A DNA stretch of 64,000 nucleotides, from NCBI RefSeq assembly GCF_014279995.1, contig NZ_CP047935.1:248001-312000 (forward strand). The letters run 5' to 3'. The number at the start of each line of letters is the position of its first letter. Position 1 is the stretch's first letter. Position numbers and translations under genes: made by a program. The DNA is from Synechococcus sp. BIOS-E4-1 (GTDB lineage Bacteria > Cyanobacteriota > Cyanobacteriia > PCC-6307 > Cyanobiaceae). Below, piece after piece: positions 1 through 64,000 of this stretch. The notes below the pieces were generated by a model. The model made no database searches. It had not been told where the DNA came from and saw only the letters and a list, made by a program, of their open reading frames with translations.

Positions 1-548
1 TGCTTGATACTCAGGGAAAGACCGAACATCAGCGCGGAGAGTTTGGGTTTGCGGTTAAGTTGTTGGCCTGCGATAAGAATGGGCAAAATGGCTGCAAATT
101 CAAGATGTTGGACATCGATGATGTATGCGCTCCAGCGTCCTAAAAGCAGAATGCTGCAAGCGATGATTCCTGATATCGGTTTGCGTTGTTGATAGTAGAT
201 GCTGAAAGTGACGACGCCGATGCATAAGTGGAGCAATAAGTTTATTGGTTTCCATGTGTTGATAAAATCTACAAACCTCGATATGCCAAAGTGATTGAGT
301 ATGCTGGCAAAGTAATAGCTTAGTGGAAGGTAGGTTGGATATTTGCTGTTTTCTCTTAGCGAATTTCCTATGATTCTTGTGTAAGGGTTGAGATGGTTTG
401 TGATTTTTTTGCCTTCTTCCCAGACGTGATAAATGTCTTCGCTCAATAGTCGTTCTGTGCCTTTTAGCCCCCATGCATAATGCACGAAGATGGTTACGAT
501 AATCAGCGTGATTCCAACAAATACAAGAAAAGTTCTCTTAGATTTCAT
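1..548 (-). CDS. Integral membrane protein, N-terminal 182 residues (GT-C/DUF2029-like), cut by window edge
   Basis: An open frame runs leftward from ATG at 546-548 to the window edge with no stop, so only the N-terminal part is visible. Residues about 4-26 form a hydrophobic signal-anchor beginning MKSKRTFLVFVGITLIIV. A loop with WEEGKKITNHLNPYTR follows, then SKYPTYLPLSYYFA and further hydrophobic helices. A Tyr-Pro-rich first loop followed by several helices is typical of polyprenyl-phosphate-dependent GT-C and DUF2029 (GT87) glycosyltransferases, but no catalytic signature can be confirmed in the visible part. Being on the same strand as the membrane gene at 998-2827 and close to glycan genes fits an envelope role. 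The C-terminus is missing, so the family call is tentative. Confidence 0.6.
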   Translation of the reverse strand, partial: MKSKRTFLVFVGITLIIVTIFVHYAWGLKGTERLLSEDIYHVWEEGKKITNHLNPYTRIIGNSLRENSKYPTYLPLSYYFASILNHFGISRFVDFINTWKPINLLLHLCIGVVTFSIYYQQRKPISGIIACSILLLGRWSAYIIDVQHLEFAAILPILIAGQQLNRKPKLSALMFGLSLSIK

Positions 549-997
549 CGTTGGTTTGTCCTTTGGGTAGGCTGTTTGTCTTAGCAATTATTGAGTCATT
601 TATTTGCGAATATGCGTTTTCCGATGTCCTTTTTGCTTGCGAGGGATTGGTTCTGCATGGTTGATTCTCGCTGAGCCAGCGGCGAGATGCTTGCTGTTGC
701 TCACTGCACGATGCAAATAAAAATTGTCAACCAATGATGATTGTTTCATTGATGCACATCTGCTTGCTGCTTCGTTAATGCATGTTATGAGGATATTTTG
801 GTGAAGTTTGGCATTGCGCCTGGAATACTTGATCTTATTTTATCACTTTGAGGAATGAATGATGCAGTCCTTTTGTTGGAGTAATCTGATGCTTGATCCA
901 TGTCTGGCATTGCTTCTGTCTGTTTTGGGGTATCACTCATATCTGAAAAGTCATGTCTCAATTTCTGATCGTCATGCTTCAATGTGAATGGGTTGGG
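549..997. other. Intergenic stretch without a supported gene
   Basis: About 450 bases separate two leftward membrane-protein genes. The stretch is AT-richer than its flanks. It contains an imperfect GC-rich inverted repeat at about 671-690 (CTCGC paired with GCGAG across a CTG/CAG stem with a bulge) and no T-tract on either strand. A 65-codon frame on the minus strand (785-982) is rich in charged residues but has no recognisable features. The promoter of the truncated gene at 1-548 probably lies here. I saw no tRNA and no transposase remnant. Confidence 0.4.
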
Positions 998-2827
998 TCA
1001 TGATTCGATGCCAGTGATTCTGAGAATCAGGCCGCTTCGCTGGCTTGGATTATGGCGATAAATCAATTCAGTTTTGATGTTTTCGAGGATCGGGTTGAGC
1101 AGCTCCGTGCTCTTGTCGAGGTTGGCAACAATGTCTCCAACTTTTGGTGTATATAGCATCCGTTTGCCCGCCCCGTCTTTGACGATAAATTGATCACGAT
1201 CGGGTTCATATTCGATCAATGATTTGTAGGGGATTCTATTGAGATGCCGTTTGGCTGAAAGTCTTGATTTTTGATTAATGATGATATTGACGTTATCACC
1301 TGATTCGCGAATTTTCCTGCTAATTTTATAGAGTTCTTCGTAAATTGATTGTATGTAAGCCTGTTCAAATTTTTGTTCTGAGATATTGTTTAAAAAGGTG
1401 TTTTTCGCTGTCGCATGGTCGATTCCCACAATCATCGATGAGGCTAGGGCTGCTCCGGCGACCTTGATTCCGGGCTTAGCTTTTAGCCCTCTGTTGAGTT
1501 CAATTGTCTGAATCCATACCCATCCGATGTTGATGGTTGCGATGAGTTGAAAAGGAAGTGAGAGATAGCTGCTTGCATCGAACTCGTAGGTAATTCCCAG
1601 TGCTGCAGCGTAAGCGAAGCCGGCAACATTGATTGCGTCTAAAAGATTGAAAGTAATCTTATGTCTTAAGATGAGTGCTATGCGCGTGGATGCGATAATT
1701 GCAAAGATATAAAAACGGAAGTCAAGGATGATTTTGTATGCCGCATCTTCGTTGTATGCCCCTTCTGCTGCATAGCTGCTTGGTATTAATGCTAGAAAAA
1801 TATAGCTTACTGAGAAAATCAGTGTAAGGCTGCAAATCCATTTCTCGAGGTTGTTTCTTTGTGATGACAGGTTTTGACTGATGATGTTGTTCTGATCATT
1901 GTGCCTGCTGATGTTGTCAGTGAGCCATAGGCTTGCCGCTGGAATGATGAAGAGCAGGATCGCAATATCTTTTATATATATACCCAGCAATGCCCAGAGG
2001 AAGGTGAGATAAAATTTTGACGTTTTCCCCGTTCTGCGATAGTCAACATAGGATGTTGCGTAGAGCATGAAAATAAGGCAAAGTAGTCGCTCGCAATAGA
2101 TCACATGAAAGAACGTGGTTCCTGTTGAAGGGTGAATCAGTAGCAGGCATGTTATTAAAAGGATTGTTGACTGTTGAGCTGTTTCCCTAAGCTGTAGGCC
2201 GTTCAGGAATTTGGTGATCAGTACCACAATTCCAATTAATTCAGCAGCGCTAAACAGCATCCATGTTTTGATGTGGATGGTAAACCAGCTCAGGATATGA
2301 AGGTCTTGATGGGCAAGAGGAAAGAAGCGATAGTCGCTTCTCCGCATCGTTTCACCAATGAAGCTTCCTCGGATTGAGAAGTTGTCGAGGAAATGTCCTT
2401 GGACTAAGTCAGGGTACCAACCGACCATATCTTTATAGATATAAGTTGTTCCTGTAATCATCGCCACCGTGTAGGCGATGAAGATAATTGAGGTGATTGG
2501 GTTATTTCTGATGAAGCCCAGCATCGATTCAATAGGGCCTCTTGGTTTCTCTTGAGGGTTGAGAGATTCCCTGCGTGTGTACGTGTAGATGCGGTTGATC
2601 AGATATCCCAGTGAGATCACCAGCAGGATCAGCCAGATGTCATGTACGGTTCCTTGGTACTGGCGCAGCAGTGCTCTCCCTGGTTTGGACTCTGGTGATG
2701 GCAGAGAGCTTGAATTTTGATTCACCCACCACCAGAGGCCGAGACCTATTGCCCCTAGTGTGATTGTGAGCCAGATGACAACATTGGGAGTGCGATGTTG
2801 AGGACTCTCTTGTGACTGATCACTCAT
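998..2827 (-). CDS. Polytopic membrane protein, paralogue of 17569-19428
   Basis: A 609-residue protein with a short cytoplasmic N-terminus, an early transmembrane helix (about 18-35), and many hydrophobic segments to about residue 450, then a soluble C-terminal region of about 150 residues. I do not recognise a named family. The strongest landmark is an extramembrane stretch containing DYRFFPLAHQDLHILSW, also found almost unchanged in the 619-residue protein at 17569-19428. The organisation (large extracytoplasmic loop with conserved Asp/His/Arg after the first helices, many helices, soluble tail) resembles GT-C glycosyltransferases or polysaccharide polymerases, but this is inference. It lies 70 bases downstream of icd on the same strand, and its neighbours 1-548 and 4412-6633 also look like envelope genes. 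Confidence 0.85.
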   Translation of the reverse strand: MSDQSQESPQHRTPNVVIWLTITLGAIGLGLWWWVNQNSSSLPSPESKPGRALLRQYQGTVHDIWLILLVISLGYLINRIYTYTRRESLNPQEKPRGPIESMLGFIRNNPITSIIFIAYTVAMITGTTYIYKDMVGWYPDLVQGHFLDNFSIRGSFIGETMRRSDYRFFPLAHQDLHILSWFTIHIKTWMLFSAAELIGIVVLITKFLNGLQLRETAQQSTILLITCLLLIHPSTGTTFFHVIYCERLLCLIFMLYATSYVDYRRTGKTSKFYLTFLWALLGIYIKDIAILLFIIPAASLWLTDNISRHNDQNNIISQNLSSQRNNLEKWICSLTLIFSVSYIFLALIPSSYAAEGAYNEDAAYKIILDFRFYIFAIIASTRIALILRHKITFNLLDAINVAGFAYAAALGITYEFDASSYLSLPFQLIATINIGWVWIQTIELNRGLKAKPGIKVAGAALASSMIVGIDHATAKNTFLNNISEQKFEQAYIQSIYEELYKISRKIRESGDNVNIIINQKSRLSAKRHLNRIPYKSLIEYEPDRDQFIVKDGAGKRMLYTPKVGDIVANLDKSTELLNPILENIKTELIYRHNPSQRSGLILRITGIES

Positions 2828-2896
2828 GAATGGTGATTTCCGTTGAGGTTGATTTGATTGATGTCAGCGGTGCTTGATAATCAACCTGTTTTCTGT

Positions 2897-4321
2897 TCAG
2901 AAACGTTCGATGATTGAGCTGGCAAATCCGCTGCAGCTCACGGGATCCACTTGGGGTTCCATTAGACGAGCCAAGTCATAGGTCACTTGTTTATCGGCGA
3001 TGGCAGCGCTTAGGCCCTTGGTGATCAGTTCAGCAGCTTCCTGCCATCCAAGAAACTCGAGCATCATCACTCCACTCAGAATCACTGAACCGGGATTGAT
3101 GCGATCCAGGCCTGCATGTTTCGGTGCGGTGCCGTGGGTTGCCTCAAAAATCGCAGCTTTTTCACCGATGTTTGCGCCCGGCGCCATGCCAAGTCCGCCC
3201 ACCATTGCAGCAGCAGCATCAGAGATGTAGTCACCGTTGAGATTGAGGGTGGCCAGGATTGAATATTCCTGAGGTCTGGTCTGGATTTGCTGGAAGATAC
3301 TGTCGGCAATTCGATCATCCACCATCACCATGGAGTGCCACTGCCCGTTGCCGTGGCTGTTGCCGATGGAGTCGATCACGGCTCGCACTTCTGAATCGAT
3401 GTTGGCTTTCTTTTCGTCGGTGAGGCTGTCGTAGCCAGGTTCAATCATGCGGGCATTGGCCTGCACGCTTAAGCCTGAGTCCTTTTCCAGGTTGCCCAGG
3501 ATCCAGCTTTCCCGCTCGGTGATGCAAACGTCACGGAATTCAGTGGTTGCTAGTTCATATCCCCAGTCGCGAAATGCACCTTCTGTGAATTTCATAATGT
3601 TGCCCTTGTGCACCAGGGTGACATGGCGTTTGTTTCCCTCAAGCCTCAGGGCGTGTTGGATCGCTTTGCGGATGTGACGTTGGCTCCCGTGCTTGCTGAC
3701 AGGTTTGATACCGATACCTGATCCCTCCGGGATCTGTCGTTTTCCGAGTTTGCCGTTGGCTGGGATCACCACCTCATTGAGGTGCTTGCGAAGCTCCTGA
3801 CCAACAGCATCGTCAGCTTCCCATTCCACGCCCATATAGATGTCTTCTGTGTTTTCCCGATAAACGATCACATCAAGATCCTGCGGACGCCTGTGTGGGC
3901 TCGGCGTTCCTGCGTAGTAGCGGCAGGGACGCACACATGAATAAAGATCGAAGATCTGGCGCAGGGCCACGTTCAGCGAGCGGATGCCTCCACCCACGGG
4001 GGTCGTCAGGGGGCCTTTGATGGCAACGCCATAGCTGCGGATCGCTTCGAGGGTGTCTTCTGGCAGATACTGGTAGGTGCCGTAGAGATCACAGGCTTCA
4101 TCGCCGGCGTAGACCTTGAACCACTGAATCTGCTTGCTGCCTGCGTAGGCCTTGTTCACAGCAGCATCGAGGACTTTCTGCGTCGCGGGCCAGATGTCGA
4201 TGCCTGTGCCATCACCGCGGATGAAGGGAATGATCGGGTTGTGGGCCACCACGGGTTGTCCGTTTTCGAAGTGAATCGGTGTTCCCTCTGCGGGGGCTGT
4301 GATCTTCTCGAACTGGGCCAT
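2897..4321 (-). CDS. icd: Isocitrate dehydrogenase (NADP)
   Basis: This enzyme oxidatively decarboxylates isocitrate to 2-oxoglutarate in the cytosol, making NADPH and the carbon skeleton for ammonium assimilation. I chose the start MAQFEKITAPAEG (474 residues), which matches the cyanobacterial N-terminus. An upstream in-frame ATG at 4348 would add nine residues. Visible motifs are RGDGTGIDIWPATQ near the N-terminus, the substrate-site region GGGIRSLNVALRQ, ENTEDIYMGVEW, the metal/substrate segment NLNGDYISDAAAAMVGG, and the nucleotide-binding FEATHGTAPKHAG. The length exceeds the roughly 416 residues of the E. coli enzyme, as is usual for cyanobacterial Icd. It is divergent from the glycosyltransferase at 4412, with about 90 bases between starts. 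Confidence 0.97.
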   Translation of the reverse strand: MAQFEKITAPAEGTPIHFENGQPVVAHNPIIPFIRGDGTGIDIWPATQKVLDAAVNKAYAGSKQIQWFKVYAGDEACDLYGTYQYLPEDTLEAIRSYGVAIKGPLTTPVGGGIRSLNVALRQIFDLYSCVRPCRYYAGTPSPHRRPQDLDVIVYRENTEDIYMGVEWEADDAVGQELRKHLNEVVIPANGKLGKRQIPEGSGIGIKPVSKHGSQRHIRKAIQHALRLEGNKRHVTLVHKGNIMKFTEGAFRDWGYELATTEFRDVCITERESWILGNLEKDSGLSVQANARMIEPGYDSLTDEKKANIDSEVRAVIDSIGNSHGNGQWHSMVMVDDRIADSIFQQIQTRPQEYSILATLNLNGDYISDAAAAMVGGLGMAPGANIGEKAAIFEATHGTAPKHAGLDRINPGSVILSGVMMLEFLGWQEAAELITKGLSAAIADKQVTYDLARLMEPQVDPVSCSGFASSIIERF

Positions 4322-4411
4322 GGCTTGGTTGCCGCGGGGCGACTTCACTTTGTGGCGAGCCTATGACTCGATAGGCAATCCCTAAAGTCATTTCGATCCG
4401 CCCCCATTCCC

Positions 4412-5350
4412 ATGCCGAAGTCAGAGGGTGTGTGCGTTGTGGCGGCCTGTTTCAACGAGGAGGATGTCATCACGCGTTTTGTGGAGCGTGTGCTGCCGGT
4501 CCCCGGAGTCGACAAGCTGGTGCTGATCGACGATGGCTCGTCCGATGCCACGGTGGAACGCATCCGCGCCTGGATGCAGGCTCATGCCGGTTCGCCTGTG
4601 ACTCTCCTGGAGCTCACGCGTAATTTCGGCAAGGAAGCGGCGATGCTTGCCGGCCTTGATCACGTCAATGGTCGCTGCGGCGCAGCAGTGCTGATTGACT
4701 CCGATCTGCAGCACCCCCCTGAACTGATTGAACAGATGGTGCATGAGTGGCGGGCCGGAGCTGAAGTGGTCACCGCAGTGCGAGATGACCAGGATCAGGA
4801 ATCGCGCCTGAAGGTGGCCAGTGCTCATTGGTTCTATCGCGTGTTCAACAAGGTGGTGGATTCCATCGAGCTCCAGGAGGGAGCAGGCGATTACCGCCTG
4901 CTTGATGCAGCTGTTCTTGATGCAGTCACTCAGTTGCGCGAGTCCAGTCGTTTCTCCAAAGGGCTGCTTCCCTGGACGGGCTATTCAAGTGTTGAGCTGT
5001 CCTATCAACGGGTCAGTCGGGTGGGAGGCCAGACCTCCTGGAGCCCGCTCAAGCTGTTCAGTTATGCCTTTGACGGCATTTTTTCCTTCTCGGTTCTGCC
5101 CCTGAAGATGTGGACGGGCATTGGAGTTCTGGTTTCGTCGCTCAGTCTTCTTTATGCTCTCGCGATCATTCTGCGCACAGCGATCTTCGGTGTGGATGTC
5201 GAGGGTTACGCCTCATTGATGGTGGCGGTGCTGTTCATCGGAGGAATTCAGTTGATCGGCATTGGAGTGCTCGGTGAATATGTCGGCCGCATCTATGTGG
5301 AGGCGAAGTCACGCCCTCACTACTTCATCCGTCGCATTCACAAGTCCTGA
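4412..5350 (+). CDS. GtrB/DPM1-type glycosyltransferase family 2, two-helix membrane anchor
   Basis: A 312-residue GT2 enzyme predicted to transfer a sugar from a nucleotide donor to polyprenyl phosphate on the inner face of the membrane. Motifs in order are VAACFNEED, LIDDGSSDAT, the DPM1/GtrB signature TRNFGKEAAMLAGLDH, the metal-binding LIDSDLQHPPELI, and GDYRLLD. Two C-terminal hydrophobic hairpins (about residues 230-260 and 270-290) precede a short basic tail, as in bactoprenol glucosyltransferases such as GtrB. The gene ends 13 bases inside the convergent GtrA-ChbG fusion (5338-6633). GtrA proteins are the usual flippase partners of GtrB enzymes, so the pair probably works together although the two genes face each other. 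Confidence 0.9.
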   Translation: MPKSEGVCVVAACFNEEDVITRFVERVLPVPGVDKLVLIDDGSSDATVERIRAWMQAHAGSPVTLLELTRNFGKEAAMLAGLDHVNGRCGAAVLIDSDLQHPPELIEQMVHEWRAGAEVVTAVRDDQDQESRLKVASAHWFYRVFNKVVDSIELQEGAGDYRLLDAAVLDAVTQLRESSRFSKGLLPWTGYSSVELSYQRVSRVGGQTSWSPLKLFSYAFDGIFSFSVLPLKMWTGIGVLVSSLSLLYALAIILRTAIFGVDVEGYASLMVAVLFIGGIQLIGIGVLGEYVGRIYVEAKSRPHYFIRRIHKS

Positions 5351-6633
5351 AGAGCGCGCCACTCACGCTGTCGCCAGGTTGAGGCCGCAAAGGGCTGGGA
5401 AACAGCAAATCCCACTGTCGCCAGATCAATGTCGAGAGGACCAGCGGGATGGGCCAGCAGCAGCGGAGGGGTGGAACCTGGTTGTGGATCCGCGCTGCTG
5501 AGCTCTTTCCAGGCCGCAAGCATCGGAGCTCCTGCCATCTGGCCAGTGAAGAGAACGCCGGCGAAGCTCTGATTGCTGGCAAGACCGCAGCGATGGATGG
5601 CTGGCCGGGCTTTTCGACTGAGCAGTTGGAGCACCAGCCACTTCAGCAGGCCCAATTGACGAATCGCATCTCCCCAAAAGCGCAAGGGCAGGCCAGTGGG
5701 CAGCGGTTCCTCCGTCAGGCGCATCCAGGTGATGCCGTTGTCAGCAGCTCTCGCCAGAGCCGCCTTCAGCACGATCGGCACCAAGTGAATGTGCTGATGG
5801 CCATCCAGATGAATCGGTGCATCAGCGCAGAAGTTGCGGAATTTTTGAATCTGGGCGTCGATTTCCAGTCCAAGTTGCTTTTCGATCCGGATGCGGGAAG
5901 GATGGCGGCGCGGCAGCAGCGACAGCAACAACCATTGTCCGAACGATCGCTTCAGATAACCGTGTGCGTCCACGAGGTCAGGCAGCAATGCTGGGTCAGC
6001 ACTCGAAGGTCCTTCGGTCAGGCAGAGGTGCAGACAGATCTGCAGTTGAGGATGGGTCTGCTTCAGCTTCTGCCAGGCGTGAAAGCCCTCGGCAGCGACC
6101 GGGCCATTCACCAGCAGACTGCTGCTATCCAGCCGTCCCAGACTGGCCAGCTCGAGAATGGCCTTGTTGGTGGCTGGGCTCAGGCCGAGATCATCTGCGT
6201 GGCGCAGGGGAGTGATGAGGTGATCCCTGCGACGCCGGCTGAAGCGTGCGGCCCGCGACCAGATCAGGGCATTCAGTGCTGTGGGGGTGAACACCAGAAT
6301 GGCAACGCGCACCGGCTCGCCCAGGGAGTTTGGCAGGGCCAGAGGCAAAACGCCGCTTACCGTGAGGTTGATCGCGTACTGAATCACTAGCCAACGCCGA
6401 GCGAAGCGCTGGCCACCGGTTTCCTGGCGGAAGGTGAACCTTGCATGCCCCAGATAGCCGGCCAGCGATGCGGCGAGAAAGGCCAGGGGATTCGCCAGCC
6501 AGAGCGGCATGACTAGGCCCAGTGCCAACAGCACCAGGGCATGGACGGCTGCCGCCGCCACACCCACCAGTCCGTAAAGGCTGAGTCTGGAGCTGAGAGT
6601 GCTCGGAATCATGGTCGCAACCGTAACGGCCAC
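5338..6633 (-). CDS. GtrA-like flippase fused to YdjC/ChbG-type carbohydrate deacetylase
   Basis: A 431-residue two-domain protein. Residues about 15-130 form a four-helix GtrA-like membrane domain with the characteristic GYLGHARFTFRQ loop (around 59-70) and basic residues at its end. Residues about 140-430 are a ChbG/YdjC-like domain, a family of metal-dependent sugar N- or O-deacetylases. Its metal ligands are visible: HADDLGLS (His145, Asp147, Asp148), HLCLTEG (His202) and LDGHQHIH (Asp277, His279, His281, His283). A possible alternative start is Met8 (6612). The fusion suggests that a lipid-linked sugar is flipped and deacetylated by one protein, or that the GtrA part anchors the deacetylase. 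It is convergent with the GtrB-like gene, overlapping by 13 bases. Confidence 0.88.
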   Translation of the reverse strand: MAVTVATMIPSTLSSRLSLYGLVGVAAAAVHALVLLALGLVMPLWLANPLAFLAASLAGYLGHARFTFRQETGGQRFARRWLVIQYAINLTVSGVLPLALPNSLGEPVRVAILVFTPTALNALIWSRAARFSRRRRDHLITPLRHADDLGLSPATNKAILELASLGRLDSSSLLVNGPVAAEGFHAWQKLKQTHPQLQICLHLCLTEGPSSADPALLPDLVDAHGYLKRSFGQWLLLSLLPRRHPSRIRIEKQLGLEIDAQIQKFRNFCADAPIHLDGHQHIHLVPIVLKAALARAADNGITWMRLTEEPLPTGLPLRFWGDAIRQLGLLKWLVLQLLSRKARPAIHRCGLASNQSFAGVLFTGQMAGAPMLAAWKELSSADPQPGSTPPLLLAHPAGPLDIDLATVGFAVSQPFAASTWRQREWRALQDL

Positions 6634-6662
6634 TGGCGCTTCGGGTCAGCAGCCTTCAACCT

Positions 6663-7139
6663 GTGAGCATCGACGATGAACTGGTGAACGCAGGAGAAGC
6701 AGTAGACAGCGTGCAGCTCGCCCAGACTCTGGCTTCGGCCGTGACCCTGGTGAGAGATCGTTTCCCGGCCGCGAGTGTCAATCTCAACCCCTGGCGGGAT
6801 GATCCCCAGACGCGCCGCTGGCAGGAGGATCAGACCCTTGACTTGGCGTTTCACTTCCCTGGTTGGAGTCCACGTCTCGAATGCCGCAGTCTGCTTCTGC
6901 AGTTACAGCTACAGCAGACGTCCAAGCAGGATGGTGCGATGGCTTCGCCGGATCTGCTGGGGGTGTTGATGCGCGGCATGACCTACGACGGAGAACGCTG
7001 GCGTCTGGTAACGATGGGCGATTGGCAGCCCGAGGGTTCGCACCTGCCGCAACCCGAGCAGGTTCAGCAGTTGCGTGGAATCTGCCGGGACTTGTTTGAT
7101 TTGTTCGCCAATCCGGCAGCGACGGGCACAGCGGCGTAA
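6663..7139 (+). CDS. Conserved hypothetical protein, 158 residues
   Basis: A soluble, Gln- and Leu-rich protein starting at GTG 6663 (MSIDDELVNAGEAVDSVQ). It has no signal peptide, no membrane segment and no catalytic motif I recognise. The middle contains HFPGWSPRLECRSLLLQL followed by PDLLGVLMRGMTYDGERW, which looks like a compact alpha/beta fold. Its position, 70 bases upstream of heme oxygenase on the same strand, suggests a functional or transcriptional link with bilin synthesis or simply conserved gene order in this lineage. Function unknown. Confidence 0.8.
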   Translation: MSIDDELVNAGEAVDSVQLAQTLASAVTLVRDRFPAASVNLNPWRDDPQTRRWQEDQTLDLAFHFPGWSPRLECRSLLLQLQLQQTSKQDGAMASPDLLGVLMRGMTYDGERWRLVTMGDWQPEGSHLPQPEQVQQLRGICRDLFDLFANPAATGTAA

Positions 7140-7160
7140 CCCTTCGCAACCCTTCGGGCT

Positions 7161-7180
7161 CTTCGGCGAAGTTCGATTTT
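7161..7180 (+). terminator. Small hairpin with short T-run before heme oxygenase
   Basis: The sequence CTTCGGCGAAG (7161-7171) folds into a very short stem and is followed by TTCGATTTT. It lies between the 158-residue hypothetical and heme oxygenase. It could be a weak terminator of the upstream gene. The stem is too short for a strong call. Confidence 0.2.
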
Positions 7181-7209
7181 ATGGTTGCCTACACCATCAA
7201 GTCCATCCC

Positions 7210-7923
7210 ATGTCCGTAGCTCTGGCTGCTCAGCTCCGTGAAGGCACCAAGAAGGCTCACACGATGGCCGAGAACACCGGTTTCGTTAGCTGCTTCCTCA
7301 AGGGTGTCGTCGATAAATCCAGCTATCGCAAGCTCGTTGCTGACCTCTACTTCGTTTACTCCGCCATGGAGGAAGAGGTGGATCAACTCAAGGATCACCC
7401 TGTGGTGGGCCCTGTGGGGATGGAGCAGCTGAACCGACGCGAGTCTCTGGAGAAGGATCTTGTGTATTACTTCGGTGAAAACTGGAAAGATGAGATCCAG
7501 CCTTCACCTTCCGCCGTGGCTTACGTCGAGCGGATCCACAAAGTGGCGAAGGAGTCCCCCGAACTGCTGGTTGGTCATCACTACACCCGTTACATGGGTG
7601 ACCTCTCAGGTGGTCAGATCCTCAAGAACATCGCTCAGAAAGCGATGAACATGGATGGAGATGACGGTCTGCGTTTCTACGTCTTCGACGAAATCGCTGA
7701 CGAGAAGGCTTTCAAGACGACCTACCGCGCCACCATGGATGAGCTGCCAATCGATCAGGACACCGCTGACCGCATCGTTGAGGAGGCGAACAACGCCTTT
7801 CACATGAACATGCACATGTTCAAAGAGCTTGAAGGAAATCTGGTGGCGGCCATTGGCAAGGTGCTGTTCGGCTTCCTGACCCGCCGTCAGCGCAGTGGCA
7901 GCACAGAAACTGCCGCTGCTTGA
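7210..7923 (+). CDS. ho1: Heme oxygenase (biliverdin-forming)
   Basis: A 237-residue heme oxygenase that opens heme to biliverdin IX-alpha, carbon monoxide and iron using reduced ferredoxin. This is the first step to phycobilins for the light-harvesting antenna. The start MSVALAAQLREGTKKAH was chosen because family members begin there. The upstream in-frame extension to 7075 has no family character. His17 in REGTKKAH is the expected proximal heme ligand, and the distal helix is visible as YMGDLSGGQILKNIAQKA. The hydrophobic, basic C-terminal tail GKVLFGFLTRRQR is also typical. The stop codon overlaps the ATG of the next glycosyltransferase by one base (TGATG), although their functions seem unrelated. 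Confidence 0.96.
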   Translation: MSVALAAQLREGTKKAHTMAENTGFVSCFLKGVVDKSSYRKLVADLYFVYSAMEEEVDQLKDHPVVGPVGMEQLNRRESLEKDLVYYFGENWKDEIQPSPSAVAYVERIHKVAKESPELLVGHHYTRYMGDLSGGQILKNIAQKAMNMDGDDGLRFYVFDEIADEKAFKTTYRATMDELPIDQDTADRIVEEANNAFHMNMHMFKELEGNLVAAIGKVLFGFLTRRQRSGSTETAAA

Positions 7924-9011
7924 TGTCATCCACTGAGCCTTCGTCTGGGGGGTTCAACTCCATTCGGGTTCTGGTGCCTGGCACCGGAACCCGTTTTCGT
8001 TGTGGCGGATTGAGTGTGGCTTTGCAGACGGCACGCCTGCTCTCAACTCTGCGTCCTACAGAGGTGGTCACCTACAGGGAACGCAGTGATGGCCATCCAT
8101 ACCTGGATGACGTGCTGCAGGTGGAACAGTCTCCCGGCAGATCTCTTTGGATTGTGAGCTGGGGCTTTGACGTGCCTCGTTCACTCTCCCGACTGCGTGG
8201 ACGACCGGTCGTCTATCAGGCGCACAGCAGTGGATACGGTTTTACTCTTCCCCCGGGTGTGCCGGTGGTGGCGGTGAGTCGCAACACTCTCGGTTACTGG
8301 GGCGACCGTGCTCCACGCAACCCGTTGTTCTGGGTGCCCAATGCACTGGAGCCACAGTGGCTGGAGCGGGGTGCCCGTCCGTCATCATCCGACCGGAACA
8401 CGTTCACCGAGCGACCGATTGATGTGCTGGTGCAGAAGCGCAAGAGCAGCCCCTATGTGTTGAACCAGCTGGTGCCAGCCCTCAAGGCACAGGGCCTGAG
8501 AGTGGAGGTCCAGGGCGGCTGGGTGGATGATTTGGTTGATCTGTTCAATCGCTCCAAGGTCTATCTCTATGACTCGGCGGAGTACTGGCGAGGCCAGGGT
8601 GTAAGTGAGGGCTTCGGGTTGCCTCCCCTGGAAGCTCTGGCCTGCGGTTGCGTGGTGTTCGGCAGTTTCAATCATGCTCTTGCCGACACACTGACGCCTG
8701 GTGTGACCGCCCATCAGATCGGTCAGGGCACTCTGGAGAATGATCTGGTGCGGATCTCTGCGGCCGTTGCCAGCCCCAAACAGTGGCTGCCAGCGGCTTC
8801 GACGATCGAGGAGCTTCTGGCGGAATCCAGTGAGGCCAGGTGGTGCGAGCGTTGGAGAGTGCTTCTGTCGCAGCTGGATGATCTGGTTGCACACGGCGCC
8901 ATCGGTTTGTCGTCTGCGCATGTGTTGCGATCGCCGTCCACCCGGCGGCTGCGCTGGACTCTGCGCTGGCATCGCTTGCGCGACAAGGTGGCCAATCGGT
9001 TGTCCGGCTGA
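7923..9011 (+). CDS. Glycosyltransferase, GT4-like
   Basis: A 362-residue soluble glycosyltransferase of the GT-B fold. ATG 7923 overlaps the heme oxygenase stop by one base. A TTG three bases earlier is also possible. The N-terminal domain opens with an IRVLVPGTGTRFRCGGLS glycine-rich loop. The acceptor/donor hinge contains FWVPNALEPQWLERG, and the C-terminal nucleotide-sugar site shows the GT4 EX7E-type signature EGFGLPPLEALACGCVVFGS near residues 223-242. It is the first gene of a rightward run of glycan genes (7923-17611). Donor and acceptor cannot be deduced. Confidence 0.85.
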   Translation: MSSTEPSSGGFNSIRVLVPGTGTRFRCGGLSVALQTARLLSTLRPTEVVTYRERSDGHPYLDDVLQVEQSPGRSLWIVSWGFDVPRSLSRLRGRPVVYQAHSSGYGFTLPPGVPVVAVSRNTLGYWGDRAPRNPLFWVPNALEPQWLERGARPSSSDRNTFTERPIDVLVQKRKSSPYVLNQLVPALKAQGLRVEVQGGWVDDLVDLFNRSKVYLYDSAEYWRGQGVSEGFGLPPLEALACGCVVFGSFNHALADTLTPGVTAHQIGQGTLENDLVRISAAVASPKQWLPAASTIEELLAESSEARWCERWRVLLSQLDDLVAHGAIGLSSAHVLRSPSTRRLRWTLRWHRLRDKVANRLSG

Positions 9012-9085
9012 CCTTGGCGTCAAGGCTGACTGATGGCTGCGAATTAAGGTTTCAAGCACATGGATAGCGCCTTGAACGCTCAAGG
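9012..9085 (+). promoter_or_regulatory. Two CCTTG hairpins ahead of the ABC transporter gene
   Basis: In the 93-base gap before the ABC transporter there are two similar short hairpins: CCTTG-GCGT-CAAGG at 9012-9025, and CCTTGA-ACGC-TCAAGG at 9070-9085. Neither is followed by a T-tract. They may be a terminator/attenuator pair, or a protein or RNA processing site. Confidence 0.35.
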
Positions 9086-9104
9086 TTGAAAGCTGAGGGC
9101 TTCA

Positions 9105-10922
9105 ATGCCGTTTCAAAGCCAGACCTTGACCAACCTGCGCAAGCTGCTGGCTTATCTGCCTCGCCGGCGGAACCAGCAGTTGATTGTGGTGATGGTGGCC
9201 GCCTTCTTTCAGGGGGTGATGGATGTTTTTCTGGTTGCCTTGCTGGCACGCCTGGTTGGATTGCTCGCCGGTAACAACCTGCAGGACAAGATCCCTGGGA
9301 TCAAAGTTTTTGGTGGAGCCTTGCTGGACCAGGCGGGCTGGATCGTTGGTCTGTTGATCCTTGCCTTTTGGTTGGCATCCGCTGTTCGCTTCGGGGTATC
9401 GCTGATGCAGAGCCTGCTCAGTGCAGAAATCTGGAATGACCTGGTGAATCGCGTCTACCTCACGCTGATGCGTCAGGAGTATGAGTTTTTTGTTGGGGGT
9501 CGCTCGAAAGGAATTGCTCTGCAGTTCAATCGAATTTTCAACAACGTCTCCACTGGAGTGATTGCACCTTTAATCACCAGTTCTGGAAATCTTGTCTCGA
9601 TCCTCTCTCTGATATCGGGGATAGTCCTTGTTTTGGGTATTAAGGCATTCATTATTTTTTCTTTGATGGTGATCTCTTATGTGATTGCGTCGAAGCTGAT
9701 CACTCCTTATCTGCGTCTGGCTACGAAACAGAAGATACGTTATCGAAAACGTATTTCCATGATTCTAGGTGAATCAATTGGGTCAATGCGAGAAGTTCAG
9801 CTGTATGGCGCTGAGGAGTTTTTTGCGACCAGGTTTGCAAGGGATGGAGGGATTGCCAAGCGCTATGACCGGATCAGTCGTCTCCTCCCTGACATTCCTC
9901 GATTAGTGATTGAGCCGATGGGAATAACGATTTTGTTTGCCGTGTTCGTGATTCCTTCGTTTTTTGCTCAGGATATTAACTCTTTCCAGGAAACATTGCC
10001 TGAAATCGCAGCCATTCTCGTCGCCTTATTGAGGATTTCAGGGCCTTTGCAGTCAATGTTTCGTGGAATCAATAAATTACGCGGCGGTTTACCTTTTATG
10101 CAGGAAGCCCTTGATCTGCTGGAGTTGAAGCCCGACCGACTGCTTCTCAGCTCTGCTGGCGTGCCATCGTCTGATGCTCTGATCCCCCGTAATTTAATAC
10201 AACTCAAAAATGTCAGTTTTTCGTTCCGTCAGCCAGGAGTTGATGTTATTTCTGATGTTGATCTTGCGATTCCCAGTGGTTCAAGGATTGCCTTTGTGGG
10301 CAAGACAGGAAGTGGTAAAACGACACTGGCCCACTTGATCCTGGGTTTATATCACCCCTCGCGAGGTTCATTGTGTATTGATGGAATCCCTGTTACGGCT
10401 CAGGAGCTTCCTGCGTGGCAGGCGAATTGTTCATTTGTTCCTCAAAATGTGCGATTGACGAATGGCAGTGTCAGAGACAATGTTGCCTTTGGTCAGCATT
10501 CAGAACTGATCGATGATTCTCGCGTTTGGGCATCTCTGGAGGCGGCACAGTTTGATGAAGTTGTGGCGGGAATGCAATATGGACTGTATACAATGGTTGG
10601 TGAAGATGGCGCTAAGCTTTCTGGAGGTCAGCGCCAAAGACTTGCTCTTGCCCGTGCCTTTTATCGGGAGGCAAAGGTGCTTGTCCTCGATGAAGCCACA
10701 AGTGCTCTCGATAACAAGACTGAACACGACGTTATGCAGGCCCTGGATATTGTTGGTCGACGCTGCACCACAGTCGTCATTGCACATCGTCTGTCCACGG
10801 TGAAAAAGTGCGATTGCATCTATGAGATTGTTGATGGTCGCATTGTTGCCAGCGGCAGCTTTGATGAGCTTTGTGATCGCTCTGATAGTTTCCGTGAAAT
10901 GACTTTGTTTGGCTCAACTTAA
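9105..10922 (+). CDS. ABC transporter, fused permease/ATPase (flippase-like)
   Basis: A 605-residue half-transporter of the MsbA/PglK type. Residues about 1-330 form a six-helix exporter membrane domain, and residues about 360-605 form the ATPase. Walker A is GKTGSGKTT (Lys405), the signature is LSGGQRQRLALARAF (about 505), Walker B is VLVLDEATSALDN (about 525), and the switch histidine lies in AHRLST. Such homodimers flip lipid-linked oligosaccharides, lipid A or other lipids across the inner membrane. Its place between GT4 genes suggests export of the glycan built by this island. A closely similar architecture is found at 57817-59616. Confidence 0.93.
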   Translation: MPFQSQTLTNLRKLLAYLPRRRNQQLIVVMVAAFFQGVMDVFLVALLARLVGLLAGNNLQDKIPGIKVFGGALLDQAGWIVGLLILAFWLASAVRFGVSLMQSLLSAEIWNDLVNRVYLTLMRQEYEFFVGGRSKGIALQFNRIFNNVSTGVIAPLITSSGNLVSILSLISGIVLVLGIKAFIIFSLMVISYVIASKLITPYLRLATKQKIRYRKRISMILGESIGSMREVQLYGAEEFFATRFARDGGIAKRYDRISRLLPDIPRLVIEPMGITILFAVFVIPSFFAQDINSFQETLPEIAAILVALLRISGPLQSMFRGINKLRGGLPFMQEALDLLELKPDRLLLSSAGVPSSDALIPRNLIQLKNVSFSFRQPGVDVISDVDLAIPSGSRIAFVGKTGSGKTTLAHLILGLYHPSRGSLCIDGIPVTAQELPAWQANCSFVPQNVRLTNGSVRDNVAFGQHSELIDDSRVWASLEAAQFDEVVAGMQYGLYTMVGEDGAKLSGGQRQRLALARAFYREAKVLVLDEATSALDNKTEHDVMQALDIVGRRCTTVVIAHRLSTVKKCDCIYEIVDGRIVASGSFDELCDRSDSFREMTLFGST

Positions 10923-10928
10923 AAAGGG

Positions 10929-13139
10929 ATGGCTGATTTTGTCATTCTTTCTACTGCCGATTGGGATCACCCTCTCTGGACGAACAAGCAACATGTTGCT
11001 TGTGCTCTCGCTGAGCTTGGTCATCGTGTGCTTTATGTCGACTCACTCGGGCTCAGAGGTCCGCGAGTTGATAAGACAGACAGCGGTCGAATCTGGCGTC
11101 GTCTGAAGAATGGTTTGCGTTTCCCCAGGCAGGTGAAGCAGGGGATCTGGGTGTTATCTCCTTTGGTGCTGCCTGGCCAGCGCAGTGGTTTGGCGGCCAG
11201 ATTCAACCGATGGAGTCTCAATGTCAGTTTGTTTATTGCTGATATAAAGCTCGATCTGCGTCGCCCTCTGCTGTGGACCTTCAATCCACAAACGCGCGCC
11301 TACCTGGGCTTAGGTAAGTTCCAGGCATCCGTGTATCTGTGCGTTGATCGTATTCAGGCACAGCCAGGAATGCCAGCTCAAATAATTGAAGCGGCTGAGC
11401 GGGATCTTTGCTCTTCGGTTGATGCTTTGTTCACCACATCTCCTCAGTTGCATCAAGAGCTTGGGCCTCTCAATGCCGGGAGTTATCCCTTCAGTAATGT
11501 TGCTGATGCTGATCACTTTGGCCAAGCTCATCAAGGACTCCTTTCCAAGCCTTCTGATTGGCCTCAGACTGAGAGTCCGGTTTTGATCTTTGTAGGAGCG
11601 ATTGATGCCTACAAGCTTGATCTGAGCATGCTTGAAGCGCTCATGGAGCGCACACCGAAGTGGACATATCTCTTTGTGGGTCCGGTGGGCGAAACGGACC
11701 AAAGTACTGACGTTAGCAGCTGGAATCGCTTCTCTCATGTTCACCTTTTGGGTTCGCGACCGTATAGCGCTCTTCCCAGTTATTTGGCTCATGCGGATGT
11801 GGCTTTGTTGCCCCTTCGAGTCAACGACTACACACGTCATATGTATCCGATGAAGTTTTTTGAGTATCTCGCTGCTGGATGTCCCATTGTTGCCACCGAA
11901 ATTCCTTCGCTTCTCGATCAAAAAGATGTGGCCATGCTTTGCAAGCCAGAGGTGAATGATTTCGAAGCGGCAATCCAATCTTCCCTTAATGGAGAGGGGG
12001 CGGACTTGGCGCAGCGGCTTGACCGTGCTGGTCAAAAAACCTATCGGCTGCGTACTCAATCGATGTTGGATCGCCTGCATGCTCATGGGCTGATGCCGGA
12101 CGAGCCTTTCGCACCACAGGCTCCTACTTTTCACGAGATCCGCACCCTGTGGAGTCCCACCTATCGCTGGTCTCAGGCACGACTTGCTGCACTTCGCTTT
12201 CTGGAACCTTTTGGCGGTTGTGAAAGGTCAGAACGCTTTTTAAGGCGCTGGCTTCAGTGGGAACCGACCAATGTGGTTTTACTGAGTGATCTGGCCAGTC
12301 GCCGTTTGGCGAGAGGAGATAACACCGAGGGATGTCGTCTGATTGAGTTGATTTGGCAGCAAGACGGAGAGGCGGCGATTTTGCACCAGCTGCTGTTTCG
12401 TCGTGGATCGCGCCCCGGTAATCGTGTGGATCAACTTGCGCTGTTTGATGTATTGGCAGCCAGCAAAGTTTTGCCTCTTCATTACTCCGGTTACTGCCGA
12501 GTTGTGCGCACCTATCGGGCGATCGATGCGAAGGATTCGCTGGCTATCGAAAAAGGAGTGCAAGGTCTTGAAGAGATCCTCACTGTTTTGGAAGCCGATC
12601 CAAACACATACCGCTGCTTAAAGCCCAACCGGGAAAACAGAGCAAAGCTGCTCATCTCGACCCAACTCACAAGGCTGCGTGCCTTGATGGCTCTCGAGGA
12701 TGTTGCGGCGCTTGACCAGGCATCGATTCATGTTCTGGCTAGTGCACGTCGTTATGACCCATTCGCGATCGATCGCAATACAGCCACGCGGATGACGCGC
12801 AACATCATGCGCAGTCTCACGATCGCCGCAGTGATGGCCTGGAATGCGCAAGATGCAAGTCGCTTTGATGCGGTCGTAGCTGAGATGGAACGGTTGCGGC
12901 AGGCCTGCCATGCTGATCGCTTTGATCCAATCTCTAAAAAGACCCAAGAGGATCACCGTGGTTTCGCAGATGCAGTGGTGCAGATGCTTCAGGGTTGTCG
13001 TTGGTCAAGCTTGGATTCCTCCGGGCGTCCTTCGTTCCGACAGCTGGTGGATCCTGTATCACTGGTCTATTTCCCGAACCTAGGTCGGGCTCGCGTTGAG
13101 AAGGCTGAGGATTTTTTGCTGGCCATCAGCGCGAACTGA
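10929..13139 (+). CDS. Glycosyltransferase with long helical C-terminal extension
   Basis: A 736-residue protein. Residues about 1-380 are a GT-B glycosyltransferase starting DFVILSTADWDHPLWTNKQH, similar in style to TuaH-like enzymes, with the donor-site motif MKFFEYLAAGCPIVATEIPS near residue 305. The remaining 350 residues form an alpha-helical region without a recognised motif. Helical pairs around RFLRRWLQWEPTNVVLLSDL look TPR-like. The extension is unusual for this family and may bind a partner or the acceptor. The gene starts six bases after the ABC transporter stop and ends just upstream of the next glycosyltransferase, so the three are probably co-transcribed. Confidence 0.85.
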   Translation: MADFVILSTADWDHPLWTNKQHVACALAELGHRVLYVDSLGLRGPRVDKTDSGRIWRRLKNGLRFPRQVKQGIWVLSPLVLPGQRSGLAARFNRWSLNVSLFIADIKLDLRRPLLWTFNPQTRAYLGLGKFQASVYLCVDRIQAQPGMPAQIIEAAERDLCSSVDALFTTSPQLHQELGPLNAGSYPFSNVADADHFGQAHQGLLSKPSDWPQTESPVLIFVGAIDAYKLDLSMLEALMERTPKWTYLFVGPVGETDQSTDVSSWNRFSHVHLLGSRPYSALPSYLAHADVALLPLRVNDYTRHMYPMKFFEYLAAGCPIVATEIPSLLDQKDVAMLCKPEVNDFEAAIQSSLNGEGADLAQRLDRAGQKTYRLRTQSMLDRLHAHGLMPDEPFAPQAPTFHEIRTLWSPTYRWSQARLAALRFLEPFGGCERSERFLRRWLQWEPTNVVLLSDLASRRLARGDNTEGCRLIELIWQQDGEAAILHQLLFRRGSRPGNRVDQLALFDVLAASKVLPLHYSGYCRVVRTYRAIDAKDSLAIEKGVQGLEEILTVLEADPNTYRCLKPNRENRAKLLISTQLTRLRALMALEDVAALDQASIHVLASARRYDPFAIDRNTATRMTRNIMRSLTIAAVMAWNAQDASRFDAVVAEMERLRQACHADRFDPISKKTQEDHRGFADAVVQMLQGCRWSSLDSSGRPSFRQLVDPVSLVYFPNLGRARVEKAEDFLLAISAN

Positions 13140-13146
13140 TCCTGGA

Positions 13147-14286
13147 ATGCGGATCACCTTCACCATCGATTCGCTCAAGCTTGGAGGTGCTGAGAGAATC
13201 CTTCTGCAGTGGGCTCGTTGGTGCAGGGATGAGGGCTGGGATGTCCTGGTCATTACCCGTCATGGCCCTGAACGAGATTTCTATGCGTTGCCCGATGGTG
13301 TGAATCGATCGGTGGAGCCGCAATTGCCGGTTGTAATTGAGTGGCTCGGCTGGTTCGCCTTTCCCGTAAGAGTCCTCGCACTGAGATCACTGCTGCGCCG
13401 CCATGGGACTGATCTTGCGGTAGGAGTGACCACACTTCCTGCGGTGAAGTTGCTTCTCGCCAGTGCTGGTCTCCGTCTGAGCACCGTCGTGTCGGAACGC
13501 AACTATCCGCCGGCTAAGCCACCTTCTCTTTCGTGGCGATTGCTTCGGCGTCTGACGTATCCATGGGCTGATTTGCATCTGGTGCAGACCCGACCCACAG
13601 CTGAGTGGCTGCGTCAGCACTGTGGCGTTCATCGTCAGCTGTTGCTCCCCAACCCCGTTATTTGGCCATTGCCAGACCGGGAACCGAGGCTGACTCCTGA
13701 CGATTGGCTGCCTCCTGACGCTCCCCTGATTTTGGCAGCAGGCACCAAAGCGCATCAAAAGGGCTTTGATCGCTTGATACCGGTGTTTGTTGAACTGGTG
13801 AAGCATCAGCCGCATCTGCATCTTGCGTTGCTGGGACTTGCCCCGGGCCTTTATCACGGCAGTGACCAGCAGGCGGAGTTGCGCGCTCTTCTTGGTGATG
13901 CCAACGATCTTCAGCAGCGGCTGTTGCTTCCAGGGGTGAGCGGAACCATGGCGAGCTGGTACGAACGGGCAACAGTGTTCGTGCTTCCGTCCCGCTACGA
14001 GGGCTTCCCCAACGTTTTGCTCGAAGCCATGGCTGCGGGGTGCGCCTGTATTGCCAGTGACTGCCTTACGGGCCCTGCGGATCTGATTGATCACGAGGAG
14101 AATGGGTTACTGCTCTCCCCTCAGGCCAGTACCAAGCAGTGGGTCGAGGCGATTGAGTCGCTTCTTCTCGCTCCCGATCGGCGCCGCGCGATGGGTGAGA
14201 GGGCGACTGCAGTGCGTGATCGATATGCTCCGGAACGTCTGCGGCGTGATTGTCTAGAGGCCTTGCGCCGGTTGCGCCATGGATGA
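13147..14286 (+). CDS. Glycosyltransferase, GT4
   Basis: A 379-residue GT4 enzyme. The start MRITFTIDSLKLGGAERI was chosen because it places the glycine-rich GGAE loop at the usual distance from the N-terminus. The frame extends upstream to 13096 inside the previous gene without family character. The C-terminal donor site is SRYEGFPNVLLEAMAAGCAC followed by ASDCLTGPADLI, typical of enzymes transferring hexoses or N-acetylhexosamines to O-antigen or capsule repeat units. It begins seven bases after the previous stop and overlaps the next gene by eight bases. Confidence 0.9.
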   Translation: MRITFTIDSLKLGGAERILLQWARWCRDEGWDVLVITRHGPERDFYALPDGVNRSVEPQLPVVIEWLGWFAFPVRVLALRSLLRRHGTDLAVGVTTLPAVKLLLASAGLRLSTVVSERNYPPAKPPSLSWRLLRRLTYPWADLHLVQTRPTAEWLRQHCGVHRQLLLPNPVIWPLPDREPRLTPDDWLPPDAPLILAAGTKAHQKGFDRLIPVFVELVKHQPHLHLALLGLAPGLYHGSDQQAELRALLGDANDLQQRLLLPGVSGTMASWYERATVFVLPSRYEGFPNVLLEAMAAGCACIASDCLTGPADLIDHEENGLLLSPQASTKQWVEAIESLLLAPDRRRAMGERATAVRDRYAPERLRRDCLEALRRLRHG

Positions 14287-15559
14287 TCTTTGGGTTGTGC
14301 TTCCCCATCTCGGCGCTGGTGGTGCTCAGAAGGTTGGATTACTGGCCGCTGCCCATTTCGCCGAACAAGGCTTGAAGGTGCGGGTGTTGTCTCTGCGCCG
14401 AGATCACCCTGTTAAACACGTGCTCCCCAAAGGCGTCGAGGTTTTTGACCTGGGTCCGGATGAAGTCGTGCATCCGTGGTTAACCAATGCCGAGGATCGT
14501 GCATTTCTGTCCAGGTTGCGGCGTTTCACCCTGGCTCAAATTCTCAAGCTGCATCGACTGGCAGTGCGTTTGGCTGTTTCAGCGTCCTGGTGGCTGATCG
14601 ATCGGCAGATGTATCCAGGACGCAAAACCTGCGCAACGCTATTGCTTTGTTACGGCATTGCATCCCTGGCAGGCCATCGCTACGTCCGGCTCCGAAAAAT
14701 TGTTGAGCAAAAACGCCCAAAACGTGTTCTCTCTCTCTTGACCAAAACGAATGTGATGTGTTGCGCAGCTGTCTGGGATTTGCCTGTGCATCTTGTGGTG
14801 TCCGAGCGCAATGATCCCCGCTTGCAGCGACTGGAGCCACTCTGGAATCGCCTGCGAGCTGTCTTCTACCGCAGAGCCAATGTGGTGACCGCCAACACCG
14901 AGGGTGTGCTGCAGGCCCTGCAGATGATGGGGACTTGGCAGCGATTGGCTCTGCTCCCTAATCCCTTGCCAGGAGGTCTGAGTTTGGACAGGTCGAAGGC
15001 TTTGCAGTCCCAGCGTCAGCTTGAGATTTTGTCCGTTGCCCGTTTAGTCCCACAGAAAGGTCTGGATGTCTTGATCCGAGCTTTCGGATCACTGCCGGAA
15101 TCCATCCGCGGCGCGTGGACACTGATCGTCGTTGGCGACGGCCCCGAACGCCAGGCATTGGTTGATCTGGTGGCCGAAGAGGGGCTGAGTGAACAGGTGA
15201 GCTTCCAGGGGTTTCGTTCTGACCCGGTCATGTTTATGCGGAGGTCGTCAATCTTTGCCCTGCCGTCACGGTTCGAGGGCATGCCGAATGCACTGTTGGA
15301 GGCGATGGCCTCAGGGCTCCCTTCCGTGGTGAGTGACGCCTCGCCCGGTCCTCTGGAAATGGTGCGCCACCGCATCGAGGGCTTAGTGGTTCCTACTGAC
15401 GACGTCAAAGCCTTTGCCGAAGCGCTTGAGCTGCTCATGCTTGATCCTGAACTGCGCGAACGCTGCGGTCTTGCAGCCAAGGCCACGTTGAGATCTCTTG
15501 AGTGGGATGTGGTGGAGCCTCATTGGCGTTCAGTGTTGGCTCTTCCGGCTAAGGCATGA
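14279..15559 (+). CDS. Glycosyltransferase, GT4
   Basis: A 426-residue GT-B enzyme related to its upstream neighbour. The N-terminal loop is LPHLGAGGAQKVGLLAA and the donor-binding signature is SRFEGMPNALLEAMASGLPS, followed by VSDASPGPLEMV. A segment of about 60 residues around residues 80-140 contains a Trp-rich patch (SASWWLIDRQ) that might contact the membrane. The start overlaps the previous gene by eight bases and the stop overlaps the next start (ATGA), giving a tightly coupled series. The preceding gene and this one may be ancient tandem duplicates. Confidence 0.9.
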   Translation: MDDLWVVLPHLGAGGAQKVGLLAAAHFAEQGLKVRVLSLRRDHPVKHVLPKGVEVFDLGPDEVVHPWLTNAEDRAFLSRLRRFTLAQILKLHRLAVRLAVSASWWLIDRQMYPGRKTCATLLLCYGIASLAGHRYVRLRKIVEQKRPKRVLSLLTKTNVMCCAAVWDLPVHLVVSERNDPRLQRLEPLWNRLRAVFYRRANVVTANTEGVLQALQMMGTWQRLALLPNPLPGGLSLDRSKALQSQRQLEILSVARLVPQKGLDVLIRAFGSLPESIRGAWTLIVVGDGPERQALVDLVAEEGLSEQVSFQGFRSDPVMFMRRSSIFALPSRFEGMPNALLEAMASGLPSVVSDASPGPLEMVRHRIEGLVVPTDDVKAFAEALELLMLDPELRERCGLAAKATLRSLEWDVVEPHWRSVLALPAKA

Positions 15560-16734
15560 AGGCGTGCGATCCGCATTCCCTCGGAGGGGGGGGACGACTG
15601 CTGGTGCTCGCCCCCACGGCCCGGGCCACGAGTGAGACTTTTGTGAGGGCGAATCTGAAGGGATTGCCTTTTGAGATGACGGCCTACTTCGGAGATGAGT
15701 TCAGCATTTCAGCTCCCACCAGGTTCCTTTACAGCTGCTCGGTTGGTTGCAGCAAACTTCTGACCCGTCTTCATTGTCTGCGTCTTGCAGGCCTACCTGC
15801 TGCACTGGTGGCATGGGGGTTAATCCGTCGCCACAGGCCCGATGCCGTGTTGGTGGAATTCGGCTTTGAAGCCGTGCGGGTCATGAATGCCTGTGCCTGG
15901 TCTGGTGTTCCTTTTGTGGTGCATTTCCGTGGCTCTGATGCTTCAGCGCAAGTCAGCCTTGGCCTGCTTAAAAAGCGCTATCGGCGTCTTCTCAAGATTT
16001 CTGCGGGCGTCATCGTTAAGTCGAGGCCGATGGCGGACACTCTTCTCGAGCTGGGTGCACGGTCCGATTGTCTGTTAATCAGTCCATCGGGAGCTAACAC
16101 CACGCTGTTTTACGGCAGCTCGCCAGAGCAGAGCCCCCCTGTGCTGCTCGCTGTTGGTCGTTTTGTTGCGAAGAAAGGACCTCTGCATACGATTCGAGCT
16201 TTCTCTTTGCTCTGTCGTGAGCTCAGTCCTGAGACTCTGGCTCCCGAGCTTTGGATGGTGGGAGACGGGCCCTTGCTGGCTGCTGCCCGGTCGCTGGTCA
16301 AGGAGCTTGGGCTGAACCACTCTGTTCGGTTCCTCGGTGTGTGCTCCCAGACCCGGGTTGCAGAGCTGATGCGTGAGGTGAGGCTGTTTGTTCAGCATTC
16401 AGTTGTGGCGCCTGATGGTGACAGTGAAGGCAGTCCCGTTGCGGTGATGGAGGCCCAACTGAGTGGTCTGCCTGTGATCGCGACCCGTCATGCGGGAATT
16501 CCCGAGGTGGTTGTCGAGGAGGAGACTGGTCTGCTTGTCGACGAAGGCGATGAACGCGCGATGGCTGATGCCATGGCTCGTTTGGCGCTGGATCCTTGTT
16601 TGGCGGCGCGTCTGGGTGAATGCGGACGCCGACGCGTTCAGAAGCTGTTCACAATCGAGCATCACCTCGAACAGGTGACGCAACTGCTGAGGCAGGTTGT
16701 TGGAAACCGGCGAGATCTTCGTTGTGATGCGTGA
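15556..16734 (+). CDS. Glycosyltransferase, GT4 (colanic-acid type)
   Basis: A 392-residue GT-B enzyme whose C-terminal half has LAVGRFVAKKGPLHTIRAFS, the core WMVGDGPLLAAARSL, and a donor site DSEGSPVAVMEAQLSGLPVI followed by ATRHAGIPEVVVEEETGLLV. This arrangement is characteristic of the WcaL/colanic-acid group of glycosyltransferases. ATG overlaps the previous stop by four bases. It is the fifth GT4-like gene in this island. Its last 8 bases overlap the sulfotransferase start. Confidence 0.9.
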   Translation: MKACDPHSLGGGGRLLVLAPTARATSETFVRANLKGLPFEMTAYFGDEFSISAPTRFLYSCSVGCSKLLTRLHCLRLAGLPAALVAWGLIRRHRPDAVLVEFGFEAVRVMNACAWSGVPFVVHFRGSDASAQVSLGLLKKRYRRLLKISAGVIVKSRPMADTLLELGARSDCLLISPSGANTTLFYGSSPEQSPPVLLAVGRFVAKKGPLHTIRAFSLLCRELSPETLAPELWMVGDGPLLAAARSLVKELGLNHSVRFLGVCSQTRVAELMREVRLFVQHSVVAPDGDSEGSPVAVMEAQLSGLPVIATRHAGIPEVVVEEETGLLVDEGDERAMADAMARLALDPCLAARLGECGRRRVQKLFTIEHHLEQVTQLLRQVVGNRRDLRCDA

Positions 16735-17611
16735 AGCGGTTCTCAAGCGCAGACTGCTGCTGATCCGTGGCCTTGGTCACAGCGGTACCACGATTCTTGA
16801 TTTGGCACTTGGGGCACATCCTCAACTGATCGGTCTTGGAGAGGCTGCTCGTATTCTTCAATCACCGGGGCCTGGGGAGGAGAACCGTGGTCCATCTCAG
16901 CTGCGAGGTGCGCTTCGTTTCGAACGTCGTTGCAGCTGTGGTGCAATCGCGGCCGACTGTCCTGTCTGGGGCGATCTTCTGGAGTGGTTGCCCGCTAATG
17001 ATCGATTACCGCTGACGATCAAGATGCAGCGCTTGCTGGAGGCGGTGGACAATGCCTCCGGGACCACTCCCACTTGGGTTGTTGATTCCTTTCAGGATGA
17101 TTTCCATCTGCCGTTTCATCATGCTGATGACCTCGAGATTCGCATCATTCATCTGACCCGTGATCTGCGTTCCTGGGTGCATTCCCGCTCCCGCGACGGC
17201 CGTCGACGAGGCCATTGGTGGCCTGGGCTGAAACCTCTCCTGCGCTGGTGCCGAATCAATGCCCGCTATGAGAGCTGGCTGCTGCGCTGCGGTAAGCCTG
17301 TCTTCCGGTTGGGTTACGAAGAACTGGCTCTTGATCCAGAGGCAACACTGCGGCGCCTCTGCTGTTGGCTCCAGATTCCCTTCGATGCACGCATGCTTCG
17401 CCCCCATCGTCACAGCAGCAGCCATCAGCTGGCAGGAAACCGCGTTCGGTTTGATGCCCAGCGAAGCGGCGCGATTCAGTACGACGGCGCCTGGATGAAG
17501 GAAACGTCAGTTCTCGCTCAGATGGCATTGATGCTGCCCTGGGTATCGTCACTGAATCGACGTCTTGTTTATTCCTGCTCGGAAGTGGATGCTGTCAAAT
17601 CTCCGCGATAG
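16727..17611 (+). CDS. Sulfotransferase family protein
   Basis: A 294-residue protein with the PAPS-binding signature of sulfotransferases. The 5'-phosphosulfate loop is RGLGHSGTT (residues 14-22). The 3'-phosphate motif is in HLTRDLRSWVHSR, and a C-terminal LGYEELALDPEATLRRL segment is common to the family. It probably transfers sulfate from PAPS to a sugar of the polysaccharide made by the upstream genes, since sulfated envelope polysaccharides are common in marine organisms. The start ATG 16727 overlaps the previous gene by eight bases. The 3' end overlaps the convergent membrane protein gene by 43 bases. The sulfate acceptor is inferred from context only. Confidence 0.85.
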   Translation: MREAVLKRRLLLIRGLGHSGTTILDLALGAHPQLIGLGEAARILQSPGPGEENRGPSQLRGALRFERRCSCGAIAADCPVWGDLLEWLPANDRLPLTIKMQRLLEAVDNASGTTPTWVVDSFQDDFHLPFHHADDLEIRIIHLTRDLRSWVHSRSRDGRRRGHWWPGLKPLLRWCRINARYESWLLRCGKPVFRLGYEELALDPEATLRRLCCWLQIPFDARMLRPHRHSSSHQLAGNRVRFDAQRSGAIQYDGAWMKETSVLAQMALMLPWVSSLNRRLVYSCSEVDAVKSPR

Positions 17612-19428
17612 AGATAAATCTGACCATTACCCCTTCGGCTGTATTGGTAGATTTTTTCGTAGCGGTCAAGTTCGCTGCCTAGAAAATCAAGATTTCCACG
17701 GTCGATGCTGATCAAAAAATCCCCAGCGTTCGGTTTATAATTTTTTCCAGGTCTGATTCCAGACACAGTTGAGTAGGTGGAATCTTCGGGGTCTAGAAAG
17801 ATAAGTCGATCTACATTGAATTGATCTAAATAACGTTTTTTTCGGAACCATGATTTTGTATAGATGAGATTGACTGGCTCACCGTTTTTTCGCTTGTCTC
17901 GGATGACTTTTTCGATTTCATTGATGGTCTGTAGCCATGAGTCCTGTTTGGTCTTAATGTCGCTGACGCGGTGGAGGAAGCTCTTGCTTTGCAGCTCTTC
18001 AAGAGCGATCAAGCCACTGCTGGTCGCTACGGCTGCGAGGCTCAAGCCCATAGCTGAAGGAACGTATCTGCTGATTGCTGGGGCAAGCCAGGCGCACCAT
18101 ATGAAGGCGAGGTCCATCACGGTGACCAGTTGAACTGGCAGGCTCATATAGCTAGAGCCGTCATACCCAACGGCATAAAACAGCATGAATCCGTAGAGCA
18201 ATGCTGCAGTATTCAGGCCGTCAATCAGGTTTGGGCGACAACGCTGTGCGCCGATTAATGCAATCCTGATGCTGATAAATGCGAGCAGAAACCAAAATCT
18301 GAGGTCGGGACTAAAATCGAATCCTTTGTCAGCTGCATAAGCGCCACCATCGTGATAATAACTAGGCAAGTAGCTCAGATAAGCGTATGCAAGCGCGAAC
18401 ACAATTAATAGAGCTGTCAGTGCGCACTCAAGTCCGTAGGCTTCAAGCCAGTAGATCAGTTTCTTGCGATTCAAGCTCTGCTTGGGTAGCGCTGGGTAGT
18501 TGTCCAGCAGCCCTGCTGCGCCTGTAGCCAATGTGAAGACTGCAGGTGTCGTAAAAAGCAGCACCCCGATATCTTTGAAAAAAAGTCCGACGAGAGCGAA
18601 CAAGAGTGTGAAAGACCAAGCCTGACGGCTATGAGTTTGTTGATAACGCAGGTAGAAAAAACCAAATGCTGCAAAGCAAAGGGTGAGGATGCGCTCGGAG
18701 TAGATTAGCTGAAAAAATGCAAAGCCTGTGGCGGGAGTGAACAGCAGCAGCAAGCTGATCATCAAGAGCAAGTGATGAGGTTTTGCTCGACCTACCACTC
18801 CACGCACTGTTTGTGTTGTCAGCAGCAGGATTGTGAACAGCTCAGCGGCACTGACCAGCATCCAGATTGTGACGTAAGGCGTAAACCAGCTCAGGATGTG
18901 CAGGTCCTGATGGGCGAGAGGAAAGAACCGGTAGTCATTGCGCAGCATCGTCTCCTTGATGAAGTCCCATCGGATCGAGAAGTTGTAGAGGAGGTTGTGA
19001 TCATTCACCGAGTCGTACCAGCCCACTAACTCAGGGAAAAGCCAGCTGCTGCCATCCACCATCGCCACCGTGTATCCAGCCCAGAGCATCAGCACCAGCG
19101 GGTGTTCCCTTGCGAAGGTGATCAGATGCTTCCACCAGGGTTTCGGCTTGACCGAAAGATCTGCATTCGAGCCTTCAATTTCAGGCCGGAGCCCGTTTCG
19201 GAGCAGCACCAGCACGGCCAGGCCAAGCAGCGCAAAAACCAGTCCATGAGAGATTCGGTTGTAGTCATAAAGCAGATCCTTGCCTTCCTGGCTGTCGGGA
19301 TTCGGTAGCCAGCTCAGGGATTGATTGAGCCATACCCAGGCGGCAATCACTCCGAGTCCGAGAGTGGTTGTCAGAACGGTGAATACAGTCCAGGGCCTCC
19401 ACTGACTGATCGGCGTCGTTTGGCTCAT
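17569..19428 (-). CDS. Polytopic membrane protein, paralogue of 998-2827
   Basis: A 619-residue protein with about ten or more hydrophobic helices and a soluble C-terminal region of roughly 150 residues. It aligns along its length with the 609-residue protein at 998-2827. Shared landmarks are YTVAMVDG (YTVAMITG in the other), a GWY...NFSIR segment, DYRFFPLAHQDLHILSW, SAAEL, and a loop with SSYMSLPVQL (SSYLSLPFQL in the other). I do not know the family. The pattern fits a GT-C-like glycosyltransferase or polymerase of the envelope. The tail end lies 43 bases inside the convergent sulfotransferase gene. The upstream gap of 144 bases to kdsA holds no other gene. Confidence 0.87.
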   Translation of the reverse strand: MSQTTPISQWRPWTVFTVLTTTLGLGVIAAWVWLNQSLSWLPNPDSQEGKDLLYDYNRISHGLVFALLGLAVLVLLRNGLRPEIEGSNADLSVKPKPWWKHLITFAREHPLVLMLWAGYTVAMVDGSSWLFPELVGWYDSVNDHNLLYNFSIRWDFIKETMLRNDYRFFPLAHQDLHILSWFTPYVTIWMLVSAAELFTILLLTTQTVRGVVGRAKPHHLLLMISLLLLFTPATGFAFFQLIYSERILTLCFAAFGFFYLRYQQTHSRQAWSFTLLFALVGLFFKDIGVLLFTTPAVFTLATGAAGLLDNYPALPKQSLNRKKLIYWLEAYGLECALTALLIVFALAYAYLSYLPSYYHDGGAYAADKGFDFSPDLRFWFLLAFISIRIALIGAQRCRPNLIDGLNTAALLYGFMLFYAVGYDGSSYMSLPVQLVTVMDLAFIWCAWLAPAISRYVPSAMGLSLAAVATSSGLIALEELQSKSFLHRVSDIKTKQDSWLQTINEIEKVIRDKRKNGEPVNLIYTKSWFRKKRYLDQFNVDRLIFLDPEDSTYSTVSGIRPGKNYKPNAGDFLISIDRGNLDFLGSELDRYEKIYQYSRRGNGQIYLYRGDLTASTSEQE

Positions 19429-19572
19429 GGTCGGAATGTTCTTGAGTGAAGGCGTTAACGAAAGTGGGGTCTCTTTGGCCCATGCATGCTGATGTGGAAG
19501 GCGATGCCTTTGGTTCAGGGCAGGGATTTCATTTCATGCCGGCTGGTTGATTGACCTTGATCGATTCAGCCG

Positions 19573-20448
<876 letters not shown>

Positions 20449-20503
20449 TTACGTCTCATGCCTGAGTTGGCCGTAACCTGCGCGTCAGCTAGCGCAATCA
20501 GCG

Positions 20504-21217
20504 GTGACGGTGAGTCCGATCCCGATTTTCATCGGTTACGACCCGCGTGAGCGGGCTGCGACGAATGTGCTGATCGACAGCCTTTATCAGCACAGCTCGG
20601 CTCCGCTTGCGATCACGCCACTGGTCACGCCACAGCTGGAAGCTCAGGGTCTCTTCAGGCGAGAACGCGATCCGAAGCAGAGCACTGCCTTTTCGTTCAC
20701 ACGTTTTCTGGTGCCTTACCTGATGGGCTATCAGGGCTGGGCCCTGTTCATGGACTGCGACATGCTCTGTCGTGGCGATATCAAGGCTTTATGGGAGCTG
20801 CGGGACGATCGCTTCGGGGCCATGTGCGTTCAGCATGAGCATGTTCCAGGGGAGACGGTCAAGTTCCTCGGTGAAGTGCAGAGCGCCTACCCCAAGAAAA
20901 ACTGGAGCTCGTTGATGCTGTTGAACTGCAGTCGCTGCAAAAAACTCACGGTGGATTATGTCAATACGGCCACCGGGCTTGAGTTGCATCGCTTCCATTG
21001 GCTGGAAGGGGATCACGAGATCGGTGCGCTTGATTCGGGATGGAATCATCTGGTCGATGTCCAGGAGGCACCCGCTGCTTCAGCAAGTAATGGGGGTCCG
21101 CGCTTGCTGCATTGGACTTTGGGTGGGCCCTGGTTCCGTCAGCAGCGCACGATGGGTGGTGTTCTCGCAGCTGAGTGGTTCGGCGCTCGTGAAGACGCCA
21201 TGAAGTTCTGGGAATGA
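20504..21217 (+). CDS. GT8-like glycosyltransferase, 237 residues
   Basis: Predicted soluble protein starting at GTG 20504. A second GTG is at 20510. It opens PIPIFIGYDPRERAATNVLI, has AFSFTRFLVPYLMGYQGWAL and then the metal-binding FMDCDMLCRGDIKALWEL, an arrangement seen in GT8 family enzymes and related capsule glycosyltransferases. A Trp-Pro-rich C-terminal stretch includes LLHWTLGGPWF. Its position directly before kdsB suggests that it acts on a Kdo-containing glycan or on its core. It ends 7 bases before kdsB. The family assignment rests on the DxD region and the overall layout. Confidence 0.72.
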   Translation: MTVSPIPIFIGYDPRERAATNVLIDSLYQHSSAPLAITPLVTPQLEAQGLFRRERDPKQSTAFSFTRFLVPYLMGYQGWALFMDCDMLCRGDIKALWELRDDRFGAMCVQHEHVPGETVKFLGEVQSAYPKKNWSSLMLLNCSRCKKLTVDYVNTATGLELHRFHWLEGDHEIGALDSGWNHLVDVQEAPAASASNGGPRLLHWTLGGPWFRQQRTMGGVLAAEWFGAREDAMKFWE

Positions 21218-21224
21218 TTCGGTG

Positions 21225-22046
21225 ATGCCTTCTGCGATCATTCAGCGATCAGTGGTTGCGGTGCCAGCGCGGCTGGCCTCATCACGATTGCCAGATAAGG
21301 TTCTTGCCGAAATCGGCGGTCAGCCGATGATTCAGCGTGTTTTAGAACGCTGTTCGCGGGCTGAAGGGATCTCCGCGGTGGTGCTCTGCACCGACAGTGT
21401 TCGCCTTCATGATCTTGCATCCGGCTGGGGCTATCCCGTCTTGATGACCTCTGAAACCTGCAGTTCTGGCAGTGAGCGCATCGCTTCGGTTGCTGATCAG
21501 CTGGTGGCACTCGCTTGGGGCGAGCGGCCTGCGGCGTGGGATGTCGTTCAACGGCAGCAACGACTGCAAAGCACTTCAGTGATCAATGTGCAGGGAGATC
21601 AGCCGTTTCTCGAACCTGCAGTGATCACCCAGATGGCGGCCGAGTTTGAACGTCGTGATCCGTTGCCTGCGGTGGTCACACCTGTCTATCGCCTCACAGC
21701 GGCCACAATTCACAATCCGGCGGTCGTCAAAACCCTGCTGGCCCATGACGGCCGCGCTCTTTATTTTTCTCGATCAGCGATTCCCCATGTCAGGGATGTC
21801 GAGCCTGGTGAGTGGCATCACCACGCTCCCTACTGGGGGCACGTGGGGATGTATGGCTTCCGTGGGGATGTACTGGCGGGATGGAATCAGTTGCCAGCAT
21901 CACCGCTTGAAGATCTGGAACGTCTGGAGCAGCTTCGTTTAATCGAGGCTGGATACACCATTGACACGTTCACTGTTGAAGGCACGTCACTGTCCGTGGA
22001 TACGCAGGAACAGCTGGACGAAGCTCGACGTTTGGTGCACGTTTAG
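21225..22046 (+). CDS. kdsB: CMP-Kdo synthetase (3-deoxy-manno-octulosonate cytidylyltransferase)
   Basis: A 273-residue enzyme that activates Kdo with CTP. The nucleotide-binding N-terminus is VPARLASSRLPDKVLAEIGG. INVQGDQPFLEPAVI contains the metal/CTP site, and SRSAIPHVRD and HVGMYGFRGDVL are also typical. ATG 21225 is preferred. GTG 21222 directly before it is possible. The protein is slightly longer than E. coli KdsB (248) because of an insertion around residue 90-110 (RPAAWDVVQRQQ). The gene ends three bases before cca. Confidence 0.95.
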   Translation: MPSAIIQRSVVAVPARLASSRLPDKVLAEIGGQPMIQRVLERCSRAEGISAVVLCTDSVRLHDLASGWGYPVLMTSETCSSGSERIASVADQLVALAWGERPAAWDVVQRQQRLQSTSVINVQGDQPFLEPAVITQMAAEFERRDPLPAVVTPVYRLTAATIHNPAVVKTLLAHDGRALYFSRSAIPHVRDVEPGEWHHHAPYWGHVGMYGFRGDVLAGWNQLPASPLEDLERLEQLRLIEAGYTIDTFTVEGTSLSVDTQEQLDEARRLVHV

Positions 22047-22049
22047 GTC

Positions 22050-23297
22050 ATGACTTCAGAGCCTGTTGTTGCTCTGCCTGGAAATACATCGGATCTCGTC
22101 AGTGTTCTTTTGGCGTGTATCCGCACTGAACGGAAGGGGCGGCTGGCTCTTGTGGGTGGGGCGGTCCGCGATGCGCTGTTGCATCAAGTGAATCGAGATC
22201 CTCACCAGGAATTGCTGGATATTGATTTTGTGTTTGAAGGTTCCTGTTTTGATCTCGCTCAGAGGCTCCAGCAGATGCTGGGGCGCGAGCGTTTGTCGCA
22301 CCTTCAACTTCATCAGAATTTTGGGACCGCAGAGTTGCAGATCGACGGTTTGTCGATCGATTTGGCTCGTGCACGGACGGAGATCTATCCGGCCCCCGGG
22401 CTTAATCCACTGGTTGAGCCCGGTTCCCTTGAGAAGGATCTAGCTCGTCGCGACTTCACCGTGAATGCCATGGCGGTGCTGCTGCAGCCTGATGGCCGTC
22501 GGTTGCTGATGGATCCTCACGGTGGCCAGGAGCATCTGGTCAAGCGGCAACTTGCTTTCCTGCATGAAGGCAGCGTCAAGGATGATCCCACCAGAGTGAT
22601 CCGAGCCGCACGCTATGGCGCACGTCTGGGCTTTCGTCTTGCGCCCGAGGCACTGAGTCAGCTGAAGTCCACCCTGACGGAATGGCCCTGGACCTGGCGA
22701 CACGGCGACCCTGTGGCTGCTGTTCCGCCGGCTCTGGGAACCCGGTTGCGCATGGAACTGGATCTTCTGCTGGACCAGGAACCATGGCCTGAGGCTCTGG
22801 GACTTCTTCAGGAATGGACTGCCATGCCGTTGCTGGATCCCTGGTTGCAATGTGACTCAAGGCTGAAGCGGCGTCTGGGTTGGGCCGTGCGTCTGGGCCT
22901 TCCAGCCATGGCTGCTTTTGTAGCTGCAGCGTCTGATCCCGTCGCTCTGGCTCGGCGCCTGCAGATTCCTGAGCAGCAGCAGCGTTGGCTGGAGGAGTTG
23001 ATCGAGCTGCGGTCCTGGCTGTTACAGGAGGTGATCTCGCATCCCTGGGCTGAATGGACTGCCTTGGATTGGACCCAAAGAATCGAGGCCGGTCGCTGGT
23101 CCGCTGAGGCGGTTGCGCTTGCCGTGCTCGACAACCCTCCATGCCGTCGATCGCTGCTGTGCTGGTGGGGGCGCTGGCGACATGTCGTCTCTCCGATCAG
23201 TGCCAGGGAGTTGATGGCTGAGGGCTTGCGTCCCGGTCCTGAACTGGGGGAGGCCTTGCGTCAGGCGCGTGCGCAGCTTCTGGCGGGAATGCGTTGA
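22050..23297 (+). CDS. cca: tRNA CCA-adding nucleotidyltransferase / poly(A) polymerase family
   Basis: A 415-residue class II nucleotidyltransferase that builds or repairs the 3' CCA end of tRNAs. Motifs in order are LVGGAVRDALL, the catalytic pair in LLDIDFVFEGS, RRDFTVNAMAVLLQ and the DPTRVIRAARYGARLGFRL segment linking head and neck domains. The C-terminal body is degenerate, as usual. In bacteria with two specialised enzymes a class II protein may add only CC or only A, which cannot be decided here. The gene sits inside the Kdo gene group without an obvious functional link, and its 3' end faces kdsC, 45 bases away. Confidence 0.93.
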   Translation: MTSEPVVALPGNTSDLVSVLLACIRTERKGRLALVGGAVRDALLHQVNRDPHQELLDIDFVFEGSCFDLAQRLQQMLGRERLSHLQLHQNFGTAELQIDGLSIDLARARTEIYPAPGLNPLVEPGSLEKDLARRDFTVNAMAVLLQPDGRRLLMDPHGGQEHLVKRQLAFLHEGSVKDDPTRVIRAARYGARLGFRLAPEALSQLKSTLTEWPWTWRHGDPVAAVPPALGTRLRMELDLLLDQEPWPEALGLLQEWTAMPLLDPWLQCDSRLKRRLGWAVRLGLPAMAAFVAAASDPVALARRLQIPEQQQRWLEELIELRSWLLQEVISHPWAEWTALDWTQRIEAGRWSAEAVALAVLDNPPCRRSLLCWWGRWRHVVSPISARELMAEGLRPGPELGEALRQARAQLLAGMR

Positions 23298-23341
23298 TGT
23301 CTCATGGCTGGTTGACCTGAGCTCGATTGTCTTCTGTCAGC

Positions 23342-23905
23342 TCAGTCGTTGCGATCTCTCCAACCGTTTTTGCGCAGAGCATTCCAGTCTCCACGGGCCT
23401 GCAGGATTCGTTCCGCCAGCTCGCGCACGGCGCCGTGTCCACCGGGGCGGTGGAGCACGGCGTCGGCCTGATGACGCAGAGGACGACAGGCGTCAAGGGG
23501 TGCGATCAGCAAGCCAACGCTGTCGCGCAGCGCAAGGTCATTGAGATCGTCTCCCAGGAATGCGGTGCGCGCCTTGCTCACTCCCAGTTGCTGCTGCAGG
23601 TGCATGAGTGCTGGTGGTTTGTCCTTGATGCCCACCAGGCAGTGCTGGATATCCAGCTGGCGAGCCCGTACTTCGGTGGCTCCGCCCTGGCCGCCGCTGA
23701 GGAACGCCAGCTGCAGGCCTTGTTGCTGCAGCAGACGCAGGCCCAGACCATCGCGTACATCGAATCGCTTCTGCAGTTCCCCTTGTGCATCGAACCAGAG
23801 CCCACCATCGGTGAGGACACCATCCACATCCATCACCAGCAGTTCCAGTGCAGCCAGTGGGCTGCGTTGCCGGTACCAGTTCCACTCGCGCAGCAGTCGT
23901 TGCAT
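23342..23905 (-). CDS. kdsC: Kdo-8-phosphate phosphatase (HAD family)
   Basis: A 187-residue HAD-superfamily phosphatase that releases inorganic phosphate from Kdo 8-phosphate. The nucleophile motif is MDVDGVLTDGG (Asp26 and Asp28). FLSGGQGGATEVRARQL carries motif II with the KdsC-type substrate loop. FLGDDLNDLALRDSVGLLI is motif IV. The protein has the C0-type small size (about 170-190 residues) expected for tetrameric KdsC. It starts 14 bases downstream of the kdsD stop on the same strand, so kdsD-kdsC form a two-gene unit. Confidence 0.94.
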   Translation of the reverse strand: MQRLLREWNWYRQRSPLAALELLVMDVDGVLTDGGLWFDAQGELQKRFDVRDGLGLRLLQQQGLQLAFLSGGQGGATEVRARQLDIQHCLVGIKDKPPALMHLQQQLGVSKARTAFLGDDLNDLALRDSVGLLIAPLDACRPLRHQADAVLHRPGGHGAVRELAERILQARGDWNALRKNGWRDRND

Positions 23906-23919
23906 CGGTTGGCTTGTGT

Positions 23920-24906
23920 TCAGGCGAGCCCCGCCTGCACCAGGTCATGCAGACGCAGCAGGCCGAGCAGCAAGTCTTGCTGGTCCACCACTGGCAGCAC
24001 CGAGATTGGTTTGCGCCGGTTGTGCTCCATGCGTTTGATGGCATCAACCGCCAGCAGGTCGGTGGAGACGGTGATCGGGTCAGAGGTCATCAGATCTTGA
24101 GCGCTGAGATTCGGCCAGCGTTCAGGGCCGTGGTCGCGTAGCGCCCGACGCAGATCGCCATCGGTGATCAGGCCTAAAAGGCGTCTGGGAGTTTGCGGAT
24201 CCTCCACCCAACTGCTGCCGATGGCTCCCTGGGTGAGTCGGCTGATCACTTCAGGTAGAGGAGTGTCTGGGCTGATCGGTTGCAGGTTCGACACCGGCAC
24301 CATCAGATCGGCCACGGTCATGGTGAGCTGCTTGCCGAGTGATCCGGCTGGATGATTGATGGCGAAATCGGCTGGTGAGATGCCTCGCTTTTCCATCCAG
24401 ACGGCTGCCAGGGCATCGCCGATGGCCATGGCGACGGCCGTGCTGGCGGTTGGAGCCAGGTTCAGAGGGCACACCTCTCGATCCACGGACGCCTCCAGCA
24501 CCACATCGCTGCCATGGGCCAGAGAAGAATGAGCACTGCCCACCAGGGCAATGCGCGCAGTGCCTCGTCGCCTCAGATGTGGCATCAGTTCCAGTAATTC
24601 AGCGGTTTCGCCACTGTTTGAAAGCAGTAAACAGACATCATCCGGGGCAACGACTCCCAGGTCGCCATGGAGCGCATCCAGGGGGTTGAGGTAGAGGGCC
24701 ATGAGCCCGATCGACGAAAAAGTCGCGGCGATCTTTCGTGCCACGATCCCGCTCTTGCCAACACCGGTGATCACCAGCTTTGCCTTGCGGTCGGCACAAC
24801 GCTCCAGCAGGTTTAAGGCTCCCTCAACCTGGACGGCACTCAGGCGCTCCGAAGCCGCGGCAATGGCAGCCGCCTCTTCCTGAAGACAGCGGGTGAGTGC
24901 GGACAC
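23920..24906 (-). CDS. kdsD: Arabinose-5-phosphate isomerase (SIS + CBS domains)
   Basis: A 328-residue enzyme that interconverts ribulose 5-phosphate and arabinose 5-phosphate, supplying the KdsA substrate. The N-terminal SIS domain contains ITGVGKSGIVARKIAATFSS and LLLSNSGETAELLELMPHL. Two CBS repeats follow from about residue 205 (DLMVPVSNLQPISPDTPL and DLMTSDPITVSTDL). The start is GTG at 24904-24906, overlapping by ten bases the divergent GTG start of the O-antigen-ligase-like gene. This overlap implies that promoters of each gene lie within the other gene. Confidence 0.94.
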   Translation of the reverse strand: MSALTRCLQEEAAAIAAASERLSAVQVEGALNLLERCADRKAKLVITGVGKSGIVARKIAATFSSIGLMALYLNPLDALHGDLGVVAPDDVCLLLSNSGETAELLELMPHLRRRGTARIALVGSAHSSLAHGSDVVLEASVDREVCPLNLAPTASTAVAMAIGDALAAVWMEKRGISPADFAINHPAGSLGKQLTMTVADLMVPVSNLQPISPDTPLPEVISRLTQGAIGSSWVEDPQTPRRLLGLITDGDLRRALRDHGPERWPNLSAQDLMTSDPITVSTDLLAVDAIKRMEHNRRKPISVLPVVDQQDLLLGLLRLHDLVQAGLA

Positions 24907-26210
24907 GCTTAAACCGTAAAACTTGCCTCATTCTTGAACACGCTTGGGATCTGTTCAGTCAGATCTGGCAATCTGAGAGGCCTAAAGACCCGTCCCTCTT
25001 GACAGGACTGACTGAACGACTGACTTCTCCCTGGCTGGATCTCTTGCTTCCCCTTTCGCTCTCAGGGCTGCTGTGGGAGCGAAGTGGAAATCCAGCCGGG
25101 ATGGTCTTGATCCTGGCGATCTGGTGTGGGCTCAAATTTCTGCGCTGGCTGCCGGTGGAGCCGGTGTATGGCGTGTTGGTCGGCGTGCTGGTTGTCAGCC
25201 TCAGTGCCGTCATTCATCCGATCAGCGGGTCTGCCCCCACAGATCTCATTGTGGTGTTGCTGGCCTTCGCGGCTGGCCTGAAGCAGTCCAAAGATCAGTG
25301 GAGAGTTGGACTCTGGTTGATCCTGGCCACGGTGATCGTTTCGCTGCCCTTTGTGGAATTCGATCGGTTCAACAGCAATCTCACCGCCATCCCCTGGTCC
25401 GTCGTGCGGGACGTTTTGCCACAGGAGGCGGTTCGGATCCAAAGGATCACGATCAATCGCACCGGGTATCTCTATGGATTGTTCGCCTTAGTTGGATACG
25501 GTCTTTTTGTGAGTGAAATCCGTCCCTGGCTGTCGCGATTGGCTGCGGTTGTCGCGATGTTGAGTTTCGTTCTGGCTCTGGGAGCGGCATCACGTGCGGC
25601 CTTTCTGTTTCCCCTCGCAGCAGTGATCGTCACTGAACTGTGCTGGCGGAATCGACAATGGGTTGCGAGGCGTGCCAGATCATTGGCAGCGTTTGTTTTG
25701 GTTCTGTCTTTGCTGTTCAACCTGGCTTTGTATTGGCCAGGAAGTCCGATTGTCGCTGAAGAGCCGAGCGATGTTGGGCGTGCACAGGTGGCTCAGTGTT
25801 TTGTGAGCCAATCGCTAAGTTCTCTGCCTGATTTATTGATGGGACAGGGTTATGACCGGGTCTCCGATCACTGCGCCAAGAAAGTGTTTCTCCCCGGTCG
25901 CTCCAGCGGTATTCCCCATGCTCACAACGTGTTCCTGCATGCCCTGGCCGATCAGGGATTGGTGGCTCTGATCTTGATGCTCATGGCGGTGTGGCTGGTG
26001 TTTCAGCGTCTGTTTCTGGGTCTGGCAGGAGAGGCTGAATCACTCTGCAGGACAGGTCTGGCCTGTGCTTTGTTCATTCTGGCTGCCTCATTGGTGGAGT
26101 CCACGCTGCTGAAAACATCTCTCCAGCAAGTGATCAGCGGTTACTTGCTGGCGATTGCCTGGGTGGCTCCAACGCCGTCGAAACAGGAGAACTTCCGTAC
26201 CATCGGCTGA
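24897..26210 (+). CDS. O-antigen ligase/polymerase-like membrane protein (Wzy_C)
   Basis: A 437-residue polytopic protein with about ten helices and a large periplasmic loop near residues 280-350. The loop contains PGRSSGIPHAHNVFLHALAD, the His-containing Wzy_C/WaaL signature. Such proteins either polymerise repeat units (Wzy) or transfer glycan to an acceptor such as lipid A core (WaaL). The start is uncertain: GTG 24897 overlaps kdsD, and TTG 24999 is an alternative just before the first helix (WLDLLLPLSLSGLL). Its place next to four Kdo genes favours a role in surface glycan assembly. The stop overlaps the helicase start (TGATG). Confidence 0.87.
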   Translation: MRTRLNRKTCLILEHAWDLFSQIWQSERPKDPSLLTGLTERLTSPWLDLLLPLSLSGLLWERSGNPAGMVLILAIWCGLKFLRWLPVEPVYGVLVGVLVVSLSAVIHPISGSAPTDLIVVLLAFAAGLKQSKDQWRVGLWLILATVIVSLPFVEFDRFNSNLTAIPWSVVRDVLPQEAVRIQRITINRTGYLYGLFALVGYGLFVSEIRPWLSRLAAVVAMLSFVLALGAASRAAFLFPLAAVIVTELCWRNRQWVARRARSLAAFVLVLSLLFNLALYWPGSPIVAEEPSDVGRAQVAQCFVSQSLSSLPDLLMGQGYDRVSDHCAKKVFLPGRSSGIPHAHNVFLHALADQGLVALILMLMAVWLVFQRLFLGLAGEAESLCRTGLACALFILAASLVESTLLKTSLQQVISGYLLAIAWVAPTPSKQENFRTIG

Positions 26211-28603
26211 TGAGTTTTCTTGCCGGTCTTAACGACGCCCAGCGCCGGGCGGTGGATCACCATGAAGGGCCCTTGCTGGTGGTTGCCGGAGCAGGCAGCG
26301 GCAAGACCCGCGCCCTCACCCATCGCATCGCCCATCTGATCGGTGAACACGGTGCCGACCCATCCCAGATCCTTGCGGTGACCTTCACCAACAAGGCGGC
26401 CCGGGAGATGAAGGAGCGGCTGGAGTTGTTGCTGGCTCAGCGGCTGGCGCAGAGTCAGTTCGGGCAGCCCTGGAGCACGTTGCCTCCGGTGGAGCAGCGT
26501 CAGCTGCGATCACGCATCTACCGCGAGGTCACCAAGGAGCTGTGGATCGGCACCTTTCATGCGTTGTTTGCGCGCATGCTGCGCTACGACATCGACAAGT
26601 TCAAAGACAAGGAGGGGCTCACCTGGACGAAGCAGTTTTCGATCTACGACGAGGCCGATGCGCAGAGCCTCGTCAAGGAGATCGTGACCCAGGAGCTGCA
26701 GCTCGATCCCAAGCGCTTTGAGCCCAAGAAGGTGCGCTGGGCGATCAGCAATGCCAAAAATCAGGGCTGGCTTCCGGATCAGATGGAGGCCAATTCCGAA
26801 GGGCAGCGGGGCAAGCTCGCAGCGGATGTTTACCGCCGCTATCGCAAGGCCCTGGCGGCCAATAACGCACTCGACTTCGATGATCTGCTGCTGCTTCCCG
26901 TGCAACTGCTGCAGCAGAACGAGCAGGTGCGCAGCTACTGGCATCGCCGCTTCGCTCACGTGCTGGTGGATGAATACCAGGACACCAACCGCACCCAGTA
27001 CGACCTGATCAAGCTGCTGGTCACCGATGGCAAGGATCCCCAGGGTTACGACAACTGGTCGGGGCGTTCGGTGTTTGTGGTGGGCGATGCCGATCAGAGC
27101 ATATATAGCTTCCGGGCTGCCGATTTCACAATTCTGATGGGCTTTCAGGATGACTTCGGCGACCAGGCGCCGGATGACGCCACCCGCACGATGGTGAAGC
27201 TGGAGGAGAACTATCGCTCCACCGCCACGATTCTGGAGGCGGCCAATGCCCTGATTGCCAACAACAGCGAACGCATCGACAAGGTGCTGCGTCCCACGCG
27301 CGGTGAAGGCGAGCTGATTTCACTCACCCGCTGCGATGACGAGATTGCCGAGGCTGAAGCGGTGGTGCATCGGCTGCGCATGATGGAAGCCGCCAACCCC
27401 GAGCTGAGCTGGGGGGATATGGCCTGTCTGTATCGCACCAACGCCCAGTCGCGGGCCCTTGAGGAATCACTGGTGCGTTGGCGGATCCCCTACGTGGTAG
27501 TGGGTGGTCTGCGTTTCTATGACCGGCGCGAGATCAAGGATGTGCTCGGCTATTTGCGCCTGATGATCAACCCGGCAGACACCGTCAGCCTGTTGCGGGT
27601 GATCAATGTGCCGAAGCGGGGCATCGGTAAAACCACCATCCAGCGGCTCACGGATGCCGCCAACCAACTGGGCATTCCGCTCTGGGATGTGGTGAGTGAT
27701 CCCGAAGCGGTGCGCTCCTTGGGAGGTCGATCGGCCAGAGGGCTGTTGCAGTTCTGTGAGTTGATCAATGGTCTGCGCGAGCGCATTCACAACACGCCGC
27801 CTTCGGAACTGATTCAGCAGGTGATGGAGCAGAGCGGCTACGTGAGCGAGCTGATCACTGAGGGCACCGATGAAGCGGAGGAGCGTCGTCGCAACCTGCA
27901 GGAACTGGTCAATGCGGGTTTGCAGTATCAGGAAGAGAACGATGAAGGCGATCTCGAGGGCTTCCTGGCCTCGGCTGCTCTGGCCAGTGATGCCGACAGC
28001 AAGGACACGGCAGCTGATCGGGTGACCTTGATGACCCTGCACAGCAGCAAGGGGCTGGAGTTTCCTGTGGTTTGCCTGGTGGGCATGGAACAGGGTTTGT
28101 TTCCCAGCTATCGATCGTTGGACGATCCAGCGTCTTTGGAGGAGGAGCGACGCCTTTGTTACGTGGGAATCACCCGGGCCAAGGAGCGTCTGTTCCTCTC
28201 CCATGCCAGTGAGCGCCGTCTCTGGGGTGGCATGCGCGAACCGGCAGTGCCGAGTGTTTTTCTCTCCGAACTGCCGGAAGGACTGGTGCAGGGTGAGATT
28301 CCTCGTTCGGGAGGAGCAGCCATCCGCCGGGAACAGCGCCTTGATCGGCTCACCCGAGTGGATCGCGATAAGCCCAATGGCAGCAGTGCGCCCGCCAACG
28401 CCGTACGTCGCCGTCAGGCGGGCCCTGCACCTGGAAAGAGCTGGAGTGTGGGCGACCGGGTGATGCACAGCAGCTTCGGGGAAGGCGAAGTCACCCACAC
28501 CTTCGGCAGTGGCGAGAAGGTCTCGATCGCTGTGAAATTTGCCGGGATGGGGCCCAAGATCCTCGATCCCCGCCTGGCCCCGATTGAAGCCCTTGATCAA
28601 TGA
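26210..28603 (+). CDS. pcrA: UvrD/PcrA-type superfamily 1 DNA helicase
   Basis: A 797-residue 3'-5' helicase for repair and replication. Conserved motifs in order are Walker A AGAGSGKTRALTHRI (Lys32), VTFTNKAAREMKERL (Ia), GTFHALFARMLR, VLVDEYQDTNRTQY (II), VVGDADQSIYSFRAAD (III), LEENYRST (IV), TLHSSKGLEFPVVCLVGMEQ (V) and YVGITRAKERLF (VI). The C-terminal 60 residues form a Tudor-like SH3 domain starting VGDRVMHSSFGEGEV, as in PcrA. Start ATG 26210 overlaps the previous stop by one base. It is convergent with the SelD fusion, 12 bases apart. Confidence 0.96.
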   Translation: MSFLAGLNDAQRRAVDHHEGPLLVVAGAGSGKTRALTHRIAHLIGEHGADPSQILAVTFTNKAAREMKERLELLLAQRLAQSQFGQPWSTLPPVEQRQLRSRIYREVTKELWIGTFHALFARMLRYDIDKFKDKEGLTWTKQFSIYDEADAQSLVKEIVTQELQLDPKRFEPKKVRWAISNAKNQGWLPDQMEANSEGQRGKLAADVYRRYRKALAANNALDFDDLLLLPVQLLQQNEQVRSYWHRRFAHVLVDEYQDTNRTQYDLIKLLVTDGKDPQGYDNWSGRSVFVVGDADQSIYSFRAADFTILMGFQDDFGDQAPDDATRTMVKLEENYRSTATILEAANALIANNSERIDKVLRPTRGEGELISLTRCDDEIAEAEAVVHRLRMMEAANPELSWGDMACLYRTNAQSRALEESLVRWRIPYVVVGGLRFYDRREIKDVLGYLRLMINPADTVSLLRVINVPKRGIGKTTIQRLTDAANQLGIPLWDVVSDPEAVRSLGGRSARGLLQFCELINGLRERIHNTPPSELIQQVMEQSGYVSELITEGTDEAEERRRNLQELVNAGLQYQEENDEGDLEGFLASAALASDADSKDTAADRVTLMTLHSSKGLEFPVVCLVGMEQGLFPSYRSLDDPASLEEERRLCYVGITRAKERLFLSHASERRLWGGMREPAVPSVFLSELPEGLVQGEIPRSGGAAIRREQRLDRLTRVDRDKPNGSSAPANAVRRRQAGPAPGKSWSVGDRVMHSSFGEGEVTHTFGSGEKVSIAVKFAGMGPKILDPRLAPIEALDQ

Positions 28604-28615
28604 ACTCGTTCTGGA

Positions 28616-30750
28616 TCAGCGTGTTTGCACGCTGCCGATTTCCGTCCAGGGGCTTTGGAGTCGAGTGGTCAGCACCTGAGCGATATCGGCCTGAACGCTG
28701 ATCAAAAGCGGTCCGCAGGTCTGTGGATCCACCAGCAGCTCAAGCAGGGCTTGAAGCCTCTTGCTGCCGGGTTCCAGTCCGGTCAGTTGCAGATCCACGC
28801 AGCCGTTGTCCAGCAAGCTCCAGGCTCGTCGGTTGGCGGGGGCCAGGCTGCTTGCGAAGCCCTTGGCCAGTAACGAAAGAGATCCAGCCAGCGCAGGGAT
28901 ATGGGCGCCGTTGAGCACCACTTTGAGGGCCGGATTGCGCAGCATTTCGCCCAGATGCCCCAGCAGCCCAAAGCCGGTGATGTCGGTCGCCGCATGAATG
29001 CCATTTGGATGCTCGCTTTGCAGATCCAGAAGGTCTTCCAGCAAGACGTGCTGGCTCGTGCCCATTTGTTCGAGGGCTAAATCCAGAGCAGGAGCTGGAG
29101 TAGCACCGGCCATGGCCGCGGCGAACAGCACTCCTGTCCCCAGCGGACGACTGAGCAGCAGTCGGTCTCCGGCCTGAAGTCCTGCCTTGGGCCAGAACGG
29201 TTCAAGGGCTTGGCCGCTGACGCTCAGCGTGACCTGAACAGCCCGGCTGGGCGGCGGCTGGGCAAGGCCATCGCGGGCCTCCAGCGTGTGACCTCCGATC
29301 AGCTGGGCGCCCTGGGGATCAAGGGCGGAGCGGATGCCCGCCAACGTCTGGGCCAGCAGGGTCTCTTGGGTGGATTCAGTGGCCTGAGGCAGGGTGACCA
29401 CCGCCTGGGCAGCCAGCACGCGGGCACCGCAGGCCCAGAGATCCGAGCATGCATGCAAGGTCGTAAGACGTCCATTCAGCCAGGGGTCACTGACCAGGGC
29501 TGGAAAGCCATCCACGCTTTGCAGCACAGGCGTGGAGCCCGCGGCGGTGTTCATCGGCAGTATTGCGGCATCTTCGGGTTGTGTCCCCAGCGTTGCGATG
29601 CCGGCCTGCTGCAGAGCACTTTCCAGGGGCCCAGCGGCAAGCTTGGCGGCACAGCCCTTACATGCCATTGTTTCGGCGCTGTCCATGGATCTGCTGCGCC
29701 GAAACATCGCCATGAAGCGCGCATCAATGGCCGCTTTCAGGCGCCATATCAGGGGGTGAGGGCCGATCAGGCGTGATCCTCGTAGTGCCCAGGCTGTGGG
29801 GTGCCCCTTGTTGAACCCGCCCAGCAGTTGGAGGGCCTGGCGTTGGGGACGCCAGCGTTGTAAAGGTCGTCCTTCGCAAGCGGCTTCCAGGTTGTGGGCC
29901 AAAGGTGCGGCGGCCCGCACAGCCCAGACTCCCGATGGGGCGCGGGGCTGCGCATCGATCACAGCGCAGTCGCCTGCGGCAAAGAGCTTGGGCTGTCCGA
30001 TCACCTGAAGGCTTGCCTCGGTGCGGATCCGGCCGCTGCTTGGGTAGCAGGGCAGTCCGCTTTCGGCCAGCCAATGGGGTGCACGGCTGCCGGTGCAAAT
30101 CAGTCCTGGAGTAGTCATGAACTCGCCTGTTGGATCCAGTTCGCTTGTTTCAAGGATCTGGATGGAGCCTTCCCGTAGGGCTCGGATCAAGACTGGTTGT
30201 AGATGCCTGGGCCGGATCTGCAGCACCAGAGGTCGCCTGGGCCAGCGTTTCCTGAGAGCCAAGACCGTCTCCACTGCAGCCAGGCCGCTGCCCACCACCT
30301 GAAAAGGGGAGGTCGCAACAGCCGGTTCGTCCATCTGTCGGTCCTGCTCCCCGAGAAAGTCCAGCGCTGGCTCCAGCGGTTTAATTGGCACCAGTCCGGA
30401 AGTTGGCACTGGGTTCGCTGAAGTCACCGCGCCCAGGTTGAGGCTGAGGCGCACGTAAGGCAGTGCTGGCCGCTGATCCAGCCTCAGCAGTTGGTTCTGA
30501 AGCTCCAGACCGGTGATCTCGGCCACGACCAGTGCCACGCCCGCTTGATCAGCCAGGTCGCGTAGATCCACTGCCACCTGGTCGTGTTGATAGATCCCTG
30601 CGATCAGGCCAGGCACCATGCCTGAATACAGGGCTGTGCTGGTTCGGCTCACCAGCGTGATCAGCCCGCTGGGGCGTTTGCTGGGTTGCATGGCCCAGCG
30701 GCGCAGCACCAGGGCATGGCTATGCCCGCCACCAGCCATTACAAGACCAC

Positions 30751-30754
<4 letters not shown>
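28616..30754 (-). CDS. selD: FAD/NAD-dependent oxidoreductase fused to selenide, water dikinase (SelD)
   Basis: A 712-residue bifunctional protein. Residues 1-350 are an NDH-2-like pyridine-nucleotide-disulfide oxidoreductase domain, with the FAD loop VMAGGGHSHALVL and the second FAD motif KLFAAGDCAVID. Residues about 355-712 are SelD, which makes selenophosphate from selenide and ATP. Its catalytic loop is CKGCAAKL, with Cys365, Cys368 and Lys371. The ATP-binding region shows IGGHTLEARDGLAQ and GVLFAAAMAGAT, and DITGFGLLGHLGEM is typical of the family. The FAD domain may feed reducing equivalents for selenium reduction. It overlaps galE by four bases (start of one in the stop of the other), so the two are probably co-transcribed. 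Confidence 0.92.
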
Positions 30755-31815
<1,061 letters not shown>

Positions 31816-31864
31816 GGATCACGCCCCTCAACCAGTCGAATCTATTGGCCACGGATGACGGTCA

Positions 31865-31895
31865 CAGAGTCAGAGACAACAGGCATGAGACTCTG
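31865..31895. promoter_or_regulatory. Inverted repeat in the galE / GT28 divergent gap
   Basis: CAGAGTC (31865-31871) and its complement GACTCTG (31889-31895) lie five bases before the GT28 start and about 50 bases before the galE start on the other strand, with a 17-base spacer. The location suits an operator for a divergent pair, but no known motif is matched. Confidence 0.3.
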
Positions 31896-31900
31896 ATCGG

Positions 31901-33028
31901 ATGAGGGTTTTGATTTTCACGTCGAGTGGTGGCACAGCCCATGACGCCGCCGCCTATGCGATAGAGGCCTGGCTCAAGCGCTGGGATCCAACCGGTGAGG
32001 TGTGGGTTGAGCATGTGCTGGAAAATGCCAGCGTTTTTACCCGCGCGGGAGTTGCTCTCTACAACTGGATTCAGCGCCATGGGCCCTGGATGCATCAGAT
32101 CTATTGGCGTGTTGTGGAATGGGAAGACGTCACCAAGCCAGGAACCCTGCTCGCTGGGCGCTTTTACGTGATTCGTCTGTTGCGGCGTTTGCAGCCGGAT
32201 TTATTGATTTCCACCCACCCTCACATCAACCGCGGTCACTTCGATCTGGCGAAGCGGGTTGTTCCAGGTCTCCGCTGCATCACCTGTTGCACGGAGTTGG
32301 AGGGCGGCTTTGGCTTCAGTCGCAACTGGCTGACGCAACGAGCTGAAGCGTTCTGGACCCTCTCCCAGGAAGTCAGCGATGACGTGCGCCGACGTGGCTA
32401 CCGCTCCTTGCCGACCCCGGCGCTTGGGCCGTTGTTTGATCCCGCTTTTGAGGAGGAGCTGGAGCGCGAGATTTCAGAGAGTGACATCGAGCAGCTGCCA
32501 CTTCTGGTGCTGGGAGCTGGGGCTAATGGGGCCAATAACCACATCCGTTTGCTGGAGACCCTGCTGCCCTTGGCGGGGAAGATCAGGGTTGTCGCCCTCT
32601 GCGGCCGTCGTCAGGCGGCATTTCGACAGGTTCAGGCCTGGGCGGCGCAGCATCCTCAGCTGAAGGTTGAGCCGTTGGTTTTTCAAGACCCAGCAGCGAT
32701 GGCATTGCTCTACAGAACAGCCTGGGCCATGGTGGCGCGGCCAGGGGCACGAACATCCACGGAGGCTCTGGCCTCTGGTTGTGTGCTGATTTTCAATGGG
32801 TTTGGCACAACGATGCCTCAAGAATTATTGGCCCGTCGCTATTTCCAGGCTCGCGAGATCGATCGCTGTATCCGTCAGCCCCAAGACCTCGTTGCACTAT
32901 GTCGGAGCTGGCTTGAACAGCCACACCTATATCAACAGCTGAAGGCACGCATGCAGCGTCACCGACTCAGCGCCAATCGGGACGCGATTCGCCAGCTTCT
33001 CTTCAACGGTCCACAGGCACTGGTCTGA
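31901..33028 (+). CDS. GT28 glycosyltransferase, MGDG-synthase/MurG-like
   Basis: A 375-residue GT-B enzyme. The N-terminal half has LIFTSSGGTAHDAAAYAIEA, then a Trp-rich segment followed by LLISTHPHINRGHF, resembling the Mgd-type acceptor domain. The C-terminal half carries LVLGAGANGANNHIRLLETL and the donor-site MVARPGARTSTEALASGCVL with the conserved Gly-Pro/Gly-Ala and Glu, as in MurG, MGDG synthase and processive diacylglycerol glucosyltransferases. It may glycosylate a lipid at the inner membrane, possibly the product of the downstream polyketide synthase. It is not the usual cyanobacterial GT2 MgdA enzyme. Confidence 0.8.
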   Translation: MRVLIFTSSGGTAHDAAAYAIEAWLKRWDPTGEVWVEHVLENASVFTRAGVALYNWIQRHGPWMHQIYWRVVEWEDVTKPGTLLAGRFYVIRLLRRLQPDLLISTHPHINRGHFDLAKRVVPGLRCITCCTELEGGFGFSRNWLTQRAEAFWTLSQEVSDDVRRRGYRSLPTPALGPLFDPAFEEELEREISESDIEQLPLLVLGAGANGANNHIRLLETLLPLAGKIRVVALCGRRQAAFRQVQAWAAQHPQLKVEPLVFQDPAAMALLYRTAWAMVARPGARTSTEALASGCVLIFNGFGTTMPQELLARRYFQAREIDRCIRQPQDLVALCRSWLEQPHLYQQLKARMQRHRLSANRDAIRQLLFNGPQALV

Positions 33029-33079
33029 TGTGGCTCCAGTCTTCTTCGTCGTGAGTTGAAGGAGTGAATGACGTGCACC

Positions 33080-33100
33080 CACTCACTTCGAAGTGGAGTG
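33080..33100. promoter_or_regulatory. Palindrome centred on ACTTCGAAGT before the MFS gene
   Basis: The 21 bases contain a perfect 12-base palindrome CACTTCGAAGTG nested in CACTC/GAGTG arms with one bulged base. No T-tract follows, so it looks more like an operator or RNA hairpin than a simple terminator. It sits about 35 bases before the GTG start of the transporter. Confidence 0.4.
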
Positions 33101-33133
33101 CATTGCTCCCCTAATTGTTCTTAGATCTTTCCA

Positions 33134-34456
33134 GTGGCTCAGAGATCCAATCGCCTGTTTCGCTACCTCTGGGGCGGTCAGCTGATTTCCAATCTGGGAA
33201 CTCAGACGAGTCTCTATGGCATCGGTCTTTGGTTGTTTGCTCAGTCTGGCCAGTTACTCGACTTTGGCCTGGTGGCCATGGTGGTGCAGGCGGCACGTTT
33301 GTTGGCGTTGCCGCTGTTTTTACGCGTTTTCCCGGCATGGCGTCCAGGCCGTTTGATGGTGCTCTGCCATGCCACGGGTGCAGTGTGCACTGCTTTGTTG
33401 GCTGTGGTGTTGCTTGGCTCTTCCGCTGATGAGCCACCTCGGTTGCTCGGCGTTCTGGCGATTCAAGCTTTGGCCGCAGTGGCTGAAGCGGTGTTGGTGG
33501 TGCGTCTCTCCAGCCTGATTCCGCTGCTGATCTCCGATCAGGAGCGTTTACAGCGAGCCAATGGATTGTTCGCCACCGTGGATGGCTTAGTGATCACCAT
33601 GGCTCCCTTCCTGGGGAGCTGGCTTGTCGCCAGTCAGGGCCTGGGCGGTGTGCTGCTGCTTGATGGAATCAGTTTTTTGTTGGCCCTGCTGAGTGTTCTG
33701 GTCGCTCCCTGGTCGCAGGCCATGCAGCAGCACGATTGGGCCGTCCCTGAGGCGTCCAATCAGCTCATGGCTCCTGGCACTTGGAATCGTTTGCTTGCGC
33801 TCTGGCAGCGTTCCTTCCCAGCCCGCTCAGCTCTTGTTTTCACAGCGCTCACGGCATTTGTGTATGCCTCTCTGGAAGTGCTTTTTCCTGCTTGGGTGGC
33901 GCTGGCCTATGCGCCTGAGCGGATGGGTTGGGTTCTGATCACAGGCTGCTTGGGGTATTTGATCGGGTTTGCTGGCTGGCGATGGCGATTGGGGCAGCAG
34001 TGGCGAACTGTCCTGCCCTTGAGCCTGATCATCCAGGCGCTGATCTTGATGGGCACTGGATTGCAAGCCTTTGCGCATCGACCCGTGGTTTGGTTTGGAG
34101 CTGTCTTGGTGTTCAGTGCGGCCTTGCCCGTTGTGATGGCAGCACTTCACCAGGCCTGGGTGACCCTGGCTCCCCGGGACGCACTGCCTCGCTACTTTTC
34201 ACTGCGCTATGGCTGCGAATGGTCAACCCGTTTGTGCGCCTTTCTGGGCGTACCTCTGCTGGTTGACCATGGATTGCGCCCGGCACTCAATTGGCCTCTG
34301 TGGCCAGCTTGGTTAACAGAGAGTCTTGGCACCGGGGAGGGTCGTGTGATGGCGATTGCCATCGGTGGTCTTGGCTGGGTGATTGCCGGCGGCCTGTCTT
34401 GGAAACACCTTTGTTTGGGTGCAAAACCATCCAATGTCCAGGCGGAAGGTCTTTGA
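33134..34456 (+). CDS. Major facilitator superfamily transporter
   Basis: A 440-residue protein with about 12 predicted helices and the short cytoplasmic N-terminus MAQRSNRLFRYLWGGQ (GTG start). The motif-A region between helices 2 and 3 is degenerate. LISDQERLQRANGLFATVDG after helix 4 is typical of the enterobactin-exporter/DHA3-like group of MFS proteins. The location beside the polyketide synthase suggests efflux of a small molecule or lipid precursor. The direction of transport is not shown by the sequence. Confidence 0.85.
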   Translation: MAQRSNRLFRYLWGGQLISNLGTQTSLYGIGLWLFAQSGQLLDFGLVAMVVQAARLLALPLFLRVFPAWRPGRLMVLCHATGAVCTALLAVVLLGSSADEPPRLLGVLAIQALAAVAEAVLVVRLSSLIPLLISDQERLQRANGLFATVDGLVITMAPFLGSWLVASQGLGGVLLLDGISFLLALLSVLVAPWSQAMQQHDWAVPEASNQLMAPGTWNRLLALWQRSFPARSALVFTALTAFVYASLEVLFPAWVALAYAPERMGWVLITGCLGYLIGFAGWRWRLGQQWRTVLPLSLIIQALILMGTGLQAFAHRPVVWFGAVLVFSAALPVVMAALHQAWVTLAPRDALPRYFSLRYGCEWSTRLCAFLGVPLLVDHGLRPALNWPLWPAWLTESLGTGEGRVMAIAIGGLGWVIAGGLSWKHLCLGAKPSNVQAEGL

Positions 34457-34683
34457 AGTTGATGCAGCATCTGCATCAGCCTTTGTAGTAGCTAAGTGCC
34501 TCAGATCACCGAAATCGCCCTTACCAACAACTGTTTTGGATGTTCCTGAAGTTTCCTCGACCAAGCGCAGTGACCAAAGCATGGGCGTCTGGGGGGGGCG
34601 CTGGTTTTCAATGGAGTCGGATCTAAAAGGCTCAAGGAACGTTGGCTCTTCAGTCTTTGCCAGTCAGTGGGATTGTTTGCTGC
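34457..34683. other. Intergenic stretch before the polyketide synthase
   Basis: The region between the MFS stop and the small frame at 34684 shows no convincing gene on either strand. Frames that cross it run into the MFS gene or lack any family signature. It may hold the promoter of the polyketide synthase. I could not identify reliable -35 and -10 elements. Confidence 0.4.
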
Positions 34684-34800
34684 ATGGGCAATGTCGAGGA
34701 GCTCCTGCCGCTCTCGCCTCGCTGGCTCCACCCACTGAATGGTTTCCGTGAGGATGTTCGTTCCATGCGCCTGAACGGGCTGCATGTCCCCGGCGCATGA
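34684..34800 (+). CDS. Possible 38-residue leader ORF coupled to the PKS
   Basis: ATG 34684 opens a 38-codon frame starting MGNVEELLPLSPRWLHPL and ending VPGA. Its TGA overlaps the polyketide synthase ATG (ATGA at 34797-34800), the typical signature of translational coupling. The frame stays open upstream to a stop at 34624-34626, with a TTG at 34642 as another possible start. I recognise no domain. It may be a small coupled protein or a chance frame. Confidence 0.35.
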   Translation: MGNVEELLPLSPRWLHPLNGFREDVRSMRLNGLHVPGA

Positions 34801-37800
34801 ATCAGCAGATCCGTCCGGTTTCCTCAGTGCACGAGCCCATCGCGGTTTTGGGGATGGGCTGCCGTCTGCCTGGCGGGGTCGAGAGTCCTGAACAGTTCTG
34901 GCAACTGTTGGCTGAAGGACGGGAGGCGATCGCTGAGATTCCCTCAGACCGCTGGGATCTTCAGCTTCACCATCATCCTGATCCGCGCACGCCGTTGCAC
35001 CAGCATGTACGCCGAGCGGGCTTGGTGGATGGGATCGACCAGTTCGATCCAGCCTTGTTTGGCATTAGCAGCAGGGAAGCCCAATGCATGGACCCTCAGC
35101 AGCGCCTGTTGCTTGAGGTGTGCTGGAGGGCGATGGAGGCGGGAGCCCAGCCCATGGAGCAGTTGCGTGGACGCTCAGTGGGAGTGTTTATGGGCATTTC
35201 CAGCTCGGATTACCGAGCTCTGCTTTGGGCCTCTGAAAATCAATACCTCACGCCTGATAACGAACCTTTCATTCTTACCGGCAACACCGGTTCCATTGCG
35301 GCCAACAGGATTTCCTATGCCTTTGATCTCAAAGGGCCCAGCTTCACCGTGGATACGGCTTGTTCCTCGTCGTTGGTGGCGTTGCATCTGGCTTGCGAGA
35401 GCCTGAGGAGGGGTGAGTCGGAGCTGGCCTTGGCTGGCGGTGCTCAGGCGTTGATTCACCCCGCCATTCAGATGAGTTTCTGCAAAGCCGGTTTGCTGTC
35501 GCCCGAGGGGCGTTGCCGCAGTTTTGATGCGGCGGCTGATGGTTATGTGCGTTCTGAAGGGGCGGGGGCTGTGCTGCTCAAGCCGTTGGCGGCGGCTTTG
35601 CGTGATGGTGATCCGATTGAAGCTGTGATTCGTGGTACGGCGGTGAATTCCGATGGGCGCAGTAAGGGCCTGGCCGCACCCAGCAAAAAAGCGCAGATCG
35701 CTTGTGTGCAAGCCGCCTATCAGGGCTCTGGCTTATCCCCGGCTTCAGCGCAATTGGTTGAAGCCCACGGCACCGGCACTCGCCAGGGGGATCCCATTGA
35801 ACTTAGGGCCCTTGGAGCGGTGCTGGGGCAGGAGCGGCCAAGCACTGACCCTTGTTTGCTGGGCTCAGTGAAAACCAATGTGGGTCATTCGGAAACCGCT
35901 GCAGGCATTACGGGTTTCATCAAAGCCGTGTTGTGTCTGAGGCAGCGCATGGTGCCTGCCAGCCTTCATTACAAGCGGCCTAATCCCAGCGTGGATCTGC
36001 CTGCTCTAGGTCTGAAGGTTGCGACAACGCTGCAACCTTTCCCAAGACCTGAGCAGGAACTGGTGGTCAGTGTCAGCTCGTTTGGATTTGGTGGCACCAA
36101 CGCTCATGCTGTTTTGAGCAGTGCTCCTGTTGAGCTTTCTCAACCCACGTCAACGTCGTTATCAGCGCCTTCGTGGCATTTGCTCTGGTTGAGCGCGCGC
36201 AACGAGGAAGCACTTGATCTGCTTCGTCCACAAACAGCGGATTGGCTTGAAGATCATGCTGCTTTTCGCTTGCAGGACCTCTGCGCCAGCATTCATCTGC
36301 GACGCTCCCAATGTCCCCATGCGCTGGGGTTGATTGCGAGCAGTGTTCAAGACCTGGTACGCCAGTTGCGCGGGCAAGAGCCTGCGGCGTGGACTGGTGT
36401 CGTTGCTGCGCGTGGACCTGGGGTGTTGCCAGAGAGGTTGAGAGATCTGCAACAACAGACTCTGTCTGAGGGTGCCGTTGGTTTTGAGCAGCTCCAGCAG
36501 CTTGTTCAGGCTTTGGCTCAGGGAGCCCCGATAGATTGGTTGGCATGGCATCAAGGTGCTTCCTGGCATCAGCTGCGGCCGCCAGGTCATCCCTTTCTGC
36601 GTTCACGTTTTTGGTGGACGCCACGTGATCACGGGCTGGATCAAGGTAAAGCCAGTCTTTGGTTGGATCACGTCGGCTTTGGCAGCAGTGTCACCGCTGA
36701 GCAGTCTGGACTGGCTTTACAGAAGTTGGACCTTCCAGGAGCGTCAGAGCATTGGCAAACAGTGTTGGATCCGGCTGATGCTCGCGACCTTCCTGACCAT
36801 GCGTTGTGCGGCTATCCCCTGTTTGCGGCAGCGGGTTATCTCGCCCTTCTCATGGATTGGTTGAACGATCAACAACAGCCACTTCAATGTGCTGATTTCA
36901 ATCTCGATCGTCCGCTGTGGCTCAACGCTGGATCGGTCCAGCTGCAGGCTGTACGCGACGGTGATGCGTTCAGCTTCCATGCCCGCTCCCCTCAGGCCGA
37001 AGACGGCGGCAGCTGGCAGCTCCATGGCCAGCTTCGGCTGACAACAGCTGCTGATCAATCCATCCACCCACTGCCGGTATTGGTGTTTGACGGTGGTGCC
37101 GACCTTGATATCTCCAGCTTTTATCGCTCCCTGAAGAGTCTTGGGCTGGATTACGGCAACTGCTACCGGCCGCTTGTTGCTATGCAAGCGAACGCCACTG
37201 GCGCCGAAGCCCTGCTGCATCGTCCTGAGGCGGCGGCTGATCGCAGCCTGATCGATGGTTTTTTTCAACTGGTGGCTGCGGTTCTTGCCCAAACGCATGC
37301 CAATGGCCAATTACTACTCCCTGTGGGAGTGGAGCAGATGCAGATGTTGCGATGGCCATTGCCTGACCAGCTGCGTTGTCGCTTACAACTTCGCAAGGAC
37401 GATCACAGCCAGGGAGATGACGGAAGTCGTGCGCACTTGACCGCTGACTTGGATGTTCTTGATCTCTCCGGGGACCTGATCGGTGCGATCCGTGGCCTGC
37501 AGTTCCGGCGTCTGACGCGAACGTTGCTGGAGTTGATGTTGCCTGAGGATCCTTCCAGACCTGCCGCGCAACTCCTGGAGGAGCATTGGCAACCCCTTGC
37601 GGCACATGCACTCAGCGACTGGAGCCCAGGAGCGGCTGAGCCCATCAGCCTGATTGCGATTGGTCCACTGCCAGATGCCGTTAGGGAATGGAGCGAGCAG
37701 CAGGCGATCACGCCTTTTGAACTGGATCCACAAGCGGATCCTCAATCGGTGACTTCAGCGCTGGTGCAACAACTCCAGGCGCTTGCTCTAACTCAGCCGC

Positions 37801-40800
37801 GCCAGGTGCTGTTGTGGATGTCGGCTTTCTCCACCCCTGCTGCTGAGGCGGTCCAGGCGGCAGTGCGTTCCTTGTCCCAGGACTGTTCCGCATGGCGTTG
37901 CAGCACGATCACAGCGTCCCTTCCTGCCCTGGCTGCAGGGCTGTCATCCGCTGAGTGGCACCAGCTTTTGGCTGCCACCGCCGGTGATGCTGAGGTCCGC
38001 TGGTGTGGTCCTGATCGCATTGAAACCCGCAGTTTTCAGCCGATTGATCAAGAGCGTTTTCGCATGCTCTCCGATGGAACTGGTCGACTTGAGGGGCTGC
38101 TGAAGGCGCCCTTGCCGCTGGCGCGTCTTCTGCCAGGAGAGCTGGAGTTGGCGGTGGAGGCCACGGGGCTGAACTTTCGCGATGTTCTCAACGCTTTGGG
38201 GCTTCTGCAAAGTCACAATCAATCCCTCGGGCTGAGAGCCAATGCTCAATTGCCGTTCGGTGGTGAAGCCGTCGGGAGGGTGGTCGCTGTCGGCCCTGGG
38301 GTGGATTCCTCGTTGGTGGGCCAGCGAATGCTTGCCGCGCTCACCCTTGGAAGCCTGGCAAGCCATGTGACGTGCAGAGCAGTGCTCTGCGTGCCCTGGC
38401 CGGAAGAGTTGGATCCCGTGCTGGGGGCGAGCCTTTCAACGGCCTATCTCACGGCAGAGCATGGGCTTGAGCAGCTGGCCCGGCTTCAAGCTGGAGAAAC
38501 GGTTTTGATTCATGCGGCTGCCGGTGGTGTGGGGCAGGCAGCTGTGCAGGTGGCCTTGCGCTGCGGTGCTCGCATCCTGGCCACCGCCAGTGAGGCCAAA
38601 CAGGCTGGATTGTTGGAGCAAGGCGTGGAGGCGGTCTTCGATTCCCGCTCCACTGATTTCGGTGACAAGGTGCTCAAGCACACCGAAGGCCGCGGCGTTG
38701 ATGTGGTTCTGAACAGCCTGAAAGGTGAGTGGGTGGATGCCAGCTTCCAGACGCTTGCTTCCGGCGGGCGCTTTGTAGAGCTTGGCAAGCTGGAGATCTG
38801 GAGCGATCAGCAGGTGCGCGAGCGACGGCCTGATGTGGGCTATTTCCGCTTTGACCTGCTGGAAGTGGCTGCTCGCGATCCACAACCCTTGAGGCAGCGA
38901 TTGCTGCGATTGGTGGCGGCGGCCCAGGAGCAAACCCTGCCCGCTTTGCCGGTCTCAGCCTTTGCTTTGAAACAGTGCAAGGACGCTTTTCGACGGATGT
39001 CGCAGGGCAAGCATGTGGGCAAGTTGGTGATCACTCTGCCCAGGCAAGCCCCTCCTTGTGCCATTTGCACCAACGGCACCTATTTGGTTGTGGGTGCTTT
39101 TGGAGGGATCGGGCAACGTTTGCAGTCCTGGTTGGTGGATCGGGGGGCGCGCTCGTTGTTGTTGGTGGGCCGACGTCTGCCCGCACCAGGCTCGGTCTCT
39201 GCCGAGTGGTTGAACCGCCTTCGTTCTCAGGGTGTGCAGGTTGAGGCGCTCGGCTGGGACGACCTCCCTCAAGCACTCGCGCGGTTACCTCAGGACATGC
39301 CGCTGCGTGGCGTCTTCCATGCTGCTGGAGTGCTGAAAGATCAGCGCGTCGGTGAGATTGAATGTTCCAGTCTCAATGCCGTGTTTGAGGCAAAACTGTG
39401 TCCCCAGCAGCAGCTGGACAAGCTTCAAAAGTTGCAGCCAGCAGCTTTTGAACACCTCGACTTCCAGGTGATGTTCTCGTCCATTGCCGCGGCACTGGGT
39501 TCGCCTGGCCAGTTGGTCTATGGGGCTGCCAATGGGGCTGTTGAATCCAGCTGCCGCAATGCGGACTCCGTAGGGCCGGTTCAGCTGGCGATTCAGTGGG
39601 GGCCTTGGGCTGGTTCGGGCATGGCTGCAGGGTTGGAGCGGCGCTTTGAATCCGTTGGCCTGCATCTCCTGGCTGAAGACGAAGCGTTGTCGGCTCTGGA
39701 GTCATTGCTGCAACGAGGCCGTGGCGGAGTGGTGACGGTGATGGCAGCCGATTGGCCGCGGCTTGTCAGTCAGGCCTTGCCCCGCCAGGCGGCTTGGTTC
39801 CGGTCCCTGATCCATGAACTTCCAGGCCGATCAGAAGCCCAGGTTCGCGCTCAATTGGAGGCCTTGGCAGCGGATCAGCGCAGACCCTGGCTGCTGTCGA
39901 CGCTTCAACAACTTCTGGCCGCGGTGATGGAAGAACCGGAAGCTCAGCTCGATGCTCAGGCCAGCCTGTTTGATTTAGGACTCGATTCGCTGATGGCGGC
40001 AGAGTTTGCTGCCGAAGTGCAGCAAGCATTGGGCTGGCGCCTTGATCTGGCTGCGTTCAGCGATGCTCCCTGCCTGGATGATGTGGCCAGCATGGCTCTC
40101 GAGCGCTTGTTGCCAGACGGCTCGGCAGCGGCACCGGAGGAATTGGATCTTGATCAGGAGGCTCAGCTGGACGAGAGTTGGTCATTGCCGGAGCTCTCGC
40201 CCGTTGCGGCGCCTGGAGAACAAGTTCTGCTGACTGGCGCAAGCGGTTTCCTGGGCGCCTATCTCCTGGCGGGGCAACTCTGCCAATGGCCGGATTTGCG
40301 GGTTCGCTGTTTGGTGCGGGCGGCCTCTGAGCAGCAAGGCATGGAGCGATTGGAGCAGAACCTGCGCCGCTACGGGCTTTGGCAGCAGTCCTGGCAAGAG
40401 CGCTTGGAGGTGGTTCTTGGTGATCTGGCTCAGCCTCGGTTGGGTTTGGATGCCGATCAGTTTGCTGCCCTTGGAAGGGGCATTGGCGGCATCCTCCACA
40501 ACGGTGCCCAGTTAAGTCAGATGGCGAGCTATGCCCAATTGGCAGCCACCAATGTGGGCGGAACGCGTGAGCTTCTGCGTCTAGCCGCTGCGGACACACC
40601 AAAACGCTTCGCCTTGATCTCCAGCGTGGCGGTGTTTGAGGCCGATGCCTGCCGGGATCAGTTGATTCTGGAAGACGATCTTCTTGAGGATTGGCAGGGA
40701 ATCCAGCTCGGCTATTCCCAAACCAAATGGGTCACGGACCGGATGGTGCGCCGCGCTTCAGCATCCGGACTGCCTGTTTCGATCTACCGGCCCCCGTTAA

Positions 40801-41324
40801 TTGCAGGTCCATCCTGCGGAAGTGCCTGGCACCAAGGTGACTTGCTTCAGCGCCTTCTTCAGGGCTGCTTGGCGTTAGGTGCTTCGCCTGATTTGGCCTG
40901 GGAATTGGATGTGGTGCCTGTTGATTACGTCGCTGATTCAGTGTCGGCTTTGGCCTGGAGTGATGAGGCACAAGGCCGTGCTTTCCATCTTCAGCATCCT
41001 GAACCGCTCCTGCTCACCACTTTGTTGAGGCAACTCACCGATGGCTTGGATGGTTGGCGCGTTTTGCCGATGCAGCAATGGATCGCTGAGATTGAGCGCA
41101 GTTCCGGCAATCCTCTCCAGCCTTTGCTGCCCTTCCTTCAGCAGAGCTGGGGTGAAGATGGGCTGACCTATCCCGAGCGCAACTGTGTGGGTCAGCGGGC
41201 TCGTCCCAGTTGTGCCTTCACGGCTCAGGTGCTGGAGACCCATGGCGTGAGCTGCCCCCCCTGGCATCAGTTGATTGGGCCCTGGGCTTCAGTGCTGCTT
41301 CAGCGGGAACAACTGGCTCGCTGA
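34797..41324 (+). CDS. AT-less type I polyketide synthase, KS-DH-ER-KR-ACP-thioester reductase
   Basis: A 2175-residue multidomain protein. Ketosynthase, residues 12-440: DTACSSS with Cys189, EAHGTGT with His324, KTNVGHSE with His364. Residues 440-605 contain only a linker ending GHPFLRSRFWW. The acyltransferase of about 300 residues with GHSxG that normally lies here is absent. Dehydratase, about 620-900: LPDHALCGYPLF with His668, and LIDGFFQL with Asp820. Enoylreductase, about 1089-1414, NADPH loop HAAAGGVGQAAVQ from 1239. Ketoreductase, about 1425-1650, loop VGAFGGIG, Tyr1575, with LKD matching B-type. Acyl carrier, LGLDSL with Ser1731. Thioester reductase, about 1810-2175, loop TGASGFLG from 1813, YSQTKW with Tyr1973 and Lys1977. 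All reductive domains are present, so a fully reduced chain is expected, released as an aldehyde or alcohol. Malonyl loading must come from another protein. Confidence 0.95.
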   Translation: MNQQIRPVSSVHEPIAVLGMGCRLPGGVESPEQFWQLLAEGREAIAEIPSDRWDLQLHHHPDPRTPLHQHVRRAGLVDGIDQFDPALFGISSREAQCMDPQQRLLLEVCWRAMEAGAQPMEQLRGRSVGVFMGISSSDYRALLWASENQYLTPDNEPFILTGNTGSIAANRISYAFDLKGPSFTVDTACSSSLVALHLACESLRRGESELALAGGAQALIHPAIQMSFCKAGLLSPEGRCRSFDAAADGYVRSEGAGAVLLKPLAAALRDGDPIEAVIRGTAVNSDGRSKGLAAPSKKAQIACVQAAYQGSGLSPASAQLVEAHGTGTRQGDPIELRALGAVLGQERPSTDPCLLGSVKTNVGHSETAAGITGFIKAVLCLRQRMVPASLHYKRPNPSVDLPALGLKVATTLQPFPRPEQELVVSVSSFGFGGTNAHAVLSSAPVELSQPTSTSLSAPSWHLLWLSARNEEALDLLRPQTADWLEDHAAFRLQDLCASIHLRRSQCPHALGLIASSVQDLVRQLRGQEPAAWTGVVAARGPGVLPERLRDLQQQTLSEGAVGFEQLQQLVQALAQGAPIDWLAWHQGASWHQLRPPGHPFLRSRFWWTPRDHGLDQGKASLWLDHVGFGSSVTAEQSGLALQKLDLPGASEHWQTVLDPADARDLPDHALCGYPLFAAAGYLALLMDWLNDQQQPLQCADFNLDRPLWLNAGSVQLQAVRDGDAFSFHARSPQAEDGGSWQLHGQLRLTTAADQSIHPLPVLVFDGGADLDISSFYRSLKSLGLDYGNCYRPLVAMQANATGAEALLHRPEAAADRSLIDGFFQLVAAVLAQTHANGQLLLPVGVEQMQMLRWPLPDQLRCRLQLRKDDHSQGDDGSRAHLTADLDVLDLSGDLIGAIRGLQFRRLTRTLLELMLPEDPSRPAAQLLEEHWQPLAAHALSDWSPGAAEPISLIAIGPLPDAVREWSEQQAITPFELDPQADPQSVTSALVQQLQALALTQPRQVLLWMSAFSTPAAEAVQAAVRSLSQDCSAWRCSTITASLPALAAGLSSAEWHQLLAATAGDAEVRWCGPDRIETRSFQPIDQERFRMLSDGTGRLEGLLKAPLPLARLLPGELELAVEATGLNFRDVLNALGLLQSHNQSLGLRANAQLPFGGEAVGRVVAVGPGVDSSLVGQRMLAALTLGSLASHVTCRAVLCVPWPEELDPVLGASLSTAYLTAEHGLEQLARLQAGETVLIHAAAGGVGQAAVQVALRCGARILATASEAKQAGLLEQGVEAVFDSRSTDFGDKVLKHTEGRGVDVVLNSLKGEWVDASFQTLASGGRFVELGKLEIWSDQQVRERRPDVGYFRFDLLEVAARDPQPLRQRLLRLVAAAQEQTLPALPVSAFALKQCKDAFRRMSQGKHVGKLVITLPRQAPPCAICTNGTYLVVGAFGGIGQRLQSWLVDRGARSLLLVGRRLPAPGSVSAEWLNRLRSQGVQVEALGWDDLPQALARLPQDMPLRGVFHAAGVLKDQRVGEIECSSLNAVFEAKLCPQQQLDKLQKLQPAAFEHLDFQVMFSSIAAALGSPGQLVYGAANGAVESSCRNADSVGPVQLAIQWGPWAGSGMAAGLERRFESVGLHLLAEDEALSALESLLQRGRGGVVTVMAADWPRLVSQALPRQAAWFRSLIHELPGRSEAQVRAQLEALAADQRRPWLLSTLQQLLAAVMEEPEAQLDAQASLFDLGLDSLMAAEFAAEVQQALGWRLDLAAFSDAPCLDDVASMALERLLPDGSAAAPEELDLDQEAQLDESWSLPELSPVAAPGEQVLLTGASGFLGAYLLAGQLCQWPDLRVRCLVRAASEQQGMERLEQNLRRYGLWQQSWQERLEVVLGDLAQPRLGLDADQFAALGRGIGGILHNGAQLSQMASYAQLAATNVGGTRELLRLAAADTPKRFALISSVAVFEADACRDQLILEDDLLEDWQGIQLGYSQTKWVTDRMVRRASASGLPVSIYRPPLIAGPSCGSAWHQGDLLQRLLQGCLALGASPDLAWELDVVPVDYVADSVSALAWSDEAQGRAFHLQHPEPLLLTTLLRQLTDGLDGWRVLPMQQWIAEIERSSGNPLQPLLPFLQQSWGEDGLTYPERNCVGQRARPSCAFTAQVLETHGVSCPPWHQLIGPWASVLLQREQLAR

Positions 41325-42502
41325 TGCCATCCTCGTTGTTGCTGTTGGCCCTATGGCTTGCGCAAGCCCTGCTTGTCTTTGCCTTCAGCCAACGTTTGCG
41401 GGGTTTGCGTCGCTCGTCCGATCCAGCATCTCTTCCTGAAGGTGCTTGGCCTCCCTTGGAAGTGGTGTTGTGTTTGCGCGGTGCTGATGCCTGCCTGCCG
41501 CGGTTGCTGGAGGCGTTGGCTGCTCAGACCTATCCAGCTCCCTGGCGCTTGCAGGTGGTGGTAGATAGCGATCAGGATCCTGCCTGGGCCATGATTAGTC
41601 CATGGCGAGCTCATGAAGATGCAGCCTGGGCTGAGTTGCGCTGCTGCACCCTTCTTCAGCGCCCAGGCCAGGGGTCGTTGAAATGCGCAGCACTAAGCCA
41701 GGCCTTTTCTCAGATTCACCCCAGCAGCGCTTTGGTTGTGCTTCTGGATGCCGATATTCGTTTCCCAGCCAACGGCCTGGAACGTTGTGCGCTCTCTTGC
41801 CTCCAACCAGGAGTGGGTGCCATCTCTGGGAATCGTTGGTTTAGTCCCCCTGCACCCAGCTTGGGCGCTCTTCATTGGAGCAGCTGGACGCGAGCCGTTT
41901 GGAATGCAGGTGCTGTGGTGCTGATGACGCTCCTGCAGATTCCCTGGGGCGGCACCCTTTGCGTTCGTCGTGAGCTGGTGGAGGCCGGTGATTGGAGCGA
42001 GCTTTTAAAGCGTGGGTTGTGTGAAGACACGGGTTTGCTTGGTCCATTGCGGCAGTTGGGGTTGGGCTACCGCTTTGAACCAAGCCTGCTGATGCTGGAT
42101 CCCGATCCAGCCCAGCCCATGCTGCCGTTGGGCCGTTGGATCACCCGTCAATTGCTCACAGCTCGCCTGCATCACCCCGCTTGGCCACTGGTGGCCTTCC
42201 ATGGCCTGAGCAGCGTGCTGTTGTTGGCGTTTGCTTTGTTTCAAGGAGCCTGGTTAGCAGTGCTGATCTATGAGCTGGGATGTGTGTGCCTGCTCTGCTG
42301 GATCCAAGTTCTGCTGCGCCCTCAGGACCCTGTTCGGATTTGGGGTTGGATCGTGGGACTGCTCTCCGGACAATTGGTGGATGGACTGGCCACCTTGGCG
42401 GCCGTGTTCACGCGCCATGTTTCATGGCGTGGTGTCGACTATGCCTTGCATCTCAGGCCATCTCGCGTGGTGCTTCGCAGAGACCGGGGTGTTGAGGTTT
42501 AG
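41324..42502 (+). CDS. Ceramide-glucosyltransferase-like GT2/GT21 membrane enzyme
   Basis: A 392-residue enzyme with an N-terminal helix (SLLLLALWLAQALLVFAF) and about three C-terminal helices around a cytosolic GT-A domain. The catalytic motifs are VVLLDADIRF (metal-binding DxD), LCEDTGLLGPLRQLG, and an RQLLTARL segment in the place of the QxxRW motif, as in glucosylceramide synthase and HpnI. The start ATG overlaps the polyketide synthase stop by one base, so both are translated together. This placement argues strongly that the acceptor is the released polyketide alcohol or a lipid derived from it. The stop overlaps that of the convergent SRPBCC gene by four bases. Confidence 0.85.
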   Translation: MPSSLLLLALWLAQALLVFAFSQRLRGLRRSSDPASLPEGAWPPLEVVLCLRGADACLPRLLEALAAQTYPAPWRLQVVVDSDQDPAWAMISPWRAHEDAAWAELRCCTLLQRPGQGSLKCAALSQAFSQIHPSSALVVLLDADIRFPANGLERCALSCLQPGVGAISGNRWFSPPAPSLGALHWSSWTRAVWNAGAVVLMTLLQIPWGGTLCVRRELVEAGDWSELLKRGLCEDTGLLGPLRQLGLGYRFEPSLLMLDPDPAQPMLPLGRWITRQLLTARLHHPAWPLVAFHGLSSVLLLAFALFQGAWLAVLIYELGCVCLLCWIQVLLRPQDPVRIWGWIVGLLSGQLVDGLATLAAVFTRHVSWRGVDYALHLRPSRVVLRRDRGVEV

Positions 42503-43056
42503 TTGTTGGCCTGCATCAGCCCACTGAGGCGTTGCATCGATTCACGCAAGCTGTTGCGAGTGAGTTCAGCGAAGACCGGTTGCAGCATGCCTGGCAGCTC
42601 AGGAACCAGGGTGATGCTGTGACGCAGACGCGTTCCCGTTGGTGTTGGCGTGATCGTCCAGCTGCCATTGAGCTTGCGAATGCGATCGCCATTGAGCATG
42701 TGAAAGTTGATCGCCGTTTTTGGGCTTTCTTTCACGGCCAGGGTTGCGCTGATCGTCAAGCCAAAGGTGTACGGCGCTTGATAGGTCTGGCGCATGCGAA
42801 TCAGATTGCCTTGACGACTCAGAATCTGGACCTTGCTGATGTCAGGCATCGCCTCTCCCGTGGCGACATAGTTCGTGAGCACTGTCCAGGCACGCGCTGG
42901 TGACACCGGCAGTGTCATGACAGCCGTACGGGTGTTGCCTGACTGTTGGATCTGGATCGACGTTGCTTGCGCAGCATCCGCTGGCGTTGTTGGTAGATGT
43001 GTCAGCACGATCCCCAGCCCGAGCAATGTTGATCGCAGGTGAGGCTGGATGGTCAT
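42499..43056 (-). CDS. Secreted SRPBCC (polyketide cyclase/START-like) protein
   Basis: A 185-residue protein starting MTIQPHLRSTLLGLG, with a Sec signal peptide ending near TPADAAQA. The frame extends 19 codons upstream, but the later start gives a proper signal. The mature part has the SRPBCC layout: VMTLPVSPARAWTVLTNY (first strand and helix of the lipid-binding cavity), IRMRQTYQAPYTFGLTISAT, LNGSWTITPTPTGTRLRHSI and a long C-terminal helix after PGMLQPVFAELTRNSL. Such folds bind hydrophobic ligands. Exported members may carry a lipid across the periplasm. The gene is antisense within the polyketide locus, divergent from the hydrolase-like gene with a two-base overlap of starts. Confidence 0.8.
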   Translation of the reverse strand: MTIQPHLRSTLLGLGIVLTHLPTTPADAAQATSIQIQQSGNTRTAVMTLPVSPARAWTVLTNYVATGEAMPDISKVQILSRQGNLIRMRQTYQAPYTFGLTISATLAVKESPKTAINFHMLNGDRIRKLNGSWTITPTPTGTRLRHSITLVPELPGMLQPVFAELTRNSLRESMQRLSGLMQANN

Positions 43057-44167
43057 GGCAGTGAATCGAGCAGACGAGTTGAAGAAGACTGGATCATCGT
43101 GCAGGCGACGCACGTACTTCCTCAGCGGGTTTGACCCCCGTGGTGTGGCGCATTATCAGCGTTTATTTGCGCGGCTGATGAAACAGCGTGGTTGGCGTTT
43201 GGGGTCTCGCCAGGAGGGTGAAAGGATCACCCGCTGGCCCTTGTTGGATCCTGAGGTTGATCAACACTATGAGCTTGCTTTTTTGCATTGGGATGACATT
43301 GCCCGTGCCAACTGGCCAAAGCACCCCCGGCCGTTGCTGACCCAGTTGCTGGGATTTGCGCGGGCCTATCTGCTGCAGGGGGGAGTCGTGCGTACGGCGC
43401 GGTTGTGCCCTGGTGTGGCTCTTTGCGGGCTTTACCCCGTCATGGTTTTGATTTTGGTCACGCTTGCAGCGATTGCCGCTGGAGTCTTGGCTGCCTTGCT
43501 CTGGCTTCCATTGGCACCGTTGGTGGTGGCTGTGGTGCTATGGCAAGGATGGAGACTGGCGGATCGCTTGGGTGTGGTGTGGCTCTGTCGCTCCATCTTG
43601 TTCACCCATCGCCTGGGCAGCCTGAGAGACACGATGTTGCGCCAGCGGGTGCAGGAGTTGGTGGAGGCATTGCTGGCTTTGGAACAGATCAATCCCGCTG
43701 ATGAAATTCTGTTAGTGGGTCATAGTTCCGGATCGTTTGTGTTGGCGATGGTGGCAGCTGAACTGCGACGCCATCCCAATTCCATGGCAGTCACATCCAG
43801 GTTGCGTTTGCTGAGTCTGGGCCAGAACCTGGCCAATCTGGGCTTGTATCCGGGTGCGGAGGCTTTTCGCGATGATCTTCAGACGCTGGCGATTAAACCC
43901 TGTTTGCCCTGGCTGGATGTCACCTCCTTCGATGATCTGTTGTGTTTTGCGGGAGTGAATCCCTACCAAGCCTGTGGTTTGCCTGTGCCAACGAGTGAGG
44001 GCAGTGACTACCCGCGGATGCAGCTGCTGAATCTGCGTCAAGTCAACGGTTTACAGCGCAAGCGGCAATGGCTGGCCCAGTTGTTTGATCTCCATTTCGA
44101 CTATTTGACCAATCCAGCCGCGGGCCTGGATCTCTGCGGACTGATGACTGGTGAGGTCACGATCTGA
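43055..44167 (+). CDS. Membrane alpha/beta-hydrolase-like protein, 370 residues
   Basis: The start MAVNRADELKKTGSS (43055) is uncertain because the frame is open slightly upstream. After a soluble N-terminus (RTYFLSGFDPRGVAHYQRLF) come one or two helices at about 128-170, then a region containing ILLVGHSSGSFVLAMVAAEL. GHSSG has the GxSxG nucleophile elbow of alpha/beta hydrolases (Ser224). Later LPWLDVTSFDDLLCFAGVNP could carry the acid residue. It lies between the SRPBCC gene and the P450 and shares a single base with the latter. Lipase, thioesterase or acyltransferase activity toward the polyketide product is possible. Confidence 0.75.
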   Translation: MAVNRADELKKTGSSCRRRTYFLSGFDPRGVAHYQRLFARLMKQRGWRLGSRQEGERITRWPLLDPEVDQHYELAFLHWDDIARANWPKHPRPLLTQLLGFARAYLLQGGVVRTARLCPGVALCGLYPVMVLILVTLAAIAAGVLAALLWLPLAPLVVAVVLWQGWRLADRLGVVWLCRSILFTHRLGSLRDTMLRQRVQELVEALLALEQINPADEILLVGHSSGSFVLAMVAAELRRHPNSMAVTSRLRLLSLGQNLANLGLYPGAEAFRDDLQTLAIKPCLPWLDVTSFDDLLCFAGVNPYQACGLPVPTSEGSDYPRMQLLNLRQVNGLQRKRQWLAQLFDLHFDYLTNPAAGLDLCGLMTGEVTI

Positions 44168-45609
44168 TGGCCATTACACCCCCTTGGCCAAAACCCTTGC
44201 CCTACACCGCCAATGTGTTGCGGCGCCTGAAGCGGGGATGGAGCAGTTGGTTTGGTTTGCTCAATGAATGGGATTTCCGCATCGCTCTCGGTGAGCTCAA
44301 TCTTCTGGGCCTGAGAGTGTTTTTGGTGAATGATCGAACACTGCTCAGGCGCGTGCTTGTGCAGGAGGTGGAGGCCTTCCCGAAGCACCCCTACACGCTG
44401 TGGATTCTTGAACCTCTGATTGGCCGAGCGATTTTTTCTGTCAATGGAGACGAATGGGCACGCCAGAGGCGCTTGGTTGATCAGGCGTTTCAGGTGGCCC
44501 AGTTGGAGCAGGTGTTTCCTGCGATGGAGGCTGCAAAAGACGCCATGTTGCAGCGGCTTGTGCAGCAGCTCTCCGAGCAAGGCGATTGCGGCCAGCAAGG
44601 AGCTGGAATCGATATCGAAGCAGCGATGACCTGGGTCACCGCTGATGTGATCGTGCGCACAATCCTCAGCAGACCGGTGCAGGAGGGAGAAGCGCGTGTG
44701 GTGTTTGAGGCCTTTGGGCGCTATCAACGCAAGGCCGCCCGGGCACTGATCTTGCGTTTTGCGCGCTTGCCACGGCGTTGGGTGCAGCGCTCGCTGACAC
44801 GCGATGCGCTGGTGATTCGCCATTGGATCCAAGGCGTGATCGAGGAGCGACTCGCGCAGCCTGAGACTGTTGTGAAGGATCTGCTGGGTGCCCTGCTTGC
44901 CGCCGTGGATCCTCAAACCGGTACTTCCTTCACGGCCGAGGAATTGGTGGATCAGATTTGCTTCCTGTTTCTGGCCGGTCATGAAACCTCAGCCAGTGCC
45001 TTGAGCAGTGCCTGTTGGCTGTTGGCTCTGGATCAAGAGGCTCAAGGCCAGTTGCATGCAGAGGTGGCATCTCTCCCTGAGACTGTGACGCACCAAAGCT
45101 TGAGGCAGTTGCGCTATGGAGCTGCGGTGTTTCAGGAAACCTTGCGCCTCTATCCGCCGGTGAGTTTCTTTATTCGTGAACGCGTCAATGAAGACACCGA
45201 CTTCTCGGTTCCATCGATGGAATGCCCGCAGCAAGCTCCCGCGATCAGTCGTTGTCCGGTTGGATCGTTGTTGACGTTTTCGCCTTGGGTGATTCATCGC
45301 CATGACGACTACTGGCCGGAACCTCACCAATTCCGTCCCGAACGTTTTCTGGATGGCAGCGCGACGAATCAGGAGATTCTTTGCCGCAAAGAAGCTTGGC
45401 TCCCCTATGGCCTAGGTCCGCGCAAATGCCCCGGAGCCGCGTTTGCCCAACAGGAAGCCTTGTTGGTGCTGGCTGAACTCATCAAGCACTTTCAGCTCTT
45501 CCCTGGAAGTGAGAACTCAGGCCCTCAATGGACTGGAAGGCTTACGTTGCGCAGTGCATCGGGTGTTGTGTTGAGGCTTGTTCCGAGATCACCGGTTAAA
45601 AACCGATGA
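44167..45609 (+). CDS. Cytochrome P450
   Basis: A 480-residue heme monooxygenase. The I-helix motif is AGHETSAS (Ala270-Ser277 region with Glu273, Thr274). The K-helix ExxR is QETLRLYPPV (Glu324, Arg327). The heme loop is PYGLGPRKCPGAAF with ligand Cys421. No N-terminal anchor is apparent and the start MAITPPWPKPLPYTANVL resembles CYP120- and CYP110-type cyanobacterial enzymes, which act on retinoids or fatty acids. In this locus it probably hydroxylates the polyketide chain or a lipid. It needs electrons from ferredoxin or a similar donor not encoded here. The 3' end overlaps the convergent outer-membrane gene by 14 bases. Confidence 0.92.
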   Translation: MAITPPWPKPLPYTANVLRRLKRGWSSWFGLLNEWDFRIALGELNLLGLRVFLVNDRTLLRRVLVQEVEAFPKHPYTLWILEPLIGRAIFSVNGDEWARQRRLVDQAFQVAQLEQVFPAMEAAKDAMLQRLVQQLSEQGDCGQQGAGIDIEAAMTWVTADVIVRTILSRPVQEGEARVVFEAFGRYQRKAARALILRFARLPRRWVQRSLTRDALVIRHWIQGVIEERLAQPETVVKDLLGALLAAVDPQTGTSFTAEELVDQICFLFLAGHETSASALSSACWLLALDQEAQGQLHAEVASLPETVTHQSLRQLRYGAAVFQETLRLYPPVSFFIRERVNEDTDFSVPSMECPQQAPAISRCPVGSLLTFSPWVIHRHDDYWPEPHQFRPERFLDGSATNQEILCRKEAWLPYGLGPRKCPGAAFAQQEALLVLAELIKHFQLFPGSENSGPQWTGRLTLRSASGVVLRLVPRSPVKNR

Positions 45610-47533
45610 GTAATCGTCCGCCCCAGCGCACCTGTTCGGCGTTGATTAACTGACCAATATCAAGCAGCGAGGCAGCGGTACTTCCGTAGGCCTCAAGCGC
45701 CACGCTGTCTGTGGCATGCCAACGAAGCCCCAGGGTGCCGTTGCTTTGGGACAGTTGATTGATCACGACATTGCCTTCGGGTACGAGCTCCCAACCAGGG
45801 AAGAGTTGGAGATTGGAACTGATCCCTAAGCCCCAAAGGTTGCCTGCTCCGCTCAAGGCCACTTTGGGGTTGAAGTTGATCGCCAATCCCTCGGTTGCTT
45901 CCCAGGTCGCCATGGTTTCTGCGAACACATAGCCCTGGCCGCTGCTGCTCTCTTGATTGCTTCTTCCCAGGGTGATACGCCCCCCTCCCCAGAAGGGAGC
46001 ACCACGGAGAGGACTAAAGGCCACCGCTTTGCCGCCGATGCGCCAGTTCCAAGCTCCATCGTTGGCGTAGAGGCGGGCCTGGGGCGTGGTCTGGGGCACG
46101 TTGTTGTAAAGCCCTCCGCTGAACAGAGTCAGCTGGAAGATGTTGGAGAGGGAATAGCCAACGAACCCGTTGAGGTTTCCTCCGCTATCAGCATTGATCC
46201 AAGCCTCTGTGTTGGTGTCCGGTGGCACCAGGGCGGTGTTGACCGTGAGTCCTCCTTTGGCCAAGGATTGCTGTCTGGGCGCCAGCGGTACCTGGGGGGT
46301 GTCTGCAGTACCCGGCGTGAACACGAAGCTGGCGGAATAGCCAATCTTGTTATCGGAGGGCAAAGCGAGCAATGCAGTCGCTGGTGTTGCTCCGAAGCCA
46401 TTGGTGATCAAGCCTTTGAGCCCGATTCGCGGATTGAGATCCCAGTTGATCCCTGCGGACAGAATGGGAACGCGAGAAAAAACCAGATCTGCATCGAAGC
46501 TGTTGGTGCCGCTACCGATCGGTTGGGCGATGCTGGCGGTGAATCCCAGCTCCGGGAACGGTTGGAACAGAATTCCACCACTGACGTAGGGGTTGGTTCC
46601 ATAAAACGTGCCAGCTCCACCCTGTCCAGCACCTTGGGTTGAAGGCAGAAAGCTCACACCCGGAGCAAAGCTGAATTGCCACTGTTTGCTTGCTTGCCAA
46701 CTCGCAGGAAGGCTGAGGGATCCAACGAAGTTGCGGGTGAAGACTCGGCTGCCGGAGTCATTGAAAATGTTGGGGCTGGCGTTATTTCCCGAGTCAGAGA
46801 ACGAGTCGTCTCCGCCACTCCCCACTTCCCAGGCTTCAAGTGAGCCACTGATGGCCAGCTTCCAGTTGTTCTGGTTGAGAAGTTGCCACTGGGCCGCGGC
46901 CCCGTAGCTCTGCCAAAAATTGGCCGGTTGGATGGCGAAACCGGTGAGTGGGGCGTTGAGCGGGTCGTCGGCCTGACTAATAAAAAATGACAGCATCAGG
47001 CTGTCGTTAAAGCCAACGTCAAGATTGATCGAATAATTCTGATTGCCAGTGCCTGCAGCACTTTTGAAGGGCGAAATAGTCCCAAACGAGATGCGCCACT
47101 GATCAGCGGGCAGGGTTTCTGCCGTGGGAACGGAAGGTGAAAGTCGCAGTAGCGGTTGATAGTCGCTGGGTTTCAGAGGAATGGTGCTGAGCAGCGCTTC
47201 GACTTCTTCCACGCTGGCGGGTGGTTTTACTTCAGTTGTCGATGCAGCTTCCGCAGTTGGAAGATTGGTCACATCCTCAGCGTCCAGCAATTCCCAAGCC
47301 ACAATCGTCGATGGTTGATCTTGTTCCTCCGATTCAGGAACAACCTGCCAAGAAACAGTCTTTAGCGACGGATTTTTCTCGTCTGTGTTATGTACAGGTT
47401 CCCAGACAACAGGAGGGGGGGTGATGATAGGCGAGTCGATGACCTCCCACAGGATCTGCGCGTGTGTTGCTTGAGGCAGTCCGCCTCCCACTCCGATGGT
47501 TAAAAAGGAGCTGGAAATCAGAAGCCTGCGCAT
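45596..47533 (-). CDS. Outer-membrane beta-barrel protein with four N-terminal Trp repeats
   Basis: A 645-residue protein starting MRRLLISSSFLTIGVGGG, with a signal peptide cleaved near THAQ. An upstream ATG at 47563 adds ten residues and overlaps the previous stop. After the signal come four spaced repeats of a WExV type: WEVI (Trp29), WEPV (Trp44), WQVV (Trp62), WELL (Trp80), spaced 15-18 residues. The rest alternates short polar turns and amphipathic strands and ends in VRWGGRLLIGF, with the C-terminal Phe of outer-membrane barrels. It is the third gene of a leftward operon after Wza- and Wzz-like proteins, so it may be the polysaccharide secretion pore or a partner of it. Confidence 0.82.
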   Translation of the reverse strand: MRRLLISSSFLTIGVGGGLPQATHAQILWEVIDSPIITPPPVVWEPVHNTDEKNPSLKTVSWQVVPESEEQDQPSTIVAWELLDAEDVTNLPTAEAASTTEVKPPASVEEVEALLSTIPLKPSDYQPLLRLSPSVPTAETLPADQWRISFGTISPFKSAAGTGNQNYSINLDVGFNDSLMLSFFISQADDPLNAPLTGFAIQPANFWQSYGAAAQWQLLNQNNWKLAISGSLEAWEVGSGGDDSFSDSGNNASPNIFNDSGSRVFTRNFVGSLSLPASWQASKQWQFSFAPGVSFLPSTQGAGQGGAGTFYGTNPYVSGGILFQPFPELGFTASIAQPIGSGTNSFDADLVFSRVPILSAGINWDLNPRIGLKGLITNGFGATPATALLALPSDNKIGYSASFVFTPGTADTPQVPLAPRQQSLAKGGLTVNTALVPPDTNTEAWINADSGGNLNGFVGYSLSNIFQLTLFSGGLYNNVPQTTPQARLYANDGAWNWRIGGKAVAFSPLRGAPFWGGGRITLGRSNQESSSGQGYVFAETMATWEATEGLAINFNPKVALSGAGNLWGLGISSNLQLFPGWELVPEGNVVINQLSQSNGTLGLRWHATDSVALEAYGSTAASLLDIGQLINAEQVRWGGRLLIGF

Positions 47534-47559
47534 TCTGCTGTGGAAAGGTGGCGCGTACT

Positions 47560-49284
47560 TCACCCCAGATCAAGTTCAGGATCCAGCAGCACCCAACCGG
47601 CAAGTGGAGCTCCCTGAAGAGCAAGTTTTTGGCTGAATTGCGACAGCTGGGTGCGAGTCACAACTCCTGGTGCTGCGAGGAGAAGTTGGGTGGCGCATTC
47701 GCTTGTTTTTCGCAAGTCGGCACTCACGACCAGATCGCGGCCTTTGAGAGCGCGGCTTAGCTCTTCGCTAAAAGCTTGTAGTTGGTCACTTGGAATGTTG
47801 CCCAAGGGGATGAGGGCGATGGCAGTGTTTCCACCGGTTTCCGCCAGGGGGCCCGAGGCGAGCAGGTCCGCTGCATCGGTCCAGGTGTCCTGTGCCATGG
47901 CAGACAGGTGCTTCAGAAGCGGACATGGCAGCAGGCTCTGCAGTTCATCAGTGCTGAATACCAGTCCTGTGCGGCGATCCACAACAAGGGATACGCCGCT
48001 GCCGAGAACAATTCCAGCGAGCAATCCCAGAGCCATCATTCTTTTTTTGCGAGGGGCTACAGGGTTGTCGAGAAGGGTTGGTGTTGAGATCAGCTCCCAG
48101 GGTTCCTCGTTGCGTGCTTGCTCAAGAGCAAAAACCTGACGTTCGGCTTCTAACCGAGTCAGAGTTGCCTCATCTCGGGCTGCAGTACGCAGGAGTTCTC
48201 GATATTTGATTAACACTCCTTTGGGTCTTTCAGCCGCAGCAAGTCGAGCTTCGGCTGCTGTGCGCTGGGCGTAGAGGTAGCCGTAGGTCTGACGTTTGAA
48301 CACTTCAATGAGCAGTCGTCGTCGTTCTAAGAGCCGTCGAATCGAATCATCCTTGTCGGTGTATTTGGCCCTGAGAAGAGCTAATTGAGTATCGAGTTGA
48401 TCGAGAGTTTGAGGAAGGCCCTGGGAGGCGAGCTCGGGGATATTACGCCCGAGGTACATCAAAGTTTCGGGGTTGTCATTGAGTTGGTTCAGTTGCTTGA
48501 GCTGCTCGTTAATATTACGGATTTCATTGGCCGCCTGAACTCGGATCGCTTCAATGTTGATTGCATTTTTGATTTCATTGTCGCTCTCGCCATCCCCTTG
48601 GAGGGCGGTGAGGTCTTGTTCGATAGCGAAGTTTTGAGCTGTTTTTAAAGATGTAACACTTTTATTTTGATATATGCCGATCTGCTCGTCGAGGTAACTG
48701 ATGGCCTGGCTAATCCCCTTTGCTCTATCTCGGCCCGAGTAGCTCTGGTAAGCCTTGGAAATACGATTGATTACGGGCAGAACAAGTTCTTTGTCAGTAT
48801 CGCGATATTCAAGATTGAGAACTGATGTGCCTTTTTCCAGTTCGATTGATAAGTTGTCTTCAACCCAGTTTTTATATCGCCACTTACTGACATCTTCGCC
48901 TGATTTGGCTTTTTGGATTTTGACGAAATCAAAAATGGGTTTCAAAACTGAAGGGCTTTCAAGAATCTGCACTTCAGTCTCCAAGTCGCTGGAACCAGCT
49001 CCTACGCCAATCAGATTGGCTAATCCTGGGTTAGACTGCAGCAGAGACATTGCCCGACTAGATGTCTCTGTTTCATTTTGGAGCACGATCTGAAACTGAC
49101 CTTCCCAAACGGGATTTCGAGTAAATGCGTAAAGGCCTGACAGCACAAGAGTGGCCGCAGCAATTTTTGCAATTAAAAATTTGTGGCGCAACAATGCTCC
49201 GGCAACTTGCCTTAGATCAATTTCGTCGTCAGCTTGAGCGCTTGCAACATTCACTGTTTGGCTTGAGGAAGGATTCTTTGTCAT
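47560..49284 (-). CDS. Polysaccharide copolymerase (Wzz/Wzc-like) without kinase
   Basis: A 574-residue PCP family protein. Helix one is at about residues 33-52 (FLIAKIAAATLVLSGLYAF). A periplasmic domain rich in coiled coils follows, with the family motifs GVGAGSSDLETEVQILESP and LNLEYRDTDKELVLPVIN. Helix two is at about 425-445 (MALGLLAGIVLGSGVSLVV). The remaining 125 residues are cytosolic and lack Walker A and the Tyr-rich tail of BY-kinases. Possibly they are a degenerate ATPase domain. It overlaps the Wza-like gene by four bases upstream, and the barrel protein gene downstream depending on its start. It is expected to control polysaccharide chain length and link polymerisation to export. 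Confidence 0.9.
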   Translation of the reverse strand: MTKNPSSSQTVNVASAQADDEIDLRQVAGALLRHKFLIAKIAAATLVLSGLYAFTRNPVWEGQFQIVLQNETETSSRAMSLLQSNPGLANLIGVGAGSSDLETEVQILESPSVLKPIFDFVKIQKAKSGEDVSKWRYKNWVEDNLSIELEKGTSVLNLEYRDTDKELVLPVINRISKAYQSYSGRDRAKGISQAISYLDEQIGIYQNKSVTSLKTAQNFAIEQDLTALQGDGESDNEIKNAINIEAIRVQAANEIRNINEQLKQLNQLNDNPETLMYLGRNIPELASQGLPQTLDQLDTQLALLRAKYTDKDDSIRRLLERRRLLIEVFKRQTYGYLYAQRTAAEARLAAAERPKGVLIKYRELLRTAARDEATLTRLEAERQVFALEQARNEEPWELISTPTLLDNPVAPRKKRMMALGLLAGIVLGSGVSLVVDRRTGLVFSTDELQSLLPCPLLKHLSAMAQDTWTDAADLLASGPLAETGGNTAIALIPLGNIPSDQLQAFSEELSRALKGRDLVVSADLRKTSECATQLLLAAPGVVTRTQLSQFSQKLALQGAPLAGWVLLDPELDLG

Positions 49285-50489
49285 TGGCCCAACTCATTGA
49301 AAAGTGAATAAACGGAGTAGAGCCCAACAAATGGTCCGGTCAATTCATTCAATACACCGACTGCTCCACTCAAGATAGAATCCTGGACGCGAATTAAATC
49401 ACCAGCTGCCAAAACTGGATTGGTGGGTGCGTCAGCAGCTGCGCCGGGTTGATAAGCGAATATTCTCCTGTCGATCGTGCCTTCTTGGTTGAAACGCACA
49501 AATTCCACCTTGCCCTTAATGATTTTCATCCCCCCTGCCAAGGATATAGCCTGGTTGAGAGAGCTCCCTTGAGGAACTTGCACGCCACCAGGAATGTTGA
49601 CGCGTCCGGTGACAAAAACTTCAAGGAATTGTGGGCTGAGATTCGATTGCCCAGCTTTTAAAAGTTGATCTTTCAGCACTACAGAACTCCTGCCGACGCT
49701 CAGCACATCACCATCAAAGAGACGGATGTTTTGCGACTCGTTCCCTTCGGTGATCAGAGAAAGGAAGTCAAGATTGGTGCGGATGCGACCGCCACCTAAG
49801 CCTGCAGCCCGTTTGCGTGTGACCTGCACTTCAGCGAGCTTTGAATAGGGGGTGATGCCTTGCGCCGCTCGAATTGCATCAAAGACGGTGGGGAACACTG
49901 CTGCAAACGTCCCTAAACCATTTGCTCCTGGGCTCTGGGAAGCACTACCAGGCAACTGCCGCATGACCCTGCGGGCGATCTCGGTTGCACTACCTCTCGT
50001 CAGAATGTTGGTTTCTGCTGATTCGGATATGCGAGTGAGATCGTTGCTCCCACTGAGGGTGTAGTAACCAGGTCGCCTGACCTCTCCGCCTACGTAAACG
50101 CGGATCGGTCGGTACTTGACTGGGCGCACATACACCTGAGGGTCTCTCACATAAGTACGAAACTGCTGCGTGAGGAAGTAGCGAAGTTCCTCGACTGTGA
50201 GCCCCTCGACGTAAAGGGCACGCAGTCGAGGCAAGTAAAGGGTTCCGTCGGGACCGATCGAAGTCGTTTGGCTGAGTTCTGGCAGATCAAGCAACTCGAT
50301 CTGAAGACCATCACCTGGACCAAGAATGTAGGCGTCGTAGGAGATCTGAGCGCGCTGTTCTAGTGGGAGAGGTTGTTGCCTATTCGTTGTCTCTTCGATT
50401 TCAATGATTTGCTGCGCATTCACCGCGACTGGTGGAAGAGTTACTAAGACGCCAGCGGCGATTGCCGATAGGAAACGGATTTTCAGCAA
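49281..50489 (-). CDS. wza: Polysaccharide export protein, Wza-like with SLBB domains
   Basis: A 402-residue exported protein. The signal peptide is MLKIRFLSAIAAGVLVTLPP with cleavage near VNAQQ and no lipobox Cys. The polysaccharide export domain begins YILGPGDGLQIELLDLPEL, typical of the family, followed by DGTLYLPRLRALYVEGLTVE and a SLBB-like YVGGEVRRPGYYTLSG repeat. A second SLBB segment is EVFVTGRVNIPGGVQVPQGS. Its start begins an operon with Wzz-like and outer-membrane genes, divergent from hisS across about 135 bases. Stop/start overlap of four bases with the Wzz gene supports co-transcription. Confidence 0.92.
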   Translation of the reverse strand: MLKIRFLSAIAAGVLVTLPPVAVNAQQIIEIEETTNRQQPLPLEQRAQISYDAYILGPGDGLQIELLDLPELSQTTSIGPDGTLYLPRLRALYVEGLTVEELRYFLTQQFRTYVRDPQVYVRPVKYRPIRVYVGGEVRRPGYYTLSGSNDLTRISESAETNILTRGSATEIARRVMRQLPGSASQSPGANGLGTFAAVFPTVFDAIRAAQGITPYSKLAEVQVTRKRAAGLGGGRIRTNLDFLSLITEGNESQNIRLFDGDVLSVGRSSVVLKDQLLKAGQSNLSPQFLEVFVTGRVNIPGGVQVPQGSSLNQAISLAGGMKIIKGKVEFVRFNQEGTIDRRIFAYQPGAAADAPTNPVLAAGDLIRVQDSILSGAVGVLNELTGPFVGLYSVYSLFNELGQ

Positions 50490-50625
50490 TGCTGAACCGA
50501 TCAGTGGACGAGAACTTATGGCATCCCGCTCCTAGATGAAAGCGGTTAGTAGCCAGGGATGGAATTGGGTTGAGTGAGGATGGTGATGCGGCCCGGCAAA
50601 ATGGCCCCACCGAAGAGGCAAAGGT
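50490..50625. promoter_or_regulatory. Divergent promoter region, wza operon / hisS
   Basis: These 136 bases separate the divergent starts of the polysaccharide export operon and hisS and must hold at least one promoter for each. I see no convincing -35 and -10 pair, so no boxes are assigned. Confidence 0.35.
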
Positions 50626-51921
50626 TTGAGTCATCTGCAGAGCCTTCGAGGCATGGTTGACCTTCTGCCTGATCAGACCCGCCTTTGGCAAGCGGTGGAG
50701 GCTGAGGCTCGTGCCCATTTCTTGCGCTCTGGTGTCGAGGAGATTCGGACGCCTTTACTTGAGGTGACTGATCTTTTTGCTCGGGGGATTGGTGAAGCCA
50801 CTGACGTGGTGGGTAAGGAGATGTATTCCTTCCTTGATCGTGGTAATCGTTCCTGCACGCTGCGCCCTGAGGGCACCGCCTCGGTTGTTCGAGCTGCAGT
50901 GCAACACGGCCTGCTGGGTCAGGGGGCTCAGAGGTTTTGGTATTCAGGGCCTATGTTCCGCTATGAGCGTCCTCAGGCCGGCCGTCAGCGTCAGTTTCAT
51001 CAGATTGGTGTTGAATTTCTTGGAGTGAGTACCCCTCGCAGTGATGTTGAGGTGATTACGTTGGCCTGGGATCTGCTTTGTGCGCTCGGTGTGTCTGGTC
51101 TGCAACTGCAGATCAACAGCCTTGGCACTTTGGAGGATCGTCTTAGGTACCGACAACAGCTGGTGGACTGGCTTGAAGTTCGTAAGTCTCAATTGGATGC
51201 TGATTCTCAGCAGCGTTTGACGACCAATCCTTTACGCGTCCTCGATAGCAAGAACTCAACGACTCAGGCACTGCTCGCAGATGCACCCACCTTGCTGGAT
51301 GCTCTAGGTGAAGAAAGTTCACTGCGTTTTCAGTCTGTGCAGGGTTTGCTGAATCAGTTGGCGATTCCTTTCCAGCTCAATACTCGGCTTGTTCGTGGCC
51401 TTGACTATTACGGCCACACGGCTTTTGAGATCACCAGCGATCAGCTCGGTGCTCAAGCAACTGTGTGCGGCGGTGGTCGATATAACGGTTTGGTGCAACA
51501 GCTGGGAGGTCCTCCCACGCCTGCAGTGGGTTGGGCGCTTGGAATGGAAAGGCTGATGCTGGTGCTGGAAGCGGCAGCATCTGCTGACGCTGATGGGGTT
51601 GCATCAAGCCTCATGTCTGTAAAAGCACCAGATCTTTATCTAGTGAACCGCGGCGAGCAAGCTGAAGCTTTCGCTTTGGGACTGGCAAGGCAGTTACGTG
51701 CTGCTGGAGTATCGGTTGAACTTGATGGCTCAAGTGCTGCTTTTGGAAAGCAGTTCAAGCGTGCAGATCGCTGTGGTGCTGCTTGGGCTGTGGTGATTGG
51801 TAATGATGAGGTTGATTCAGGTCAACTGCGACTTAAGCCATTGCGCGTGAAAGGCGAAGACCGTCTAGTTGAGATTGATGCACCTTCTCAAATTGTAGAT
51901 GTCTTGCGTAACCGTATTTAG
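50626..51921 (+). CDS. hisS: Histidyl-tRNA synthetase
   Basis: A 431-residue class II synthetase. TTG 50626 is the best start because it gives the usual N-terminus [18 protein letters not shown]. The next in-frame ATG would remove nine residues of it. Motifs are [15 protein letters not shown], motif 2 around [20 protein letters not shown], the histidine-specific [14 protein letters not shown] and [11 protein letters not shown], and motif 3 [12 protein letters not shown]. The C-terminal anticodon-binding domain starts around residue 335 ([20 protein letters not shown]). It is the only clear housekeeping gene between the envelope clusters. Confidence 0.96.
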
Positions 51922-51933
51922 TGGTTTCGTGAT

Positions 51934-51951
51934 ATTTCACCTAAGTGAGAT
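51934..51951 (+). terminator. Weak hairpin after hisS
   Basis: ATTTCAC-CTAA-GTGAGAT forms a seven-pair stem (one G-U) with a four-base loop, 13 bases after the hisS stop. It is AT-rich and not followed by a clear T-tract, so termination would be weak or factor-assisted. Confidence 0.35.
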
Positions 51952-52434
51952 TAGACTAAAACACTTATTAAGTATTTCTTTTGTTGCGGTGAATGGATGC
52001 TTCAACATTAAGCTGACAGCGATAGTCTGAAATCTGTTTTAGTGCGTGCTGGCTGCCTTGCATTAGTCAAGCTTCATTTAATTCAGAATTGCTTTTAGTA
52101 AGATGTATGGGCTTATTGATGTCAGTGTGCCTAAGGGGTCAAAAGACCTTGTCTCAACTTTCCGACAAACTTGTAAACGCCAAGGAAGCCAAGCTTTTCA
52201 ATGCTTAACTTATTGGAGAGGCACCTGATTACTACCATGTGGAGTCCCTCAATACATTATCCATATCCATGATGGATGAGCTGCTCGGCCGAATCTTTGC
52301 GGTTGTTCCCAAGAGAGGTGCCGTGCTAAAAATTGCAGCCAACTTTGGGTTGAACATGGATCAGAAGCGCAACCTTGCAAAGTGCGTCACAGCCAAGTGA
52401 ACTCCCACCTTCTCTAATCCCTCTCTTTGCCTGC
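51952..52434. other. Gap between hisS and sugar-nucleotide cluster
   Basis: This gap of about 480 bases is lower in GC than its flanks and contains only the decayed frame described at 52107-52400. No tRNA, integrase or inverted terminal repeat was seen, so nothing here marks a mobile-element boundary directly, although the location and the remnant are consistent with an old insertion or deletion. Confidence 0.45.
52107..52400 (+). pseudogene. Decayed reading frame with internal stop
   Basis: From ATG 52107 a frame reads MGLLMSVCLRGQKTLSQLSD through an in-frame TAA at 52206-52208, and then continues in the same frame as LIGEAPDYYHVESLNTLSIS and ends with NMDQKRNLAKCVTAK at TGA 52398-52400. 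The second part has normal protein-like composition for 63 codons. A neighbouring frame starting ATG 52104-area (MYGLIDVSVPKGSKDLVS) reads sensibly before joining this one, so a frameshift near 52150 is also possible. I do not recognise the family. A short stretch of composition-like coding sequence with a stop and possible shift suggests a gene remnant at the edge of the sugar cluster. Confidence 0.45.
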
Positions 52435-53457
<1,023 letters not shown>

Positions 53458-53510
53458 AACTTTCTGCTACCGCCAACTTCAGCTCTCCGGCATGCACCGG
53501 GATCATGGTA

Positions 53511-54848
53511 ATGACTACTTTTCCCCCTATTAACACCTGCACCGTGGCCGTGGTCGGCCTGGGATATGTTGGCTTGCCACTAGCAGTGGAATTCGCTAAG
53601 CACCAAAGATGTTGCCGAACAGGCACTGCGCTGACTCGGTGCGTGATCGGCTTTGACATCAACAGCCAGCGGCTGGAGGAGCTGCGTCTTGGGAATGATC
53701 GCACCAATGAAACCAGTGCCGAAGAGTTGCAGGCGGCGGGGCTGCTGGAGTTCACCGATGATCCAGCTCAGCTGGCGGAAGCCGATGTATTTGTGGTTAC
53801 GGTCCCTACCCCTATTGATAGCGCAAAGCGACCTGATCTGACGCCCTTAAAAAAGGCCAGTGTCATGGTAGGCCTTGCTCTGAAGCAGCGCCGCTCAGCC
53901 AGTACTTCGGTGGTGATTTACGAGAGTACGGTGTATCCGGGGGCTACTGAAGATGTCTGTGTGCCGATTCTTGAGCGCGAATCTGGACTTGCATTCAACG
54001 AGGGCTTTTGTTGTGGCTATAGCCCCGAACGCATTAACCCCGGCGATAACAAACACAAGCTCACCACAATTATAAAAATTACGAGCGGCAGCACATGCTC
54101 AGCGGCGGCTTGGGTGGATGCTTTTTACGGTTCGATCGTCAAAGTCGGCACCCACCTTGCACCAAGTCTCAAAGTAGCAGAAGCTGCCAAAGTGATTGAG
54201 AACACACAGCGGGATCTCAATATCGCTCTGGTGAACGAGCTGGCGATCATTTTTCGTCAGATGGAAATCGACACACTGGATGTACTCGAGGCAGCTGGCA
54301 CCAAATGGAACTTCCTGCCATTCAGGCCTGGGCTGGTAGGTGGCCATTGCATTGGGGTGGACCCCTATTACCTCACTCACAAAGCTGAGGAGCTGGGTTA
54401 TCACCCGCAGGTGGTACTGGCGGGTAGGCGCATCAACGATGGTATGGGTCGCTGGATGGCCGAGCAGTTAGTGCTGGGTCTGGCCCAGCGGCGTTTGTCG
54501 GTGGTAGGTGCGCGCGTGCTGGTGCTTGGGCTCACGTTCAAGGAAAATTGCCCGGACTTGCGTAATACCAAGGTGGTAGATCTGATCCAGAGCTTGGAGA
54601 GATATGGCATGGATGTGGAGCTGGTGGATCCCTGGGTGGATCCTGCAGAGGCTCAGTCGGAATATGGCCTGAAGGTGAATCCCTCTATGCAGATTGAGGG
54701 CAAATATGCGGCTGTGGTTGCTGCTGTGGCCCACCAACAGTTTGTTGCGATAAAGCCAGAGCAGTGGAATCAGCTGCTGGTGGCAAATGGCGTGCTGCTT
54801 GATCTCAAAGGCATCATTCCGCGAGAGCTTCAACCGCTGCGAATTTAA
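53511..54848 (+). CDS. UDP-N-acetylhexosamine 6-dehydrogenase (WbpA/TviB-like)
   Basis: A 445-residue nucleotide-sugar dehydrogenase that oxidises C6 of a UDP-N-acetylhexosamine to the uronic acid using NAD. The Rossmann loop is VVGLGYVGLPLAVEF. YESTVYPGATEDVCVPILE and YSPERINPGDNKHKLTTI are the TviB/WbpO signature, and the catalytic thiol lies in GGHCIGVDPYYL (Cys280). Start options are ATG 53505 and 53511; the frame to 53430 has no family character. Between helix A and strand B there are about eleven additional residues (RCCRTGTALTRC region, around residue 26-38) not usual for this family. Adjacent acetyltransferase, aminotransferase and oxidoreductase genes suggest UDP-GlcNAc as the substrate. 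Confidence 0.92.
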   Translation: MTTFPPINTCTVAVVGLGYVGLPLAVEFAKHQRCCRTGTALTRCVIGFDINSQRLEELRLGNDRTNETSAEELQAAGLLEFTDDPAQLAEADVFVVTVPTPIDSAKRPDLTPLKKASVMVGLALKQRRSASTSVVIYESTVYPGATEDVCVPILERESGLAFNEGFCCGYSPERINPGDNKHKLTTIIKITSGSTCSAAAWVDAFYGSIVKVGTHLAPSLKVAEAAKVIENTQRDLNIALVNELAIIFRQMEIDTLDVLEAAGTKWNFLPFRPGLVGGHCIGVDPYYLTHKAEELGYHPQVVLAGRRINDGMGRWMAEQLVLGLAQRRLSVVGARVLVLGLTFKENCPDLRNTKVVDLIQSLERYGMDVELVDPWVDPAEAQSEYGLKVNPSMQIEGKYAAVVAAVAHQQFVAIKPEQWNQLLVANGVLLDLKGIIPRELQPLRI

Positions 54849-54911
54849 AAAGTCTTTTTTAAAACATAGTGTTTTTGACGCTGGCCCCCATTCCCATATT
54901 TTTCAATAAAA

Positions 54912-55520
54912 ATGACTTCTGGTATTCATCCTAAAGCCACAATTCATCCAACGGCAATCGTAGATGAAGGAGCCAGAATTGGCGCAGGCAGTCGCATTTG
55001 GCACTGGGTTCACATTTCTTCGGGCGCTGTGATTGGTGAACAATGTTCGTTCGGTCAAAATGTATTTGTGGGTAACCGGGTGCGTATTGGCAATAATGTC
55101 AAGATCCAGAACAATATATCTGTTTATGACAACGTGACTTTGAACGATGATGTCTTCTGCGGGCCAAGCATGGTTTTCACCAACGTATATAATCCTCGCT
55201 CTGCTGTGAGTCGTAAAAAAGAGTATCGCGACACTGTGGTCGAACAGGGAGCGACGCTGGGGGCCAACTGCACGATTGTTTGCGGCACCCGCATCGGCCG
55301 CCATGCCTTCATCGGCGCGGGGGCGGTGGTGAATCGTCATGTGAAACCTTTTGCCTTGATGGTGGGGGTGCCAGCTCGACAGGTTGGCTGGATGAGTACT
55401 TACGGCGAGCGGGTAGATCTGCCCTTAAGCGGAAATGGGGAATGGACCTGTCCTCATACGGGTGATCGCTACCTGCTTAGAGATGATCAGCTTGATCACT
55501 TCACGGGAGGGTCTGATTGA
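54912..55520 (+). CDS. Hexapeptide N-acetyltransferase (WbpD/WlbB-like)
   Basis: A 202-residue left-handed beta-helix enzyme. The first half has hexapeptide repeats ([40 protein letters not shown]), then [20 protein letters not shown], a diagnostic segment of WbpD-type enzymes, followed by [20 protein letters not shown]. WbpD acetylates the 3-amino group of UDP-2-acetamido-3-amino-glucuronate with acetyl-CoA. The stop overlaps the start of the aminotransferase by one base, so the two are coupled. A 63-base AT-rich gap precedes it. Confidence 0.9.
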
Positions 55521-56668
55521 TGCAGTTCATTGATCTCACAGCTCAGCAAAAGCAGTTGCTGCCCGATGGCCGCAGCTTGCGGAACGCGATCGATGGGCGT
55601 ATCGCTGCAGTGCTCGACCACGGTCAGTACATTCTGGGTCCGGAGGTAGTGGAACTGGAGAAGCGGCTGGCTGCATATGTGGGAGTCAATTACTGCATAG
55701 CTTTGGCAAGCGGTACTGATGCTCTGCTGATCTCCCTGATGGCACTTGGGGTGCAGTTAGGCGATGAGGTGATTACTACGCCCTTCTCATTTATCTCCAC
55801 CGCCGAGACCATTGCCCTGCTTGGGGCGGTCCCGGTGTACGTGGACATCGATCCAGTCACCTATAACCTCGATCCCAGCCTTTTGGAGAGGGCGATCACA
55901 GCGCGCACCAAAGCCATCGTTCCAGTAAGTCTTTACGGCCAGCCAGCGGACTTTGCGGCAATCAACCCCATTGCTGCTCGGCACGGTATCCCTGTGATCG
56001 AAGACGGTGCCCAGAGTTTTGGGTCAACTCAGCACGGGCGGTACAGCTGCAGCCTGAGCACGATAGGAACCACGAGCTTTTTCCCTTCCAAGCCCCTTGG
56101 CGGCTACGGCGATGGCGGAGCCTGCTTTACGAGCGATCGTGTGTTGGCTGAGCGTATTCGGCGGATTTCGCGCCACGGCCAGAGCCGCCGTTATTTCCAT
56201 ACCGATCTGGGCGTCAATGGACGAATCGACACCTTGCAGGCGGCGATAGTTCTGGCCAAGTTTGAGGTGTTTGAAACGGAGGTGGAAGCCCGTGGCCGAA
56301 TCGGTGCGTCGTTGAGTTCCAGGCTCCAAGCTGCCGGCATCAAAAGCACCCCCCAATTGGTGCCTGGCAACACGAGTGTTTATGCCCAATTCACTATTGA
56401 GGTGGAGAATCGTCCGGCAGTGCAGGCTTCTCTCAAGGAGCAAGGGATTCCTTCATCGGTCCATTACCCAACCCTGCTGTATCAGCAACCTGGGTTGGTT
56501 GGCTTGGGCCGTTGCAGCCAGCAATCTTGCGGCTGCCCGTTGGCACTATCTGCCAGCGAGAGGGTGCTGAGCCTGCCGTTCCATCCCTATCTCACTGAGG
56601 CTGAACAGGAGCGCATCGCTGTTGCCGTTGCCGTATCTTCTAGCACTCCTCAGTCAGCAGTCATCTAA
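55520..56668 (+). CDS. DegT/DnrJ/EryC1 aminotransferase (WbpE-like)
   Basis: A 382-residue PLP-dependent sugar aminotransferase. The start is ATG 55520, overlapping the previous TGA by one base. The Schiff-base lysine is Lys191 in SFFPSKPLGGYGDGGA. Other family segments are CIALASGTDALLISLMALGV, TTPFSFISTAETIALLGAVP and IEDGAQSFGS. WbpE converts the 3-keto UDP-sugar uronate to the 3-amino form, using glutamate and releasing 2-oxoglutarate. It is followed after five bases by the WbpB-like oxidoreductase. Confidence 0.93.
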   Translation: MQFIDLTAQQKQLLPDGRSLRNAIDGRIAAVLDHGQYILGPEVVELEKRLAAYVGVNYCIALASGTDALLISLMALGVQLGDEVITTPFSFISTAETIALLGAVPVYVDIDPVTYNLDPSLLERAITARTKAIVPVSLYGQPADFAAINPIAARHGIPVIEDGAQSFGSTQHGRYSCSLSTIGTTSFFPSKPLGGYGDGGACFTSDRVLAERIRRISRHGQSRRYFHTDLGVNGRIDTLQAAIVLAKFEVFETEVEARGRIGASLSSRLQAAGIKSTPQLVPGNTSVYAQFTIEVENRPAVQASLKEQGIPSSVHYPTLLYQQPGLVGLGRCSQQSCGCPLALSASERVLSLPFHPYLTEAEQERIAVAVAVSSSTPQSAVI

Positions 56669-56673
56669 TTTTC

Positions 56674-57786
56674 ATGCTCCACCCTATTGCCCCGATTACC
56701 GATCGCCGCATACGCGTCGCCTTGGTGGGCTGTGGGCGTATCAGTCGAAACCATATCAAGGCAATTGCTGTCCACCACGAGCGGGCCGAGCTGGTGGCAA
56801 TCTGCGATACCCAGGCCTATCGCTTGGAACAGGCTCAAGCGTTGATCACCGAAGCCGCGGCAGAATACTCTGGTGCCTCCGCAAATCCGGTCAAGTTCCG
56901 CTGCTTCAGCGACCTCATAACAGCAGCCCACGCTAAAAACACACTGGTGGATCTTGTGGTTTTAGCAACCCCCAGCGGCCTACATCCGATTCAGGTGATA
57001 GCGGCAGCTGAAGCGGGCCTTCATGTGTGTACTGAAAAGCCGATGGCTACCCGCTGGGAAGATGGCGTAGCGATGGTGAAGGCCTGTGATCAGTCAGGGG
57101 TTCATCTTTTTGTTGTGAAGCAGAACCGGTTCAACCCCACCTTGCAGCTGGTAAAGCGGCAGCTGCAGTCAGGACGCTTCGGGAAGCTCGCGATGGTGTC
57201 GGTGAATGTGTTCTGGCAGCGGCCACAGAGCTACTACAACCATGACAGCTGGCGCGGTACATGGGAATTTGATGGCGGTGCATTGATGAATCAGGCCAGT
57301 CACTATGTGGATTTGTTGGATTGGCTTGTGGGGCCGGTGGAGAGTGTGAGCGCCTCGATCGCCACGTTGGGTCGTGCGATTGAGGTGGAAGATACCGCTG
57401 CTTTGCAGCTGCGCTGGCGCAATGGAGCTCTGGGGACAATGGCGGTCACGATGCTTACTTATCCCCAAAACTTGGAGGGCTCCATCACATTGCTAGGTGA
57501 AACCGGCACCGTGAAGATTGGTGGACCAGCTGTTAACAAGATTGAGCACTGGGCCTTTGCTGATGAGTGCCCGGATGACGCTGATGTTGAGGAGGCCAGT
57601 TATGCCACCACCAGCGTGTACGGCTTCGGCCACCAGCCCTATTACACCAACGTGTTTGATGCGTTGCAGGGCAAAGCAGAAGCCCTGTGTGATGGCCGCG
57701 AGGGCTTGCGTAGCCTGGAGTTGTTAATAGGCGCTTACCGCTCGGCCCGCGACGGGCGTGCCGTGCATTTGCCTTTGGAGTACTGA
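56674..57786 (+). CDS. Gfo/Idh/MocA oxidoreductase (WbpB/WlbA-like)
   Basis: A 370-residue NAD-dependent dehydrogenase. The Rossmann loop is ALVGCGRISRNHIKAI, and CTEKPMATRWEDGVAM carries the catalytic EKP (Lys122). KQNRFNPTLQLVKRQLQSGR and NHDSWRGTWEFDGGALMNQA with SHYVDLLDWL are diagnostic of the WbpB/WlbA group, which oxidises C3 of UDP-GlcNAc uronic acid. In characterised members the bound NADH is recycled by reducing 2-oxoglutarate to 2-hydroxyglutarate. A 30-base gap leads to the ABC transporter gene. Confidence 0.93.
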   Translation: MLHPIAPITDRRIRVALVGCGRISRNHIKAIAVHHERAELVAICDTQAYRLEQAQALITEAAAEYSGASANPVKFRCFSDLITAAHAKNTLVDLVVLATPSGLHPIQVIAAAEAGLHVCTEKPMATRWEDGVAMVKACDQSGVHLFVVKQNRFNPTLQLVKRQLQSGRFGKLAMVSVNVFWQRPQSYYNHDSWRGTWEFDGGALMNQASHYVDLLDWLVGPVESVSASIATLGRAIEVEDTAALQLRWRNGALGTMAVTMLTYPQNLEGSITLLGETGTVKIGGPAVNKIEHWAFADECPDDADVEEASYATTSVYGFGHQPYYTNVFDALQGKAEALCDGREGLRSLELLIGAYRSARDGRAVHLPLEY

Positions 57787-57816
57787 ATTTTTCTTGCTCC
57801 ACCAGACACAGAACGG

Positions 57817-59616
57817 ATGACTCAGGCTGAATCACTGCAGGTTCCCCACTCCACCCGCTTCTTGCTGCTGAGCATATGGGGCCACTTGAGTTCTCGCCGT
57901 CGCATTCAGCTGACACTGTTGCTCGTTGTGATGCTTGCTAGCGGTGTTGCGGAGCTTGTTTCACTTGGAGCTGTTCTGCCATTTTTGGCTGTAATAAGTG
58001 ATCCTCAGCGGCTTTGGCAAAATACGCAGGTCCAGGAATTTGCACCTCGGGTTGGCTTGACCGAATCAAGCCAATTGTTGGTGCCTGCCATCATTGCTTT
58101 TGCGATGGCGGCGGTGCTTGCGGCGTTTGTTCGGCTTGTAAATGTTTGGCTTAATGGCCGGCTGGCGGCTGCGATTGGAGCCGATTTGAGTTCTGAGGCG
58201 TATCGACGCACTCTTTATCAACCTTATGAGGTGCATCTTCACCGCAACACTGCGGAGGTGATTACTTGCACCACCAGTCAGATCAATCAAACAGTTGGAG
58301 CTTTAAATGCTTTACTGCAGATCATCACCTCCTCTGTGGTTGCAGCCGCTTTGATCACAGGCTTGCTTGTGATTGATGCCCAAGTTGCTTTGGCTACGGC
58401 GGTTTTATTTGGGAGTGCTTATTTCGCTCTGGCGATTACAGTGCGTCGCGAGTTGAGAACTAATGGCCATAAGATTGCCTTAGCCATAACTCTACAGCTT
58501 AAGACCCTCCAGGAAGGATTAGGAGCGATTCGTGATGTTTTGCTCGACGGCAGTCAGGCCACTTATCTGCAGATCTATCGCCGAGCTGATCGACCACAAC
58601 GACAGCTTCAGGCTAAAAATGCCTTTCTTGGTACCTTTCCCCGCTACGCGCTAGAAGCATTGGGCATGGTGTCAATCGCTCTGGTCGGGGGGCTGTTGGT
58701 GACCCAGCGGGGCAGCGGCACTACTGTGATTCCCCTCCTAGGTGCCCTGGCCTTAGGTGCCCAGCGCTTGCTGCCTGCCCTGCAGCAGATCTTCAGTGGT
58801 TGGGCAGCTTTGAAGAGCTACAACGCAGATATCCAAGCCGTAATAAATATGCTTAATCAGTCAATGCCTTCTTCGGTGATAGCGGTTGAGCCTCTATTGT
58901 TCCGCAGTACCGTTCATATTAAGGGGGTGTATTACCGTTATGGGCCTGCTCAACCATACGTACTTAAGGGACTCGATCTAGAGATTCGCTGTGGTGAGCG
59001 CATCGGTTTAATCGGAAGTACAGGCAGCGGTAAAAGTACTATTTTGGACCTTCTAATGGGTCTACTAGAACCCACAGCTGGTAACATCTTTGTGGATGGA
59101 GAAGATGTGCATGATTTGGAGCATCCTGAGAGGTTGATGGCTTGGCGGGCTGCGATTGCTCATGTCCCACAAAGCATTTATCTGGCTGATAGCTCGATTG
59201 CCGAAAATATCGCCTTTGGAGTCCCGCGTGATCAAATTGATCTGGCTCGTGTGAAGCAGGCGGCTCAACAGGCTCAGATCTCTAACTTTATTGAAAACAG
59301 TTTGGAGGGATATTGGTCTTTTGTGGGAGAGCGAGGCATTCGTCTCAGTGGCGGTCAGCGCCAGCGGATTGGTATAGCCCGGGCTCTTTACAAGAAGGCA
59401 CGTTTGCTTGTGCTTGACGAAGCTACGAGTGCTCTGGACAACAATACGGAGGCTGCAGTAATGCATTCTTTTGAAGATTTGAGTCGATCCCTGACAGTGG
59501 TGATTGTTGCTCATCGTTTAAGTACACTTTCCAGCTGCGATCGTGTAATCGAGATGGAGCAAGGATGTATCGCTCGGCAAACAACAGGTGCTAAATTAGG
59601 TAGTTTTTATGAGTGA
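57817..59616 (+). CDS. ABC transporter, fused permease/ATPase (flippase-like)
   Basis: A 599-residue exporter with six helices in residues about 30-320 and an ATPase in residues 350-599. Walker A is GSTGSGKST (Lys406), the signature is LSGGQRQRIGIARALY, and Walker B is LLVLDEATSALDNN, with AHRLST at the switch. It belongs with PglK- and MsbA-like exporters and probably flips a lipid-linked oligosaccharide built from the sugars of this cluster. It lies 30 bases after the WbpB-like gene and overlaps the 2-hydroxyglutarate oxidase by eight bases. Confidence 0.92.
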   Translation: MTQAESLQVPHSTRFLLLSIWGHLSSRRRIQLTLLLVVMLASGVAELVSLGAVLPFLAVISDPQRLWQNTQVQEFAPRVGLTESSQLLVPAIIAFAMAAVLAAFVRLVNVWLNGRLAAAIGADLSSEAYRRTLYQPYEVHLHRNTAEVITCTTSQINQTVGALNALLQIITSSVVAAALITGLLVIDAQVALATAVLFGSAYFALAITVRRELRTNGHKIALAITLQLKTLQEGLGAIRDVLLDGSQATYLQIYRRADRPQRQLQAKNAFLGTFPRYALEALGMVSIALVGGLLVTQRGSGTTVIPLLGALALGAQRLLPALQQIFSGWAALKSYNADIQAVINMLNQSMPSSVIAVEPLLFRSTVHIKGVYYRYGPAQPYVLKGLDLEIRCGERIGLIGSTGSGKSTILDLLMGLLEPTAGNIFVDGEDVHDLEHPERLMAWRAAIAHVPQSIYLADSSIAENIAFGVPRDQIDLARVKQAAQQAQISNFIENSLEGYWSFVGERGIRLSGGQRQRIGIARALYKKARLLVLDEATSALDNNTEAAVMHSFEDLSRSLTVVIVAHRLSTLSSCDRVIEMEQGCIARQTTGAKLGSFYE

Positions 59617-60835
59617 AATATCCACCGATGTAGCCATCCTTGGTGGCGGGATGGTTGGTATGGCGTTAGCACACCAACTCAATGAGCGTTATTCAGATCT
59701 TTCGATTACTTTGGTCGACAAAGAACCTGAGATCGGCAGGCACAGCTCTGGACGCAATAGTGGCGTACTACACGCAGGTATCTATTACCCCCCGGGTTCG
59801 CTTAAGGCCAAAGTCTGCGTCCAAGGGGCCAAGCGTCTGCGGGCCTGGTGCGAAGCGGAAGGATTGCCAGTACTGGACTGCGGCAAAGTAATTGCCCCGC
59901 AGGCTGTAGAGCTAGATAGTCAGTTGGAGCTGCTGCTGGAGCGGGGCCGTGCAAATGGGGCAGAGGTACGTCTTATTGATTATGAGGAGTTTCAAGAGCG
60001 TGTTCCCAATGGCCGTACCGCCAGTGGCCGAGCACTTTGGAGCCCCGGCACCTGTGTGGTGAAGCCTAAAATTGTGTTGCAACGCCTTGAGCAACGCTTG
60101 CGGGAGCGCGGTGTGAGCTTCGTCTTGGGTGCCGCCGTTTCTGATGTATCTCCTGACATACGGCAACTTAACCTGAACCACTCTGGCGAAAGCAGCACAG
60201 TGTCCTACGGCCATCTGTTCAATTCCACGGGACTGCAGGCCGATCGGATCGCCAAGCTGTTTGGACTTGGTTATGACTGCACCTTGTTGCCGTTCAAAGG
60301 TCTTTACTGGCAATTAGATCCAAGAGCTCCTTTCAACTTCTCCACGAACTTGTACCCAGTACCCGATCTCAATGTTCCGTTTCTTGGGGTGCATGTGACC
60401 CCAAGCCCCGACGGCAGCATCAGCCTTGGGCCAACGGCCATCCCGGCCTTGGGGCGCGAGAACTACAGAGGGCTTGATGGACTTGAACCATTGATGGCGC
60501 TTGAGTTCTTGGGTGACTTGGCAAGCCAGTGGTGGCGCAACGCGGGCGGATTTCGACAATATGCCAAAGAACAGGCCTTGCATGGGCTCAAGCCATTGTT
60601 CCTCAAGGCAGCTCAGGCATTGGTGCCAGACCTACGTAGTGAGCATCTGATTCCAAGTCAGAAGGTGGGCATTCGTGCCCAGCTCTACGATCGGAGGTCT
60701 GGCACATTGGTGCAAGATTTCCGTTTGGAGCATGGCCCCTCAAGCACCCATGTGCTCAACGCTATTTCTCCGGCGTTTACAGCCAGCTTTTCTCTGGTCG
60801 ATCTGATCATTAACGAATCCACCCTCGCCTCTTAA
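59609..60835 (+). CDS. lhgO: L-2-hydroxyglutarate oxidase-like FAD enzyme
   Basis: A 408-residue FAD-dependent oxidoreductase of the LhgO group (DAO superfamily). The FAD loop is VAILGGGMVGMALAHQL. The family-typical segment is GRHSSGRNSGVLHAGIYYPP, followed by KAKVCVQGAKRLRAWCEAEG and later FKGLYWQLDP. LhgO oxidises L-2-hydroxyglutarate to 2-oxoglutarate and passes electrons to the quinone pool or oxygen. Start ATG 59609 overlaps the ABC transporter stop by eight bases. Its position in a sugar cluster containing a WbpB-like enzyme, which produces 2-hydroxyglutarate in characterised relatives, suggests by-product recycling. Confidence 0.92.
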   Translation: MSEISTDVAILGGGMVGMALAHQLNERYSDLSITLVDKEPEIGRHSSGRNSGVLHAGIYYPPGSLKAKVCVQGAKRLRAWCEAEGLPVLDCGKVIAPQAVELDSQLELLLERGRANGAEVRLIDYEEFQERVPNGRTASGRALWSPGTCVVKPKIVLQRLEQRLRERGVSFVLGAAVSDVSPDIRQLNLNHSGESSTVSYGHLFNSTGLQADRIAKLFGLGYDCTLLPFKGLYWQLDPRAPFNFSTNLYPVPDLNVPFLGVHVTPSPDGSISLGPTAIPALGRENYRGLDGLEPLMALEFLGDLASQWWRNAGGFRQYAKEQALHGLKPLFLKAAQALVPDLRSEHLIPSQKVGIRAQLYDRRSGTLVQDFRLEHGPSSTHVLNAISPAFTASFSLVDLIINESTLAS

Positions 60836-60839
60836 CTAA

Positions 60840-61841
60840 ATGGACATTCGCGGCAAGAAACTTCTCGTGATCGGTGGATCCGGTCTAATTGGATCGCACA
60901 CTGTTGATTCTCTGTTGCGCGAAGACGTGGGTGAAGTGATCGTCTACGACAATTTTGTGCGTGGGCGCATGGAGAATCTGGCTTTAGTCCGTCAGGATCC
61001 TCGCTTCAAGGTATATGACATTGGGGGTGACATTTTGCAGACCGATATTCTGGAAGCTGTAATGAAGGGTGTCGATGGTGTTTTCCATTTTGCAGCTCTC
61101 TGGCTATTGCAGTGCCACGACTATCCACGTTCGGCTTTCGATGTGAATGTGCGTGGTACGTTCAATGTGATGGAAGCTTGTGTCAAGGCTGGAGTGAATC
61201 GGCTGGTCTACTCGTCATCGGCATCGGTTTATGGCGATGCTCTTAGCGAGCCAATGACAGAAGATCATCCATTCAACAATAAGAACTTTTATGGTGCTAC
61301 CAAGATCTGCGGCGAAGCGATGTTGCGATCTTTTCATCATCGTTATGGATTGGATTATGTAGGCCTACGCTACATGAATGTGTATGGTCCAAGGCAAGAT
61401 TATCAGGGGGCTTATATCGCTGTGATTATGAAGATGTTGGATGCTATTGATCGTGGCGAAAGTCCAACCATTCTTGGAGATGGTTCTGAAGCATTTGATT
61501 TTGTTGCTGTTGAAGATTGTGCTCAAGCCAATGTATGTGCCATGAAAGCAAATGCAACAGATAATTTTTATAATGTGGGAACTGGTATTCGAACTTCGCT
61601 TAAGGAATTAGCCGAAATGCTCATCGAACTTACAGGCTCGAATAATCCTATTAACTACGCACCGCGCAGTCAAGCGACTTTAGTGCGAAATCGTATTGGC
61701 TGCCCTCAGAAAGCCTCAAAGGAAATCAACTACACCGCGGCGATTGAGCTGCGAGACGGTTTGCAGCGATTAATTGATTGGCGATCTTCTCACAAAGCAG
61801 AAGTTGAGGCGCGACGTGACGCGCAGCGGGTGGCGGTATGA
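60840..61841 (+). CDS. NAD-dependent nucleotide-sugar epimerase/dehydratase
   Basis: A 333-residue SDR protein. The NAD loop is VIGGSGLIGSHTVDSLL, the SDR pair is in FYGATKICGEAMLRSF, and LRYMNVYGPRQDYQGAYIAV follows as in UDP-hexose 4-epimerases. Substrate is not determined. GalE-like, WbpP-like (UDP-GlcNAc 4-epimerase) or CDP/GDP-sugar dehydratase functions are all possible. The gap from lhgO is four bases, and the stop overlaps the next aminotransferase by four bases (ATGA), showing tight coupling with it. Confidence 0.88.
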   Translation: MDIRGKKLLVIGGSGLIGSHTVDSLLREDVGEVIVYDNFVRGRMENLALVRQDPRFKVYDIGGDILQTDILEAVMKGVDGVFHFAALWLLQCHDYPRSAFDVNVRGTFNVMEACVKAGVNRLVYSSSASVYGDALSEPMTEDHPFNNKNFYGATKICGEAMLRSFHHRYGLDYVGLRYMNVYGPRQDYQGAYIAVIMKMLDAIDRGESPTILGDGSEAFDFVAVEDCAQANVCAMKANATDNFYNVGTGIRTSLKELAEMLIELTGSNNPINYAPRSQATLVRNRIGCPQKASKEINYTAAIELRDGLQRLIDWRSSHKAEVEARRDAQRVAV

Positions 61842-63043
61842 CTACCCATCCATCAATGAAAGTGCCTATAGCCCGAACGGGGCTCACAGAGGATGAAGTT
61901 CAGAGTGTGCTGGAGCCACTGCGCAGCGGTTGGCTGGTTCAGGGCCCCAAAGTACGTGAGTTCGAACAAGCTTGGAGTTCATTCACGGGGGCTGATCACA
62001 GTATTGCTGTGACGAGCTGCACAACAGCTTTGCATTTGTCTCTGGCCGCTTTGGGTTTTGGGCCTGGTGATGAGGCGATTGTTCCCGCCTTTACATGGAT
62101 CTCTACTGCGAATGTGGTGGAACATCTAGGGGGTAGAGTGGTGTTTGCGGATATTGACCTGTCTACTTTTAATATTAATCCTGCAGATATTGAATCCTTA
62201 ATCACACCGCGTACGAAAGCAATATTGCCTGTTCATCTCTTTGGATTGTCAGCCGATATGAAGGTAATCAACGAAATCGCTCAAAAACATAATCTTTGGG
62301 TGGTTGAAGATGCTGCCTGCGGTTTTGGCGCAACTTTTCAGAATAGGCATGTGGGTACCTTTGGCAACACTGGTTGCTTTAGTTTTCATCCTCGTAAGGC
62401 AATTACCACTGGCGAGGGTGGCATGATCACCACACATGACTCCCAATTGGCAGAAAAAATTCGACGTCTTCGTGATCATGGTGCGGCTATGAATGATCTG
62501 CAGCGTCACCTTGGGCCAAGGCCTTATCTGTTGGCTGACCACCCTGACGCTGGGTACAACCAACGAATGACTGACTTGCAGGCTGCGCTGGGCGCCGCCC
62601 AGATGCAGCGTGCCAAGGCGATCGTGAATGAGCGCCGAGAGTTGGCAGGTTTTTATGACAAGGCATTTGCTGATCTGGATTGGCTGCGGACACCTAAAGC
62701 GCCAACTGGTTACGGACACGGATATCAAAGTTATCCATGTCTCTTCGAACCTGGGACAGTTGTTCGAGCTGTTAAGAGCAGAGACCAGCAACTACTCAAA
62801 GAGGTATCTGAGCGACGTAATGTGTGGATGGAAGAATTACAGAAACAGGGAGTCTCCACACGTCCGGCAACCCATGCCGTTCACATGCTGAGTTATTACC
62901 GCAATCGGTACCAATTAAAGCCTGAACACTTCTTTGCAGCTCAGGCTGCTAACGATTGCAGTATTTCTTTGCCACTATTTCATGGCATGAGCGGCGAAGA
63001 GCAACAGTATGTAATTGATGTTGTACGAGGCAGAAAAGCCTGA
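61838..63043 (+). CDS. DegT/DnrJ/EryC1 aminotransferase, second copy
   Basis: A 401-residue PLP enzyme acting on a keto-sugar nucleotide. Family segments are AVTSCTTALHLSLAALGFGP, EAIVPAFTWISTANVVEHLG, VVEDAACGFGATF, and the Schiff-base lysine Lys187 in FHPRKAITTGEGGM. A C-terminal insertion around residue 310-345 (WMEELQKQGVSTRPATHAVH) resembles PglE/perosamine-type members. It differs clearly from the WbpE-like enzyme at 55520, so this cluster appears to make a second amino sugar. The TGA overlaps the asnB ATG by one base. Confidence 0.92.
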   Translation: MTTHPSMKVPIARTGLTEDEVQSVLEPLRSGWLVQGPKVREFEQAWSSFTGADHSIAVTSCTTALHLSLAALGFGPGDEAIVPAFTWISTANVVEHLGGRVVFADIDLSTFNINPADIESLITPRTKAILPVHLFGLSADMKVINEIAQKHNLWVVEDAACGFGATFQNRHVGTFGNTGCFSFHPRKAITTGEGGMITTHDSQLAEKIRRLRDHGAAMNDLQRHLGPRPYLLADHPDAGYNQRMTDLQAALGAAQMQRAKAIVNERRELAGFYDKAFADLDWLRTPKAPTGYGHGYQSYPCLFEPGTVVRAVKSRDQQLLKEVSERRNVWMEELQKQGVSTRPATHAVHMLSYYRNRYQLKPEHFFAAQAANDCSISLPLFHGMSGEEQQYVIDVVRGRKA

Positions 63044-64000
63044 TGTGTGGCATCACCGGCTTAATTAACCTCGATGGTGATTCTGTTTCTCCGGTCATCT
63101 TGAAAAAGATGACTGACGCCATTGCTCATCGCGGACCTGATGGAGAAGGCCATTGGATTGAAGAGAGTGTTGGGCTCGGTCACCGACGCCTTGCCATTAT
63201 TGACTTGAGCCCTGCCGGTCATCAGCCGATGATCAGTTCAGATCATCGTTATGTGCTTAGTTATAATGGCGAAATCTATAACTATCGAGAACTACGTGCA
63301 GAATTAGAAGCAGAAGGGGTCTGGTTCCGCAGCCAAACAGATAGCGAGGTTGTGCTTTATGCCCTGGCCCATTGGGGCAGAAATGCGCTGTTGAAATTCA
63401 ATGGCATGTTTGCGTTATCTCTTTGGGATCGCAAAGAAAAAATCTTACTGATTGCCCGCGATCGTTACGGAATTAAGCCGCTTTATTACTCGCAGCAAGG
63501 TAATCGTTTTGCTTTTGGTTCGGAACAAAAGTCCATCATTGCCCAGCCAGAATTCCGGAAAAAGCTTAATAAGCCAGCGTTACTGGAATACTTCACCTTC
63601 CAGAATATTTTTACTGATCAAACCCTTCTGGAAGATATCCAGCTTCTGCCGGCAGGCCACTATGTAACATTTAATGCTCATAACTCACAGCTCACCAGCC
63701 ATCAATATTGGGACTATCGCTTCCGCGAACCTGAGCGTCCTGCTGATAAGCGAGAATACCTTGAAGAGCTGGATCGATTATTCAAGCAGGCTGTCAACCG
63801 CCAACTGGTTTGCGATGTTGAGATAGGTTCTTACCTTAGCGGTGGAATGGATTCCGGTTCCATCACCGCCATCGCCGCCCAACAATTCCCGAACCTAAAA
63901 AGTTTTACTGTTGGTTTTGACCTTAGCTCTGCCTCCGGCTTGGAGTTGGCCTTTGATGAACGAGCCACTGCTGAGTCGATGTCAGCCCGCTTTAAAACTG
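63043..64000 (+). CDS. asnB: Asparagine synthetase (glutamine-hydrolysing), N-terminal part
   Basis: An open frame of 319 codons from ATG 63043 to the window edge. The mature N-terminus after Met is Cys2 (MCGITGLINL), the glutaminase nucleophile. AIAHRGPDGEGHWIEES and SYNGEIYNYRELRAEL belong to the glutaminase domain. The ATP pyrophosphatase domain starts with LSGGMDSGSITAIAAQ. In capsule and O-antigen clusters AsnB paralogues often amidate uronic acids rather than aspartate, and the local genes for uronic acids fit this. The C-terminal half lies outside the window. Confidence 0.93.
   Translation, partial: MCGITGLINLDGDSVSPVILKKMTDAIAHRGPDGEGHWIEESVGLGHRRLAIIDLSPAGHQPMISSDHRYVLSYNGEIYNYRELRAELEAEGVWFRSQTDSEVVLYALAHWGRNALLKFNGMFALSLWDRKEKILLIARDRYGIKPLYYSQQGNRFAFGSEQKSIIAQPEFRKKLNKPALLEYFTFQNIFTDQTLLEDIQLLPAGHYVTFNAHNSQLTSHQYWDYRFREPERPADKREYLEELDRLFKQAVNRQLVCDVEIGSYLSGGMDSGSITAIAAQQFPNLKSFTVGFDLSSASGLELAFDERATAESMSARFKT

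Follow-up and report, generated by a model that had tools for sequence, protein, structure and literature searches.

An acyltransferase-less, fully reducing polyketide synthase of apparent cis-AT descent in Synechococcus sp. BIOS-E4-1 and related Cyanobiaceae

The polyketide synthase and its gene neighbourhood

The window, i.e. the whole stretch of 64,000 nucleotides analysed here, corresponds to bases 248001-312000 of the 3.31-Mb single-contig genome of Synechococcus sp. BIOS-E4-1 and contains an open reading frame, uninterrupted from ATG through stop, encoding a type I polyketide synthase (PKS) of 2175 aa that lacks an acyltransferase (AT) domain (Table 1). A previous sequence-only reading of this DNA had placed ketosynthase (KS), dehydratase (DH), enoylreductase (ER), ketoreductase (KR), acyl carrier protein (ACP) and thioester reductase (TR) on this single chain, and both Pfam and TIGR01746 agree with it. 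Pfam matches cover KS (residues 13-392), the KS C-terminal extension (395-502), a CurL-like linker (461-524), DH (644-909; PS-DH above and PKS_DH_N below cut-off), ER (1113-1412), KR (1427-1605), ACP (1702-1765) and an NAD_binding_4 reductase (1812-2048), and the TR scores 276.5 bits with TIGR01746 against a cut-off of 213.35. The best match in the PDB by sequence is mycocerosic acid synthase (9d2y, 9d2z; E 4e-205), an enzyme that also has its reducing set in one protein, in which, however, an AT is present, methylmalonyl-CoA is used and there is no TR.

All eight catalytic residues listed in the sequence-only reading were found. In the 18 AT-less proteins described below, the named KS, DH and KR residues are invariant (18/18), and Ser1731 of the ACP and Tyr1973 of the TR are kept in all 17 proteins that are long enough, the remaining one (L023) stopping at a contig end; the loss of these two sites in relatives, which that reading had named as evidence against itself, is thus not seen. 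The TR pair Tyr1973 and Lys1977 is likewise conserved in the 17/17 proteins reaching the TR, as in a synthase terminated by a thioester reductase, and KR, DH and ER all have their catalytic residues, as in a fully reducing PKS, with the DH motif being HxxxGxxxxA instead of HxxxGxxxxP in the window PKS and its four nearest relatives. Values of dN/dS are 0.07-0.30 for every domain in comparison with the three nearest orthologues; the ratio cannot be trusted for two more distant orthologues, whose dS is high or saturated. Apart from those of the AT, the catalytic residues have stayed under purifying selection.

Table 1. Features of the PKS locus, in window positions; fractions count the other AT-less genomes with the gene unless stated.
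Feature	Position	Strand	Basis
Glycosyltransferase, GT28/MGDG-synthase-like	31901..33028	+	PF06925, 25.9 bits (cut-off 25); 17/17
MFS transporter, possible exporter	33134..34456	+	PF07690, 36.3 bits (cut-off 33.4); 16/17
AT-less type I PKS, KS-linker-DH-ER-KR-ACP-TR, 2175 aa	34797..41324	+	ORF, Pfam, TIGR01746
KS, residues 11-440; Cys189, His324, His364	34827..36116	+	Pfam, residue alignment, structure model
Fused KS-AT linker and post-AT linker, residues 441-609, site of missing AT	36117..36623	+	Linker profile, structural match
DH, residues 610-920; His668, Asp820	36624..37556	+	Pfam, residue alignment
ER, residues 1090-1415	38064..39041	+	Pfam, residue alignment
KR, residues 1405-1665; Lys1533, Ser1562, Tyr1575, Asn1579	39009..39791	+	Pfam, residue alignment
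ACP, residues 1690-1775; Ser1731	39864..40121	+	Pfam, residue alignment
TR, residues 1800-2170; Tyr1973, Lys1977	40194..41306	+	TIGR01746 above cut-off, residue alignment, TR tree
Glycosyltransferase family 2/21-like	41210..42502	+	PF00535, PF13506 (21.8 bits, cut-off 21.7); 16/17
START/polyketide-cyclase-like	42499..43113	-	PF03364; 16/17
Alpha/beta-hydrolase-like, invariant GHSSG	43049..44167	+	Sub-threshold hydrolase and lipase matches; 14/17
Cytochrome P450	44167..45609	+	PF00067; 13/17
655-aa protein	45596..47563	-	No Pfam family over cut-off; 14/17; 4/16 AT-bearing one-protein loci

In the window, the genes follow the order GT28-like, MFS, PKS, GT2/21-like, cyclase-like (reverse strand), hydrolase-like and P450, the same as in the genomes G024 and G002, and by coordinates the ATG of the GT2/21-like gene, at 41324, overlaps the final base of the PKS stop codon. 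In the other loci where both genes are in place, AT-less or AT-bearing, MFS lies ahead of GT28, an order that is swapped in these three genomes; in G020, MFS lies behind GT2. Most of the cluster accompanies AT-bearing relatives as well: with the limit that some loci stop at contig ends, GT28 was found in 13, MFS, GT2, cyclase and hydrolase in 11 each and P450 in 10 of the 16 AT-bearing one-protein loci, and GT28 in two, GT2 in none and each of the others in one of the 11 loci of the split type described below. None of the six genes was found in L093, L096 and L108. The genomes G020 and G026 have no P450 or hydrolase within the stretch fetched, so that the products may differ between strains. 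The 655-aa protein is possibly an outer-membrane barrel, and its membership of the cluster is uncertain. As for the wider surroundings, Wzz-like chain-length and polysaccharide-export (SLBB) genes flank the cluster (window 47560-50489 and 24897-26210), a sub-threshold O-antigen-ligase match is also nearby, and an oxidoreductase/SelD-related fusion protein is encoded at 28616-30754 (TIGR04369, 958 bits); the PKS cluster may lie within a surface-polysaccharide region. In searches of an open-licence library, no title or abstract described the cluster, and the words Synechococcus, Prochlorococcus and Cyanobium are absent from PMC11804610.

Distribution of the enzyme and fate of the acyltransferase

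A search with PKS residues 485-901 across 400 Cyanobiaceae genomes identified homologues in 45. In 18 of these the protein is AT-less: the window genome, five genus-mates, the apparent MAG G138 and eleven small genomes of 1.1-2.0 Mb, with a locus GC of 32-45%. The full gene was found in 5/30 genus relatives searched, some of which are incomplete, and one genus-mate PKS is 93% identical to that of the window. The retention of phycoerythrin subunits alone is a pointer to Prochlorococcus, and each of the eleven small genomes gave exactly two phycobiliprotein matches, against 12-13 in nine other genomes searched, except G002 (7; 70% complete) and G138 (5); on this basis, the eleven look like Prochlorococcus. 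Complete AT-less proteins, from small and large genomes alike, measure 2123-2196 aa, and the recurrence of the same architecture in 18 genomes makes chance or assembly error unlikely.

In the other 27 genomes, whose homologues were fetched at least partly, an AT, damaged in three cases, interrupts the same linker midway, within proteins of 2446-2680 aa with the order KS-AT-DH-ER-KR-ACP-TR, within a split pair (KS-AT-DH-ER-KR-ACP and KS-AT-KR-ACP-TR), or within pieces at contig ends. Except for the AT, the one-protein relatives (e.g. L082, L094, L099) have the domain order of the window PKS, to which they are 57-66% identical in the KS and 36-62% in the other segments; the AT motif GHSxGE is kept in 27/30 aligned AT-bearing rows, one-protein and split forms pooled, and no characterised member was found among these proteins. 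A two-protein version, in which KS-KR-ACP-TR accompanies KS-AT-DH-ER-KR-ACP, was observed in L085, L086, L088, L090, L092, L095, L097, L100 and L102-L104 and would predict a 3-hydroxy alcohol product. In larger cyanobacteria (L117-L126), a KS-KR-ACP-TR protein of about 2000 aa is shared, with a TR near the HglB-size TRs and no match to the ER and DH profiles; these loci were rejected as homologous clusters, since, apart from a weak match to GT28 in L126 (20% identity), their flanks lack the window cluster genes. Among the viral contigs, six peptide patterns, which reach close relatives only, found no matching stretch, and no plasmid record covered 80% of the query at a single site. A remnant of the cluster in G014 (L044, 7838-9426) comprises a GT28 homologue with an open frame (80%) and a PKS frame of 153 aa.

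The absence of the AT, claimed by the sequence-only reading, was borne out at several levels. PF00698 gave no match at E<=0.01 in the window PKS and in the 17 other AT-less members (0/18). In particular, residues 440-605, which that reading had singled out, contain no AT according to Pfam, a linker profile or a structure model, so that an AT hidden in the linker was ruled out. Its statement that only the linker end GHPFLRSRFWW is left has to be corrected, because the KS-AT linker and the post-AT linker are both retained in residues 441-609. In fact, a profile of these residues matches the AT-less proteins across the linker without an AT-sized gap, and splits in AT-bearing relatives, where 289-354 inserted residues separate the two pieces (213 in L091, which is truncated). 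Superposed on the KS-AT didomain 7uwr, the model of residues 1-640 (pLDDT 82.5, pTM 0.86, from 12 alignment rows) matches 550 residues at Z 58.3 and rmsd 2.2, its residues 13-607 pairing with 89-974 of the chain so that the AT is passed over. Its match to 5e5n, a trans-AT KS, spans 554 residues (Z 55.6, rmsd 2.4) and reaches from 3 to 591 of that chain with no AT-sized skip. Residues 461-535 of the model form a linker domain and 559-574 a helix, both matching linkers in solved structures, which indicates that the linker scaffold remains. It appears that an in-frame loss removed the AT from the central part of the KS-AT/post-AT linker.

The absence extends to the whole genome. A six-frame search found one PF00698 gene, of FabD size, in a 298-aa frame at contig position 2949389, and beyond it no dedicated discrete AT in the genome or in the cluster. 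Exactly one PF00698 match, in frames of 298-574 aa and never in the PKS, was also found in 16/17 other AT-less genomes, the match in G151 being interrupted by one stop, and none in G138, a draft 96% complete in 380 contigs. By comparison, 12 of the 13 AT-bearing genomes searched have at least two matches, with one or more lying inside a PKS frame, and in G268 the sole match is within its PKS. From their size and uniqueness we infer that the small PF00698 frames are FabD. In the window genome, one gene of the ACPS family was also found (255-aa frame), and the KS family is represented twice, by the window PKS and by a gene in a frame of 437 aa; a single PKS-type KS is compatible with iterative use. 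The hydrolase-like gene was considered as a substitute for the AT and rejected, since it also occurs in 11/16 AT-bearing one-protein loci; its best match in a profile search of the PDB is a lipase at E 0.19, all matches being weak.

The AT is damaged in three further genomes, drafts of 150-420 contigs each, which lie in at least two other lineages. In G168 (L101) and G120 (L105) the motif reads GHGAGE, and in G168 the stretch holding the FHS motif is also missing; in G285 (L091) it reads GSSGAGE and about 80 residues, FHS included, are missing. All three frames stay open into DH, ER and KR (in G120 a second frame, overlapping the first, encodes ACP and TR), and a separate AT gene of FabD size is present in each of the three genomes. 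Sequencing error is still possible, but the same substitution in two genomes and several in-frame changes in the third argue against it. G120 pairs with G071, whose motif is intact, in a KS+ER+KR tree (support 98), and one or two events would account for the substitution of Ser by Gly in G168 and G120. Furthermore, G285 falls in another part of that tree, and therefore the AT has been inactivated at least twice beyond its full loss.

Phylogenetic origin of the AT-less enzymes

In a quick KS tree of 115 rows, the 18 AT-less rows form one clade (95) nested in a Cyanobiaceae clade of 44 rows, of which the other 26 come from proteins with an intact or damaged AT. The same clade was recovered in the 50-row KS+ER+KR tree (99), with genus g42 (five rows) as its sister group (93), in a careful 29-row KS tree containing seven AT-less rows (98/97), and in a TR tree (99). 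A constraint joining the 30 AT-bearing rows as one clade was rejected at p 0.033, and one uniting the AT-less KSs with eight trans-AT-like KSs at p 6e-9 (AU test, 29-row KS tree), both values being weakened by the fact that the tested groups were named after the first tree had been seen. The eight were picked because they match the linker profile with no AT-sized gap, independently of database labels, and one of them, from G059, was placed among cis-AT rows. The nesting of the AT-less clade among AT-bearing rows thus has moderate support, and an AT loss is favoured whether or not it is nested, since the outgroup PKSs carry ATs. We conclude that a single loss from a cis-AT enzyme gave rise to the AT-less clade.

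It is important to weigh here the reading in which the enzyme is a member of the canonical trans-AT family, gained by transfer and served by a discrete AT encoded elsewhere. The module is indeed AT-less, and the model matches trans-AT KSs without a gap; however, the KS, which the sequence-only reading had proposed to place against the trans-AT clade, groups with cis-AT KSs although no AT is in the same protein, the trans-AT grouping is the one rejected at the lower of the two p values, and the genome lacks both a second AT-family gene and any dedicated discrete AT. In addition, the gene neighbourhood is mostly common to AT-bearing relatives, and seven small genomes share with the window the flanking UvrD and SelD-like fusion genes, which speaks for vertical descent. 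Membership of the canonical trans-AT family is largely refuted by the KS trees and the AU test, and the chance that it holds is almost negligible.

A resemblance to the synthases of heterocyst glycolipids (HglB and partner proteins), also suggested in the sequence-only reading, stood for the TR and failed for the KS. In the TR tree, the AT-less TRs form a clade (99) with four HglB-size TRs, a label assigned from size and context rather than by tool annotation, and with those of 10 KS-AT-KR-ACP-TR proteins, and six TRs from longer proteins fall outside it; this grouping fits lipid release, and glycosyltransferases lie near the genes in both systems. The window KS, instead, lies among cyanobacterial cis-AT KSs, on another branch from two KSs of HglB-size-TR regions, which branch far off on long branches in the 115-row tree, and in the window PKS the reductive set and the TR are in one protein. 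According to PMC4247773, heterocyst glycolipid KSs are placed with the PUFA type, and another PKS cluster, CF-3, is present in a marine Synechococcus.

Proposed mode of action and significance

The reading that we consider probable is that of a single-module, fully reducing PKS from a cis-AT parent, loaded in trans by FabD, working iteratively and releasing its chain through the TR towards an exported glycolipid. FabD, the only AT-family gene found, would load malonyl onto the PKS ACP in trans, the single KS would condense, KR, DH and ER would reduce and the cycle would repeat, until the TR frees the chain as an aldehyde or alcohol; two glycosyltransferases, the GT28-like one of which has a likeness to glycolipid synthases, would then add sugar, the P450, where present, would modify the product and the MFS transporter would export it. 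Loading of the ACP by FabD is highly probable, by elimination within PF00698. Iterative working is also probable, to a slightly lesser degree, and the sequence alone fits many extensions or one equally well; for a glycolipid as product we put the chances at about even.

The lack of a loading domain beside one KS and one ACP would also suit a non-iterative enzyme that extends a FAS-derived acyl chain by one two-carbon unit, reduces it and releases it, with little malonyl needed and FabD sufficient, and the split Cyanobiaceae pathways, with KS-AT-DH-ER-KR-ACP followed by KS-AT-KR-ACP-TR, suggest a chain hand-over there. The full reductive set under selection, however, fits chain building equally, and one extension would add little beyond FAS; we regard this possibility as unlikely. 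With no AT left for loading the PKS ACP, malonyl could also arrive at the KS on a FabD-charged type II carrier protein, the PKS ACP only holding the growing chain. This is still less likely, given that the ACP serine is kept in every protein that reaches it and that known AT-less PKSs load their own ACP. Finally, the AT loss might be the first step in the degeneration of an inactive enzyme, as could be suggested by the 25/30 searched genus-mates, some incomplete, without the full gene, and by G014, in which the 153-aa frame beside the GT28 gene matches only PKS residues 12-152 (78%), is followed by unrelated polysaccharide genes and is the only PKS match that passed the genome search. The open frame, the catalytic residues kept without change in distant AT-less relatives and the low dN/dS against the three nearest orthologues make decay very unlikely.

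Among known systems, the AT-less modules of the iterative trans-AT PKSs for chejuenolide and epifadin are thought to act iteratively, as proposed for the window PKS; those systems, as described in PMC9030710 and PMC11310079, combine multiple NRPS and PKS modules and encode a discrete AT within the cluster, whereas here there is one protein and the genome search found no dedicated AT. Algal trans-AT type I PKSs share with the window PKS an AT displaced from a cis-AT ancestor and, according to PMC4661987, are mostly non-iterative and multimodular. This 2015 study noted the lack of an iterative AT-less intermediate, and the window PKS is a candidate for that place.

AT-less PKSs are usually expected to form a separate trans-AT lineage with its own discrete AT. 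Here, on the contrary, a cis-AT enzyme has lost its AT, no replacement was found, and the same domain is decaying in other lineages. A broader view, to which we give somewhat less than an even chance, is that of a PKS family moving from cis-AT to AT-less, with the complete loss established in lineages of marine Synechococcus and of Prochlorococcus-like cells and with dead or truncated ATs still in place in other genera, since housekeeping FabD can charge the enzyme, an iterative intermediate without a dedicated trans-AT that makes an undescribed exported glycolipid. If this is true, such a glycolipid would be made by abundant ocean phototrophs. The loss seen here makes the route from cis-AT to AT-less PKSs directly testable, and the cluster points to an unstudied lipid pathway retained in small picocyanobacterial genomes.
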